From positions 62,001 to 126,000 of the forward strand of contig JAQGDQ010000572.1 in NCBI GenBank assembly GCA_030141605.1: a DNA stretch of 64,000 bases, written 5' to 3'. The notes beneath the pieces were generated by a model. That model ran no database searches. It was given only the letters and a program-made list of their open reading frames with translations, and was not told where the DNA came from. Each line of letters begins with the position of its first letter. Position 1 is the stretch's first letter. This DNA comes from Tubiluchus corallicola. Lineage: Eukaryota; Priapulida; Priapulimorpha; Priapulimorphida; Tubiluchidae. Made by a program: the position numbers and the translations under genes. This document shows positions 1 through 64,000 of the stretch, in pieces.

Positions 1-262
1 ATTGGAGGCGTGTTACGGCCTTATGTGTGTCCTGGTGTTGAGAGAACTGAGCGCTAAGTGATATATACTGCAAACAATAACACGCAATCCATCTGGCAAC
101 TGTAGCCTTCAAGCAATTTACATGTAACATGCAGAAATGTGCATCAGTATAACAAAATTTGACTTTGCTACTTTACAAGCAAATCGATTCAGAAAAACTC
201 AGATTTCGGTTAGAGTATAATTAAAAGAAATATATGATACCGTTTGCGAATCTAATAAAAAA

Positions 263-2609
263 TCACAACTGTTGGAAGCGGATCTCTCTTTCAAACTGTT
301 CGGCTGTCAGCTGTCCATCCAGCGTCTCAAAGTCTGGATTGAAAACGGAGTAAGCGCTCGGTCCGCCGTCGTTCGACTGAGATCCAGTTCTTGTATTCAC
401 GTATATAAAATAGAACAACGATATCACCACAAACACGGCTGCAAATTGCAACTCGATGAAAAGACCAAGAAGAATTAACCAGAAGACGACTTTCAGTAGG
501 TTTCCGCCGGTAAGAAGCCAGTCGACGTTTTTCACCGCTCGTGCCACTCGTGCATGCCTAGTATTTGGCTTCTTTTCCTGCTGCACCTCAGAGGGTTGCC
601 TCACACGAGACTAAAAAAGCATTTATAGAGTTACTATTCCAAGCTAGTAAACAGTAGCGCAACTAAGATTACCTTGAATCTAAGTGTGCTGATTTAAACT
701 TGTGTTGCCCGATCTTTTCTGTTATAAACTGGTTTCCTTTTAAACAGGTCATGTGACCAGTCTTTTACCTGTACACTTACCTGTAGATTGGAGTAACTCA
801 GGCGTTCACACACTGCAGTGACAGATTGTTTAGTGTCATTCATTGATTTATTGTTATAATTTCATAATTACACTTATAGAAGATCACCGTGTAAGTTGAT
901 TTATTAATTTCTTAAATCTTGAACCTTTGTTTATTAAAAAGACTAGAGATTAGATTTTATAATTTGCGTAAAAGTTTGTTAAAGTTAATTAGATCAATTT
1001 GGTTTAGATTTCGCCGTAAAATTGAGCAAAATTATATAAAATTATCTTATTTGTTTTCAGATTAAACGATACAAGCTACAGAATTCTGTTGTTGGAGTTT
1101 TTTTATAAGAAGGTAGCACACTAAGTAAAATTCATCTCATTAAGAAAATTCTTATTTCATCTGTAGAGTCTTAGAAATCTTTGCAAAAGATGTTGGCTTT
1201 GATATAACAAGCAAAACCTTTGCAAAAAAGCCAAGTAGTTTTAGATTGTGCAGAATTCGACAGCGATCTAAGGCATTAACTACCTCTCACAACTGCTATA
1301 GCTGGAGAGTAGTATTAGATAATGCTACTTATGGATAGTGCTGGGATAGTTCCTTTATAATCAGGGGCACCAGATCAGGGGCACCAGGGGAACAGTGGTA
1401 GTGCGGAAGCAGAACTTTATCTTTTTGATGGAAAAATGCATGATTGTCCATGATTACCTCATAGAGTTTACAGGAACATGTAAACAGCCCAGTAATAATA
1501 AAGCCACGTCATGTACACATGCTAGTGGGTTCTCAGTATATTGACTAGTAAATAAACAGGGATGGGTCAGCTTTCCTGAAAATCGGGTCTGCGTTGGGCA
1601 AAAAACTTTATTGCGTATCGCCATAACATTGCATATCAGGCATTTGGGGTGCCTTAAACATACCCTTACATATAAGTCATATGTTCATTAGTGTGGCCAC
1701 AAAAATATATGTGAACAAAATGTGCTCTTTTCATAAATGCTGCTCCCCCCTCGTCACTGTAATTTGCTGCCTGCACCCCTGTTTATGGCGAAGTGAGAGA
1801 AGAGGATACCAATTCGGTAACCATGGCAACCGCTGCCGATCAGGCACCAACCGCGTCTGAGAGTGGTTTTTCTAGAACCGAAGCCGTTCCTACTAATTTA
1901 TTTGAGAGTTTCGGTAAGTGTTTGTGGTTTGTTAGTTTGCCTGTTAGTCCACTAAATGTTAGCTGTTTGGCATTTGTATTAAGCTATTCCTGGCAGCAAA
2001 CTTTGTGCAAGGAATTCTGCCTGCAACCTGTTGCTATAGTAACCAGAATACATAAAATTCCCGAGGTTGCCCAGTGGTTGACTTTGACTCTACTGCAGAG
2101 ACAGCAGTGTTTATCGTTTAACGCTGCCTACTATTAAATATCAACGAAAGAGAAACTGTTTTATCGCTGCCTAGTCACGAAATATTAATGAAAGAGAAAT
2201 CGCTAGCTGGGTTAGCAAGATATATAGGTGGTTTCAAGCAAACAAAAAGAAATTGATCAGTAGAAACACGAGTAAAACTCATAAAACCTTTAGTTTATAT
2301 GATTTAAGCAGCTTGATTTCTGCCTCTGGAACGTATCTCAATTCTTTTATATTACTTTCTATGGAAGTCTTGGTTTCGTTTAACGACGTTTCACTTAACG
2401 ATGTCGAATTTTGTTGGAACGCATTAGCGTCGCTAAGCGAGGACTTACTGTACTACCTTGGATTCCAGCTGATTCTTGGTGTCGTTGGAGGCGCGTACGA
2501 CATTCTGGCCAGATTTGTCTTGTTCAGAAGTAGATGATCGCGGCTGATTCGAACCATTTCTCAATAACCTTTTAGCTCGATACTCTTTCAACTGTCTTTC
2601 TACTTCCAT
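263..2609 (-). CDS. SAYSD1: SAYSvFN domain-containing protein 1 (2 exons)
   Basis: Joined from complement(2457..2609) and complement(263..610); 166 aa (human about 183). Exon 1 opens with MEVERQLKEYRAKRLL, like the basic N-terminal helix of vertebrate SAYSD1, and ends AAG|GTAGTA. Exon 2 follows a TTTTTTAG acceptor; both ends are phase 0. A hydrophobic hairpin-like membrane stretch lies at about residues 91-122, followed by the diagnostic SAYSVFNP (about 136-143) and a closing LTAEQFEREI helix. Family knowledge: an ER membrane protein that recognises UFMylated ribosomes on stalled translocons. The second exon alone lacks an ATG (its first candidate codon is GTG), so the upstream exon is required. 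AMN1 exon 1 lies inside its intron on the other strand. No minus-strand AATAAA is visible between 262 and 1. Confidence 0.93.
1557..1781. mobile_element. Possible short hAT-like MITE before AMN1
   Basis: Bounded by TAAACAGGGATGGGTCAG and, inverted, CTGCACCCCTGTTTA; CAGGG...CCCTG ends recall hAT. No clear 8-bp duplication. It ends 41 bp before the AMN1 start codon, so it would supply part of the leader or promoter. Confidence 0.3.
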
Positions 2610-5600
2610 GAAATCCGCAGAACTGATTTTACTGTTAGACCTGCAAAGAACAATGTTGACTTTTTTATTCAATTCAGCACCAATAGAGCGCCCACTCAAT
2701 GTGCACGACTGTGGCAAGACTGGCACCTACGTCATTATGCAATTGCAGCATAAGGAAGCTCTAAAATACCTAAAAAAACCTAATCTCTTTCGTTTGGCTT
2801 AATTTTTTTAATTTGATCCCAAAAAATAAAATAAAACTTTGTGGACGTTATTTGTTCGGCCACCCCCCCCCCCCCCCCCGAACTCGTGCCAGGGGCGATG
2901 TAATCAGGTTTTCACATTCATTTTAAGTGAAATGGTTGGTAGGTCCATTAATGTGATTAAAAAACTTTGTATAATAAGTCATAAGCCATTTATTTCACCT
3001 TACACATTTACAATAGTTTCATGTACAATATCTAGTGAAAGGGCCTACAATGAACGTAATACAAATAAGAAATACTGCACAGGAAAAGCCTCAAACACTG
3101 TTCACATCTATAAAAATGTAAATGTGTTGCTGGCAATCAAAAAGCAGGGCTTGTTAGATTGTCCCAGACAGTGAAAGAAAAAAACGTAATGGAAATAATA
3201 TGAAAATATAAAGTGAATCGTGTGATTAAGAAAACATTTAGTGCTTAAAATGAGATGATGTAATGAATGAATCTCATATATGAGATGATATAAAAGATAG
3301 AAAGACTATTATTTGTTAATAGTATGTAAAATTAAGATGACTTGATTAAGATAACACCACTGTTTTGCCACTGTGACCATACTGTATCCACTGTGACCAT
3401 ACTGTGAAGATGGATACTGATACTTACTTAAAATTTGATTTTTTAGCATTTTTTAAATCTAGTAATTGATCTGCTATTTTTTGCGGATTGACAAATCTCA
3501 TTCCAGACTTTTGGTCCTTGAAATATTACAAAATGTTCAGCTATGTTGGTTCTATGGAAAGGCAATGACAGACATAACAGATTTGACGTTGCCACGGCCT
3601 AGAGCCTACTGGAATTCAGCCACCACACTGAAATTTTAATGGAAAAAAGCGCAAATACAACTTGCATACTATTCAGACTATGTTAGTCATAACCTAACAG
3701 TAAACGTGTTAAATTAAAGTTTAGTCAGATGTACGGGTTCATCGCTTCATGCCGTCTACATTTTTTGCTAATTTTCGCCTCAGCAACAAGTGCTACAATA
3801 CAAATATTATTCAGCTTTAGCTTTAATTCATAATACGAAATGCCTAGGATTTAATCACTGAAAACTATATCCAGAAACCCCAAAAACGTGGACTATATCT
3901 ATGGACTGCTGGTCATGCTTTTATCTTAACCATCATGGCCTGAAGGGGTTCGTTGTTAAAAGTATTTATTTTCATCTGGCAGTTGATCGACTGAAACAGA
4001 GAACAAGAGAGAGAGAGATATGGAGAAGGATAGAGAAACAGAATGATAAAGATTAATAAGCATGCGAGTAGAAATGCAAAAATGCCGACAAGCTTCGGGT
4101 TTTGCTAATTTTCATAATGTTTGCTTTTAACTGATAAAAGTTTTATGCACGTATTCGCTTTAACTGGGCAGTGCCATGACAAATTATATTTATAGACCTA
4201 ATTAGTAAATAAAATTACAAACTGCAGAAACTTAACTGTCCAGTAACTGCCATTCCTTATTTGCTTACCATAACTGTGATCACGTTGTGATATTTGTCAT
4301 GTAACAACACAATTATCTTCACATCAATAATGGACAATTCACTGTGCTCTTTGTGGATAGACATTTACAAAAAACGTGCTCTGCCTCCAATCATACTTCA
4401 AATATATTAATATAGGAGACATTCGGTGCGTAAATATTTGTCTAGAGCATTTTTGAAACTGTCGATTGTTTGTAGTTCTATGAGTATGATAGATAAATAA
4501 AGTGCGTAGATAAAATTTGGCATTAGAAAAAGCCGTGCTTTGTATCGCTCGGTATTAGCTCTGTGTGCGTAAAGTTTGAGAGAGTGACCTCTGGTGTCAG
4601 TGTGACTTAGGGTGAGGAAAGTTTCATGGTTGATGTCGGTATGTCCACGTAGAATCAGTCAACCTTGTCGTCTACGAGAAGAGTCGATGAAGTGCAAGAC
4701 TTTGTAATTTCTCAGTATATGATTTATTGTCAAGTCGACGGATCATATTCATTGCTCTCTCTGGCACTCGTTCTAGGATGTGGATGTCCTTCTTGAACTA
4801 TGGCCGGGTCCTAAATTTTACTTACATAATCTAAGTGAGATCTCACGATACATGAGATGATCTTGAGGATTTAAAACACGAAACCTTTAAAAATTCCTAT
4901 TTCCAAAAAGCACCTTTTAAAAAGCATTAACCCTGCATACTTTATCGCGTAATTATAAAAATGTCAACACTTTTGGAAGAGAAATCAGTAAAGTTTACAA
5001 AATGAACAGCAAGCTGCAATAGCAGAAACCATTAAACTAGGGAAAACAAAAAAGAAAAGGGAAGTCCTTGACGGGATCGACGGAATGCCGCAAAATCCAG
5101 GACGATAGTTTAAGAACCAAGCTGACGTGCTCAAGCATTTTTTTTCATAACATGCAGCGTCGTTCACTCATTCTCATTTATGTCTGCAAGTTAGGGGCGT
5201 ATTCTTCCAGCAATTGTGTAATCTCTTATTAAAATTTAATGACTTAATTAACATTCAACTGCATTTCATTGTGATTTGACAAGCATATTTCAGGGTATCG
5301 ATCACCTAATTTTGTTGTACTGTTCGTTATTTTGCATGATGAAACACTAACATTGTATTTTTACAGTGATGGAGAAAATAAAGATTTTATGTTCCATGTA
5401 TATTCCAGGGATTCTTCGGGGACTCATCACTGGTCATCATTAATTGATCATTGGTAGTAACTTTTCATAGTCTGCTGCCCGGAATTAGGACCTCAAGACG
5501 CCGCAAGCACCAAAAAGTTTACAGTACCAAATGTATTAATTGTATTTCAACAAAACAGGAAACCAACCTGTAAAAGGAAATTTAATCTTTTTGAAATGAA

Positions 5601-8600
5601 AAATCTTATAGTAAGATTTATTTACAGTAAATGTTAGGGGATGAGCTGTATTGCATATCGTTTGCAAAATTATAATGTGCAATCAAATTCCCCGGAACAG
5701 CATCATGTACAATAAATACACAATACACATAGACAGATTATCAGCACAACATAATGTACTGTATGCAAGCTGATGTAGACACGATCACCATCACATGATA
5801 AAATAAGTACAGTCAAAAGCAACATTATACATAAACATTTTTTTATGTATTGCCAGATTTTTATGAGTTGTATCACACTTTGTATGTATTATGACACATT
5901 ATAATATAATCAATGAATGTGATCATTATAGGCAGTGAGCAGCTCAGGCTGCTCACTAGTGCTCAGTGCTCAGTGCTCAGCAGCAGAATCTGTATACCTA
6001 TTTGTAGTGTCAAAATTGCAAACAAACACAGAAACTACCACACTTATTCGGGTATAAATTATTATTATTATTTTAGTTTTGGGTAATTGTTCGATTTTAA
6101 AAATTGTGGGACTTCTTCCCCTGAGACCTTAGGCACATTCTTATTTTGCTTAATGCTAGGTATAGTCTATTGCCTATAATGTAGATTGGCCAAGGCGTGT
6201 TTATTTGTTTGAAAAAAATTGAGAGATAGACAAAGTCAGCAAAAGAGAGAGAAAGAGAAGAGAAAGAGAGAAAAAAGACTGGGTGTGGATTGTCTGTGTA
6301 AGTGTCTGTGCAAAAGAGTCATTTCTTGATTATCAGAAAGATTGTCTGAATCTCTGTGCTTCAATCTACGATAATTGAACAATTAGGAAGTCTTCTAGCT
6401 TTTTGCTGGCAGTCAGTTGAACAAATTAAAATGCAGCAAATATAAGTGTCGCAACAATCTATTTACACCACTCGATAAACCGTACTAGATCAACCTTGTC
6501 AAATCTGTACAGATTTTTACAAAGGTGCAGTAATCACCACATAGTACTGAGACATAAAATGCTAAGCAACTTCAGCAATTGGCAAGAAGATTGTCAATAT
6601 AATAGTACTGATTGCAGGGTGCAATAATTTTAATAATGCTTTGATAATTAGAGAAAATATAATTACAGTTGAAGTGTTGAATTAGTCAAAACGTACTTTT
6701 AACATCAAATCACATTTCAATTAAGAAGCTCATTTGAGTCGAATGTGTTGGTTGCTAAATTGTGATGCAAAAGTTCTAACTGGAATAATCTTGGTAAAGT
6801 TCTATCCGTCCATCAGTCCAGTTACCTGTCTGCCTTCTATGTGAATAATATGTCAGTGTACCTTTCTATACAGGTTTCGCTTCTGCTCGTTCATCTGCAT
6901 GCCTTATGCTTTTTGTGCCCATAGTTATTCCTTTTTAATTTACTTTAATTTATTGTTAATTTTTACGTCAGTTTTAACATTGTGCAACAAATATTTAATA
7001 TAATTTATTAGCATTTTTGTAGTTAAAAGTGTCAAGCATTGCAACAGTTTCATTTACCACAGTCTCGGAGTGTGTGTTCAAATATCAAACTGTTCAATCA
7101 CATTATGTCACATTTCAAAGAACATTCATTTTTATAATTATTATGTTCATCTTTGCAAAAGTAACAGAATGCAAAATATTATTTTTTGCGAAAGAACGTC
7201 TTAATCTTTCTTTTAATTTTACAATAATTCGTAATGAAAATTATGTTAAAGTGTTTTATCTTTTTTATTTGCAGCGTGACTGTGGATGGAGCGGGCGTCT
7301 GAAGTCGTGGAAAATTCGAGAAAAATACTATAGTTTACCGAAACACAGAATGTGCTTAAAGAGCATTTCTACTGCTAGTAACATAAAGCTAATAAGAAGA
7401 AACGTAATGGAAGTTGAAAACTTGAGAGTGTAAGTGGACAGGCTTAACTATTTAATTACATAACTAATACGAAAAGAATATTTGAAATGCCAGATTTATG
7501 AATTTGTGACCTCCGAGTTTTGCAGAACACGAGGTAACTACTTTTCGGTTTTAAGTACCTTGGTATAATCATATTACTAGTACTAGTTGAAGTCACAGAA
7601 AGAGCCTCGCTTGAAAAGTTCGAAATATGGATCTATATTAGTTGTAGAATTAGATCGTCAAGGCGGACTGCTGTGAATTTCTGTAATATTAGTTATTCTT
7701 TTAATGTACTGTTAGTTACTATAAATACTGTGGAAATCTTGCCAGTGTTCGAATTGAATGTACATCTGATGCACACAGATGTAATTAATTTGCATCAGCA
7801 TTTCCACTATTTTTAGGTTATCCTTCAAATGTGCATGCATAAAGTATTGTGTACCATGCCCCTTTGCAAGACAGGCGACAGTTTTAATGTATAACGTAAA
7901 ATGTATATGCGTGGATAAGTCGCCCATCGCGTTACCTACCAGTTGCTTGCTTGTACTGTTTTCGTATGCTCAACGCCTGACTAACTAATATTTCACTAAG
8001 TCTTTGAACCAGTTTGAATAATGTGTTTGTCAGTCATTTAAGATAGGAGATGCAGCCACTCAAATACAAACAAAAGCAAAAATATGCTGTCTGTAATGCA
8101 CGATGACTGTAATATGTGCGAGTGCATGGTAAACATTACTAATTAATAAGTTTTCTAGTTTTTTCTGCGGCCGCAAGAAGGCTGTAGAGCTTTATCTCAT
8201 TGTGCATATACAGTACGTGTATTGATGCTTGTGTTTGTTTATTTGTTTACAGGGACTCCTGCAATGGCCATTGCTAGTACAAGTCAAAATTTAGGACTAA
8301 CGGTTGCGCCTTTGCTCACACTCGGAGTGAGAAAGCTGGTTTACTATGTGGGCATAGATACTGAAATGGCTAGGTGTATAGATGATTTGCCGCAGCGTGT
8401 CAAGGATCGCTTGCTGCAACTAATGAGCAAGAGAGGGCTCGTTACAGACGACAATATCAAGTACTTTCTTCATGCCCGTGTTGCTCAGCTCGACTTCAGC
8501 GAGTGCGACGACATCAGCGATCTTGCTCTGACACACCTCAGCAAGTGCCAAATGATAATGAAGATAGATTTAAATTCTTCCAAGCAGAATCGTACTACGA

Positions 8601-9076
8601 TACGCACTGCCGGGTTGCGTTCCATTGCTCAAAACTGTCCGTATCTCCAGACCCTGTTTCTCCGCCGATGCACATCTGTGACAAACATGGGGCTCATCGA
8701 GATAGCTCAAAGGTGCCCGTATTTGGTCGAGATAAATTTAGATGGATGTGTTAAGATTACCGATGCTGTTCTTGCGTCGTTCGGCCGACGCTGCCACCAT
8801 CTGCGTAGCATAGATTTCTCTAGAACCAAAGTCACTGACGCTGGTGTCATAAATCTGGTTAGTGGACCGTGCGCTGCAACTCTCATTGAGATTCGCATGA
8901 GCAGGTGCTTGCAGTTAACGGGTGAAGCCATAGAGGTTGTTGCTAACAGCTGCCCCCGCATGGCCGTCTTTGTTTTCTACGGCTGCCCAAATATCTCGGA
9001 GGAGGCAAGAGCATCCATTGAGCAAGTGGGGAGGAGTAATCTAAACCTTCGCCAGTTGACGTGGACAGTTTACTGA
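1823..9076 (+). CDS. AMN1: AMN1 homologue, leucine-rich-repeat protein (2 exons)
   Basis: Joined from 1823..1913 and 8253..9076; 304 aa (human about 258). The exon 2 product is an F-box-LRR-type run of cysteine-containing LRRs (LRR_CC) ending LRQLTWTVY; the segments GVINLVSGPCA and CPxI..FYGCPNI match animal AMN1. Exon 1 encodes about 30 low-complexity residues; its ATG sits in an ideal context (ACCATGG) and an upstream in-frame ATG is closed at once by a stop. Exon 1 ends TTCG|GTAAGT (phase 1) and exon 2 starts after TTGTTTACAG with GG, restoring Gly. Family knowledge: yeast Amn1 antagonises mitotic exit; the animal role is poorly defined. The 6.3-kb intron contains SAYSD1 exon 1 in antisense. 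The LRR body is certain; exon 1 is inferred from splice logic, and translation could instead start at the ATG at 8265. Confidence 0.88.
2380..2448. mobile_element. Tigger-like terminal fragment at SAYSD1 donor
   Basis: Read on the minus strand, CAGTAAGTCCTCGCTTAGCG starts right after a TA, 8 bp inside the SAYSD1 intron. The same end (GCGAGGACTTTCTGTA) occurs near 59915-59930 in a DNPH1 intron. The other terminus was not found. Confidence 0.4.
4388..4880 (-). mobile_element. CR1-like LINE remnant (RT C-terminus)
   Basis: On the minus strand the broken frames read KKDIHILERVPERAMNMIRR, then YTEKLQSLALHRL, then HSLKLYAHR and IDSFKNAL-like segments. This is the order seen at the C-terminus of CR1/Jockey-clade reverse transcriptases. 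Stops and frameshifts show it is dead. It lies in AMN1 intron 1. Confidence 0.7.
4881..7274. other. AMN1 intron 1, no gene seen
   Basis: AT-rich sequence without recognisable coding. It contains a short GCTCAGT repeat near 5950-5985, an ATT run near 6060 and a GA-rich purine tract at 6236-6278. Confidence 0.5.
7275..7429 (+). other. Possible alternative non-coding exon of AMN1
   Basis: A 155-nt stretch between TTTATTTGCAG and GAGAGT|GTAAGT. Inserted after AMN1 exon 1 it gives an immediate stop, so it could only be a 5' UTR exon of an alternative transcript starting at the exon 2 ATG (8265), or a cryptic exon. Confidence 0.2.
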
Positions 9077-9476
9077 TCCGCACGTTGCATTAGTACTTTT
9101 TTCCATTATGTGGTCCAATAACATCAATGCTCCTTTTGTGTGTGCGTTATGTAACTCATGTATGCCTAGAGCTTAGCTTTGCACAGAGCTTGTAGACCTT
9201 TGTTGGCCCAAGTCTGTGCATGGCGCTGTAATGGTGTTTGAGTTAATAGGCTATAGCACGCCAACTTGTTAAAATTGATCTTGTCTAGGTTAAGGACCTT
9301 TGCCTTGTTACACTTAGCGACTTATTTAAACTCAGAGTTTATTTTTATAATGCATTGTTTTTGCTTACATGTTGATTAATCATTTATAGTTTTTCACACT
9401 GTATTTAGTATACACTCACTGTACTGTCCCCATGTAAAATATTTACTGTGTTTTATGTAAAATTCGATAGGTTTGA

Positions 9477-9482
9477 AATAAA
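9477..9482 (+). terminator. AMN1 poly(A) signal
   Basis: AATAAA about 400 bp after the AMN1 stop, followed by a T-rich stretch (CTTTTTATTATA, GTTCATTGTTGG). Confidence 0.5.
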
Positions 9483-9788
9483 AGTTAGTAAATTTAAAAC
9501 TTTTTATTATATATGTTCATTGTTGGTTGTATTATAATACATGCAGCTTTGCTGTGATTTAGGCGACACATCATGAAACTAGTAAGTGTCGCAAACTTAG
9601 GTTTTTAGATTTTAATTAATAATAGTAAGTTGGTAAACTACAGTCAAACGTCGTCATACTATTCCCGTTATACCGCTCACTTGCCGCCTGCAAAATGGCT
9701 AAAAACAAAATACCTGTATTCAACTGTATACAAAAATAACCTGTTATACTGCCTTCCTGTTACCTATCACCCACCAGGCAAATTAATA

Positions 9789-10262
9789 CAGTCAACCTCG
9801 GGTATAAGGTACTCACTTATAAGGGACCACCAATACCGGTCCTGATTTTTCGTAACGTTTTTCCTATGTAAAAATCTTCGTATATAAGACACTCGGATAT
9901 AAGGGACTTCCAGTTATAAGGGACGACATCTTCAGGTCCCGCGTAATAGAAACCCAGGTAAATTACCTCACATATAAGGGACCCTATGATTAAGGCGAAA
10001 TTGATCGATTTTTAATCTCAATTTTTCGCAAACTCAGCCTTCGAACTGCTCAGTTTCTGCGGTCACATACATCCCGCATCACTGAAGGAGCTTCCTACAT
10101 ACCGTTTGCACCGAATGTGTAGCAATAATCCATAAAAATATGGGTAAAAGTTCGGGTCTAGATACACCCTCTGTCTGTCTCAAACTTCGGCTGTAAAGGA
10201 CATCAGATATAAGAAACAGTTTTTTCCGGTCTAGAGGTGTCCCTTATATCTGAGGTTGAGTG
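9789..10262. mobile_element. Tigger-like MITE, ATAAGGGAC family, copy 1
   Basis: Starts CAGTCAACCTCGGGTATAAG and ends, inverted, TTATATCTGAGGTTGAGTG, flanked by TA at 9787-9788 and 10263-10264. TIR plus TA duplication fits pogo/Tigger. Inside, TATAAGGGAC-type words recur in both orientations. No transposase frame. Confidence 0.8.
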
Positions 10263-10539
10263 TATATGTGTTTAAAGGGAAAATACCATCAGCATTTCCT
10301 TGATATGACGCCAACTGTACGTAGATGCTAGGCGCTTTGCTGAGTCGTTGATAGTGCATGTTAACATGTTCTGATTTTTTGCAAGCTGTACCGTACAGTG
10401 TACAGCCATAATGATATATTATTGTCAGTACGCCATGTAGTCGTAACAGACAAGAAAACGCGGCTTTTTTGTTGCCACATTTATCAAGGGTTAGTACTCT
10501 CTTGAGATCTCCTGATAATACTAACAGTCACGAGACTTG

Positions 10540-11527
10540 ATATGCCTCAATTAGTAAACCATTACGGTTAAAGTTCAACAACAATTACTTTTAACTTAGG
10601 ACAATCATAATCACTGTGGACTATTAGCTATCACTGTTGTGATCCATTGTTGGCCTCAGTTAGTAAACCATTAAGGTTAAAGTTCAACAACAATTACTTT
10701 TTGACTTAGGACAATCATAATCATTGTGGACTATTAGCTGTTGTTGTTGTGATCTATTGTTGGCCTCAGTTAGTAAACCATTGCAGTTAAAGTTCAACAA
10801 CAATTACCTTTTGATTTAGGACAATCATAATCATTGTGGACTTTTAGCTGTTGCTGTTGTGATCTATTGTTGGCCTCAGTTAGTAAACCATTAGAGTTAA
10901 AATTCAACAACAATTACTTTTGACTTAGGACCATCATAATCACTGTGGACTATTAACTATCATTGTTGTGATCCATTGTTGGCCTCAGTTAAGTAAACCA
11001 TTGCAGTTAAAGTTCAACAACAATTACCTTTTGACTTAGGACAATCATAATCATTGTGGACTATTAGCTGTTGTTGTTGTGATCTATTGTTGGCCTCAGT
11101 TAGTAAACCATTATGGCTAAAATTCAACAACAATTACTTTTGACTTAGGACAATCATAATCATTGTGGACTTTTAGCTGTTGCTGTTGTGATCTATTGTT
11201 GGCCTCAGTTAGTAAACCATTAGAGTTAAAATTCAACAACAATTACTTTTGACTTAGGACAATCATAATCATTGTGGACTATTAGCTATCACTGTTGCGA
11301 TCCATTGTTGGCCTCAGTTAAGTAAACCATTAGGGTTAAAGTTCAACAACAATTCTTTTGACTTAGGACAATCATAATCATTGTGGACTATTAGCTGTTG
11401 CTGTTGTGATCCATTGTTGGCCTCAGTTAGTAAACCATTAGGGTTAAAATTCAACAACAATTACTTTTGACTTAGGACAATCATAATCATTGTGGACTAC
11501 TAGCTATCACTGTTGTGATCCATTGTT
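10540..11527. repeat. ~110-bp tandem array, 9 copies
   Basis: Units run CAGTTAGTAAACCATT...TTCAACAACAATTAC...ATCATAATCATTGTGGAC...GATCYATTGTTGGC. Two unit types (CTATCACTGTTGTGATCC versus CTGTTGCTGTTGTGATCT) are interspersed. Confidence 0.9.
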
Positions 11528-11939
11528 GAATAATTACCAGTTAACGTGGTTAAGTTGGTCAAATATTAGTTTAGCTTTTCTCATTCTCCAGGAAGAATTC
11601 TTTAAGCTTTAAGATCAGACACTCGCCGAGCAGAAGTGCGTTGACCATTTTCGTTGAGTATACATCCTGGGCCTTCCATTTGTTGAACAGGCTTGGCATT
11701 ACCTAACTTCAATCGCCAAGAATACTGAAAGCACACGGTGATCGTTCCGCAATTAAAAAAACTGTCTAAAGACAGACATAAAACGTCTAAAAACTTGCAG
11801 CTATCTTGCCAGTGTAACAGTAGCTCAACAAAGCGGTGAGTTTTTGATACTTTTGGCAGAGTTCAAACAATAGCATCTGCACACAGTACTTATATTTAAA
11901 CTGTGCTATTGACGACTAAATTTAATCCAGCATAACAGT

Positions 11940-12032
11940 TGTTCGGCAGACATCGGCTAAACCGCCGCGACTCGTCTGCCTCGAGGCCTCTGCTTGCGTA
12001 CACGTCATTGGTCACGTGATCGAGTGGTCAAG
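11940..12032 (+). promoter_or_regulatory. CpG-rich block with E-box and splice donor
   Basis: GC/CpG-rich against its surroundings, with CCGCGACTCG, a CCAAT-box-like ATTGG and an E-box CACGTG (near 12010-12020), ending GTCAAG|GTAAGAAA at 12033. It could be a promoter and first exon of a non-coding leader, perhaps of FRMD8. Confidence 0.3.
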
Positions 12033-12861
12033 GTAAGAAACCACTGATGCGTGGAACACAAAACAAGTACACATTGCTAATACGAGGATATACAGTATGC
12101 TACGTGCGTTGGCATGTTATGAATCAGTACAGTAATGCTTGTGTTTGATGGTATTAGTAATAGTAGACTGTACTCTATTATATTTACCGACTTTGTCTGA
12201 TGGTGGTACAGAACCTTTCTGATTATAATTATCATAAATTTTGACTGTGACGGTTTTTCACAGGACTCGCATTAATTATTTATAATCTTAACTTCACGAA
12301 CGTCAGATCGTGTTGGACTGATCTTCAACGAACTCACGTTTTATTTTAATTTTCGAAACTGAGCGTGATCGGCGTGAAAGAAATAAAACTCGAAACCTGC
12401 TGCTTGTGGAAAACATACTCAAACTGGGCCTGGAATAAACCAGGAAATTGTGAGGAACCAATAGCGTTGTGCTTGAATATGACAGTTTTAAATGACACTA
12501 TTGGCCAGTAACGGTTTGGAAAAAATATTGCAGCTATTTTTGATAATTTGGCTAGCTTACTTTTCACTTTATTTAATTTGTTTTTTACAGATCAAGTTGC
12601 TAAGTAAAATAGTAATAATGTAACTTCACTACTATTCATGAGTGAAATAGCTACAGTGTCATCCCAATAATCACCTACATCCATTGAAGGATGGCTTGAC
12701 TAATTGACCTTCTTGGTCTTTCGCCATCCTATTTCCATTGTAATAATTAAATACATTTACTTGCCTCAGTTATATCATGAATATGGAAATAAATGCACAT
12801 TTTGAATTGATAATGTTCTTATATTCACTAAGTTCACACGTTTTTTTTTCTTTCATTTCAG

Positions 12862-12958
12862 CCTCGTCAGCCTTTGTGAACTGATGAATCGGAATATTTG
12901 GTGAACGAATCAAATACCAGAATCTCATATTTATGAATTTCAAATCGAAGAATTGAAA
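12862..12958 (+). ncRNA. Candidate non-coding exon
   Basis: A 97-nt segment between a strong polypyrimidine acceptor (about 20 pyrimidine-rich bases, then CAG) and AAA|GTAAGT. It has stops in all frames. It may join the donor at 12033 and lead to FRMD8 as 5' UTR, or belong to a lncRNA. Confidence 0.3.
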
Positions 12959-13072
12959 GTAAGTATTCTGCTGTGCGTGGTTATATTAACAATCCATGTA
13001 AGTAGAATTACAGTTACTATTAGCTCCAGCGAAAAATGTGTTGAGCAAAACAGATTTTATTCATTTTTGTTA

Positions 13073-13727
13073 AAGGACGCAGAAAGGTGTGCCTGAAGTA
13101 GGTTTGAGAAAAATCGCCTTAAAAAAATATATGACTTTATAGCAATTTTATGCGTATATCTTACTCACATTGAAAGGAATTTTCGTTTGTTTTCATTTTA
13201 AATCTCCCTCAATGCTGTTCCGATGTCGCCATTACATGACGTCATGTACCAAACGTAAATCAAGGGAAGAAAAGGCAATGTTAAATTATGTCTCAAAAGA
13301 CTTTCCATGCAAATCTAATACTATGTAACTAGAAATGAAAATTATTAATTATTTAAAATGTTTTCACCAATTGGTAAAATATCACTGACTCACCCTCCAA
13401 GGTGCGCCACTCACTAACCAAAAAACGTATTTTTAATCTCATTGACAAAATACAGTAATTTTAAATTTTATTTAGTTAGTGACTTGTGTGCTACAAATGC
13501 TCTGATTATTTTTTCAAACTTTACAAAATGTTATCTAAACTTGCTTCAAATGACCTGTCGTCAAAATGACTGCGTCTAACGGTCATCGCGGGAGTTTAAA
13601 TTTACATGTTTTATACAGCGTGACTGCCGATTGAAGTCCTGCACGTAAAAAGGCAGCATGTAAGCGATATAAAATTTCAAAACGAATTTTTTAAGCTTTA
13701 TGTTTATGAAGGGTTTTCTTGTGCTTT
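13073..13727 (+). mobile_element. Dispersed element B, copy 1
   Basis: About 650 bp that reappears inverted at 28484-29106. Ends look like TTAA-AGGACGCAGAAAGG and, inverted, AAAGCACAAGAAAACCC, suggesting short TIRs and a TTAA target. Shared core: ACTAACCAAAAAACGTATTT, GGTGCGCCACTCACT and GACGTCATG words. Non-coding. Confidence 0.6.
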
Positions 13728-13929
13728 AAGCAGTACGCTGCTGTATTGTTTTGTACCTTTCTGACTAGAGTTTATGCCTTCGTGGTTGTTTGGCACCTTC
13801 TTAAGATAATGAAAGGCTTTTAAGAAAATTTTCAAGTTTTTATACATTCGAAAAAAGTGTTTACAAAATCCTAAACTGCTTTACTGTACTGTATAGCTTC
13901 TCTAGCATTTTTACATTATCGTTTGATAA

Positions 13930-14352
13930 TGGTAATCACCTGCATTCTTTTTCCACAGTAATCTTAATAAAACTTGACGATGCTCAACACGTTACTGAAC
14001 ACTTTATAATCATGATCACAGTTTTTCTTAGTTCTCGCTCCATTTCATCTTTCATTCACTACTTCCCCCCCCCAACATTTATGTATACATTATCATTATT
14101 TCAATTATTAATCACTTCTTTAAGATTTCCACTTACAGTTTGGCCTGTCAAGCTATGCTTTTAGGCTCAAACTGTATGCATCAAAATTATTCTGTAATGT
14201 AATTTGCACGTGTATATGCTACATAAGAATCTCTTTTGTAATTTCTGGATAACATTGCATTTATATTTATATTTACTTCAGTGAAATTATCTGTATTTTT
14301 ATTATAACTGTTAGAAGCAGAGTGGAAATAAATAAACTTATAACTTATAAAA
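13930..14352 (+). repeat. Dispersed element R, copy 1
   Basis: Reverse complement of 17568-18000. The common end ACTTATAACTTATAA looks like the simple tail of a non-LTR retroposon. A C-run sits at the same internal place in both copies (here CCCCCCCCC near 14066). Confidence 0.7.
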
Positions 14353-14779
14353 GTTCAGCGCATTAATCGATGCTATTTAAACTTGTTTAAAAATATGCAT
14401 GTAGGTGAGTTACTTTTTTTGCTAGCTTTAGAATATCTTGAACTTCAAAATGGTCTTAGAATGAGTAAAGATATTTGATAAACATGATTCCAACTTCTTA
14501 ATAATATTCATGCGGATAGGCCTCTAACACCGAACATGTTTACTTTCAACTGACGGAATGAAGCATTAATTATTCGATTTTCAAACCTAGCTTCTCTGAA
14601 AGAAAATGTGAAAAACTCAGACAGAGCTTGGATTTGAACCACGATCCTTATAATTGTAATTTCATTGTTTTCATTGCCGTTGAGACTAAAAAGATTATGA
14701 ATAATTCTTATTATTTCCTCCTGCTGGTTTATTCTTTTACCAGTTCTGAGAAATCGGTTGCCAAAAATTATAATTCTTA

Positions 14780-14880
14780 TTACCTATATACTTTCACCTA
14801 TACTTATACTATGTTTATACTTATACCTATATACTTATACTATATACTTATACCTATATATATATATATATATATAATCT
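14780..14880. repeat. AT microsatellite
   Basis: Degenerate CTTATACTATATA units passing into (TA)n at about 14855-14876. Confidence 0.8.
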
Positions 14881-15737
14881 TTATTTGCCATAAAAAATCG
14901 ATATTCATAACTATAAAAGCATAAAAGAACATGGCAGCATGAGAATAAAATTCACACAACTGTTAAAGGCAAATGCGCCCAGTGCAAACTAAAAACTACT
15001 GTGCCAAAATTTTAAAACAAAATAAAATTGAAAATAAGCGAGAAACGTTTTGTCGTTTCACATCATGACTTGCAATTTGTAACCCCTAGCAACCGCCTCC
15101 CCTGAAGTAGCAGCCAGATCTATAATAACGCTAGTAAAAATAGTATTATTGACTTTTCCCATGTTTCTCTGGTAATAAGTATTGGTCTGCCTGATACGGT
15201 CTGTTGACAGCGTAACCCTATATGTGTGTTTGAAACTGACGCGTTTGAAGCTGCATTTTAAGATAGTAACGCTGATAAATTTATTTGCTTACTCCACTTG
15301 TTTGTATTGGAGAGCTGCGCGGGTGATTTAAGACTGCGATGACGCCATCAGTTCAAAACAAAACAGCTACAGTTTTGGCTTAGAGCTCCGGCAAGAGAAG
15401 GATTAGAGTAGCTACGCAGCCAGAATCATTGGAAGTCATTAAAACTGGTACAGAACCGGGAAAGTAAAGCCGCCTCACTCCTGCTGTATTGAAAGGCAAA
15501 TATTGAACGTTTGAATTCACATTTTGGGCAGTTTAAAAAGAAGATTTTACTTTCCCCGTTTTTGTGGGTAAAGATATTAGGCGATTCTGAACTAAACTTC
15601 TTGGTTCAGTGCATGTGGTTTTTGTCTTTTGGCATTTCGTTTTTTATTCGTGCCTGTTTGCTTATTATATAGTAAAAGCTACCGTTACGTTTAATAGCCT
15701 GCATGTGCGATCTTTTTTGGATTTTCTAAATACCCAA

Positions 15738-16262
15738 AAGTTAGTTTTTGAAAGGATTTTTTTACTATGCTAGTTTTTGAAAGGATTATTTTACTATGCT
15801 AGTTTTTGAAAGTTTTTTTACTATGCTAGTTTTTGAAAGGATTTTTTTACTATGCTAGTTTTTGAAAGGTTTTTTTACTATGCTAGTTTTTGAAAGTTTT
15901 TTTTACTATGCTAGTTTTTAAAAGGATTTTTTGACAAGGTTAGTTTTTGAAATGATTTTTTTACTATGCTGGTTTTTGAAAGGATTTGTTTGACAAGGTT
16001 AGTTTTTGAAAGGATTTTTTTACTATGCTAGTTTTTGAAAGGTTAGTTTTTTCACTATGCTAGTTTATTCACTGTGCAAATGGATTCATTTGCCAAAGGT
16101 TAGTTTTTGCAATAGTGTTTTTTACTGATGCTAGTTTTTGATAAGCGATTTTTTTACTATGCTAGTTTTTGAAAGGTTTTGCGTTTTAGCTATGCTAGTT
16201 TTTGAAAGGTTTTTTTACTACTGACTAGCTTTTCTTGAAAGGATTTTTTTACTATCAGCTGA
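15738..16262. repeat. ~34-bp tandem array
   Basis: Units of CTAGTTTTTGAAAGGA plus TTTTTTTACTATG, 25-36 bp, increasingly degenerate to the right. About 15 copies upstream of the FRMD8 promoter region. Confidence 0.85.
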
Positions 16263-16615
16263 GTTCCAATCTATGCATTTCTGAATATCATTTGAAAGAA
16301 CTGCATAGCTTTTCTTGGAAATGTTTTATCAATTGACAATATCAGCTGACTTCCAATTTACGCATATCTGAGTGTCTGAATATTGGGTTGTTGTTTGGTC
16401 AGAGATCTCTGTCAGATAACCAGAAACTGTAACGGCCTCGAGTCTGAGTTTGTTGACGACAGTGTTTTTGTGCATACGTAGCCTAAAAGCCCCTCCTGGT
16501 GGCAGGTGACGACAACCAGGAAGTATTGCACGTAATAATGTTTTATGGCTTAGCTTCAGATAAGCGATTAATAAATTATGAGTTGTTTTTGTACCGTTTC
16601 GCTCGCGCCTGGTTC

Positions 16616-16623
16616 TATAAATA
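16616..16623 (+). promoter_or_regulatory. TATA-like box upstream of FRMD8
   Basis: TATAAATA in a locally less AT-rich context (CGCTCGCGCCTGG just upstream), 257 bp before the FRMD8 ATG. Confidence 0.4.
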
Positions 16624-16650
16624 GCGCATTCCGTTTGATTAGTTTTTCTG

Positions 16651-16682
16651 ACGTACGCATTACGTCACGTACGCATTACGTC
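16651..16682. promoter_or_regulatory. Exact 16-bp tandem repeat with CRE-like cores
   Basis: ACGTACGCATTACGTC occurs twice head to tail, preceded by TG so that TGACGT and TTACGTCA (CREB/ATF-like) are formed. It lies between the TATA-like box and the FRMD8 ATG, so it would be in or near the leader. Confidence 0.4.
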
Positions 16683-16872
16683 GTGAGCGTACTTTGTACA
16701 TTTCTTTGTTTACATAATGTCAAGTGGCAGGCCTCCACAGTATATTTATACCATCCGTGCGTTTTCTGCAAAACCAGTTCTTGTGTGAGAAACGTTTGCT
16801 GATAATATTACCTAAGTTTACCTTTGTTCGGGGTGTTAACTTTATTTCTATCTGTGATTTTGATGTGATAAG

Positions 16873-16902
16873 ATGTCGACGGTGTCGAATTACGAATATC
16901 AG
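16873..16902 (+). CDS. FRMD8: FRMD8 coding exon 1
   Basis: Encodes ten residues starting MSTVSNYEYQ. An in-frame TGA lies 10-12 bases before the ATG, A is at -3, and the exon ends CAG|GTAGGT in phase 0. It is chosen because it joins exon 2 in frame and lies just downstream of a TATA-like box; there is no family homology to confirm it. Initiation at an internal Met of exon 2 is the alternative. Confidence 0.55.
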
Positions 16903-19900
16903 GTAGGTTTTGAGGCTTGTAAGTGTTGTTTACTGTACGCTATGTCATGTTGAGTTGTCGAAGATTGTACGGATACGCGTGTTGCCATATAGGTCTAAGT
17001 TTAGATAGATTTGATAGCACATTCTTCGTGAGATAAACAAAAGTTTTATATTACTTTGTATTGTCAATAAGATCAATCGCGTTTTTTGGTGAATCAGTGG
17101 TGCACTCTGGGAAGGTGATACAGTGCTGTTTTATACAGTAGTCACGAATATTTTAAATTATTAAGACTCCTTTTCTAGTAACATAAATCCTTCAAACTAG
17201 TTAGCATAATCCAGAGCAATATAACTTACCGTGAAAAGTGTTTTGTAACATACCTTTTTCTTTTCATTTTCATTTCTTTTCTTTTCATTCCCTTTAAGTC
17301 AGTGTACGTGAATATGCAGTCAGAACTAGAGCTAAGGTGTCTTGAATCACGAAAAGGTTGTAACAATGGATTATTGTTGGTCTTGACTTGAACCAAGCTG
17401 TGACTGGTAAACATTTCGTCTGCTGTTAAACAACTTTGCTTTATAAACCTTCATCTAACTCTTGAGCAAGCAAGCAGTCAGTTTTAGAAAATCTTTAGGT
17501 TTTTGAAGCCAATTAGTTGGTTTAGCAAGTATTTGCCAGTTCTACTTCAGAAGTTACAATTCGTCTTTAGTTATAAGTTATAAGTTTATTTATTTCCACT
17601 CTGCATCTAACAATTATAATAAAAATACAGATAATAGATAATTTCACTGAAGTAAATATAAATATAAATGCAGTATTATCCAGAAATTACAAAATGCAGC
17701 ATATACATGTGCAAATTACATTACAGAATAATTTTGATGCATACAGTTTGAGCCTAAAAACATAGCTTGACAGGCAAAACTGTACGTGGAAATCTTAAAG
17801 AAGTGACTAATAATTGAAATAATGATAATATATACATAAAAGTGGGGGGGGGGAGTAGTGAATGAAAGATGAAATGGAGCGAGAACTAAGAAAAACTGTG
17901 ATCATGATTATAAAGTGTTCAGTAACCTGTTGAGCATAGTCACGTTTTATTAAGATTACTGTGGAAAAAGAATGCAGGTGATTGCCATTATCAAACTGTG
18001 TTACTCTTAATACTTTTGAAATATTTTTTTTCTGACGGTTTTTTAAATTTGATTACACCTGTCTGATTGCACTCGTACAATTATAAATTGAATCTACAGT
18101 AATTAATGTTCTATTAGGAAATGATACGGGCTCGGTTGTAATGAATTACTGCTGTTTCAGTGTAAGCAGTTTCTCATTTGCGATACTTATGTTTTTGCGA
18201 TTAGTCAAATTTTCTCAAGCTCTCAGTGAAATTATTCTTAATGTTATTTTGGCCTTATTTCTTGTGTGAATCTGAGTAATTAGTTTTAAAGTTTGTTATT
18301 GTGCAACATCTGTGCATTGTCACCTGGTCGTGATGTATTCCAGGATTCAGTTTTGCCTGCAGGTAATGGTGAAATACACCTTTGTATTGAGAGAGAGTAT
18401 TGCTCAGCAGTTTTGTGTTTCGCATCGTTAGCAAGAGAACTCACCCAAAAACCATTTATGATGGGGCCCTAGACGTTTATTACGTGTCTAGAAGCTATAA
18501 GAACACTTTACTCACCCAAAAACCATTTATGATGGGGCCCTACACGTTTATTACGTTTCTAGAAGCGGTAAGAACACTTTACTCACCCAAAAACCATTTA
18601 TGATGGGGCCCTAGACGTTTATTACGTTTCTAGAAGCTATAAGAACACTTTACTCACCCAAAAACCATTTATGATGGGGCCCTAGACGTTTATTACGTTT
18701 CTAGAAGCTATAAGAACACTTTACTCACCCAAAAACCATTTATGATGGGGCCCTAGACGTTTATTACGTGTCTAGAAGCTATAAGAACACTTTAGTAGCA
18801 GAATATTTGGAGCGTTGGCGAATTTTCAAGACATTCTGTTGATATATTATGCGAGAAACTTGAACAAGAACATTGATAGAAGTGATAAGAACAGTTTAGT
18901 AGCAGAATATTTGGAGCGTTGGCGAATTTTCAAGACATTCTGTTGATATATTATGCGAGAAACTTGAACAAGAACATTGATAGAAGTGGTAAGAACAGTT
19001 TAGTAGCAGAATATTTGGAGTGTTGGCGAATTTTCAAGACATTCTGTTGATATATTATGCGAGAAACTTGAACAAGAACATTGATAGAAGTGATAAGAAC
19101 AGTTTAGTAGCAGAATATTTGGAGTGTTGGCGAATTTTCAAGACATTCTGTTGATATATTATGCGAGAAACTTGAACAAGAACGTTGAATTAGAATTATA
19201 TTGAAAGTTTTAGAATTGAGTATTTCATACGAAAGGATTTACTCTGTAGGTAGACGGCAGAAAAGCCATTATCATAATGATTTTGGAAAAACTTAATAAC
19301 TGCATAAAGACCTTAAGCTCAAAAACGCAGTTTATAGTTGCCAGGGGATCATCACTGAGATTTTTTTAATCAATTGATGATTTTTTCGACTAATACCTGT
19401 CAGGTTGCTAGTGGGATTCTGAATAGTTGAACATACAAGCGTATTTAGTGACCTGAATTAAGCGAGTTTTTGGCACTGTGCCGGATTTTCTTATGCCACG
19501 CAATTCCCGTGTTCCTTAAGCATGTTTTAATGATGCTAGGAATTAAGCGAGCTTTTGGCACTGCGCCAGATTTTCTTATGCCATGCAATTCCCGTGTTTC
19601 TTAAGCATGTTTTAATGATGCTAGGAATTAAGCGAGCTTTTGGCACTGTGCCAGATTTTCTTATGCCATGCAATTCCCGTGTTTCTTAAACATGTTCTAC
19701 TGTTTTAATGATGCTAGGTATTAAGCGAGCTTTTGGCACTGTGCCAGATTTTCTTATGCCATGCAATTCCCGTGTTTCTTAAGCATGTTCTACTGTTTTA
19801 ATGATGCTAGGAATTAAGCGAGCTTTTGGCACTGTGCCAGATTTTCTTATGCCATGCAATTCCCGTGTTTCTTAAGCATGTTCTACTGTTTTAATGATGC

Positions 19901-22900
19901 TAGGAATTAAGCGAGCTTTTGGCACTGTGCCAGATTTTCCTATGCCATGCAATTCCCGTGTTTCTTAAGCATGTTCTACTGTTTTAATGATGCTAGGAAT
20001 TAAGCGAGCTTTTGGCACTGTGCCAGATTTTCTTATGCCATGCAATTCCCGTGTTTCTTAAGCACGTTCTACTGTTTTAATGATGCTATGAATGAGCATT
20101 CTTTCCCCCTATCGGAAAGAAAATTCGGATTGAATTGAATTTTTCACTTTCAAACTCGAATCAAATCGAATTCCAGGATTTCGATCCGAGTTTTAAAGAT
20201 TTTCGAATGATTTATTGAAGTTTGATAACATGTGCAGCAACTGTTCATGTTAACCTAAACCAAAGTGCATATGTGATGTTTGTCTGTTTGTTTGTTTGTT
20301 TACAGAAAGACTGAGAAAGTGAAACTTGTTTGTTTGTTTACAGAAAGTGAAACTTGTGCAGTTGCAAACGATGGATGAAATGTTGGGCGAAACGACGGCT
20401 AACGGTATGCAGATGAAGACGTATCGTTCTAATCCAAACGACAACACCCTAGTCATTCCACTAGAACGGGATAGTTCCCGGGAAGAAACAGGTCATCATC
20501 TAAAATATTTACATTTCTTTTTTTTGGCAAATCTTACTATAACATGCACATGTGTTCTTTTTTGTCTCACGCTGTCAGTATGTTTAAAGCACTGCTGATT
20601 AATGCGCAAAACTAATTTAAAGGACAAGGATATAAATTTCTTCTCAAACTTCCAAGCCTGTCTAACAGATGGAGCCATTTAAGATGTTCTGACTGTTGAC
20701 ATACATATAAAAAGAGTCTTCATTCATACTTTTACAGTTGCTAAATCACAAAACTACTAGTGCACAAATCAAATTCAAAATAGTTTATTAATTTAACATA
20801 TATCATAGTCACAATAAGTTATGTACAATTTTGAAATACAATATGTAATTAGTAAAGTGAAAACTTTAGTAAACCAGTAAAATAAATCACTGGTTTAGTG
20901 AAAATAAATTACATTTTTTCACCGATAATCGTGATATAATTTTTTTTTGAACTTCTGATGCATTCTGGGATTGTGCGTCAGTTAAGTAATGATACATTTT
21001 TCTGGCTGATTTAAACAGTTCGAGTTCCTAACAAATTTCTTTCCTTCTAAGGATCTTTCCTCCTTTCTTTCTTAAGAATATGAAGTATGTTGCTAGACGT
21101 ATAACTTCATTGTTTAGTTTTTCTGAAACCTTTAAATTTGTTGTTCTTCTCCTTTAAGTAAAGTAAACATTAAAGTAAAATAACGCATTTTATTTTTTTA
21201 CATCATATTACAAAGCATGAAAGGATGAGCATTAAATTTGGAGTATTGAGAAACGCTGCCTCATAAGAGACAACAATTCATGTACTCGGTGTAAAAGCAT
21301 CAAACTTGTAATTTCATTGTCTGAACAAGTAAATTTTTTCATCAGTCTGTCACTGCAACAAACAGCAGCCTTCTTTTGGAAACTGCTCAGAACGTTCCAA
21401 GGTTATTGCATCTTTTGCTAAAAAGTGGTGAAATTGTTTAAGTTGGCACTCGAGTGGATACATACAATGAAAACCCGTGAAATTAATGGATCTAAACATT
21501 ATGAAGTAACTCAACTTATTTTTTTCTTGAAATATGCTTCCAGTATATTCCACAATGCTTCATGCTGGAAATTTATAAACTTAGGTAGAGTTATAAATTT
21601 ATTAAAGTACATCAGTTAAGAGCAACTTTTAAAAGCATATTAAAGAACTTATATTAAAGTACATCAGTTAAGAGTAATTTTTAAAAGTATATTAAAGAAC
21701 TTATATTAAAGTACATCAGTTAAGAACAATTTTTAAAAGCATATTAAAGTACATCAGTTAAGTGCAACTTTTAAAAGCATATTAAAGCACTTATATTAAA
21801 GTACATCAGTTAAGAACAATTTTTAAAAGCATATTAAAGTACATCAGTTAAGAGCAACTTTTAAAAGCATATTAAAGCACTTATATTAAAGTACATCAGT
21901 TAAGAACAATTTTTAAAAGCATATTAAAGTACATCAGTTAAGAGCAACTTTTAAAAGCATATTAAAGCACTTATATTAAAGTACATCAGTTAAGAACAAT
22001 TTTTAAAAGCATATTAAAGTACATCAGTTAAGTGCAACTTTTAAAAGCATATTAAAGCACTTATATTAAAGTACATCAGTTAAGTGCAATTTTTAAAAGC
22101 ATATTAAACGTGAATGTTTCAAAGCGTAACTTGTGAATTATAAAGTTAATAGAAGTGGCCTAGTCTGATGTAACATTAACGGCTTAAATGCATACTTGAC
22201 ATATTTTAAGCATAACATAAACTTACGAACAAACAACTCAACTTTTTATGGAAACCCGTTGATGTTCCAAGTTTAGGAAATTTAGATTCTTGGAATTTTT
22301 TCGGTTTTACGTGGCTTTAAATATTTGCTGCCATTTCGCGAAGCTGAGTATTTCAAACAAAGTGAACTCGAACGATAAACTTTAAACAAAATAGCCTGTC
22401 GAAACCGATAGAAATTAAAGACTCGTAAGCCAAGTTTTTTTTCTTCTATTAGTCATAACACATAGCAATATGTATATGTCCATTTACCATCAGAAGAACT
22501 AATTGAGGATTCTTCGTTTTTATAAGATAAGTTAAAATATATTTATTTATCTCCTGGAAGTTTATCAGTACACAGAAACATTCTGACATTTTTAGGTTTA
22601 GTACAATGAAAAATATTTTGTAGTGTAGAAGGAAGTACAAATATAATGTAGTGTAGAGAAAGGGTGGGGAATGACCTTAAGGTCAGCTATGTCAACCACC
22701 CTTATTTTAGAAATTCTGTATTTTTCATACATGGCTGAATAAGCTGATGATTGTGAAATTCAGTTGTTAAAATTCATAAAGATACCAAACCCTTGAACAC
22801 GATAAAATACTGACAGTTTCACAATAGGAGAACTGAATAATATAAACAAAAGCACAATTAAAAATTAACAAAATTAATGCAAAATCGGAATTAATTGACA

Positions 22901-25900
22901 TAATATAATTTTAACCCTTTCAGTCCCAAATTATTTTTTTAATAAGAAAAACTTTTTTAAAAACAAAACAAAAACAAGAAATGTGCTTCATTTTGCAACT
23001 GCTGATAATTTTTGAAAGTATTTAAGACATTTAGTATTCATGCTATGCTGATCTGTACAAAGTCGTATCTAAAGTACTATACCTTTTGCAGTTTTTTATG
23101 CTATGTAGTTTTCTAGTTTGCCATTTTATCACCATTTTAGTCTATTGTTATTGGCTTAAATCAAAATAACTATTAACAGATCAAATAACTGTCAGTTTTA
23201 AAATTTTATTATTTTAAAGGCAGAAAATATTCTCGTATCCCACGGGATACAACGGAGTGTCCATTTCAGGATAAAAGTAACAAAAAACTCTAAGTAAATT
23301 GTTATAATTTTTGATATCATAGTCTCCATGTTGCTTGAATGTTGATTTTTATGTATTGACCGAACTATGTTCTGTCTTAACTTGCTAAAACGAGTAATAA
23401 TCATTTACAATTACACGGCTAATCCAAGCACCGATAACTAATCTTTTGTCCTTTGCGATTTATCTCCACAAGCACTTGCTTTTCTCTGCGTCAACTTATA
23501 CTAATCTGTGTCATTTCTCTTTTTTGCTCTGTCTTTTGCATGGCTGCCATCTTACAGTGACAGTAGTGCCATCTTCAGGCGGTATCAGTAGGCTGCACAG
23601 TGGTCCGTCATTATTGATTCCGCCGCCCCCTCTGTACTCGGGGGATCACAGAAATCTCCTAACAAAGAGTAAGTACTATCTATGCTTTCTTTCATTTAAG
23701 AGTTCGTATCAGTTGTGGCTGGAATGGCACCTTGTGTAACTGGTGTAAGATTCCACTTATGTAGTTAACAGTATGCAGGAATGTTACCAAAATGAGTGTT
23801 TCGTTTCAATTTGCCGATAATTGCACTGTCGGTTAAGTTTCGGTTTCGGCAAAATTTATTAAATTTCGTAGCGGAAGTTTCGAATCATTTTTGGTAAACC
23901 ACCCCATCAAACTTGAGGTTCTATGCTATAAAACTTCCTTGTCCTTTTTGTATTAAAATTTTTATTGGTAATTTTGCATCATAGCAAAGAAAAAGCATAT
24001 CAAACAAACAAAAAACAAAATATTTTACTTTTTTGAATTTTTTTCAGTTTTAATAGTAGTTGATTTTGCAAAAATGTTTCGGTATCGATTTCCTGTATTT
24101 GATAAATTTCAGTTTTGGTTTCGGGATATTACCGAAAGGAAAATTTGCCAATAATTGCATTATCGGTTAAGTTTTGGTTTCGGGATATTACCGAAAGGAA
24201 AATTTGCCAATAATTGCATTATCAGTTAAGTTTTGGTTTCGGAATATTACCGAAAGGAAAATTTGCCAATAATTGCATTATCAGTTAAGTTTTGGTTTCG
24301 GGATATTACCGAAAGGAAAATTTGCCAATAATTGCATTATCGGTTAAGTTTTGGTTTCGGGATATTACCGAAAGGAAAATTTGCCAATAATTGCATTATC
24401 GGTTAAGTTTTGGTTTCGGGATATTACCGAAAGGAAAATTTGCCAATAATTGCATTATCGGTTAAGTTTCGGTTTCGGCTAAATTTATTAAATTAGTTCA
24501 GATAAAGCGAAAATTTTGTTCGCATAAAACTTTGTCACGTGCTTTTACCGGCTCAGTGCCGATTAAATTTGCTCATATGATGCCCATTTTCATGCATGAA
24601 AATCAGAGGCAGCATTATCACATTCACCGCCGAATCATTTTATAGCTCGCCTACTGCTCATAAAAATCGGATGATGTTGATTCAGTGTTGCAATTTTGCT
24701 TATTCAGTTTACAGGGCATTAGTCATGGTTGTTCAACCTGAATCTTCTCTTTATTGTTTCCGTGTTTGCATTAGACTTCTGCGAAAAATTTTATTGCCAT
24801 AAAATGATTTCTATTTCAAAATCATTATTTGGCATAAAACCTGTAAGTAATAATTAATTTTTGTGACTTAATACTCATCGCGGTACGTAAATAACAGTGT
24901 AATTTGTAAGCAGGAAATTGATTTCGCAAGTTTTGTAATATGCAGTTTTCTTTTTGCTTATTGTGCTTCGATTTTTAATAGTCAATAATAGTACAAGTAT
25001 CTTTTCTCGAACTCTAACTAGTTCATGCCTTTTAGCAATAAGGGGAACCGTTTACAATCGTGACTTTTATTCATCTGATATGCTTTACCGTACTTCTGGC
25101 CATTCATGCCCAATATATTCTACTTTCGAAAAAAGAAGAACCTTGGACAACAAAAATAAGATGGATTTCACTTATGCTTAGACTGCCTGATGGTAGTCCA
25201 GTGAAGATAGCTCTTCAGCATGCCATAGAAGCAGCCAGAAAAACCTGCAGGAGGACATATGTTGACATATTTAGATTTTGCACGGAAAGATTTAAACACT
25301 TCAGCATTGATCCTTAGAAATAAATGCACTTGGGGCGTTGCAGCGAGTAGGGAGTCCTGGCATAGGGAGGTGAGCAGAATTCATTGCATGATGATATACT
25401 CTTGATAGATAATAGGAATTCACCATGTAAGGCCGTCAAATACCAAATCATCATCATCTCTGGAGTCATCTACTGACATGATCCTCACAATCTCTTTAGT
25501 TTGGGCTCCCTGTCACCCGCAACCGCCCATGTCTCTGGAGTCACATGTCGTTTGACTTGACCCTCCTGATCACTCTACTCTATGCTCCCTGTCACCCGCA
25601 ACCGCCCATGTCTCTGGAGTCACACGTCGTTTGACTTCACCCTCCTGATCACTTTACTCTATGCTCCCTGTCACCCGCAACCGCCCATGTCTCTGGAGTC
25701 ACATGTCGTTTGACTTGACCCTCCTGATCACTCTACTCCATGCTCCCTGTCACCCGCAACCTCCCATGTCTCTGGAGTCACACGTCGTTTGACTTGACCC
25801 TCCTGATCACTTTACTCTATGCTCCCTGTCACCCGCAACCGCCCATGTCTCTGGAGTCACACGTCGTTTGACTTGACCCTCCTGATCACTCTACTCTATG

Positions 25901-28900
25901 CTCCCTGTCACCCGCAACCGCCCATGTCTCTGGAGTCACACGTCGTTTGACTTGACCCTCCTGATCACTCTCCTCCATGCTCCCTGTCACCCGCAACCTC
26001 CCATGTCTCTGGAGTCACACGTTGTTTGACATGACCCTCCTGATCACTCTACTCCATGCTCCCTGTCACCCGCAACTGCCCATGTCTCTGGAGTCACACG
26101 TCGTTTGACATGACCCTCCTGATCACTCTACTCCATGCTCCCTGTCACCCGCAACTGCCCATGTCTCTGGAGTCACACGTCGTTTGACTTGACCCTCCTG
26201 ATCACCCTACTCCATGCTCCCTGTCACCCGCAACCTCCCATGTCTCTGGAGTCACACGTCGTTTGACTTGACCCTCCGGATCACTCTACTCCATGCTCCC
26301 TGTCACCCGCAACCTCCCATGTCTCTGTATTTTTGATATCTAGTGGTGTTAATAAGATCCTATTAGTTGTAATTGATTTAAGTCAGCAGCTGTCCTCCTT
26401 GTGGTTTCTTTTCTTTCTGCACTGCTTCTTTGAAAGTTGATTTTAATGGACTGTCATCTGATAGTCGCACAACATGTCCCATCCATCTCAGTCTTCTCCG
26501 TTTCATTTGTCCATTCCTCTGCCTTGACTTTCTTATACAGATCCTGGTTTGATATTTTCTGGTTATATAATTACCTGTACATTTTATTATACAGATCCTG
26601 GTTTGATAAATACCACAGATCCATCAAATACTTTTTAGCAACAAGGGAAACCGTTTGCATTGTGTTGTAAATCAACTTATGCAGTAGTTTTTTATCCAAT
26701 GGCTATGAACTTTCTACTGCAGATCTATCACACACCTTTTGGCAATAAGGGAAACCTTTTACATTGTGTTGTAAATCAACTTATGCAGTAGTTTTTTTAT
26801 CCAATAGTTATGAACTGCAGATCTATCACGCACCTTTTGGCAATAAGCGAAACCTTTTACATTGTGTTGTACGTCAACTTATGCAGTAATTTTTTTATCC
26901 AATGGCTATCAACTTTGTGCCCATCAAGCACCTTTTAGTACATGTAATAAGGCAAATCTTTGCATTGTATTGTACATTGCCTTATGCAGCAATCTTTTAT
27001 CCAATGGCTATCAACTTTACTAGGTATCTCGACTGTGCCACGAGTCATTACAAATCCAGGTAAGGAAATACGGTATCGTCAGCTTTTCAGTTCGGCTTCT
27101 AGACACGTAACCTAGTTTCCTTACCTGTTCGTTTGAAGATATTTACACCTCGCTACAATTTTGCTGAAGCATGAAAATCTCTTTTTAACAGCTCTTCTGT
27201 TAATGCTTTGTATGTATGGCCTCAAATGTGAACTAAAAATCGTTATTATCTACGTGTTGCTATAGGTTTTACATGTCAAATGTAGACCTGCGTTAACTCA
27301 AATGTAGATTTAGGTAATTCAAATGTGTCTTGGTAACTCAAATGTAGACTTGGGTAGTTCAAATGTGTTAACAATGGTTTTCAACAAATCTTGAGTGCTT
27401 TTGGTAAGTGAAATGTAGACACATGTGAAGTCAAATGTGACATTGGTATCTCAAATGTGGATAGGTGGTAAAGTTTAAGGATGTTAAATTTAATCTTCTT
27501 TAATTTCAATTTAATAATTGCTCTTAAGCTAAAATAACAACGTTATAGGTTCACTAATATTCTGCAAACTTTACATACCATTGGAACTGTTAGAGAAAAC
27601 AATGCATTCTTAAAATGTTTCTTGAGAGAAACTAATTCATTAATGCAGTGCTAATGCGTTACTTAAAAAACTAATTAGTGATTCACTGTTCATTGGGAAG
27701 TGGGAACCAATTTCTTCTTTTCTGCCGACATTATGGTTAATCAAAGAATTTCGTTTGATGATAAACAACGCATTTTTCAAAGTTATTTGAATTTGCATTT
27801 GGTTTTATCTTTTCATCAAAATTCCTATGTCTACATTTGACTTACCTAAGTCACATTTGAACTTTCCTGTGTCTACATTTGACGTGTAAAACCTATAATA
27901 GTTCAGTAGCGGTGGCGTTCAGTAACGTTTAGAATTTTAGAACCATTTAAAACAATGAAAAGAATAGTCAAAGTCCATTAAAAGGACTGTAACTTGGAAC
28001 CCATTGTTTTTTCCGACCTTGCATTCATAAACGCCTGTACAGTGTACCGCAGCATGGCTGCTAAGACGCTATACCGGAGTAAGTTTATATTATTTTCCAC
28101 AAGTTTTAGGATCGATTTTTGAACAGGAACTTTTTTAGTACTACAGTTGGTAATTTTGCTCACGAGTGGATAAGTGTGGGGGTGTCACAATACACCAAAA
28201 GTACAGACAAAAAGTACTGATTGCTATTGTGAGCCATGATTTGCGTGACTACATTTAAGCATGACTACTGCAGTTCGTTGCTACTAGGTGGCGTATTTTT
28301 CTGTTGTGCAGTTTTGCATAATGTGGATTTGCAACTTAAACTTCTTGTGATATTATACTGGATGATAACTCTTCTATCATAGTTTAAATCAGTAGTTGAC
28401 TTGGTAACTTAGGCCTAGGTGCAGTTTTTTATTGCATCATGAACTGCTGATTTTGCTCACTATGCATAATATTTAAAGCACAAGAAAACCCTCCACTTAC
28501 GTGAAGCTTAAAAAAACTCGTCTTGAAATTTTATACCACTTACTGCCTTTTTGCATGCAGGGCTTGCGTCGGCAGTAACACTGTGTAAAACTTCTAAATT
28601 TAAACACCCGCGATGACTGTTAGGTGCAGCCATTTTAATGGTAGGTCATTTGAAACAAGTTTGGATAACATTGTGTGAAGTTTGAAAAAATAATCAGAGC
28701 ATTCGTAGCACATGTATTACTAATAAAGTAAAATTTTAAAATGCTGTACCTTGTCAATAAGATTAAAAATACGTTTTTGGTTAGTGAGTGGCGCACCATG
28801 GAGGGTGAGCCAGTGGCATTTTACCAATTAGCACAAACATTTTACCAGCAGGTAAGCGAAATGCTAAGTAATATACAATTGCACGGGTAAAGTTTTTGGG

Positions 28901-30092
28901 ACATATTTTAACGCTGTCTTTTCTTCCCCTGATTTATGTTTGCGCTGATGATGTCATGTAATGACGCAGTCGGAACAGTATTGCGGGAGATTTAAAATGA
29001 AGAGAAACAAAAATTCCTTTTAAACAGAGTACGATATACGCATAAAAATGCTGTAAAGTAGTATAATAATTTTTAAGGCGATTTTTCTGAAACCTACTTC
29101 ACGTACCCCTTTTCTTATCTTTTTGAGGCTGAACCAGTAGATTTTATGTTTTACTAGTTTGTATGCCTTACGAACTAACTTTGATTGTTGCATGCATATG
29201 CAACCTGAATATGGTTAAGTTTTGATTGGTGGTTTCATAAAATGTATTTATTGTAAAAAAGGTGGATTTGCTTTTACGATTTAATGCCACTTTCGGAGAT
29301 CATTTTTTACATTAGTGTACTGTGTGCATGCGGGTTTTTATCTAGCCTGAAATGCGTTGTGATTTGGCGGTTTATTTGTACACGTGACTGCAGCGGAGTT
29401 TGATGCGAAACCAGTGAATGTGCAAAAACCTGGATTTCTGTGATAATAACGTCAGGAGGACTGGGACAATAAAATGAGTAAACTGTAAATTGTCTTTCGT
29501 GCAAAAAAAAACATTGTTGATCTTACACGTTCAGCCCTCTGAAATAAACGATGTTGGCAGAGAGATAGACTTGTTCATGCATTTTGTGCGGTAGAATCGC
29601 TTCGCACACAAAAAGTTTTTCGTAGTTGCAATCGCACGCCGCACATGCCGCACATTTCTTGGCCTTTATTTCGAAAACGAAATGCACGTTTTAGTGAACA
29701 TATGCAAAAATTATGCATGCTTTGCATATTTTTTTCAAGACTTTCATGCATAGAATTATGCATAGACTTTCAAGATACGCACAATCGCGCATATAATTTC
29801 CTCGTTTTTTTTCTTAGATATCGAGATATGCATCTTCCTGGCCGACAGGTCGGGGGTGGAGTTCACGGTGGAGGGAGGCAAGCTAGCCACCGCGCAGGAC
29901 CTCCACGAGCTCGTAGTGGAGCTGCTGGAGATGCCGTCCGTCGCCAAGGAGCTCTTTGCCTTGTGGGTAGTTTCACCGTTTCTTGGTAAGCAACGTTGTC
30001 CTCGTAGAAGAAATGCGGACGCTTTAAATTGGTGTTTTTCATGTAACTGCTTCATGGCTTTGCATTGTGTGACAATGCCATTTAACTAATAC

Positions 30093-30130
<38 letters not shown>

Positions 30131-33100
30131 CTATTTAACGGGTGCTGTTAAAACTGTTGCTATTACGCTAGCTTGTCAGTGTTGCAATTACAGCAGGTGT
30201 TGTCAAGTGTACACAAATGCGTTGTCTGGTACATTTAACCTTTGACCTTTTCACGATCATCAATCGCTCGAACTGTGAAAAAGCTTATTGTCTCACAAAA
30301 CAAATTCGCTTATATACCTATAATATGGGTAACATTTTTTCTTTGTCTGTTTTGCGTGTCACAAGTTTCATTTTTCAGAGATACAATTGAAACCACATCA
30401 CATTCCGTTCAGAATTGTCCAGCAGTGGCCGGAATTATTACTCAAGTACACAATGTGCAGCAATCGAGACGTAAACAATGGTAAGTGCCAGGCAAGTAGC
30501 AATGGCTTCACAAATGCGATAATTCTCTAAATAATTGCCTTGATGTAAGAGACAGACATTTTTAGTGACCTATAATAAAACAGTAAAATCTGCCGAGTAA
30601 ATTTCGACGTCTTTTAATTCAATTAGGTTTTAGCGGAAGTCGCTTTGCTAGCAATAATGGCTTCTTCTGAAACCAATAAACTTTTACGGCATGGAAATGG
30701 CTTCGTCGTAGTCGGTTTTCTCTTAGCTTCACTTGATTAGGGATCATTTAAAGGAAGATAGGATGATTTTTGATATCCTACAACATTTTTAGTCTGATAA
30801 AGAGTACAGTTAATGCTACAAAAACGTCTTAATTAACGGCAAGCGAGCCCAACTACAGATGACATCACAAACTAACATAATTTTCAACAGCAAAAATATT
30901 TCACGAGCGTGTTGCACGTGTTTGCGAAAGCGAAAATTGAAGTACAGCGTTGCCGTAAGGTATTCAGTGTGTTGCGCTAAAACTAGAAAACTTGGTAAAT
31001 GACGTGTACGAGTTTCGTGAAACTACTTGCCATTAGTTGCTTTGTAAAAAGAAATACAGTGTTCCCTCGCTACTTCGTGATTTGTTTATCGCGGACTCGC
31101 TGTTTTGCGGGTTTTCAAAAATATTAATGTAAAATATTTATCTCAGTATTTTCGCTGTTGCGCGGGTTTTTGCGGTACTCCGTCTAAAGTATTTTTGCAC
31201 CTGTGTAGTACGTATTGTACAGTAATATATAGATTTGATGAATTTTGCATAAAAAAATCACAAAATGTATAAAAATATATCTAAAATATAAATTCTAACA
31301 TTAAAAGAATATTATAAATCATAAAAAATTACCATTTACGGTAAATAGTATATTTATTCGGCGGATGAATACACACCGAAAACGAAATATAGTACTTGCG
31401 CCCGTTTGAGATGCTATTTGCCGACGTAGCGTCCCTACTTCACTGAAATTCACTTATCGCGGGTGGGCCTGGAACGGAACACTCGGGATAAGTGAGGGAA
31501 CACTGTATTTAATTTACTTTTGCATTTTAAGTAAGTAATTTTATCCGTGCATATTGTCCAGTGATTTCAATATATTTAATTGTATATTAAAATGCAATAA
31601 ATGTTATTCGAAGGTTGGTTTTTACTTCAACGTGACAATTTTAAACAAAGTGTTCATACGTGATTAGATAGTAAGCGAACGTTTTCTTGTGTGATGTTTT
31701 TGTTTTTGTTGTGGGATGTTTTTGTTTTTGATCGTGTTTAAATGTCCGCGTTTTGGCTTTGCAGACGAACCACTATTGATGTTTCGGAGAAATGCTTTCT
31801 TTCCAAAATCCAGGGAGAAGGAGGTATGCAGCGTGTTAACTTATTTTTGCAGTGGTCATCTTTATCTGCTTTGTAAATTATCATTGCCATGGTTACCAAC
31901 TGGAAGAATTTCTTCATATTCTTTGTACTCGGCTCGAGTAATTTGCTTGTTAAAATAAAAAGAAGTGCTTAAATGTTTTGTCTTTCAAACATTTTTTATG
32001 AAAGTGGCAAAAAGTTGCTTCACCATTGTTGTTTATCCTGAATGTATATGAATGAAACTCCTAGTCAGGTAACTGTAGAATACTTAAGCTTTGCTGGACG
32101 GTGCTTTGTGCTTTTAGGACATACATACACAATGACGTGCACATGTAGTTGTTTCTAAGACGTACACATTGATGTACACATGTAGTGTTTCTAAGACATA
32201 CACATTGATGTGCACATATAGTGTTTCTAAGACATACACATTGAGGTGTCCATATAGTGTTTCTAAGACATATACGTTAATATGCACATGTAGTTGTTTC
32301 TAAAACATACACGTTGATGCGAACATATAGCGTTTCTAAGACGTACACATTGATGTGCACATGTAGTGTTTCTAAGACATACACATTGATGTGCACATGT
32401 AGTGTTTCTAAGACATACACATTGATGTGCACATGTAGTGTTTCTAAGACATACACATTGATGTGCACATGTAGTGTTTCTAAGACATACACATTGATGT
32501 GCACATGTAGTGTTTCTAAAACCTACACATTGATGCGCACATGTAGTGTTTCTAAGACATACACATTGATGTGCACATGTAGTGTTTCTAAAACATACAC
32601 ATTGATGTGCACATGTAGTGTTTCTAAAACCTACACATTGATGCGCACATGTAGTGTTTCTAAAACATACACATTGAGGTGTCCATATAGTGTTTCTAAG
32701 ACATATACGTTAATATGCACATGTAGTTGTTTCTAAAACATACACGTTGATGCGAACATATAGCGTTTCTAAGACGTACACATTGATGTGCACATGTAGT
32801 GTTTCTAAGCATACACATTGATGTGCACATGTAGTGTTTCTAAGACATACACATTGATGTGCACATGTAGTGTTTCTAAGACATACACATTGATGTGCAC
32901 ATGTAGTGTTTCTAAGACATACACATTGATGTGCACATGTAGTGTTTCTAAGACATACACATTGATGTGCACATGTAGTGTTTCTAAGACATACACATTG
33001 ATGTGCACATGTAGTGTTTCTAAGACATACACATTGATGTGCACATGTAGTGTTTCTAAGACATACACATTGATGTGCACATGTAGTGTTTCTAAGACAT

Positions 33101-36100
33101 ACACATTGATGTGCACATGTAGTGTTTCTAAAACCTACACATTGATGTGCACATGTAGTGTTTCTAAGACATACACATTGATGTGCACATGTAGTGTTTC
33201 TAAGACATACACATTGATGTGCACATGTAGTGTTTCTAAGACATACACATTGATGTGCACATGTAGTGTTTCTAAGACATACACATTGACGTGCACATGT
33301 AGTGTTTCTAAGACATACACATTGATGCGCACATGTAGTGTTTCTAAGACATACACATTGATGTGCACATGTAGTGTTTCTGAGACATACACATTGACGT
33401 GCACATGTAATGTTTCTAAAACAGACATCGATGTGCACATGCATAATGAAGTCGATTACTTTGCAAACTTTACAGGTGTCTGATGATGAGTTGATACGAC
33501 TTCTCTACGAAGAAGCCAGATTTAATGTGGTTGAGGGACGGTATCCTTGCTCAGAGGAGGATGCTTTGACATTAGCCGGCTTACAAGCTACCATTGAATA
33601 CCGGCAGCATGATCCATTGCAGCATAAACCTTCGTTCTTCAGGTACATGCTCTCATTTCATTTCATTCGTTTATAAAATGCCGTCCAGCAACAGCTGAAG
33701 GTGTTTCTAGAATGCATAATCCCCATTTGCAGACATCTGGGGTATGAGGGCAGATATTATGTGTTCTTATAAGATGATGCAAGTATCTCGCGATTTGAAC
33801 TCATTTCTTGCCGTCTCACCTTTGCTTTTGCTATAGTAAATAAAAAGATCAATAAATTTTGAAAATACTGAATGAATTATTATTATTATTATTATTATTA
33901 CTATGACCCAGCGGCCATGTGTAGAGGAGTAAACCTTCCAAATCAGGAGTGGAGCCCTGAAGGCCGAGCAGCGCAGCATGCTCGCTGACTCCGGCAGCTC
34001 CTGCAGCCAACCTCGCTCCGCTTTCCTTTGGACTACACCAGGGAGGAAGAGAGGGGGTTCCTGTTGTCTGGGCAACTCAGAATCTCCATACACCTTGCCC
34101 AGCCGTGCGCCCTGGAGAGGCCATTCCAGTGGTTCAAAGATGGGACTGCTCAGCCACAGTTGACGCTGCAGCTCCATCAATGTGATCAATAACTGACTCT
34201 CTTGGCGCACACTCCGTTGTCTTCCGAGACAGAAGGATGCCAACAACAAATGGTTAATGTTGTATTACCTCATTTCAATGGCTTTTACATCCTAATGTGA
34301 GCCTTTTCATTTTTAGAGACAAAGTAGTGCTGTTTCTACCGGAAAAGTATCAGAAGTCGAGCTTGTTCAGAACTAGACCGGAGGAAAAAATTGCGCAACA
34401 CTTTGCAAACACGCCAACGAACAATCGAATCTCATTGCATCAGTCTTATCTAGAACTTTGCTGGCAGATGCCGTATTACGGGTGAGTTTTATTCCTGTAT
34501 TTAACTCCCCGTCATTATTTTGATTAATGTGTGCATAATTGTGATTGCGAAGACACGTTTATTTTTCCTTGCTAACAAACAGCGTTAGCACAGATGTCTA
34601 TTTAGCGACTTATACTTACAATCTATAAAATAAAGACACACGCATAGCAAGGGATGGGCGATTAATAGATTAATCGAGATTACAACCATGTATGAATAGA
34701 TAAAATCGGCTACTGAACAGTAATTCAGATAATCATTAATCTTACAGGTTACGATTAATTAAGATTAATCTTGATTATCTGAATAATTAAAATTACAGGT
34801 TAAACAAATCAAGTCCCTATCAGCATTTAAAACAAAATTAAAATCACTAATATTAACCAGATATGAAATACCATCACACCAGTACGACAACATACACACT
34901 AATTCAGAATTCATATATCCACGGCCATATTAATTAAATCATAATTTTTTCATTTTTTTGTGCATAGTTGTAAATATGTTTGATTTTATTCGTCGTTACT
35001 TTCCATTACTGCACAGTAGTTTAGATTGCACTGACGCATTTGCCTTTAGCAGTGTAAGTTTTTATTAACTAACACTGATTGATCATCTCTGTAAAGTTTT
35101 TATCGGTGATTATCAATGTATTTTAATGGCAAATAAAGATTATTATATATATATATATATATATAGTCCATAGCAAAAATATACGTGTTCAACACATACT
35201 AAAAGCTAACGTGTTAGCACAAATAAACGTTAATTCCCGCATTTTTTCTTCGTTTTTCTTGCCTTGCACAATGAGCACAATTGCAAACCACAGTGTTGCA
35301 AATTTCAAATTTATTTTCACATGACGAGTGTAGTTGACATAGAAATAAAGAAGTTAGCAAATGTGCATGTCTGCAATAGTTTGTGGGTTGGGATGAAATT
35401 GGCAGACAGCACTGAAAGCCATGAAGAAATTTATAAGCTATATATTAATGCTGCAATGTTCGAAAAATATTGCTAAAATACTAAAAAAATACCGGAAAAG
35501 ATTAATCGTGATATCTCGAATACAAGAACAAGATTGTAGTCGAATTAGAAAATTTAGATAAACTGTTAAAGAATGTTAATTAGACTGAAGAGGTGAACAA
35601 AAAGTGAACATAAAAATGTTAATTAGGCTGAGAAGGTGAACAAAAAGTGAACATAAAAATGTTAATTAGGCTGAGAAGGTGAACAAAAAGTGAACATAAA
35701 AATTGTAATTAGGCTGAAGAGGTGAACAAAAAGTGAACATAAAAATGTTAATTAGGCTGAAGAGGTGAACAAAAAGTGAACATAAAAATGTTAATTAGGC
35801 TGAAGACAAGAACAAAAAGTGAACATAAATATGTTAATTAGGCTGAAGAGGTGAACAAAAAGTGAACATAAAAATGTTAATTAGGCTGAAGAGGTGAACA
35901 AAAAGTGAACATAAAAATGTTAATTAGGCTGAAGAGAAGAACAAAAAGTGAACATAAAAATGTTAATTAGGCTGAAGAGGTGAACAAAAAGTGAACATAA
36001 AAATGTTAATTAGGCTGAAGACAAGAACAAAAAGTGAACATAAAAATGTTAATTAGGCTGAAGACAAGAACAAAAAGTGAACATAAAAATGTTAATTAGG

Positions 36101-39100
36101 CTGAAGAGAAGAACAAAAAGTGAACATAAAAATGTTAATTAGGCTGAAGAGGTGAACAAAAAGTGAACATAAAAATGTTAATTAGGCTGAAGACAAGAAC
36201 AAAAAGTGAACATAAAAATGTTAATTAGGCTGAAGACAAGAACAAAAAGTGAACATAAAAATGTTAATTAGGCTGAAGAGGTGAACAAAAAGTGAACATA
36301 AAAATGTTAATTAGGCTGAAGAGCTGAACAAAAAGTGAACATCAAAATGTTAATTAGGCTGAAGACAAGAACAAAAAATGAACATAAAAATGTTAATTAG
36401 GCTGAAGACAAGAACAAAAAGTGAACATCAAAATGTTAATTAGGCTGAAGACAAGAACAAAAAATGAACATAAAAATGTTAATTAGGCTGAAGAGGTGAA
36501 CAAAACATAAACATGAACACAGAAAACCTATACCTGCTAACACACTGAAGCCACTGCAAGCAAGACAGGAAATCTTATTGAACAAGTTTCCTTACAAACT
36601 GGTATTAGATAAAGTAGTTCGGCGCACACTCTCTTGCTCATATGGTGTACAGCTCATAAAGTGGCCAGTTCATTTTGAAGTTTTGTAACGACATTGTATG
36701 TTTATTTTTAAGATACTAATTGTCGTTTACATTGAGAATTCTCTAAGTGCAGTTTAACATCTGTTAAATAAATAAAGAAATTTTTTAATGAAAATTTAAT
36801 ATATTCACAACTGTATTTAATGTAGTGTGAGAATTCCTCTTGTAAATTAATAGCATCACTTGTTTTACGTAATGCTTTTGGAATTGTACGTTCACAGCTC
36901 TGCTTTGTGAGTGTAAACTGTGCTGCCATCTACGTCGTTCGTTATTTTTACCAGTGGCTCCATCTTTCTCGTTTAGCTCGGCGTTTTTCTCCGGTCAAAT
37001 CGAACGACCAACGACAATGTTGAAAACTTGGATGCAAAATGTCGACATTGACGTCTGGTTGGCTGTCAACACGTCGAGCGCTTTCATCATCGACAAGGAA
37101 AAAAATGTACGCTATTTTCCACTTTTTTACCTAAATGTACGCTATTTTCCACTTTTTTACCTAAATGTACGGTATTTTCCACTTTTTTACCTAAATGTTC
37201 GGTATTTTCCACTTTTTTACCTAAATGTACAGTATTTTCCACTTTTTTACCTAAATATACGGTATTTTCCACTTTTTTACCTAATTGTACGGTATTTTCC
37301 ACGTTTTTACCTAAATGTACGGTATTTTCCACTTTTTTACCTAAATGTACGGTATTTTCCACTTTTTTACCTAAATGTATGCTATTTTCCACTTTTTTAC
37401 CTAAATGTACGGTATTTTCCACTTTTTTACCTAAATGTTCGGTATTTTCCACTTTTTTACCTAAATGTACAGTATTTTCCACTTTTTTACCTAAATATAC
37501 GGTATTTTCCACTTTTTTACCTAATTGTACGGTATTTTCCACTTTTTTACCTAAATGTACGGTATTTTCCACTTTTTTACCTAAATGTACGGTATTTTCC
37601 ACTTTTTTACCTAAATGTACAGTATTTTCCACTTTTTTACCTAAATGTACGGTATTTTCCACTTTTTTACCTAAATGTACAGTATTTTCCACTTTTTTAC
37701 CTAAATGTACAGTATTTTCCACTTTTTTACCTAAATGTACGGTATTTTCCACTTTTTTACCTAAATGTACAGTATTTTCAACTTTTTTACCTAAATGTAT
37801 GCTATTTTCCACTTTTTTACCTAAATATACGGTATTTTCCACTTTTTTACCTAAATGTTCGGTATTTTCCACTTTTTTACCTAAATGTACAGTATTTTCC
37901 ACTTTTTTACCTAAATGTACGGTATTTTCCACTTTTTTACCTAAATGTACAGTATTTTCCACTTTTTTACCTAAATGTATGCTATTTTCCACTTTTTTAC
38001 CTAAATATACGGTATTTTCCACTTTTTTACCTAAATGTTCGGTATTTTCCACTTTTTTACCTAAATGTACGGTATTTTCCACTTTTTTACCTAAATGTTC
38101 GGTATTTTCCACTTTTTTACCTAAATGTACGGTATTTTCCACTTTTTTACCTAAATGTTCGGTATTTTCCACTTTTTTACCTAAATGTACAGTATTTTCC
38201 ACTTTTTTACCTAAATGTACGGTATTTTCCACTTTTTTACCTAAATGTACGGTATTTTCCACTTTTTTACCTAAATGTACGGTATTTTCCACTTTTTTAC
38301 CTAAATGTACAGTATTTTCCACTTTTTTACCTAAATGTACGGTATTTCCACTTTTTACCTAAATGTACGGTATTTTCCACTTTTTTACCTAAATGTATGG
38401 TATTTCCACTTTTTACCTAAATGTACGGTATTTTCCACTTTTTTACCTAAATGTACGGTATTTTCCACTTTTTTACCTAAATGTATGGTATTTTCCACTT
38501 TTTTACCTAAATGTACGGTATTTTCCACTTTTTTACCTAAATGTACGGTATTTTCCACTTTTTTACCTAAATGTATGGTATTTCCACTTTTTACCTAAAT
38601 GTACGGTATTTTCCACTTTTTTACCTAAATGTACGGTATTTTCCACTTTTTTACCTAAATGTACGGTATTTTCCACTTTTTTACCTAAATGTACGGTATT
38701 TTCCACTTTTTTACCTAAATGTACGGTATTTTCCACTTTTTTACCTAAATGTACGGTATTTCCACTTTTTACCTAAATGTACGGTATTTTCCACTTTTTT
38801 ACCTAACTGTTTTATAGGTTTAACATGTCAAATGTAGACCTGCATTAACTCAAATGTAGATTTAGGTAATTCAAATGTGTCTTGGTAACTCAAATGTAGA
38901 TTTAGGTAATTCAAATATGTCTTGGTAACTCAAATGTAGATTTAGGTAATTCAAATGTGTCTTGGTAACTCAAATGTAGATTTAGGTAGTTCAAATGTGT
39001 TAACAATGGTTTTCAACAAATCTTAAGCGTTTTTGGTAAGTGAAATGTAGACACATGTCAAGTCTAATGTGACATTGGTATCTCAAATGTGGATAGGTGG

Positions 39101-42100
39101 TAAAGTTTAAGGATATTAAATTTAATCTTCTTTAATTTCAATTTAATAATTGCTCTTAAGTTAAAATAACAACGTTATAGGTCTACTAATGGCTCACTAA
39201 TATTCTGTAAACTTTACATACCACTGGAACTGTTAGAGAAAACAATACATTCTTAAAATAAACAATTTTTCTTGAGAGAAACTAATTCATTAATGCAGTG
39301 CTAATGCATTACTTAAAAAACTAATTAGTGATTCACTGTTCATTAGGAAGTGGGAACCGATTTATTCTTTTCTGCCGACATTTTTTGTAAAACGTTGACA
39401 AATAAAATGTAGACTTCTATGTCTACATTTGACTTACCTAAGTCACATTTGAACTTTCCTGTGTCTACATTTGACGTGTAAAACCTATATAATATTTTGT
39501 TAAACCATTTACAGACTTGCAGTGCAGTTTACTTTCGACCTTCAAAAATCCAGAGTTTTCTTTTACTTTTTGAAGTATGAAACCTTGTAAATTAAACTTT
39601 AATTTATGACCAAACGGTTTTGTAATCGATAATCGTTATTTTAAGCATCATACATTTTGCACCTTGCATCAAACCATTCTGAATGACCAATTTATGTTCT
39701 TTTGCGTAGTACTTTAAAGGAAAACCGGATGATTGTGTAAACACGAGTTCAGAATAAGGAATGCTCTGAAATATTGAAAACTACAATAGCTCATTTTAAA
39801 TCAAAGCTTAGGTTAAATGATAATTACCTCGGATAGTCATATTTCGTTAAACTTTTGAAGCTACACGCCGCTCAGTGAATCTACTAAGATTGGCAGCGGC
39901 ACCTTTTTGTCACATTCACGTGGTCGAGAAATAGAAGGCGGTACCGTGATAACCATGATACTGAACTGCAGTGTTAGTTTCATGATGTCATATCATGTAA
40001 AGCCCATTTTTCGTGACATCATGCGTTTAAACAGTACTGTAACACTTATGCAAATGTGCTTGATGCGCAAGGGAAGACGCCTGCCATTGCACAAACTGTG
40101 GTTAGTTTCTGACGTAAGCAATAGCTGTGTTTGGTTGCCGTTAATTAACTTTCTAAGCTAATTCAAATATAAATTGTTAACAATTATTAACTTTTGTATG
40201 TGAGAAAATGTATATTTTAGACAGTAAATTAAAATGAGATTGATCCGGTTTTCCTTTAATGGGAAAAGTGTTTTTAGACAAATATGATATCTTTTCTCTT
40301 TCATGAAAGTTGTACAAAATCTCATTAACCTTTCTCTAAATTTTTGAGTTAACGTTTTTCGTTTACTTAACATTTCTCCCATTAAAAATGTAAAGTGGAG
40401 GAAATCAGTGGGGCGTGTTTAGCGATGTGGGATGAAAAATGCTACTACTTATGTTAAGGCTGATGTTGCGTTTTTTGTTTTTTCTGTACTGATTCGCTAA
40501 TCTGATTGCATTGCTTGCGCTAAACATGTACGAACAAATAATTACCAAATAAGGAGGACCCCAAAGAGTTTCAATTAATGTCATCATCAGTGAAAATCAG
40601 ATTCTTGTTTTCATGTTCATGCCGCTAGTTCTTCGCTATCACATGCATTTCGCCATTTGCTAGTTAGACGGGCACTACTGCCTGCATTTTGGAAACGCGT
40701 TATACAAAAACAGGTGCTGTACCTGTCAGTAATAGATGTGTTAGTTTCTGATGAACTGCACACGTTCGACAACTCATGCGCAATGTTTGAAATTTGAATT
40801 TTTGTCTTAAAACTTGTCTAGTTTTAGTACAACAAACTGAATATTTTACAGTAGTACTGTACTTCAATTTTGGCTTTCACAAACACGTGCAACCCACTTG
40901 TAAAATATTTTTGGTATTGAAAATTATGTTAGTTTGTGATGTCATGAAAATGGACTTGAAAATGGGATAGTATGTAAAAAAAATCATGCTGTCTTCCTTT
41001 AATGGAAGTATCAATTATTTTTTCTTTGACTATTGGTGAAACATATAGGACTGATTTGTGTGTGTGTATGAAACTGTGAATATTAAAGTGCAATGAGTTC
41101 TATGCAAATTCTAGCTAACTTTCAAGTTTACACTTATTTGTAACATTTTCTTCATTAATACTGAAATGTAAAAATATCATTTCTTGTGCTCACAGCTATT
41201 TACTCTTGTTATCTCTTTTTCTGCAGGATGTTCTACTTGCTCTCCCGTTTGAGAAACTTTCCTGGGAATACGCAAAACCCTCCAAGGAGGGGGAGGGACA
41301 TTTGCCGTGCCTCTTTCTGCAGTTTGCTCCCTGCGATAAAGACGGATCCTCGCAATCCTGTACAAAACTTTTACAGGTGTTCTCTAAACAGGTATTTCAT
41401 AACATTTCGTACAAAAATCTTCGTATATAAGGTACTTGGATATAAGGGACTTTTGGTGATAAGGGACGATATCTTCAGGTCCCGCGTAATAGAAACCCAG
41501 GTAAATTACCTCGCATATAAGGGCCTCATGATCAAATTTTACATCCGTAAAAGCCTATGGCAAGACCCCGTGCGGACCCGACTATCTTCCCGTGGATCTG
41601 GTAGTTCCAGGAACTTTCTGAAAACACACACTGTGCATGCGTGACGCATCTCAGCCAATCACAACGTCCCGAATAAATTATGCGGCAGGCGGTGATTGGC
41701 CGATTCAACGGCGGATATAAGGGACGATTTTTTCCGGTCTGAAGGTGTCCCTTATATCCGAGGTTAACTGTAATAATTATTAGTATGCAAATGAACAAAA
41801 CACATGGTTTGTTTGTAGGTAGCATCTAAGCGAATGTGTCTGTATTATCTTCAACTATAAATAATGTTAATCTAATAAATAATATTGTTGATTCATACTT
41901 TCAACCGCCATTACGAACGCAGTACTTAAGCAAATTTTGTCGTGTAATACATGGTTAGAAAGCCCGGGAAATTCTCTACCTAACCCCATATAGTTTGCTC
42001 AAAAGTAACTTAAGGCTTAAAAAAATTACTCAAACCCTAGTTGTAAAATCGCCATATTCGGACTAAATTTTCTTAAGTACTGCGTTCGTAATGGTGGTTG

Positions 42101-45100
42101 AAAGTACGAATGCATGTTTGTGGATTCCGGAGGAAGTATCGTTGCAAGTCCGAATATGGCGATTTTACAACTAGGGTTTGAGTTATTTTTTAAACGTTAA
42201 GTTACCTATTAACAAACTATATACGGTTAGATAGAGAATTTCACGGGCTTTCTAACCGTGTATTACACGACTAAATTCGCTTAAGTACTGCAAAGAAAAT
42301 GGCTATTCCGGATTTTGTTGACTAATAAATAACAATTTTCAAGCTGTGTAAAATTTGGTTTTTTCAGCTTTGATTTTAATTATCTTTACTTTTGAACTGT
42401 ATTCGATATGCGCAGTTGGTTTTCTTGATCAGAAATACCAAAAAAGTCAAGAAATGCAAAAAAACTTTTTCGTTTTGTAAAGAAAAAAGGAGTGTGTTGT
42501 TTTGTTTGTTCGGACCACATTTGTCCGCACGATGATTGCTGCTTGGCTAGCGGTAATACGTGACGGTTACAGTTATATGAGCTGTGCTGTATAAATAATT
42601 AAGCCTGTACTACTTAACACATGTGTGAAAGTCATGTTTGAAGTTGTAGATGACTCACTTTGTTATGATTGAGTTTAGGCACAGAAGTATGAACAAGAAT
42701 AAAAAATCTATAATACATATTTGCACTGCACACAACAGAAAAGTGTTTATTAAAACTACAGACACATGAGTAGCATGACTGCTGCACTGAACACTGAGAT
42801 TGAGAGTGAGAGTGCCCTGCACTGAACACTTGAGAGTTAGAGAGTGAGAGTGTCCTGCACTGAACACTGAGAGTGAGAGTGTCCTGCACTGAACACTGAG
42901 ATTGAGAGTGTCCTGCACTGAACACTGAGAGTTAGAGAGTGAGAGTGAGAGTGTCCTGCACTGAACACTGAGAGTGCGAGTGTCCTGCAGTGAACACTGA
43001 GAGTTAGAGAGTGAGAGTGTCCTGCACTGAACACTGAGAGTGAGAGTGTCTAGAAAGCAAAACCAGTCAGTATATGTAGGTATAGGGGACCTATGCAGAC
43101 TTGCACAGGCTTCACAACAACCATTACTTTAAAGTAGGGAGAGAACCAGTGAATATGCATTCACTGGACCATACAATTATCCTGGTGGTAAGTCAGCTGG
43201 TAGAATGTAACAGGATTAGCCCATAGATGGCAGCACCTAATTATAATGTACAATTCCAACTTCCACAACATGTATATCATCATTGTCGCGTTATCTTAGG
43301 CCCCCATGATGGACGCAATGATCGAATCTTGCATTCTTCTGAAAACCGGCAGCATCCCGACCACGCCCAGCACCTGCACATCCATCGTTTATCCTCGACT
43401 CAACGAGATGAGGGCAAAAATTGGGTCGGTGTCTAGAAGGGCGGATGTGATAGGTAAGTGTTTTTGCTCACATCTTTCTCCTAAGGCATCCAGTGTCAAA
43501 TTTGTAGTAAAGAAACCACTTCCTTTGTATTCTAAAGCTATTTGCTTTAGTTCCTAAACACCGCACTACGATTATTGCACTTTTGACAAGAACTTACTGA
43601 ACCTCAAAAGTGCCTGTCACGTGTTTTTAAACGACGATTATCGAATTGATATTAATCGAGAAAAATCGTATATCATCTCGAATCCACGTGGAAAAACCTA
43701 GCGTCATTATCATGTCAATACTAACTTAAAAATCATCATCGTATCTATACCAGGAAGAATCACACCAATGTGAGCTTTGTCTGGAATGCTCGTTTTCCTG
43801 GATGAACTTCGTATTGACTAACCGGCGAGTTCGGTCAAGTGAGCGACGTTTGGCACGAACAACGTTGCTAAAGGAGAAAATAATTGCTAAATTCTCAAAC
43901 AGACAGAAATTAATTACTCGGCAAAGTTCGCCTTTGATTTAACACATTATTTATCACTTGTGTCAACCGATTCACTAGAAAAATATATCGATTGTTGTGA
44001 GTTCGTTTGCGGAAGAATTCTAGTAATAATATAACAATAATAATAATTTTTATTTAAAGTCGGCTTTTGGGTCAACAATTAACATTAGCTCAAAGAGCTA
44101 TTACCGCCGACTGTAAATAACAACCTACAACTACATAACAGAGACTATTATTACCCCACTTTTGCCCTAAATACCACGCGTCAGGCAGGGCAACAGCAGG
44201 TACAATTTTTAAAGTCTTTGGTATGACCCGGCCGCTGATTCGAACTCACGACCTCCCAGACGGAAAGCAGACGCATTACCACTAGACTAAACCGTCTGGT
44301 CTAAATATCACTAGTGTTACTGTCATGTACCGATGGGGAAAAATGTGTGGTCATGTGACCCAATTTATACCGGTTAGCAATGCTAAGTTGTTGCATTAAA
44401 CAAATGACAGTGACTCCTGGTCAATGTAGCAAAGAATATTCATACCTATAATTATAAGTAACTAATTTGCAAAGTAATAAACAACTTAGCACTGTGTTGT
44501 CTCACTAAGCTAATTGTTTGCTTTCATCAAGAGAACCCGCAGAGACTATACTTGCTCATTGGCTATTCTAGATATTTGTTTATTTTATACTTCCTGGTGC
44601 ATACTGCTGATTTCTTTTGTAATCGTAAATATTTATTCATTTCCTAGTAAAAGTAAACACAAATGTCATAGTTTTCTGGGTTTTTTTTACCGTAGAAGAA
44701 GAGACGGATGGTGCTGTGGCTTCCTCCTCTGGAAGTTCGTCAAGGCTGGCAGTTGCGATTCCAAATATGGTAACTCGCATGGAGAAGATGGTGTTGGCGA
44801 CATTCAACCAAGACGGTTTGTATTTTATTTCAGCAAACAGTTGTGGTGATAGCATGAAATGTTGCACGAGTGCACAGAGAGAGAGGGAGAGAGAGAGAGA
44901 GAGAGAGAGACACGTGTGCATGTGTAGAAAAAAATTAATATTTAATATTAGTATGCAATAATGAACAACTGTTTGTTTAGTTACAAGATTTTGTTTTAAT
45001 AACACCCCACAAGAAGTTATTGTCAAATGTGCAAGGGTTAATGTGGCCCAGTTAAAAAGCTACTACGTAGTGCAGGGGTGTGCAAATTATCTGACTAGCC

Positions 45101-46074
45101 GGGCCACATTAAACTTTCCCACAATTCCTGCAGGCCACAGGCAGTTTGATCAAGGAGCCAAGTACAGAAGGGCCTAATAACAATTTTTTTTGCATCCGAC
45201 CTGCGTACATCATTACTAGTACACTACTACACTCAAGAAACTATTTTAGAAGTTATTAAAATTTATATTACAAACCATATATCTCTACTTTCGGGACAGA
45301 TAGTGGTAATTTCATTACAATGCATATTAGTAATGTGTATCACAAAGTCTGTGTAGTACAGTGACATTAATTTACAACCGTCTTGTAAGGGTTAATGGCA
45401 TCCGATCTAGTAGAAAAAAACTACCCGCACTATCTTTGGGATCGTGGCACGGACTTCAGCTGGATACACTCAATTAATCGCCTGGGCCGCACTTTCATTA
45501 GGTTGACAAATCTCTTTGCGGGCACAAATTCTCTCGGCGGGCCGCAATTTGCACACCTCTGATGTAGTGAAAGGGTTAAATCTATTGCTGATAGCCACTA
45601 GTAGGGAGGCTGTTTATACTGTTTAAAGCTACATTTTTTTCATAAGTTTACAGCATTGCTAAGGTAGAATTATTTATAAATCCGTTTTCTATGTAATTTT
45701 TTTGTGTTTGACATTCAGCTGTAGTAGCAGCTTTTCAAACAGTGCCGAATGTTAACAGTGATTTTTAAATTCCAAATTGTAACCTGAATTTTAATTAATG
45801 TCAATATGGCAGTGAAATTTCACTAATTTACCTATGTTGGCATTTGCTAAAATCGTACCTTGGACTTTTGCTGAAACCAGACGTCTTTTAATTATTTAAA
45901 TGATCTTTTTTGTATTAAAAATATTTGTAATAATGTCTGCTTTATTAATGTCACCCATGGGCTATTTTCAGCACTCTGGCTTGCCATAGATAAACGTAAT
46001 AATCATTTGATTTGTATTATTTAGGTGAGATCTTACAAGACCAGTACAAAAAACAGGCATGGAGATTCAAATAA
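16873..46074 (+). CDS. FRMD8: FERM domain-containing protein 8 (14 exons)
   Basis: Join of 16873..16902, 20344..20491, 23558..23668, 27024..27059, 29818..29985, 30379..30480, 31765..31823, 33476..33642, 34317..34481, 36977..37106, 41227..41391, 43300..43453, 44696..44815, 46025..46074: 1605 nt, 534 aa (human about 464). All 13 junctions keep frame. A disordered N-terminus of about 108 residues precedes a FERM domain (about 109-430) with family blocks FALWVVSPFLEIQLKP, QQWPELLLKYT, DEPLLMFRRNAFFP, LIRLLYEEA, GRYPC and PFEKLSW. Family knowledge: FRMD8/iTAP binds the iRhom cytoplasmic tail and stabilises the iRhom-ADAM17 sheddase; the fly homologue Bili damps Wingless signalling at LRP6/Arrow. 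The C-terminal 56 residues are not clearly alignable to human. Introns are packed with minisatellites and MITEs. Confidence is highest for exons 5-12. Confidence 0.92.
17568..18000 (-). repeat. Dispersed element R, copy 2 (inverted)
   Basis: Inverted counterpart of 13930-14352, with its tail at the left (TTATAAGTTATAAG) and a G-run near 17845. The pair flanks FRMD8 exon 1 and the promoter region. Confidence 0.7.
18437..18795. repeat. 71-bp tandem array, 5 copies
   Basis: Units CACCCAAAAACCATTTATGA...GGGGCCCTAGACG...CTAGAAGCTATAAGAACAC, almost identical, in FRMD8 intron 1. It runs straight into the 101-bp array, sharing AAGAACACTTTA. Confidence 0.95.
18785..19190. repeat. ~101-bp tandem array, 4 copies
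   Basis: Units TTTAGTAGCAGAATATTTGG...GACATTCTGTTGATATATTA...GAACATTGATAGAAGTGAT, nearly identical. Confidence 0.95.
19450..20091. repeat. 85/92-bp tandem array, 7 copies
   Basis: Units GAATTAAGCGAGCTTTTGGC...TATGCCATGCAATTCCCGTG...; early units lack and later units carry an extra TTCTACTG segment, which explains the two lengths. Confidence 0.95.
20090..20215. mobile_element. Fragment of hAT family with GAATTCGAA words
   Basis: GAGCATTCT...CGGAAAG...AAACTCGAATCAAATCGAATT resembles the right end of the hAT element at 48718-49117. Only one end is present. Confidence 0.45.
20286..20358 (+). repeat. Tandem duplication of the FRMD8 exon 2 acceptor
   Basis: TTTGTTTGTTTACAGAAAG occurs twice, AGs at 20304-20305 and 20342-20343, together with duplicated GAAAGTGAAACTTGT. 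Confidence 0.85.
20344..20491 (+). CDS. FRMD8: FRMD8 coding exon 2
   Basis: Residues 11-59, hydrophilic and probably disordered (QTMDEMLGETTANG...). It follows TTGTTTGTTTACAG and ends ACAG|GTCATC, a weak donor, in phase 1. A second near-identical acceptor lies 38 bp upstream (AG at 20304-20305); from exon 1 that site would read Lys-Asp-stop. Confidence 0.72.
21590..22115. repeat. Composite ~40/51-bp tandem array
   Basis: About a dozen ATTAAAGTACATCAGTTAAG...TTTTTAAAAGCAT units, with and without an extra CACTTAT step. FRMD8 intron 2. Confidence 0.9.
22915..23260 (+). mobile_element. piggyBac-like MITE, copy 1 (right end lost)
   Basis: TTAA then CCCTTTCAGTCCCAAATTAT; internal CCCACGGGATAC palindrome. 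Matches 47421-47877 but lacks the GAAAGGG terminus. Confidence 0.6.
23558..23668 (+). CDS. FRMD8: FRMD8 coding exon 3
   Basis: Residues 60-96, with a proline run (LLIPPPPLYSG). Acceptor CATCTTACAG, donor AAAGA|GTAAGT, phase 1 on both sides. Human FRMD8 also has a variable low-complexity N-terminus, so only splice signals and frame support this exon. Confidence 0.72.
23806..24495. repeat. 59-bp tandem array with matching flanks
   Basis: About six near-identical units (ATTACCGAAAGGAAAATTTG...ATTGCATTATCGGTTAAG) at about 24110-24480. The flanks at 23806-23880 and 24455-24495 share CGGTTTCGGCNAAATTTATT, so the array seems to have expanded from within one older sequence. FRMD8 intron 3. Confidence 0.85.
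25060..25371 (+). mobile_element. LINE remnant, RT C-terminus, plus strand
   Basis: LMLRLPDGSPVKIALQHAIE, then RRTYVDIFR, then after a frameshift KDLNTSALILRNKC and WGVAASRESWHREV. This order is typical of the C-terminal end of endonuclease-type LINE reverse transcriptases. No RT catalytic region is present. Confidence 0.75.
25503..26330 (-). repeat. ~79-bp tandem array derived from LINE coding end
   Basis: About ten units CCCTGTCACCCGCAACC...ATGTCTCTGGAGTCACA...TTTGACTTGACCC. On the minus strand a unit reads WEVAGDREHGVE, like the LINE C-terminal tail, and the array joins the minus-strand LINE remnant on its right. Confidence 0.85.
26324..26560 (-). mobile_element. LINE remnant, RT C-terminus, minus strand
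   Basis: Minus strand reads RRRLRWMGHVVRLSDDSPLK, then KEKKPQGGQL, and later LNQLQL and ETWEVAGDREHGVE. A classic LINE post-RT domain, degenerate. Confidence 0.75.
26609..27019 (+). repeat. ~103-bp tandem array ending at FRMD8 exon 4
   Basis: Four diverged units: CTTTTGGCAATAAGGGAAAC...TTACATTGTGTTGTAAATCA...TTTTTTATCCAATGGCTAT. Units 1 and 2 end in acceptor-like CTACTGCAG and GAACTGCAG (AGs at 26721-26722 and 26819-26820); the last ends in the real exon 4 acceptor. A stray piece of the unit occurs at 25027-25060. Confidence 0.8.
27024..27059 (+). CDS. FRMD8: FRMD8 coding exon 4 (36-nt microexon)
   Basis: Twelve residues, SISTVPRVITNP, phase 1 on both sides, between AACTTTACTAG and CCAG|GTAAGG. 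It joins exon 5 to give NP-DIEICIFLAD at the FERM border. The acceptor lies at the end of a ~103-bp tandem array whose units carry similar acceptor-like sites. Confidence 0.68.
27261..27897. mobile_element. TCAAATGTAGAC MITE, copy 1
   Basis: Ends TATAGGTTTTACATGTCAAA and, inverted, GACGTGTAAAACCTATA. Subterminal CAAATGTAGA/CAAATGTGTC words recur about every 20 bp at the left end and inverted at the right. 637 bp, non-coding, FRMD8 intron 4. Confidence 0.85.
28484..29106 (-). mobile_element. Dispersed element B, copy 2 (inverted)
   Basis: Reverse complement of 13073-13727 with indels. Begins TTTAAAGCACAAGAAAACCC and ends ACTTCACGTACCCC. FRMD8 intron 4. Confidence 0.6.
29818..29985 (+). CDS. 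FRMD8: FRMD8 coding exon 5 (FERM F1 start)
   Basis: Residues 109-164: EICIFLADRSG, LHELVVELLEMP and FALWVVSPFL match the human F1 lobe closely. It is notably GC-rich for this window. Acceptor TTTTTTCTTAG, donor CTTG|GTAAGC. Confidence 0.94.
30092..30129. repeat. (TAA)n microsatellite
   Basis: About twelve ATA/ATAATA units in FRMD8 intron 5. Confidence 0.95.
30379..30480 (+). CDS. FRMD8: FRMD8 coding exon 6
   Basis: Residues 165-198, EIQLKPHHIPFRIVQQWPEL then LLKYT, nearly colinear with the human EVQLKP...QWPELLL block. Acceptor TTTTTCAG, donor AATG|GTAAGT, phase 1. Confidence 0.95.
30738..31010 (-). mobile_element. Dispersed element C, copy (inverted)
   Basis: TTAAAGGAAGATAGGATGA... with GACATCACAAACTAACATAA and TTGCACGTGTTTGCGAAAGC is the reverse complement of part of 40624-41005. 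AAAGGA end next to TTAA. Confidence 0.5.
31057..31505. mobile_element. Tigger-like MITE, CAGTGTTCCCTCGC family
   Basis: CAGTGTTCCCTCGCTACTTC ... AGTGAGGGAACACTG, TA on both sides (31055-31056, 31506-31507), 449 bp, FRMD8 intron 6. Confidence 0.8.
31765..31823 (+). CDS. FRMD8: FRMD8 coding exon 7
   Basis: Residues 199-218, DEPLLMFRRNAFFPKSREKE, matching the human DEPFLQFRRNVFFPK segment. Acceptor TTTGCAG, donor GAG|GTATGC, phase 0 out. Confidence 0.95.
32110..33432. repeat. 36-bp minisatellite, about 36 copies
   Basis: Unit ATGTGCACATGTAGTGTTTC plus TAAGACATACACATTG. It contains the palindrome TGTGCACA. A 433-bp block (12 units, one 37-mer) is itself duplicated: the rare variant near 32243 recurs at 32676. 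It ends about 45 bp before the FRMD8 exon 8 acceptor. Being a multiple of three, it gives long open frames on both strands that are not genes. Confidence 0.97.
33476..33642 (+). CDS. FRMD8: FRMD8 coding exon 8
   Basis: Residues 219-274: VSDDELIRLLYEEA and GRYPCSEEDA belong to the FERM F2 acyl-CoA-binding-like lobe. The 36-bp minisatellite ends about 45 bp before its acceptor (CTTTACAG). Donor CAG|GTACAT, phase 2. Confidence 0.94.
33876..34265 (-). mobile_element. GC-rich SINE-like element with (ATT)n tail
   Basis: A GC-rich block abruptly set in AT-rich intron, with an ATTATT run at the left, i.e. the 3' tail on the minus strand (...CGCTGGGTCATAGTAATAATA). No clear A/B boxes. Possibly a SINE or LINE 3' end. 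Confidence 0.5.
34317..34481 (+). CDS. FRMD8: FRMD8 coding exon 9
   Basis: Residues 274-329: F2 lobe ending HQSYLELCWQMPYYG, the counterpart of human YLLKCHELPFYG. Acceptor ATTTTTAG, donor ACGG|GTGAGT, phase 2. Confidence 0.94.
34651..35555 (-). mobile_element. hAT-like element, GGGCGATTAATAG family, copy 1
   Basis: Starts GGGATGGGCGATTAATAGAT and ends near TCGAATTAGAAAATTT; the middle (GTGTTAGCACAAATAA, CACAGTGTTGCAAATTT, AGCCATGAAGAAATT) is the reverse complement of 48225-48716. A LINE 3' end (34795-35165) is nested in it. Confidence 0.55.
34795..35165 (+). mobile_element. LINE 3' end with (AT)n tail
   Basis: Reads LSAFKTKLKSLILTRYE-like, the usual last helix of CR1-type ORF2, then a 3' UTR with ATGGCAAATAAAGATTATTA and (TA)n. 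Interrupts the hAT-like element. Confidence 0.5.
35575..36506. repeat. 43-bp minisatellite, about 21 copies
   Basis: Unit AAAAATGTTAATTAGGCTGA plus AGAGGTGAACAAAAAGTGAACAT split over three variants (GAGGTG, GACAAG, GAGAAG) mixed along the array. FRMD8 intron 9, directly beside the hAT-like end. Confidence 0.97.
36977..37106 (+). CDS. FRMD8: FRMD8 coding exon 10, donor embedded in minisatellite
   Basis: Residues 329-372: GSAFFSGQIERP through SAFIIDKEKN, the start of FERM F3. The acceptor is TCTCGTTTAG. The donor AAAAAT|GTACGC is weak (T at -1) and is the first copy of the sequence repeated throughout the adjoining 30-bp array. A stop-free frame continues from this exon into the array to 38420. 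Confidence 0.9.
37104..38806. repeat. 30-bp minisatellite seeded on FRMD8 exon 10 donor
   Basis: About 57 units AATGTACGGTATTTTCCACT plus TTTTTACCTA. The first unit overlaps the last codon and donor of exon 10. Variants are GTACGG, GTACAG, GTTCGG, GTATGC and GTACGC at the donor-like core. Shorter units (lost T's) from about 38340 onward break the frame. Long open frames on both strands come from unit length, not from coding. Confidence 0.97.
38813..39491. mobile_element. TCAAATGTAGAC MITE, copy 2
   Basis: TATAGGTTTAACATGTCAAA ... GACGTGTAAAACCTATA, about 680 bp, with an extra internal CTCAAATGTAGATTTAGG duplication. It starts within 10 bp of the end of the 30-bp array. Confidence 0.85.
39718..40255. 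mobile_element. TTAA-flanked MITE (AGGAAAACCGGAT TIR), copy 1
   Basis: AGGAAAACCGGATGATTG ... inverted ATCCGGTTTTCCT, with TTAA at 39714-39717 and 40256-40259. TTAA target suggests a piggyBac-like mobiliser. 538 bp, FRMD8 intron 10. Confidence 0.8.
40624..41005 (+). mobile_element. Dispersed element C, copy
   Basis: CTAGTTCTTCGCTATCACAT ... GCTGTCTTCCTTTAATGG. Also at 55458-55830 and inverted at 30738-31010. Confidence 0.5.
41227..41391 (+). CDS. FRMD8: FRMD8 coding exon 11
   Basis: Residues 373-427: DVLLALPFEKLSWEYAKPS and LLQVFSKQ match human VLLGLRFQELSWDH and LLKIYSKQ. Acceptor TTTCTGCAG, donor ACAG|GTATTT, phase 0. A truncated Tigger-like MITE begins within about 10 bp of the donor. 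Confidence 0.95.
41402..41770. mobile_element. Tigger-like MITE, ATAAGGGAC family, copy 2 (5' truncated)
   Basis: Homology starts about 10 bp inside FRMD8 intron 11 and ends TTATATCCGAGGTTAACTG before TA at 41771-41772. The middle differs from the other copies (GGACCCGACTATC..., AGCCAATCACAACG), so it is another subfamily. Confidence 0.75.
41896..42295. repeat. A-B-A'-B' fold-back repeat
   Basis: A (about 41902-41930, CTTTCAACCGCCATTACGAA...) is inverted at 42072-42105; B (about 41924-42062, ...GTTGTAAAATCGCCATATTC) is inverted at 42148-42293. FRMD8 intron 11. Confidence 0.85.
42780..43055. repeat. ~27/41-bp irregular minisatellite
   Basis: CTGCACTGAACACTGAGAGT plus variable runs of GAGAGTGAGAGTGTC. 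FRMD8 intron 11. Confidence 0.9.
43300..43453 (+). CDS. FRMD8: FRMD8 coding exon 12
   Basis: Residues 428-478: APMMDAMIESCILLKTGS corresponds to the last FERM helix (human AELMSSLIEYCIEL). The rest is a linker ending SVSRRADVI. Acceptor TTATCTTAG, donor ATAG|GTAAGT. Confidence 0.93.
44021..44303 (-). mobile_element. tRNA-derived SINE
   Basis: The minus-strand 5' end has a pol III A box (TAGTCTAGTGGTAATG) and B box (GGTCGTGAGTTCGAATC) in tRNA spacing, a ~170-bp body, and a 3' end with AAATAAAAATTATTATTGTT. The anticodon arm is poor, so it is not a tRNA gene. FRMD8 intron 12. Confidence 0.8.
44696..44815 (+). CDS. FRMD8: FRMD8 coding exon 13
   Basis: Residues 479-518: EEETDGAVASSSGSSSRL, then a helix around MVTRMEKMVLATFNQDG. 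Acceptor TTTTTTACCGTAG; donor ACG|GTTTGT is non-ideal (T at +3) but keeps phase 1. A (GA)n tract lies 60 bp downstream. Confidence 0.72.
44876..44911. repeat. (GA)n microsatellite
   Basis: GAGAGAGAGGGAGAGAGAG type purine tract 60 bp after the FRMD8 exon 13 donor. Confidence 0.95.
45073..45561. mobile_element. hAT MITE with 8-bp duplication
   Basis: CAGGGGTGTGCAAATTA ... CAATTTGCACACCTCTG, flanked by ACGTAGTG (45065-45072) and ATGTAGTG (45562-45569), one mismatch. 489 bp, Charlie-like. FRMD8 intron 13. Confidence 0.88.
46025..46074 (+). CDS. FRMD8: FRMD8 terminal exon 14
   Basis: Residues 519-534, GEILQDQYKKQAWRFK then TAA. Acceptor TTATTTAG, phase 1 in. The tail is not alignable to human, so assignment rests on frame and signals. 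A TCAAATGT-rich MITE (46249-46692) would lie in the 3' UTR and contains an AATAAA at 46329. Confidence 0.65.
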
Positions 46075-46248
46075 CAGCCTAGGAATCTTTTCCTTGCAGC
46101 AAGACACAAGTGCAATATTTCAACCTTGCCGGGTTGTTCCACAAAAAACTTAAAATCAGAGAGAATTTCAGTAACAACTTGGTCTTTGCATGTCACTCAT
46201 TTTTCTCTGAAACCATTCCATATGCAGCAATATTTGTTCATATTCAAA

Positions 46249-46692
46249 TATAGGTTTTACACGTCAAATGTAGACACAGGAAAGTTTAAATGTGACTTAG
46301 GTAAGTCAAATGTAGATGCATTACTTTGAATAAATCGGTAATTAAGTTATTTGAGTGCAAATTAGAAAAAGATAAACCAAAGATAGTGCATCTATTAGTA
46401 GGCCTATAACGTTGTTATTTTACCTTAGGAGCAATTATTAATTTGAAATTAAAGAAGATTAAATTTAACATCCTTAAACTTTACCACCTATCCACATTTG
46501 AGATACCAATGTCACATTTGACTTGACATGTGTCTACATTTGACTTACCAAAAAACGCTTAAGATTTCTTGAAAACCATTGTTAACACATTTGAACTACC
46601 TAAGTCTACATTTGAGTTACCAAGACACATTTGAATTACCTAAATCTACATTTGACTTAATGTAGGTCTACATTTGACATGTAAAACCTATA
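46249..46692. mobile_element. TCAAATGTAGAC MITE, copy 3 (short, inverted)
   Basis: ATAGGTTTTACACGTCAAAT ... TTTGACATGTAAAACCTATA, 444 bp. It begins 175 bp after the FRMD8 stop and carries AATAAA at 46329. Confidence 0.85.
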
Positions 46693-47420
46693 CATACAAA
46701 ACTCATGCAAGCATCAAAGAGCAAAACTTGTCTCTAACATGTGAATAAAATGCTGAATATTTTTATAAGTTGTGCGTCGTATAAACTCTCCATACACTTA
46801 CTGTCTCTGTGTTTTCCGTACTTTATAACAGTTAGTAAACTGTACCAGCGTCAGTTCGGTTAGATGATATCTGTTATTTTAAATATTATTACATTTCTGT
46901 TACAAGTTGTTTTTTTCTATGAAAAGTAATTGAAAGTGTCTTCTTGACTCGTTTCTATATCTTATATTATTGGAAAAAGAAATTTTTGTACATTTGTTGA
47001 CGTTAGCCATTTTTACTTGTAAGTACGTTAGTTCAGAAATGTTAGCCATTTCTGTTGACAATTTAATTTGTATTTAACACATTTTTATAATGTATGAACA
47101 ATTTTTGGATACTTTGTGTATATATGATTTTTACCATGTGCACAGAAATAAATAATATAAATTTATAATTATACGACTTCAGTGCATTTTTTTGTACTTT
47201 GAAATTGTATGTTTGTTTACATTTAGATTGTGAAACAGATTTACAAATATAGTATAATATAGTTTTCACTATAATATCAAACACCAGAAAATTAGTTAAC
47301 ATTACTTAGCAGGATGAGTTTGAACAGCAAAGACAGGCAATGAACACACATTATACTAATATAATTAATAAAAGTTTTGGGTGTAGAATATTTTAAAACC
47401 TAATATGAACTCGTTCTTAG

Positions 47421-47877
47421 CCCTTTCAGTCCCAAATTATTTTTTTAATAAGAAAAAAATTTTTGGCTTGGTACTTTTGTTCAGTATGTCCATCTTGTTT
47501 ACACATAATAATTTTTTTTCTACCTGTGCCCGCGTGCTAAATATAGCCTGTATCCCACGGGATACATTGGGATTCAATGGAAGCATAAAATTTGCTTCAT
47601 TTTGCTACTGTTGATAATTTTTTCAAGTATTTAAGACATTTAGTATGCATGCTATGCTGATCTGTACAAAGTCGTCTCTAAAGTACTGTACCTTACACAG
47701 TTTTTATGCTATGTAGATTTTCTAGTTTGCCATTTTATCACCATTTTTAGTCTATTGTTATTGGCTTAAATCAAAATAACTATTAACAGATCAAATAACT
47801 ATCAGTTTTAAAATTTTATTAATTTTAAAGGCAGAGAATATTCTCGCATCCCATGGGATACAACGGGTATGAAAGGG
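47421..47877. mobile_element. piggyBac-like MITE, copy 2 (complete)
   Basis: CCCTTTCAGTCCC ... GGGTATGAAAGGG, flanked by TTAG (47417-47420) and TTAA (47878-47881). 457 bp. Internal inverted words ATCCCACGGGATAC. Confidence 0.75.
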
Positions 47878-48224
47878 TTAACAAAACATTAACAAGATCA
47901 CACAATTTAGCACTTTACAACATCGATTACAGCTAACGAATCACAACTGATGCAGTGCAATAACCGCACAGAACTTTGACACTAAATTGCCGAAGTATTT
48001 TACAGTTGATAATAACAGATTTGATCTCTAGTTTGCTCACTGAACATGTCGGTGATTAAAATTATCAATATCGGGTCATGCCAATTTCTGCAAATGCATA
48101 ATACTGTTACAAAAAATACATTTTGCTAAGAAAATATTAAAACTATAAAACAGCAGCTCTGTTATCGACAAGACTTGACAGAAACTCATCTACAATAGTA
48201 GGGTGATTATTTACTGGTTAGTTT

Positions 48225-49135
48225 ACACTAGTAATAGGCGATTGTGAAATTTTCTAATTCAATTACAATTTTTTTCTTGAAATTCGATATCATGATTAAT
48301 TTTTTGTGATCATTTTTTAGTATTTTAGCAGTATTTTTCAATGATTGGAGTGAAGTATAGCCTATAACTTCTTCATGGCTTTCATCGCTCTCTGTCATTT
48401 TCGTACTCCATACTCGGAAACTGTTTTTATAGACACGTACATTCATTAACTACTCTATTGCTATTTAAACTGCACATGTCACGTGAAAACGAATAAGAAG
48501 CCCCAGTTGGCAACACTGTGGTTTGCAATTGTGTGCAATTTGTAAGGTGAGAAAAACGAAGAAAAATGTAAAGTTGCTGTTTATTTTTGCCTAAAACTCA
48601 TGCCTTTTAGTTAGTGTGTAACACGCATATTTTGCTCTCGATTAACTGAATTATTATTGAATATGCGATTTATACATGGTTGTCATCTCAAGTAATTAGA
48701 TTAATCTATTAATCGCTAGGGGTGAGCATCGAATTCGAACGCTCGAATTCGATTCGAACGAGTTTTTTTAGTTCGAACTCGATTCGAATCCAAAATTATA
48801 GATTCGAATAATTCAGCACTTCAATCACACACGGTCTTTATCACTAAAACGATTGAAACATCATGCAATTAGTATAATTTAGCTGTGATTTCTGCGCACA
48901 ATTTTAAACAAATTACTAGTCGTTTTATTGCAGAACAAAATCTAGTGATATGCATGATTTTTGTAAGACTAATTTTTGCTGGTGGTTCGAAAATCTTACG
49001 ATCTTAATTCGAACTCGGTTTGAATTCGAAACACTGAAGTTCGGTTTGATTCGAATTCAAAAGTCACAAATTCGGTTCGATTTGAATTCGCTTTCCGGTA
49101 GAGAATGCTCACCCCTATTAATCGCCCATCACTAG
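48225..49135. mobile_element. hAT-like element, GGGCGATTAATAG family, copy 2
   Basis: Left AGTAATAGGCGATTGTGAAA, right inverted AATCGCCCATCACTAG. Interrupted near its right end by the nested hAT element 48718-49117. Confidence 0.65.
48718..49117. mobile_element. Nested hAT MITE with GAATTCGAA-rich body
   Basis: TAGGGGTGAGCATCGAATTC ... AATGCTCACCCCTA, flanked by TTAATCGC on both sides (48710-48717, 49118-49125): an exact 8-bp duplication. The body is full of TCGAATTCGAA-type palindromic words. Confidence 0.9.
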
Positions 49136-49458
49136 CCCATCAGTATTTACACCCAGGTACTTTTTTATACATTTTGCCTCTCTGTACATCGGAGTCCATC
49201 ACCCAATAGCATCGCCTACTTGATGCAGATGGTTTGTGGTAAGATCAGAACCTAGCGCATTATCAAAAAAACTTCTTTAAGATGAGAAGATCGTAACAGA
49301 TAGTAAACTGGCTTTGTGTCTCGGTCATGTTCAGACCTGCTTATACATCCTCTGTTAACAAAATGTATTACACAATTTTAATTAGTCGCCTCGATCTCGA
49401 TTCAAACTAACGAAGCCGAGTACGTTTCTAGCAGCACAATTAACGCCAATGGTTCTCG

Positions 49459-50780
49459 CTACCTCATCCATGCATCATCGCTTCTGAGAAACGAAGAATC
49501 CCTTTTGCCAATTTGACACTTAATACCCCTGACAGGTTGTGGTATCTGGTACCAAATTAAGTCATCTACGATCGCTTTTTTGTCTTCAGGTGAGTCATCG
49601 GTCACATGATCTATAACTTCACTATAACCACTGTCAGTCAGAGAAGAACTCACCTGCGTATCTACTGATTCACAGTCACTGCCTTGATTGCAACTTCCTT
49701 TGTCCAAAAGAGGTGACTTTGTCCTGCAAATATTTCCCCTGCCTACGGGCTCAACATTAATAGTTAAGCAACTGAAGGAACTCAGCGATGAATCACCAAT
49801 AACTTTACTGTCGCCACAATCGTTTATTCTGGTACGTTCTGGGCTGTCAGTCAAATGCACTACGTGAACCTTTCCACGCATCGAAGGAATAAATGACAAC
49901 TTCGGTACAAACCAATCAACGATATGATTTCTCTTAGTTTGAAACATAACAAAGATGTTCGTGACGGAGAAAGGCTTCAAATCGAGAAACACGCTGTTGG
50001 TAACAAGGTAATGAAATAATTTTCTTGAACAAAGCTTTGCAGAAGTACTGCATTGTGTGTCATGCACTGACTCGAAGCTGAACACATACTGCTCCTTAGG
50101 AGAGGCGGCGGTTGCACCAAGTAACAAGTGAATTCTGCTCACCGGCACTCCGCTAGTAATCAGTTTGTCGACATTGTCAAAAAGTTCTTTCAGTGACGAT
50201 ACACACTTCTGAAGTTTTCTTCGCTGTAGACTTGATAAGACATCTTTCCCAACGTTATTGTACCATTTCTGTTAAAATAACGAAAAAATTAAATGCAATA
50301 AAAAAACAATATACTTCTCATCTTTCTCTCCAGACTTGAACTGTGACAATCTTTCAAATAATATTTTCAGAATTCATTGTGAAATGTAGGACTCACCTCA
50401 GTCAGTCTTCATTGAAAACTGAAACCGAGATTATTTGCAAGAATTTAAAATTGTACCTAGGCTGCAGATGTTTTGCAATACAATATCATCTAGTTAATAT
50501 TATAATCGCTTCCTAAATTTCTCAAATAACTTAACTTCAAACTAGGCAAATTAGTTAGAGAATTAAGAATTAGATATGAAACTAAAAGCCAATTTACCTT
50601 ACAGGATAGTTCTTCCATTTGCTGAAAAGGCAAAGGTATAATATTCCTGTGATACAAGACGTATTTGATCAATTCTATCGTTAACTGCGACTGAATGGTA
50701 AAATCTATGGAACAACCTAAATTTATAAAGGAATGTACAGTTCTATCAATGTACACAGCATGACTGTAGGGATCCGCCAT
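49459..50780 (-). CDS. MAD2L1BP: MAD2L1-binding protein / p31comet (2 exons)
   Basis: Joined from complement(50598..50780) and complement(49459..50268); 330 aa (human about 274). Exon 1 starts MADPYSHAVYIDRT, contains LTIELIKYVLYHRNIIPLP (human CELLKHIMYQRQQLPLP) and ends AAG|GTAAAT; exon 2 follows TTTTAACAG, both phase 0. Exon 2 carries a helix (~70-100), RIHLLLGATAASPKEQY (human VLILLGGNALSPKEFY), VDWFVPKLSF (~178-187) and DLIWYQIPQPVRGIK (~297-311). Family knowledge: a HORMA-fold adaptor that binds closed MAD2 and brings TRIP13 to disassemble the mitotic checkpoint complex. Odd: about 90 polar, Ser/Asp-rich residues (~202-291) separate the last two conserved strands, where human has only a short loop. 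Divergent from DNPH1. Confidence 0.93.
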
Positions 50781-51703
50781 GACTGCTTGTAAAGAAGTTT
50801 AGCGTAGGATTCGGCTTGCTAAATTTAAATGACATTTTACCATTTTTAGAAAATATAATCAAACAAACTTTCAAAAATAGAAAACCATTAAAATTTTAAA
50901 AATTTAGTGGTAACACATTAAGTTCAACAATGTTCAATTAGTTATTTGCTACAAACAAATTGTGCACGAATTTTGGCAATGACACAACGGCCATTTTTAA
51001 TCTGCCCGGCAACTTGAGTGAAGGCGGTTTATAGATTCAAGTAGCTCTTTGAAAAACATCTCTTTTTAAAGTAAGTTCGTTGAATAACTTTCTTAAGAAA
51101 CCATTTTGTTTTGTATGAATGCACGGTCGCTTGGATAAAAACCATTAGCTTTACTTAATTATTGTGTTTATCAACAAATTTAACGTGCAAACTGCGAGGA
51201 CTTGGTTTGCCGGTTTAATCGTTGTGTGTACTTTGAATACAGCAGCGCGCATGCTGTACCTACGTGAGCAGCCAAGCGCGCGTGCTTCAAGAGTGCTGGC
51301 GTTAGACGCTCTGTGGGGGTGACGACCGGCGCGTGGGTCGGCTTTGTTCTTGCACCTGGTTGATGCTCAGATCTGGTACCGTGTGTAAGGAAAATGTGTA
51401 TTTAGCTGACTTAGTTGTATAGTTTAGCCAGTTCGAATATACTAGGAATTGTGGGTGCATATCTGCTTCGCAAGAAAGTGTGTAATAAAAGGTTGTATTT
51501 AATATTTCTTTTATTTGTCTAAAGTATGTTTTTAGAAACGACATTTTATGTTTAAATAGATAGCTAATACTGCAAATAATTGAATACTTGAACATTAAAG
51601 TGTTCCATAAAATGATAAATGAATAAAAAGATATTAATTTAAATGTCACACTCTTTTGCAACTGTCAAACAAATCTTTGTTTCAGGTAGACTATATATTC
51701 ACT
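50781..51703. promoter_or_regulatory. Divergent MAD2L1BP/DNPH1 promoter region
   Basis: 923 bp between opposing start codons. It contains a YY1-like motif (AAAATGGCCG on the minus strand, about 50987-50996) and a CpG-rich block at 51241-51345 (GCGCGC twice). The TTTCAG at 51680-51685 is probably the acceptor of the DNPH1 first coding exon, so the DNPH1 transcript may start in the CpG block. Confidence 0.5.
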
Positions 51704-54700
51704 ATGGCAGACATATATTTTTGTGGAAGCATCCGTGGAGGCCGCCAAGATGCTGAACTTTACGGTCGCATCATTACGAAGCTGAAAGAATTTGGTACTG
51801 TTCTCACAGAACATGTAGGAAACAAAGAAGTTGGAGAAAAAGGTATGATATAAATGCATTTTTATTTTTTATATAACTTTATACTTACATAACATTTAAA
51901 TAATCATAATAATTACTTGTACAATATAGATGCTTTATGTACTTACAGTGGGTACAGTATATTAATTACTGATACCACTCACTTAGCACTAAAACCACGT
52001 GGACTTTAAATTCTTTTTATTCTGTTGCTGTTCACACTGCCGTGGATACGCTCGATCGTCTTCACCACCAGTGACGAGCAAACAGACATCAATAAAAAGT
52101 GTCTGTTTGCAAGATCGACAACACGATCAATTCGATTTAGAAATCACACCAAATATCTTTGACGTCAATTTGCCTTTACTGTTCACTTGTCTTTAATTAT
52201 ATTTTTAGTTTCAACAGCTCGTTAACGTACATCCTAGTCAGTAGTAATTTTATTTATGTTCCATTCACTTATATGTTGCACAGATAGGCCCAACTTATTG
52301 ATATTCATAGCTTTACATTCAAAAACATTCGCAGTAGTATCCTCTGTTACCTGACATAAAGAACATTTAAGATCCCCTTTATACAGATTTTTGAAATTTG
52401 CCTTAACATCTAAGATATTAAGTCTAATTGACATAATATCTTTCATTTCGTCTAACCTACATACATTTGTCGAAATACACTAGCAACAGTAAATTTTCGA
52501 TTTTCTAGACATTACTGTATATAGTTTATTAGCACTTAACTGACAACTGATTCAATTTGTTTGTGTTAATTTTCTTTTGCTGTAGTATGTAAAAGCATTC
52601 GTATGTAAAACCCGACAAATTTCATTTATTATACATGTACTATAATGTAAGAACAATAAATTACAGTCATACCTCGGTTTTCGACCAGAAAATTCGAGTT
52701 GAAATTGTCTCCGCTTTCGACCAGAATTTCGGTACTCGACCAGCCGCCAAACACGTGATGAACGCATGCGCGGTGAGCCGAGTAGAGCCGAGCGTAACCG
52801 ATTGAGCCCGAGAGTAGTCACACACGTGTTTCTGCTCTTGCTTACGTATACCATCACACTGCTACCAACACTTAAGGTTTTTCATGCAGGAATAATTATG
52901 TTTTTCTTTCTAAGGAATTCTATTATGTTTATCTTATCAATAATATCACATCTACTGTTTTAATAAACATTTTTGCATTATTATATTTCGTTTTAGTAAT
53001 ACTTCACAGTTCATTTGGTGCTTGAGAACAGATTATTTGCTTTTACATTATTTCTTATGAGAATAAATGATTCGGTACTCAACCAAATCAGTTTTCAAAC
53101 ACTTTAGGAATGAATTATGGTCGAAAACCGGGGTATGACTGTACTTACTAACTCACATACTTTCTTGGTTGCTTACTTACTAAGTTGCTTACTTATTTGT
53201 TTACTTACTTGCTTAATTCCTCCCGTCAAGAATAGGGACAATGAATAAAAGTTCCTCTATTAAAAAACGGAAAAAGAAAGAAAGGGCACAACATTTTGAA
53301 CTAGAAGTTGATTGTTGCTGGTTTAAAGCAGCATGAATGTTTAAAATCGTCTTCATCTTACGGTTGTATTCATGAATTTTGATTTTTGCTGAGATTAATT
53401 TTTTGTGAAAAGTCTCTTGATTTTAAGTTGCGTGCTGTTGATTCTCAAAGTTTTTTTATGGAAAAATTTTCGACTGATGGAGTTTCGTGTGAACTAGAGG
53501 TTCGGCGGAGCTTATTTTTCCGAAACCGAATCGCGTTGTTTCGGTGTAGCAAAGCTTCATCCCACGCCATATTTTGAAAACTACCTCTGTAATCACTTCA
53601 AGTGAACATAAAAAGACAAAAAGTGGAAAATCGCAAGAAATTACTAAAACTACTAAGCTAATTTCTGGGAGTTTTGTATATGCATATTGTGGGGGGTCGC
53701 AGGATTAAACCGTCATGGGCTTCGTGAAAATGTAGTGTATTGAATATAAAATTGCGTGGGCCAATCAGAGCTCAGTTTTCTAGGCCAATTTTCTCGAGCG
53801 TGCAACCTGTTCTCGTAGATTCGAGGGCAGTGCGTTCTCGGCCATGTTCGGCTTCGGGTTTCATTTTGTTTTTCTCTTCTTGGTTGCTGTTATTAAGTCG
53901 GTCGTGATTCAGTAATTTTTGGTTTAATCCCTTGGTTTGCATTTCGACTCGACGCGTAAGCGTCAGCTATAAACTGTTGCTAAGTGTTTCATTTTACTGT
54001 TTTTCTTTCTTTTCTTTTTTTTTATAATTTTCTTTACTTAATGATGAATCCTCGCTATCATAGACGGCATCACAATATTATTAACATGCAAAGATATAAG
54101 CACATAGAAAAACACAGAAGTACAGTAGATAAAAATACAGAATAAAATCATTAGCTGGTCACAAAGAACAGAATAGATCATCAAAAATCGCTCTGTATTT
54201 TTTTACATTATTATGATATATTATGTGTTATAAAGTAAATTTCATTTGCCATTGTTCTTATGTTTCTATTGTCAGATTTTTATTTCAGTTCTTGTTTCAG
54301 TTCTTATTTCAGTTATTTTCAGTTTGATTTTTTTTTTATATTATGCACTTATTATTACTGTGTATGAATTGTACTAACACGTTATAAGCATATCAATTTA
54401 ATGTCATTCGTTACAATTTAGTTTTTATTATAAGCAGTACTAACACTAATACACTGTAGCATAACGCCTATAAAAATGTTCATCACTAACCAAAGGGCAG
54501 CTGACTAGATGACCAAATGGTCTTTCGCTGCCCTTTCTTCACATTTTTGTTACCAAATTAATTGTATTGTAACTGTGCGTGTGTTAAAAGATAAATAAAA
54601 GATTATTATTATTATTATAATAGATACAATAGAAACTTTGTTTTTCATTGTTTATAGTAATGTTTGATTTCACGATCAGTTATAATTATTTTGCAGGTGA

Positions 54701-57700
54701 CGACATTGACGAGAGAGAAATTCATGATCGCAATATGAAATGGTTGGACCAGGCTGAATGTAAGCAGTTTTCTTTGCTATGATCCTTAACAATAATAGTC
54801 CTTAAAGCAGGGATGAGAATTTTCCGCGGATATGTGGAATTCCGAGTTTTTGGAAGACCAGTAGTGCCATTTTTGTAAATCGCGTAAATTCGTTGAGAAA
54901 ATCCAGTACATTATTTCACAAGCTGACCGCTAGTTGGCAGACCGTCACTTTGTTTACGTCACGTACATCAGTGTAACCACGTGTATATCTCTATGTATAA
55001 AAATATAGAATCAATTGTGCAGAGTTATTTGAGTCAATTGCAGACAGTTTTTATATACTTTTACATAGGAGCGGCCAGTACTTAGGCATTTTTGAGACAA
55101 TTAGGTATCATGTATCCTTGATAGTTGTGGTATTTTAAATTATGCATGAAACAAGGTAAGTAATATTTTAAGTCCACTTAGAGGCTCTCTATGGCCTACG
55201 CGGCCCCCAAACCCCCGGCCTGTTTCAGAGTTTTTTTGCAATTTCTCATTCTCTTCCCTGCCTTAAGGCATGTTTCTTCCCATTCTAAACACGAAGTTTT
55301 GTTTAAAATAATGAGTGCAGCATTAAAAGAAATCAGACTCATCTTAAAGTATGGTCCAAAATGATCTGTCCTGTAAAGTATTGAAAGCGAACTTTTTTCA
55401 AGAATGTCTTGCGTAAATGAATTATTATGACAGAATGGTAACTTCGTGTTCGCACAACTAGTTCTTCGCTATTACATGTATATCACCATTTACTAGTTAA
55501 CTAGACACTAGTGCGTGTATCTCGGATATCGATTGCACAGAAAACGGGTGCTGTACCTTTCACTTCTGCGGTGTTCAATTGTGATGTACAGCTCAAATCT
55601 GTACAGTACCACTGCATTTCAGTTTTCGCAAAGACGTGGAATGTTTTTGTTGTTGAAAATTACGTTCAATCATGACGTCATCACTAGTTGGGCTGTGCTG
55701 CGATAATTTATGTTTTTAAATCGATTATATAAGTATTATCAGAAGTTCTTTGGCATTTTTATAAGTCTTAAAATGTTCAATTTTTACCATATTTCAAAAT
55801 GGGTTAGGATATGAAAACTGATCTTGTTTTCCATTGAAGGAAAACTGGACAATTGTTTAGACTCAATCTCGTTTTAATTTACTGTCTCAAATATACGTTT
55901 TCTTGCCTATAAAAGTTAGTAATTGTTTCTTATATTTGAATAATTAACTTAGGAAGTAAATTAACGGCAACCGAACAAAATGGCGCCTTTGCCAATCTTA
56001 GTAGATTCGCTGAGTCGCGCGTAGCTTTGAAAGTTTAACGAAATTTGAGCATTCGGGGTAATTATTACTTAATTCGAAAAAAAGCTATTGTAGTTTTCAA
56101 TATTTTAGAGCATACTTTATTCTGAACTCGTGTTTACACAATCGTCTAGTTTTCCTTTGACTATTTTCATTACTACGAGTTATTTTAACAGTGTTTAAGT
56201 CTAAAAATTAGCATAATGTTGTATTAATTAATTAGCTAATAATTAATTAGTCAACTTATAATAATTGTGTATAAACAGTGTCGTCAAATGCTTGCAAAGA
56301 CTTAATATTTAGTGATACGAAGCTGGAATTGCATTTCTGCTTTGAGTTGATTTTCATTGCTTTTGCCTTTTATACATACACTAACACCTAAAAAATGTCA
56401 TGAGCCTGTGAGTAAACTTGTATTTTTAATAAGGGGCAGCTGACCAAGTGACCAATAGGTCTTTGGCTGCTCCTTCTCAGTTGCAATGAAATGTAAAAAT
56501 AATTATGACGAATTTTAACTGCTGTTGAGAAAATAAAATTGAATTGAATTTAAGCAGCTTTCAACTGGGTAAGTTTGAGCAATTGCTTTATTAAAGTCAA
56601 ATCTTAGTATTGCTGCAAATGTGCATACTTACACGAGTGATGACTTCTGCATGTGATTATATTTTTTGGCAATGCTGCTTTTCCGACGAATTTTTTCATT
56701 TTATCATACGTGTTTTTTTGCTTTAGTCGTGGTAGCCGAGGTAACAGTTCCGTCGTTAGGCGTCGGCTATGAGATTGGACAAGCTATTAATATGGAAAAG
56801 AAAGTGCTGTGCCTCTTTAGGGAGTCAAGTGGAAAATGTAAGTTGAGTATTTCTAGTGTTATGCTTATGTGTAATCTTATGTATGTACGTAGTTTATTGA
56901 CTAAAACAAGTTACATGTATACACAAGGAACGAGGTAAATGCCACAATCGATACATTAGTGATTTTAGTCCAAATGATGCCACCTTCAGGTGTTCTTGTT
57001 AAAATTGTTAAATCTTTCTCTTTACTGTTTAAATTTTCATTGGCTTCTACAGTTTATGAATGCATAATCTGTAAACCTGTTTTCACACCTAAATGATTTC
57101 ACCTGTAGTTTTGGTCACTTGGTTTTCTGCTTTTCAACATGACACTACTTTGCTGATTATGTAGACACTTCAGAATAAAATCTTAAAACTAAATTTCAAG
57201 TTTTTTGGTTTCTTCAAACCAAAACTTACGTAGAGAAATATATGGTCTATGCGTTCACAACCTTGGGATCGCGGGATTGTCCAAAAACTATTTTTTTTAA
57301 AAATGCTGTTTTCATTAAAAGTATATAAGTAGGTCTTGTTTCCCCAGTCTCTCATTACATCGTTTTGTTCTGGAAAGTGAAACCATGTTATACAGGTTTT
57401 ACAAATCAAATGTAGACCGACGTTAACTCAAATGTAGATTTGGGTAATTCAAATGTGTCTTGGTAACTCAAATGTAGACGTAGGTAGTTCAAATGTGTTA
57501 ACAATGGTTTTCAAGACATCTTAAGCGTTTTTGGTTAGTCAAATGTACACACATGTCAAGTCAAATGTGACATTGGTATCTCAAATGTGGATAGGTGTTA
57601 AAGTTTAAGGATGTTAAATTTAATCTTCTTTAATTTCAATTTAATAATTGCTCTTAAGTTAAAATAGCAACGTTATAGGTCTACTAATGGCTCACTAATA

Positions 57701-60632
57701 TTCTGTAAACTTTACATACCATTGGAACTGTTAGAGAAAACAATACATCCTTAAAATAAACAATGTTTCTTGCGAGAAACTAATTCATTAATGCAGTGCT
57801 AATGCATTACTTAAAAAAATAATTAGGGATTCACTGTTCACTGGGAAGTGATGCTGCCGATAGCAGCATGACCATAAAATATAATTTTAATTTGGTTTTA
57901 TCTTTTTGTAATTTGCACTTAAATGAATTAATTACCGATTTATTCAAAGTACCGCATCTACATTTGATTTACCTAAGTCACATTTGAACTTTCCTGGGTC
58001 TACATTTGATGTGTAAAACCTATACTAAATGCGGTATACTAGTGCTTGATTTTCCAGGAAAATGAAAATGCGTGTTGTTTCGTGCTGTATATTTTGTGAA
58101 CACCTTGTTTTCCAGTTTCGCGTTACTGATTTATCATATAATTATCGATTATTGTATAGTCTCTTTTTTGTTATTTTGTACGAATGTATGTCCTGATAAT
58201 TATGATATAAGCGAAAACACTACTCGGCCATTAATACACCAATTTGGCAGAAAATTTGATACTTTTTAGCCTCCAACACAATCAGCATCATACAATATCT
58301 CAGCAGTTATTCAAATAATTTTTACACAGATGCATTTAACCAGATATTTATGTAGAGATTTAGGCTTTAATGTAATTTAATTCCGAGTTTTTGGAAGACC
58401 AGTAGTGCAATTTTTGTAAATCGCGTAAATTCGTTGAGAAAATTTTTACAATTTTTACATTATTTCACAAGCTGACCGCTAGTTGGCAGGCCGTCACTTT
58501 GTTTACATCACGTACATCAGTGTAACCACGTGTATATCTCTATGTATAAAAATATAGAATCAATTGTGCGGAATTATTTGAGTCAATTGCAGACAGTTTT
58601 TATATACTTTTGCATAGGAGCGGCCAGTACTTAGGTGTTTTTGAGACAATTAGGTATCATGTATCCTTGATAGTTGGGTATTTTAAATTATGCATGAAGC
58701 AAGGTAACTGATATTTTAAGTCCACTTAGAGGCTCTCTATGGTAACAAAATTGCAATTTGTTTCTGCCTACGGCCTGTTTCAGAGTTTTTTTTTTGCAAT
58801 TTGTCATTCTCATCCCTGTTATAATTGATAAGGAGCGTTATGGCTCTTGTTTTCATGTAAATGATCGACTGAAAATAAATTTTTACTTAATACTGTAGCT
58901 CTGTCATGTATGATTCGAGGACTGGACAACGGTAGTTCGGTCATCGTCAAGGATTACAAAGAGGATGATCTTCCCGCAATACTGCAAGAATTCTTCAGCG
59001 AAGCTAACAATGGGGTGGAGGTTAGTATACGATCGCAATGCTGCTGTTTATAATGTATTTAACACGACGGTGTTCTTAGTAACTTTGATAAACTTGGAGT
59101 ATGATTTCTCTTGGCTACGTATTACTAAATCCATTTCATCTAGTTTTTCAACTACCTTTGTTTGGGCTTTCAAAAACCAAATCGAAATTCCAAGCTTCGA
59201 TTAAATTTTGCTCTTTCTTTGCTCTTTATTACCCAAAATATGTCCATCTAAACATAATAAGAAATTAGTGCCAAAAAATAACACTAGCCAAAAGTCAATT
59301 TTACATAATTAAGTGTTATACTCTGCACTGTCATATTAATTATTACCCAGCTGTTATTTTAAACTAAATTTAAGTTTTTTAAAGTAATTAGAGGATATAC
59401 ATACGTTATTAGCCCCAAATCATGAGCAATTGTAAACAGATAACGACAATATCTTATTAACTTATCATGACACGTATTCACTTCACGGCAGACCTCTGAC
59501 CCAGATCAAATTGATCACGTGATTAGGCCAAAAATCGCCACAAGGTGGCCAAAGCCAACAACAAGCGAAGGCTGTTAAGCACGCCAATGCAAGATTTCCA
59601 GTACATGCTTTCATTCAAATTAAAATGGCGAATAATCGAAAGATTGTGTAGATAGTTGTTCTGTCGAATTGGTCGTAAGATGACTTGCGTTCAAGTATGT
59701 TCAATTGGTGCATCTCTACACGTAAAACGTTGTGTGTGCGTGCGTGCATTAGGTATAGCGGCGCATACACAGCAGATAGCAGTTTAAAATTAATTTGCCG
59801 AAAAAGAAGAAAGAATTATGAGTTCTTATTAGTTTTGTATAACTAGTTTCGTTAAGGTGTTAAATGTTTGGCGATGTTAAAACGAAATGTCGCTAAACAG
59901 AGTGTCGTTAAGCGAGGACTTTCTGTATTTCGAAATTTGTGTGAGCCATCTCATCTTATCTAAACTCCACATTTTTGACATTGTGACTAAAAAATTCAAC
60001 CCGAAATATAATAACTGTCGGTTGTGTGTCTGTTTGTCTGTCTGTCTGTTTATATACAGTCAACCCCGGATATAAGGGACGCCTCGGGACCGAAAAAACG
60101 TCCCTTGTATCCGATGTCCTTTATAGCTGAAGTTGTGTCAGAACGAGGGTGTATCTAGACCTGTACTTCTCTGTATTTTTATGGATTATTGCTACACAAT
60201 GCGGTATGTAGGAAGCTCCTTCAGTGATGTAAGATGTATGTGACCACGGAAACCGAGCTGTTTGAAGGCCGAGTTTGTGAAAAATTGAGGTTAAAAATCG
60301 ATCAATTTCGCTTTGTCCCTTATATGTGAGGTAATTTACCTGGGTTTCTATTACTCGGACCTGAAGACGTCGTCCCTTATAACTGAAAGTCCCTTATATC
60401 CGAGTACCTTATACCCGAAGATTTTTAAATAGGAAAAACGTTACGAAAAATTGGGACCGGTGTTGGTTGTCCCTTGTAAGCAAATGTCCCTTACAAGCGA
60501 GTACCTTATACCCGATGTTGACCGTAGTACATATTTATTTTTTCTTTTTAGGGGGAAGAAGAAGGAGAGGGGGAGGATGCTGATGAAGAAGATATTGCGG
60601 GTGAGGAAGAGGAACCGGAAGAAGGGGAGTAA
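51704..60632 (+). CDS. DNPH1: 2'-deoxynucleoside 5'-phosphate N-hydrolase 1 (5 exons)
   Basis: Join 51704..51842, 54697..54759, 56727..56837, 58899..59020, 60552..60632; 171 aa (human 174); all junctions in frame. It has the nucleotide-binding YFCGSIRGGR (5-14), VVAEVTVPSLGVGYEIG (69-85) and LSCMIRG (106-112). By the rat Rcl numbering I remember, Tyr13, Ser17, Arg19, Glu93 and Ser117 map to Y5, S9, R11, E83 and S107, but Asp69 maps to N59. Family knowledge: a dimer that cleaves the glycosidic bond of deoxynucleoside monophosphates, including 5-hydroxymethyl-dUMP. The last exon encodes a 26-residue, nearly all Glu/Asp/Gly tail. The ATG context is ACTATGG; TTTCAG at 51680-51685 just upstream suggests a non-coding leader exon. 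Introns contain hAT, Tigger and LINE remnants but no minisatellite. Confidence 0.94.
52664..53141. mobile_element. Tigger-like MITE, CAGTCATACCTCGG family
   Basis: CAGTCATACCTCGGTTTTCG ... GAAAACCGGGGTATGACTG with TA on both sides (52662-52663, 53142-53143), 478 bp. Close to the vertebrate Tigger TIR as I recall it. DNPH1 intron 1. Confidence 0.88.
53688..53995. other. Promoter-like segment, possible solo LTR
   Basis: Starts TGTGGGGGGTCGCAGG, has two CCAAT motifs (GGGCCAATCAGAGC, AGGCCAATTTTC) and a CpG-richer stretch (CTCGACGCGTAAGCGTC). No matching end or target duplication identified. Confidence 0.2.
54490..54620 (+). mobile_element. LINE 3'-end hairpin, copy 1
   Basis: GGGCAGC ... TGACCAAATGGTC ... 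GCTGCCC forms a stem-loop, followed by AAGATAAATAAAAGATTATT and an (ATT)n tail. Confidence 0.5.
54808..55260. mobile_element. hAT MITE (CAGGGATGAGAA), copy 1
   Basis: CAGGGATGAGAATTTTCCGC ... TTCTCATTCTCTTCCCTG, flanked by CCTTAAAG (54800-54807) and CCTTAAGG (55261-55268), 7 of 8 identical. 453 bp. It starts 49 bp after the DNPH1 exon 2 donor. Confidence 0.88.
55458..55830 (+). mobile_element. Dispersed element C, copy
   Basis: CTAGTTCTTCGCTATTACAT ... matches 40624-41005 with many substitutions. DNPH1 intron 2. Confidence 0.45.
55838..56156. mobile_element. AGGAAAACCGGAT-type MITE, copy 2
   Basis: AGGAAAACTGGACAATTG ... inverted GTCTAGTTTTCCT, flanked by TTGA at both ends (55834-55837, 56157-56160). 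Reverse orientation to copy 1 and shorter (319 bp). Confidence 0.75.
56430..56552 (+). mobile_element. LINE 3'-end hairpin, copy 2
   Basis: GGGGCAGCTGACCAAGTGAC ... GGTCTTTGGCTGCTCC resembles 54490-54540; tail AAATTGAATTGAATTT. Confidence 0.5.
57389..58024. mobile_element. TCAAATGTAGAC MITE, copy 4
   Basis: TATACAGGTTTTACAAATCA ... GATGTGTAAAACCTATA, 636 bp, DNPH1 intron 3. Confidence 0.85.
58380..58818. mobile_element. hAT MITE (CAGGGATGAGAA), copy 2, left end lost
   Basis: From ATTCCGAGTTTTTGGAAGAC to TCATTCTCATCCCTG; very similar to 54840-55260. DNPH1 intron 3. Confidence 0.8.
60057..60524. mobile_element. Tigger-like MITE, ATAAGGGAC family, copy 3
   Basis: CAGTCAACCCCGGATATAAG ... TTATACCCGATGTTGACCG, TA on both sides (60055-60056, 60525-60526), 468 bp. 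It is the reverse complement of copy 1 and ends 27 bp before the DNPH1 exon 5 acceptor. Confidence 0.85.
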
Positions 60633-61220
60633 ACTTCTAGTAATATACTAGTGTCACCGTTGTCTCGTTTTGTTTTTTAATGTGAATCCGGGAAGCTGGA
60701 TGCAATACGTGGGATATTACCGAAACTGCAGCGCCATCTACGTGTTGGTGTCTTAAACGTTTCATTCTACGAGTCAAAATACTAGTAGTGTTAAGATGTC
60801 ATCAAATTGCGCTGGATTACCGGATCTGATCGAACCTGAAAACCTTTTTCTTTGTAAAATAATTCATTTGCAAGAGCTAAAGTTGTGAAAGAAATTGCAT
60901 CATTTCGGTTGAAAAACAAGTTCTGCATCGACTAACTTTCCAAAATTATGATTGTTTTGTCTTTCCTGCTTACGAAGATAAGTGGAATGTTGCAATTTAT
61001 TGACGCTAGAAACGTGTCAGTATGGTAATATAGGTTCCATTATTATTGCAGCTGCCGTTAAGCAGTGTATTTCAAATTGCTGTTACTAATGTATCAAATG
61101 TACATTAATATGTAATCACTACCACAGCTAGGTATTTCGTATTTAGTCAACTGCAGCTCTTCATCGTTCTACAAGAGATTAGTGGTAGCTGTCGCGCCCT
61201 CTGTCGAAAGAATTTTTGAT

Positions 61221-61226
61221 AATAAA
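61221..61226 (+). terminator. Possible DNPH1 poly(A) signal
   Basis: AATAAA about 590 bp after the stop; another lies at 61323. No stronger candidate between 60633 and 61220. Confidence 0.3.
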
Positions 61227-61710
61227 CTACGTACGGGCAGCGCCCACTTTCATTAGTGCATTATCAACACATTTGGCGTAGATAATCTACCAAAGAAGAT
61301 AAAATTATAGGATTAATTGTGTAATAAATATATCGTGTGTTGTGTAACGTCTTTGCTAATGCACATTTGTTGAGAGATGTTTCAGCTCGGTCGGTAGGTT
61401 GTATTTGCTGTCATCGTTTAGCCGTAAAATGTTAAATTTGGGGTTTGAAATGTATCTTCACAGAGTAAGGTAGCCCCAACAACATTCCAATCACTAGCGT
61501 TGAACTAAAATTACACTTTTTGACATAATTGTTGTCGTTTTTAAAGATTTTTGGTAAGGTTCTTTTCATCGCTCAAAATCCACCTTAAAATGATGTTAAT
61601 TGACACTTAAAATTGATAAACTCACACACAAAGATCTCATAATCTTAAATCGTACCTTATTCTCTCGCCAGCGCGACCTTTTTCGAAATTTCTTTTTCTG
61701 GTAAAATTTA

Positions 61711-62043
61711 GTGGAAGAACTATATATTGTGGCAGTGATTTTATTTCCCGGCCAAATTGACCTCCTGTTTAGATTGTTATCGTTGAATGACCCACTGAAG
61801 TGTGCGCTTCCTTCCAAAAGTTATTTTCTGCATTTTCGGTCATCCTTAGCAAACGGAGATGCACGGACGGCATTTTCTAACGTTGTAAACTTTTTGGGCA
61901 GGGATTTTAATATTACACACGTTGCCACTAAAAATATTTCACTAAAATTTGTTTTAATACTAGCAAAATCTTTTAGCAGTGGTGGAGCTCTGGATTTAGA
62001 ACTTTTGAAACAGTTTAAACAATTCAACGAACATACTCGTTGA
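61711..62043 (+). CDS. Unassigned open frame, possible terminal exon
   Basis: An open frame of about 110 codons ending TGA, preceded by an acceptor-like AAATTTAG at 61703-61710. There is no in-frame ATG near its start, so it would have to be a 3' exon of a gene whose upstream exons I cannot find. The product (IDLLFRLLSLND..., NVVNFLGRDFNITHVA..., ELLKQFKQF) looks helical and non-repetitive, unlike translated repeats nearby. I do not recognise it; chance is a real alternative. Confidence 0.2.
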   Translation: MEELYIVAVILFPGQIDLLFRLLSLNDPLKCALPSKSYFLHFRSSLANGDARTAFSNVVNFLGRDFNITHVATKNISLKFVLILAKSFSSGGALDLELLKQFKQFNEHTR

Positions 62044-62308
62044 ATGCCGTAACATTCTTTATGGGAATTCGTACTTTTCAGTTGCAGTATTGCAACGTGG
62101 CATCTCTTGAGCCCAAAGACACAAAGAACGCAATTAATGGAATATTTGCTATTTAGATTAAAACAGACACTGCTGAAAAGTTATTGTGTTTCATGATAAA
62201 GGACAAATTTTCACTCACATTTATTCGCATTCGCAAAGCAACCCATACACCATAGTATGTGATTGGGTGTGGTGATTCATTAGTGTAAGAGTTTCATTTG
62301 AAATGTAA

Positions 62309-62798
62309 AGGAAGACCGGACGATTGTTTAGACTCAATCTCATTTTAATTTACCGTACAAAATATGCATTTTCTCGCCTGTAAAAGTTAACAGTTGTTCC
62401 TTATATTTGAATAATTAGCTTAGAAAGGTAATTAACGGCGACCGAACACAGCTATTGCTTACGTCAGAAACTAACCACAGTTTGTGCAATGGCAGGCATC
62501 TTCCCTAGCAGATTTGCATAGGTACTGCTTAAATGCATGATGTCACGAAAAAGGGGCTTTACATCATAACGTCAGAAACTAACATTGCAGTTCATGATCA
62601 TGCTCATCACAGTACCGCCTTCTATTTATCGGCCACGTACATGTGACAAAAAGGTGCCACTGCCAGTCTTAATAGATTCATTGAGCCGCAGGCAGCTTTG
62701 AAAGCTTAAGCTTTGATTTAAAATAAGGTATTGTAGTTTTCAATATTTTAGAGCATTCTTTATTCTGAACTTGTGTTTACGCAATCATCCGGTTTTCT
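62309..62798. mobile_element. AGGAAAACCGGAT-type MITE, copy 3
   Basis: AGGAAGACCGGACGATTG ... inverted ATCCGGTTTTCTT; shares TCAATCTCATTTTAATTTAC and TATTCTGAACTTGTGTTTAC with copies 1 and 2. Flanking tetramers no longer match. Confidence 0.7.
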
Positions 62799-63472
62799 TT
62801 TAAATTATGCTGCACAATTTTCTAGGTTTTAGTTTATTGCTTATGTTTTGTTGTCTAGGAGATAGATTCATATTAAAGTGCAAAAATGTAATTTAGTTTA
62901 CAAGTACTGTATCTATTTATGTCTTGTATATTTAGTTCTATTTTCTCTGTAGTTTGTGTTCATATGTCTTAAATATGAAGCCTGTGAACAAAGTTGCAGC
63001 TGCGTTCATGCAAAAACAGTGTAAAGTTCTACTGTGTGTTAATATTAGAAGGAAACTGTGTAGCGTTTAGTTCGTGTTTTAGTAATATTATAATAATGGA
63101 AACGATGCTGAGATGAATTGTGTTCATTTAAGTTTTTTAATGTGCAGTCGTGAAGAATTATTCAGTTGTAAAGAGTAATAGTTGCAAACTATGCCGTTCG
63201 ATTATCACTGTATTTATATAATCATAGTTACTGTCAGCAGAGCAGGACTTGACTGTAGTTCGTAGAAGATTAGAATGTCAGAAATTTCAGGTATTTGCAG
63301 TTGAATACACTTACTGTCTAACGGTTATTTTGAATGGATCTCATTCAACCGTAATTCGATTTCTTTCTTGTCGTAGTTGTGGTGATATTCGATAAGTTTT
63401 ACCAGATGATATTAGCTTTAGTTGATTTTGCTGCTCGATTGCACCACATGTTTGAAAGTATGCAGTCAAACC

Positions 63473-63646
63473 TTGTGGTCCCTTTTACAGTGGCCTACCT
63501 CGCTTAGCGCAAACATTTTTGGCAAAACAAGATGTCTATATTTGCATAGACATGTATGTATTAATCCACCTCCTTAAGCTGTCAAACTCGCTTCTTGCCA
63601 GCTTTTTCTAGCGCCTCAAACTAAACAGAATAAGGAGGGTTGACTG
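63473..63646. mobile_element. Short Tigger-like MITE
   Basis: CAGTCAAACCTTGTGGTCCC ... AATAAGGAGGGTTGACTG then TA; 174 bp, with TACCTCGCTTAGCGC inside. Confidence 0.5.
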
Positions 63647-63658
63647 TAGTAGACTATA

Positions 63659-63995
63659 GTATGTCTGAAAGATATTTAACCAACTGTGTTTTCCTGTAAC
63701 AAAGTTATAGGTTATTTACCCATACTTTTCTTTCGCAGAATAAGAGATGTTTCAAATTCTTATTTTGTTATTCTAAGAAATGAAACAATATAATCAGTGC
63801 AAATTTCTTCATGGGAGATTTCATTTAATTTTCAACACAGATGTAGAAAGTTGCAGTGATTGTATTGTTTCATTTCTTAGAATAACAAAATAACATTTTG
63901 AAACATCTCTTATTCTGTGAAAGAAAAGTATGGGTAAATAACCTATAACTTCGTTACAGAAAAACACAGTTGGTTAAATATCTTTCAGACATACC
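63659..63995. repeat. Large near-perfect palindrome
   Basis: Arms 63659-63802 and 63851-63995 (about 144 bp, few mismatches) around a 48-bp spacer. Ends GTATGTCTGAAAGATATTTA and its inverse. No coding content. Confidence 0.9.
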
Positions 63996-64000
63996 ACAGT

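Follow-up and report, generated by a model that had tools for sequence, protein, structure and literature searches.

Minisatellites that copy a splice junction have been described in other animals. In amphioxus (PMC3087553), such arrays, called 'mirages', vary in length and carry AG/GT signals in many of their units, with unit lengths of 10-72 bp in Adh3 and 150-160 bp in the globins. RT-PCR in amphioxus suggests that regular splicing is not disturbed, and the arrays are put forward as a possible route to intron gain (PMC3087553). The human ABCA7 gene has a 25-bp VNTR in intron 18 that opens on the donor GT of exon 18 (PMC5954066). According to that paper, retention of one unit amounts to 2 ± 1% in tissues and is constant with VNTR length, exon 19 skipping rises and expression falls with VNTR length, and the alternative forms together exceed the canonical form in 90% of BA10 brain samples (PMC5954066). 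In human IFI6 (6-16, G1P3), a minisatellite 'provides multiple splice donor sites', in the words of the title of Turri et al. 1995 as given in PMC4526556; PMC4526556 itself reports that splicing also uses two repeat units further downstream, so that three mRNA species arise. The array described below is a further example of this known kind, preceded by the amphioxus mirages, ABCA7 and IFI6, and the idea that a tandem array can form a ladder of splice donors is already known.

We analysed a window of 64,000 nucleotides of the priapulid Tubiluchus corallicola, in which a 30-bp minisatellite starts on the end of an exon of a FERM-domain gene, called FRMD8 here. As in the mirages, its unit spans the exon-intron boundary and copies a splice signal (GT in 53 of 57 units), and arrays of this sort recur in this genome in several genes and at both 5′ and 3′ boundaries (L079, L116, L143 and L023 below). 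The unit length of 30 bp also falls within the amphioxus values cited. In contrast, FRMD8 has 57 units over 1.7 kb, where two BflGb6 haplotypes are reported with 6 and 3 units, and its unit length is divisible by three and leaves a reading frame open. As in ABCA7, the array opens with the exon's ordinary donor GT and the unit is of similar size, but retention of 25 bp shifts the reading frame and 30 bp preserves it; moreover, ABCA7 comes with RNA and population data. IFI6, unlike FRMD8, is an interferon-induced gene whose donors are reported as used. The IFI6 minisatellite has a 12-bp unit.

The exon junction and the array that starts on it

The locus lies on contig C1377 of an assembly of 343.5 Mb in 2,344 contigs, in which a search for COX1 found no match, and the plus strand carries a FERM-domain gene of the FRMD8/KRIT1 type. 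The name FRMD8 was given in a preliminary description of this DNA; it is a putative assignment that fits the Pfam model KRIT1_FRMD8_FERM_C. The exon numbers 10 and 11 come from the same description and are provisional for the 5′ part of the gene. A putative F1-lobe exon ending at 29985 and its neighbour were both assigned by eye and had no Pfam match. An F2 exon (FERM_M) follows at 33476-33642. The exon that precedes exon 10 (34317-34481) belongs to the FERM F2 lobe, is backed by the FERM_M match of the joined exons and ends in ...CWQMPYYG, with the donor CGG|GTGAGT at 34482. Exon 10 (36977-37106, 130 nt) starts the F3 lobe and was placed by its acceptor, its translation, the Pfam match with exon 11 and the KRIT1 alignment. 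Exon 11 (41227-41391) reads DVLLALPFEKLSWEY... and its end is the second of two possible donors. All of these exons are on the plus strand. Exon 10 ends on the whole codon AAT and exon 11 starts with GAT, so that the junction is in phase 0, as had been claimed.

Several observations bear on the position of the exon 10 donor. When the four exons (F2, preceding, 10 and 11) were joined, Pfam returned FERM_M with 59.9 bits and KRIT1_FRMD8_FERM_C with 34.9 bits (cut-off 29); exons 10 and 11 joined gave the latter with 35.3 bits at the same cut-off, in a match that spans the junction. Exon 10 alone had zero matches in the Protein Data Bank or Pfam because it is short. With the preceding exons added, the best Protein Data Bank matches of exons 10 and 11 were KRIT1 chains (E 8e-14), and the KRIT1 alignment, made with a query that lacked ten residues of the preceding exon, has no gap at the exon 10/11 junction and no inserted decapeptide. 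Taken together, the Pfam match over the junction and the gapless alignment indicate that the donor at 37107 is well placed. An earlier donor inside exon 10 was rejected, as the exonic GT sites score at most -0.04 and homology continues as far as the codon that precedes the array. The exon has a single match in the whole assembly, which also speaks against a second haplotype or a paralogue there. Between the array and exon 11, the only site that scores at least 3 with a general donor matrix is a candidate donor, TTG|GTAAGT, at 39036-39041 of the plus strand (score 4.38).

TRF places the array at 37103-38810, with a period of 30 and 57.2 copies. A unit-by-unit split gives 57 units (37103-38804, plus strand, 1.7 kb) that share the last 4 bases of exon 10; 53 of them are 30 bp long and four are 28 bp long, the latter starting at 38333, 38391, 38569 and 38747. 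Unit 1 (37103-37132) includes the exon end at 37106 and the authentic donor GTACGC (37107-37112), and it is identical in sequence to unit 2, both reading AAT|GTACGC. The donor GT is kept in 53 of the 57 units and replaced by AT in the other four, and the exact form AAT|GTACGG occurs in 27. These counts bear out the earlier statements that the array begins on the last codon and donor of exon 10, comprises about 57 units and mostly repeats AAT|GTACGG or a close variant.

The exon 10 frame was also said to run open through the array to 38420. It does so, ending at a stop codon at 38418-38420, but its openness was rejected as evidence of coding: a second plus-strand frame (436 codons) and a minus-strand frame (423 codons) are also open across most of the array. 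The array itself is far beyond chance and the open frame is not. The proposal that splicing from the k-th copy to exon 11 would insert k decapeptides without a frame shift applies to part of the array. Units 1-41 (37103-38332, plus strand) are all 30 bp long and hold their donors in frame, whereas among units 42-57 (38333-38804, plus strand) the four 28-bp units disrupt the register. In total, 38 unit donors, the authentic one included, are in frame with exon 11 and free of stops, the last of them at 38337.

Twelve unit types occur in mixed order along the array. By eye, units 3-9 resemble units 11-17, but no exact run of at least five unit types recurs within the array, and the best lag was reached by 934 of 5000 shuffles, so that the order lies within what shuffling gives and internal exchange is no more than plausible. 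In a candidate-limited search of the 343-Mb assembly, with one candidate scored, all 25 matches to the unit fell at this locus and none outside it, and a dispersed or transposon-borne repeat was rejected within the reach of that search. Since the array starts at the junction, its unit was found nowhere else in that search and exon 10 is single, the junction itself is the most likely origin of the repeat.

Donor copies and the choice among them

The authentic donor AAT|GTACGC had been called weak, with little advantage over its copies, and the scores agree. It reaches 0.59 with the general matrix and 1.03 with a matrix fitted to this genome, the latter value lying within chance for the best GT of an intron stretch (median -0.25, 95% 3.24). 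The fitted matrix, a biased one, was built from the best GT near the end of each exon match, present in 174 of 176; by this measure the donor is weak without being extreme, 32% of the fitted exon ends scoring the same or less. The four other placed donors of the gene all score above it. The commonest copy, AAT|GTACGG, scores much the same (0.85 general, 0.51 fitted), as does AAT|GTATGC (0.15 and 1.38). Predicted pairing with U1 is weaker for the authentic donor (-0.7 kcal/mol) than for the other main types, AAT|GTACGG (-3.8) and the out-of-frame ACG|GTATTT (-4.4). The possibility that a changed U1 turns GTACGG into a strong site was considered and rejected, as ATACTTACCTG is present in all four U1 loci read, out of 11 matches.

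Scoring each unit, a check that had been suggested with the ladder idea, gave a mixed result. Units 1-41 hold 37 in-frame donors: 14 AAT|GTACGG, 10 AAT|GTACAG, 6 AAT|GTTCGG, 3 AAT|GTATGC, 2 AAT|GTACGC and 2 ATT|GTACGG. Nineteen of the 37 are of types that score about as the authentic donor does, and the other 18 (the GTACAG, GTTCGG and ATT|GTACGG types) score lower. Interleaved with them, 5 nt further on, are 36 out-of-frame GT sites, namely 20 ACG|GTATTT (-0.61 general, 1.02 fitted), 10 ACA|GTATTT and 6 TCG|GTATTT (-2.11 and 0.06); the 16 sites of the ACA and TCG types score below ACG|GTATTT. The GTACAG, GTTCGG, ATT and ACA forms fall below -1 with both matrices. Judging from these sequences, donor competition would yield frame-shifted products besides in-frame ones.

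Variation within the 30-bp units is concentrated in the donor part, where 6 of 10 positions vary, compared with 2 of 20 elsewhere in the unit (P 0.007). A CpG accounts for two of the six, its C and its G showing the C>T and G>A changes of CpG decay, and mutation of this sort may explain part of the variation in the donor segment. The donor copies look unconstrained, a pattern opposite to that of selection for working copies. Right after each donor copy comes a U-rich stretch, TATTTTCCACTTTTTTACC, with two single substitutions in the 53 30-bp units. The 28-bp units additionally lose two T in their pyrimidine part.

Based on these observations, we think it fairly probable that this is a tolerated splice-junction minisatellite of the 'mirage' kind, in which the first donor is mainly used and perhaps a few percent of transcripts are extended. 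The ancestral segment would have comprised the last four bases of exon 10, the donor and about 26 intron bases; a tandem duplication would have copied it, and slippage or unequal exchange may then have multiplied it. Because the first donor remains in place, splicing from 37107 would still give the normal protein, and the growing array could be tolerated as intron. The copies would compete weakly, with 37107 used for the most part. By analogy with ABCA7, IFI6 and amphioxus, minor forms of a few percent would include in-frame products with 10 or 20 additional residues and frame-shifted ones from the site 5 nt on, all declining with copy number. The array itself probably has no selected function. 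In favour of this reading, unit 1 holds the junction and equals unit 2, and it is in the donor segment that the units vary. The lack of outside matches in the candidate-limited search, the KRIT1 alignment with no decapeptide inserted, the donor- and acceptor-copying arrays at other exons (below) and the low unit retention in ABCA7 also speak for it. Against it, many copies score as well as the authentic donor does, which pairs worse with U1; without such an advantage, dominance of the first site would have to rest on exon context and transcription order. In addition, the ABCA7 array is not harmless, given its exon 19 skipping.

Two other outcomes of donor competition were weighed against tolerance. 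The preliminary description proposed a ladder of competing donors, with many in-frame copies used substantially, VRYFPLFYLN inserted from once to tens of times, and allele length setting the range. Its geometry, its phase and the many similarly scoring copies hold up: counting the authentic one, 38 unit donors are in frame and free of stops, the commonest copy scores about as the authentic donor does, and two downstream repeat units are employed in IFI6 as reported. What does not fit is that 20 of the 36 interleaved out-of-frame sites have a similar score, that in units 1-41 roughly one in-frame copy in two is weaker, and that no part of the unit varies more than the donor segment. The cases cited are reported to use the first unit or two only, and an F3 lobe with long hydrophobic insertions would probably fold poorly. 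We consider substantial use of many copies unlikely. The 36 out-of-frame sites in the first 41 units and the weak authentic donor would also suit another effect, in which frame-shifted forms, intron retention or exon skipping cut the normal mRNA and longer alleles give less protein. ABCA7 lends this some weight, since in the cited data exon 19 skipping increases and expression decreases as its VNTR lengthens, and alternative forms can outweigh the canonical one in brain. Nevertheless, the unit-retention form of ABCA7 is given as constant with length and regular splicing in amphioxus as undisturbed, and we regard a length-dependent loss of normal FRMD8 mRNA as unlikely.

The sequence behind the donors allows another role, one in which the array would help rather than disturb splicing. 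TIA proteins are described as binding U-rich sequence beside 5′ splice sites and recruiting U1, and each unit combines a weak donor with TATTTTCCACTTTTTTACC, which is almost invariant in the 30-bp units; TIA1-type proteins could in this manner recruit U1 and offset the weakness of the authentic donor. Yet a single stretch after the first donor would be enough, sameness of the pyrimidine part is also explicable by homogenisation, and the variation in the donors is in part CpG decay, all of which makes a helper function very unlikely. An assembly artefact or a misassigned junction is extremely improbable. One assembly is the sole source of the array, but twelve unit types in mixed order and like arrays at other loci argue against an artefact, and the position of the junction is fixed by homology. 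A tolerated minisatellite thus remains the reading that we favour. The array offers an unusually long natural series of near-identical competing 5′ splice sites with the same downstream context, on which the spliceosome's choice between equal donors could be tested directly.

Arrays at other splice junctions

With regard to FERM genes, the sample comprised 23 of the 25 exon matches listed, in 20 regions of 5 kb each, and left out the window's own match and that of contig C2270. One of the 23, a kindlin exon (L023; assembly G000, contig C1963, region 35000-40000, exon 37086-37205 on the minus strand), has a 28-bp array of about 4.6 copies that runs into the start of the exon and repeats its 3′ splice site, CTTTTACAG. 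The best matches of this exon are Fermitin family homologs 2 and 3. The related exon in L026 has no array.

A wider survey covered 176 exon matches of four families (177 were cut from 342, and L070 was dropped), with 200 bases examined on each side for the first 139 and 350 for the last 37. In three of the 176 a tandem array beginning at the exon end copies the donor, or 1.7% (95% interval 0.35-4.9%) of a sample that favours short matches, up to about 310 nt, and is not independent, several matches sharing genes and some cuts overlapping. These are a myosin exon on contig C2144 (L079/L173; 36 bp, 9.9 copies, ATG|GTAAGT), a kinase exon on C1769 (L116/L174; 71 bp, 5.0 copies) and a CDK12/13-like exon on C662 (L143/L175; 25 bp), the last with an array that reaches the end of the cut. 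All three come from the first 139 exons, and the second batch of 37 added none. In L203 and L145, donor-side arrays begin within the intron, about 84 and 90 bases from its start. An array beginning on the exon end is therefore seen in three of the five donor-side arrays with TRF scores of at least 150, giving P of about 0.02 if starts were uniform. This is only suggestive of an enrichment of array starts at donors, as the test was framed post hoc after the first three and the second batch supplied no more.

On the acceptor side, none of the 176 has its acceptor inside an array with a TRF score of at least 150, and one array (L122) ends about 65 bases before its exon. Weaker tandem duplications near exon starts (scores 40-70, e.g. 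L057, L114 and L151) were left out of this count. Two of them lie at or near the starts of kinase exons, at 206-226 of L151 (11 bp, 1.9 copies) and 174-210 of L114 (15 bp, 2.4 copies), and are possible early acceptor-side arrays.

As for the reading frame, the 36-bp unit of L079 is also a multiple of three, but it meets a stop in the first repeat, and L116 has a stop immediately after. A long open frame was found in FRMD8 only among these donor arrays, and in a 10-codon unit it can be luck. One could go further and suppose that splice-junction minisatellites are pervasive here, at the order of 1-2% of exon ends, and that some of them (a multiple of three and stop-free, such as that of FRMD8 exon 10) generate protein length variants that depend on allele length; we think this quite unlikely. 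The presence of the same type of array at other exons suggests that tandem arrays regularly grow out of splice junctions in this genome. This recurrence bears on intron growth and, following the proposal made for amphioxus, on intron gain, and it is the part most worth following.

Other repeats were noted along the way. A 36-bp minisatellite at 32123-33441 (about 36.6 copies) stops some 35 bases short of the FERM_M exon's acceptor, which it does not include; its units carry TTTCTAAG, which is possibly branch-point-like. Overall, 13 merged arrays with scores of at least 150 (positions 10544-43054) make up 14.7% of the window, whereas the share in the sampled 100 kb of FERM loci is 2.8%, and the FRMD8 locus is unusually rich in minisatellites. 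Elsewhere, contig C917 carries two inverted myosin gene copies (20400-23919 and 90660-94210) in which several exons have identical match scores, reflecting either a recent palindromic duplication or an assembly join. Finally, a unit of about 21 bp, TCAAATGTAGA..., and its reverse complement occur in the window in short arrays about 420-460 bases apart, at 38846-39000 and 39417-39474, 27276-27366 and 27822-27882, and 57406-57496 and 57957-58009, with a further array at 46587-46677. One copy stands directly behind the 30-bp array. These arrays look like the ends of a dispersed mobile element with inverted repeats.
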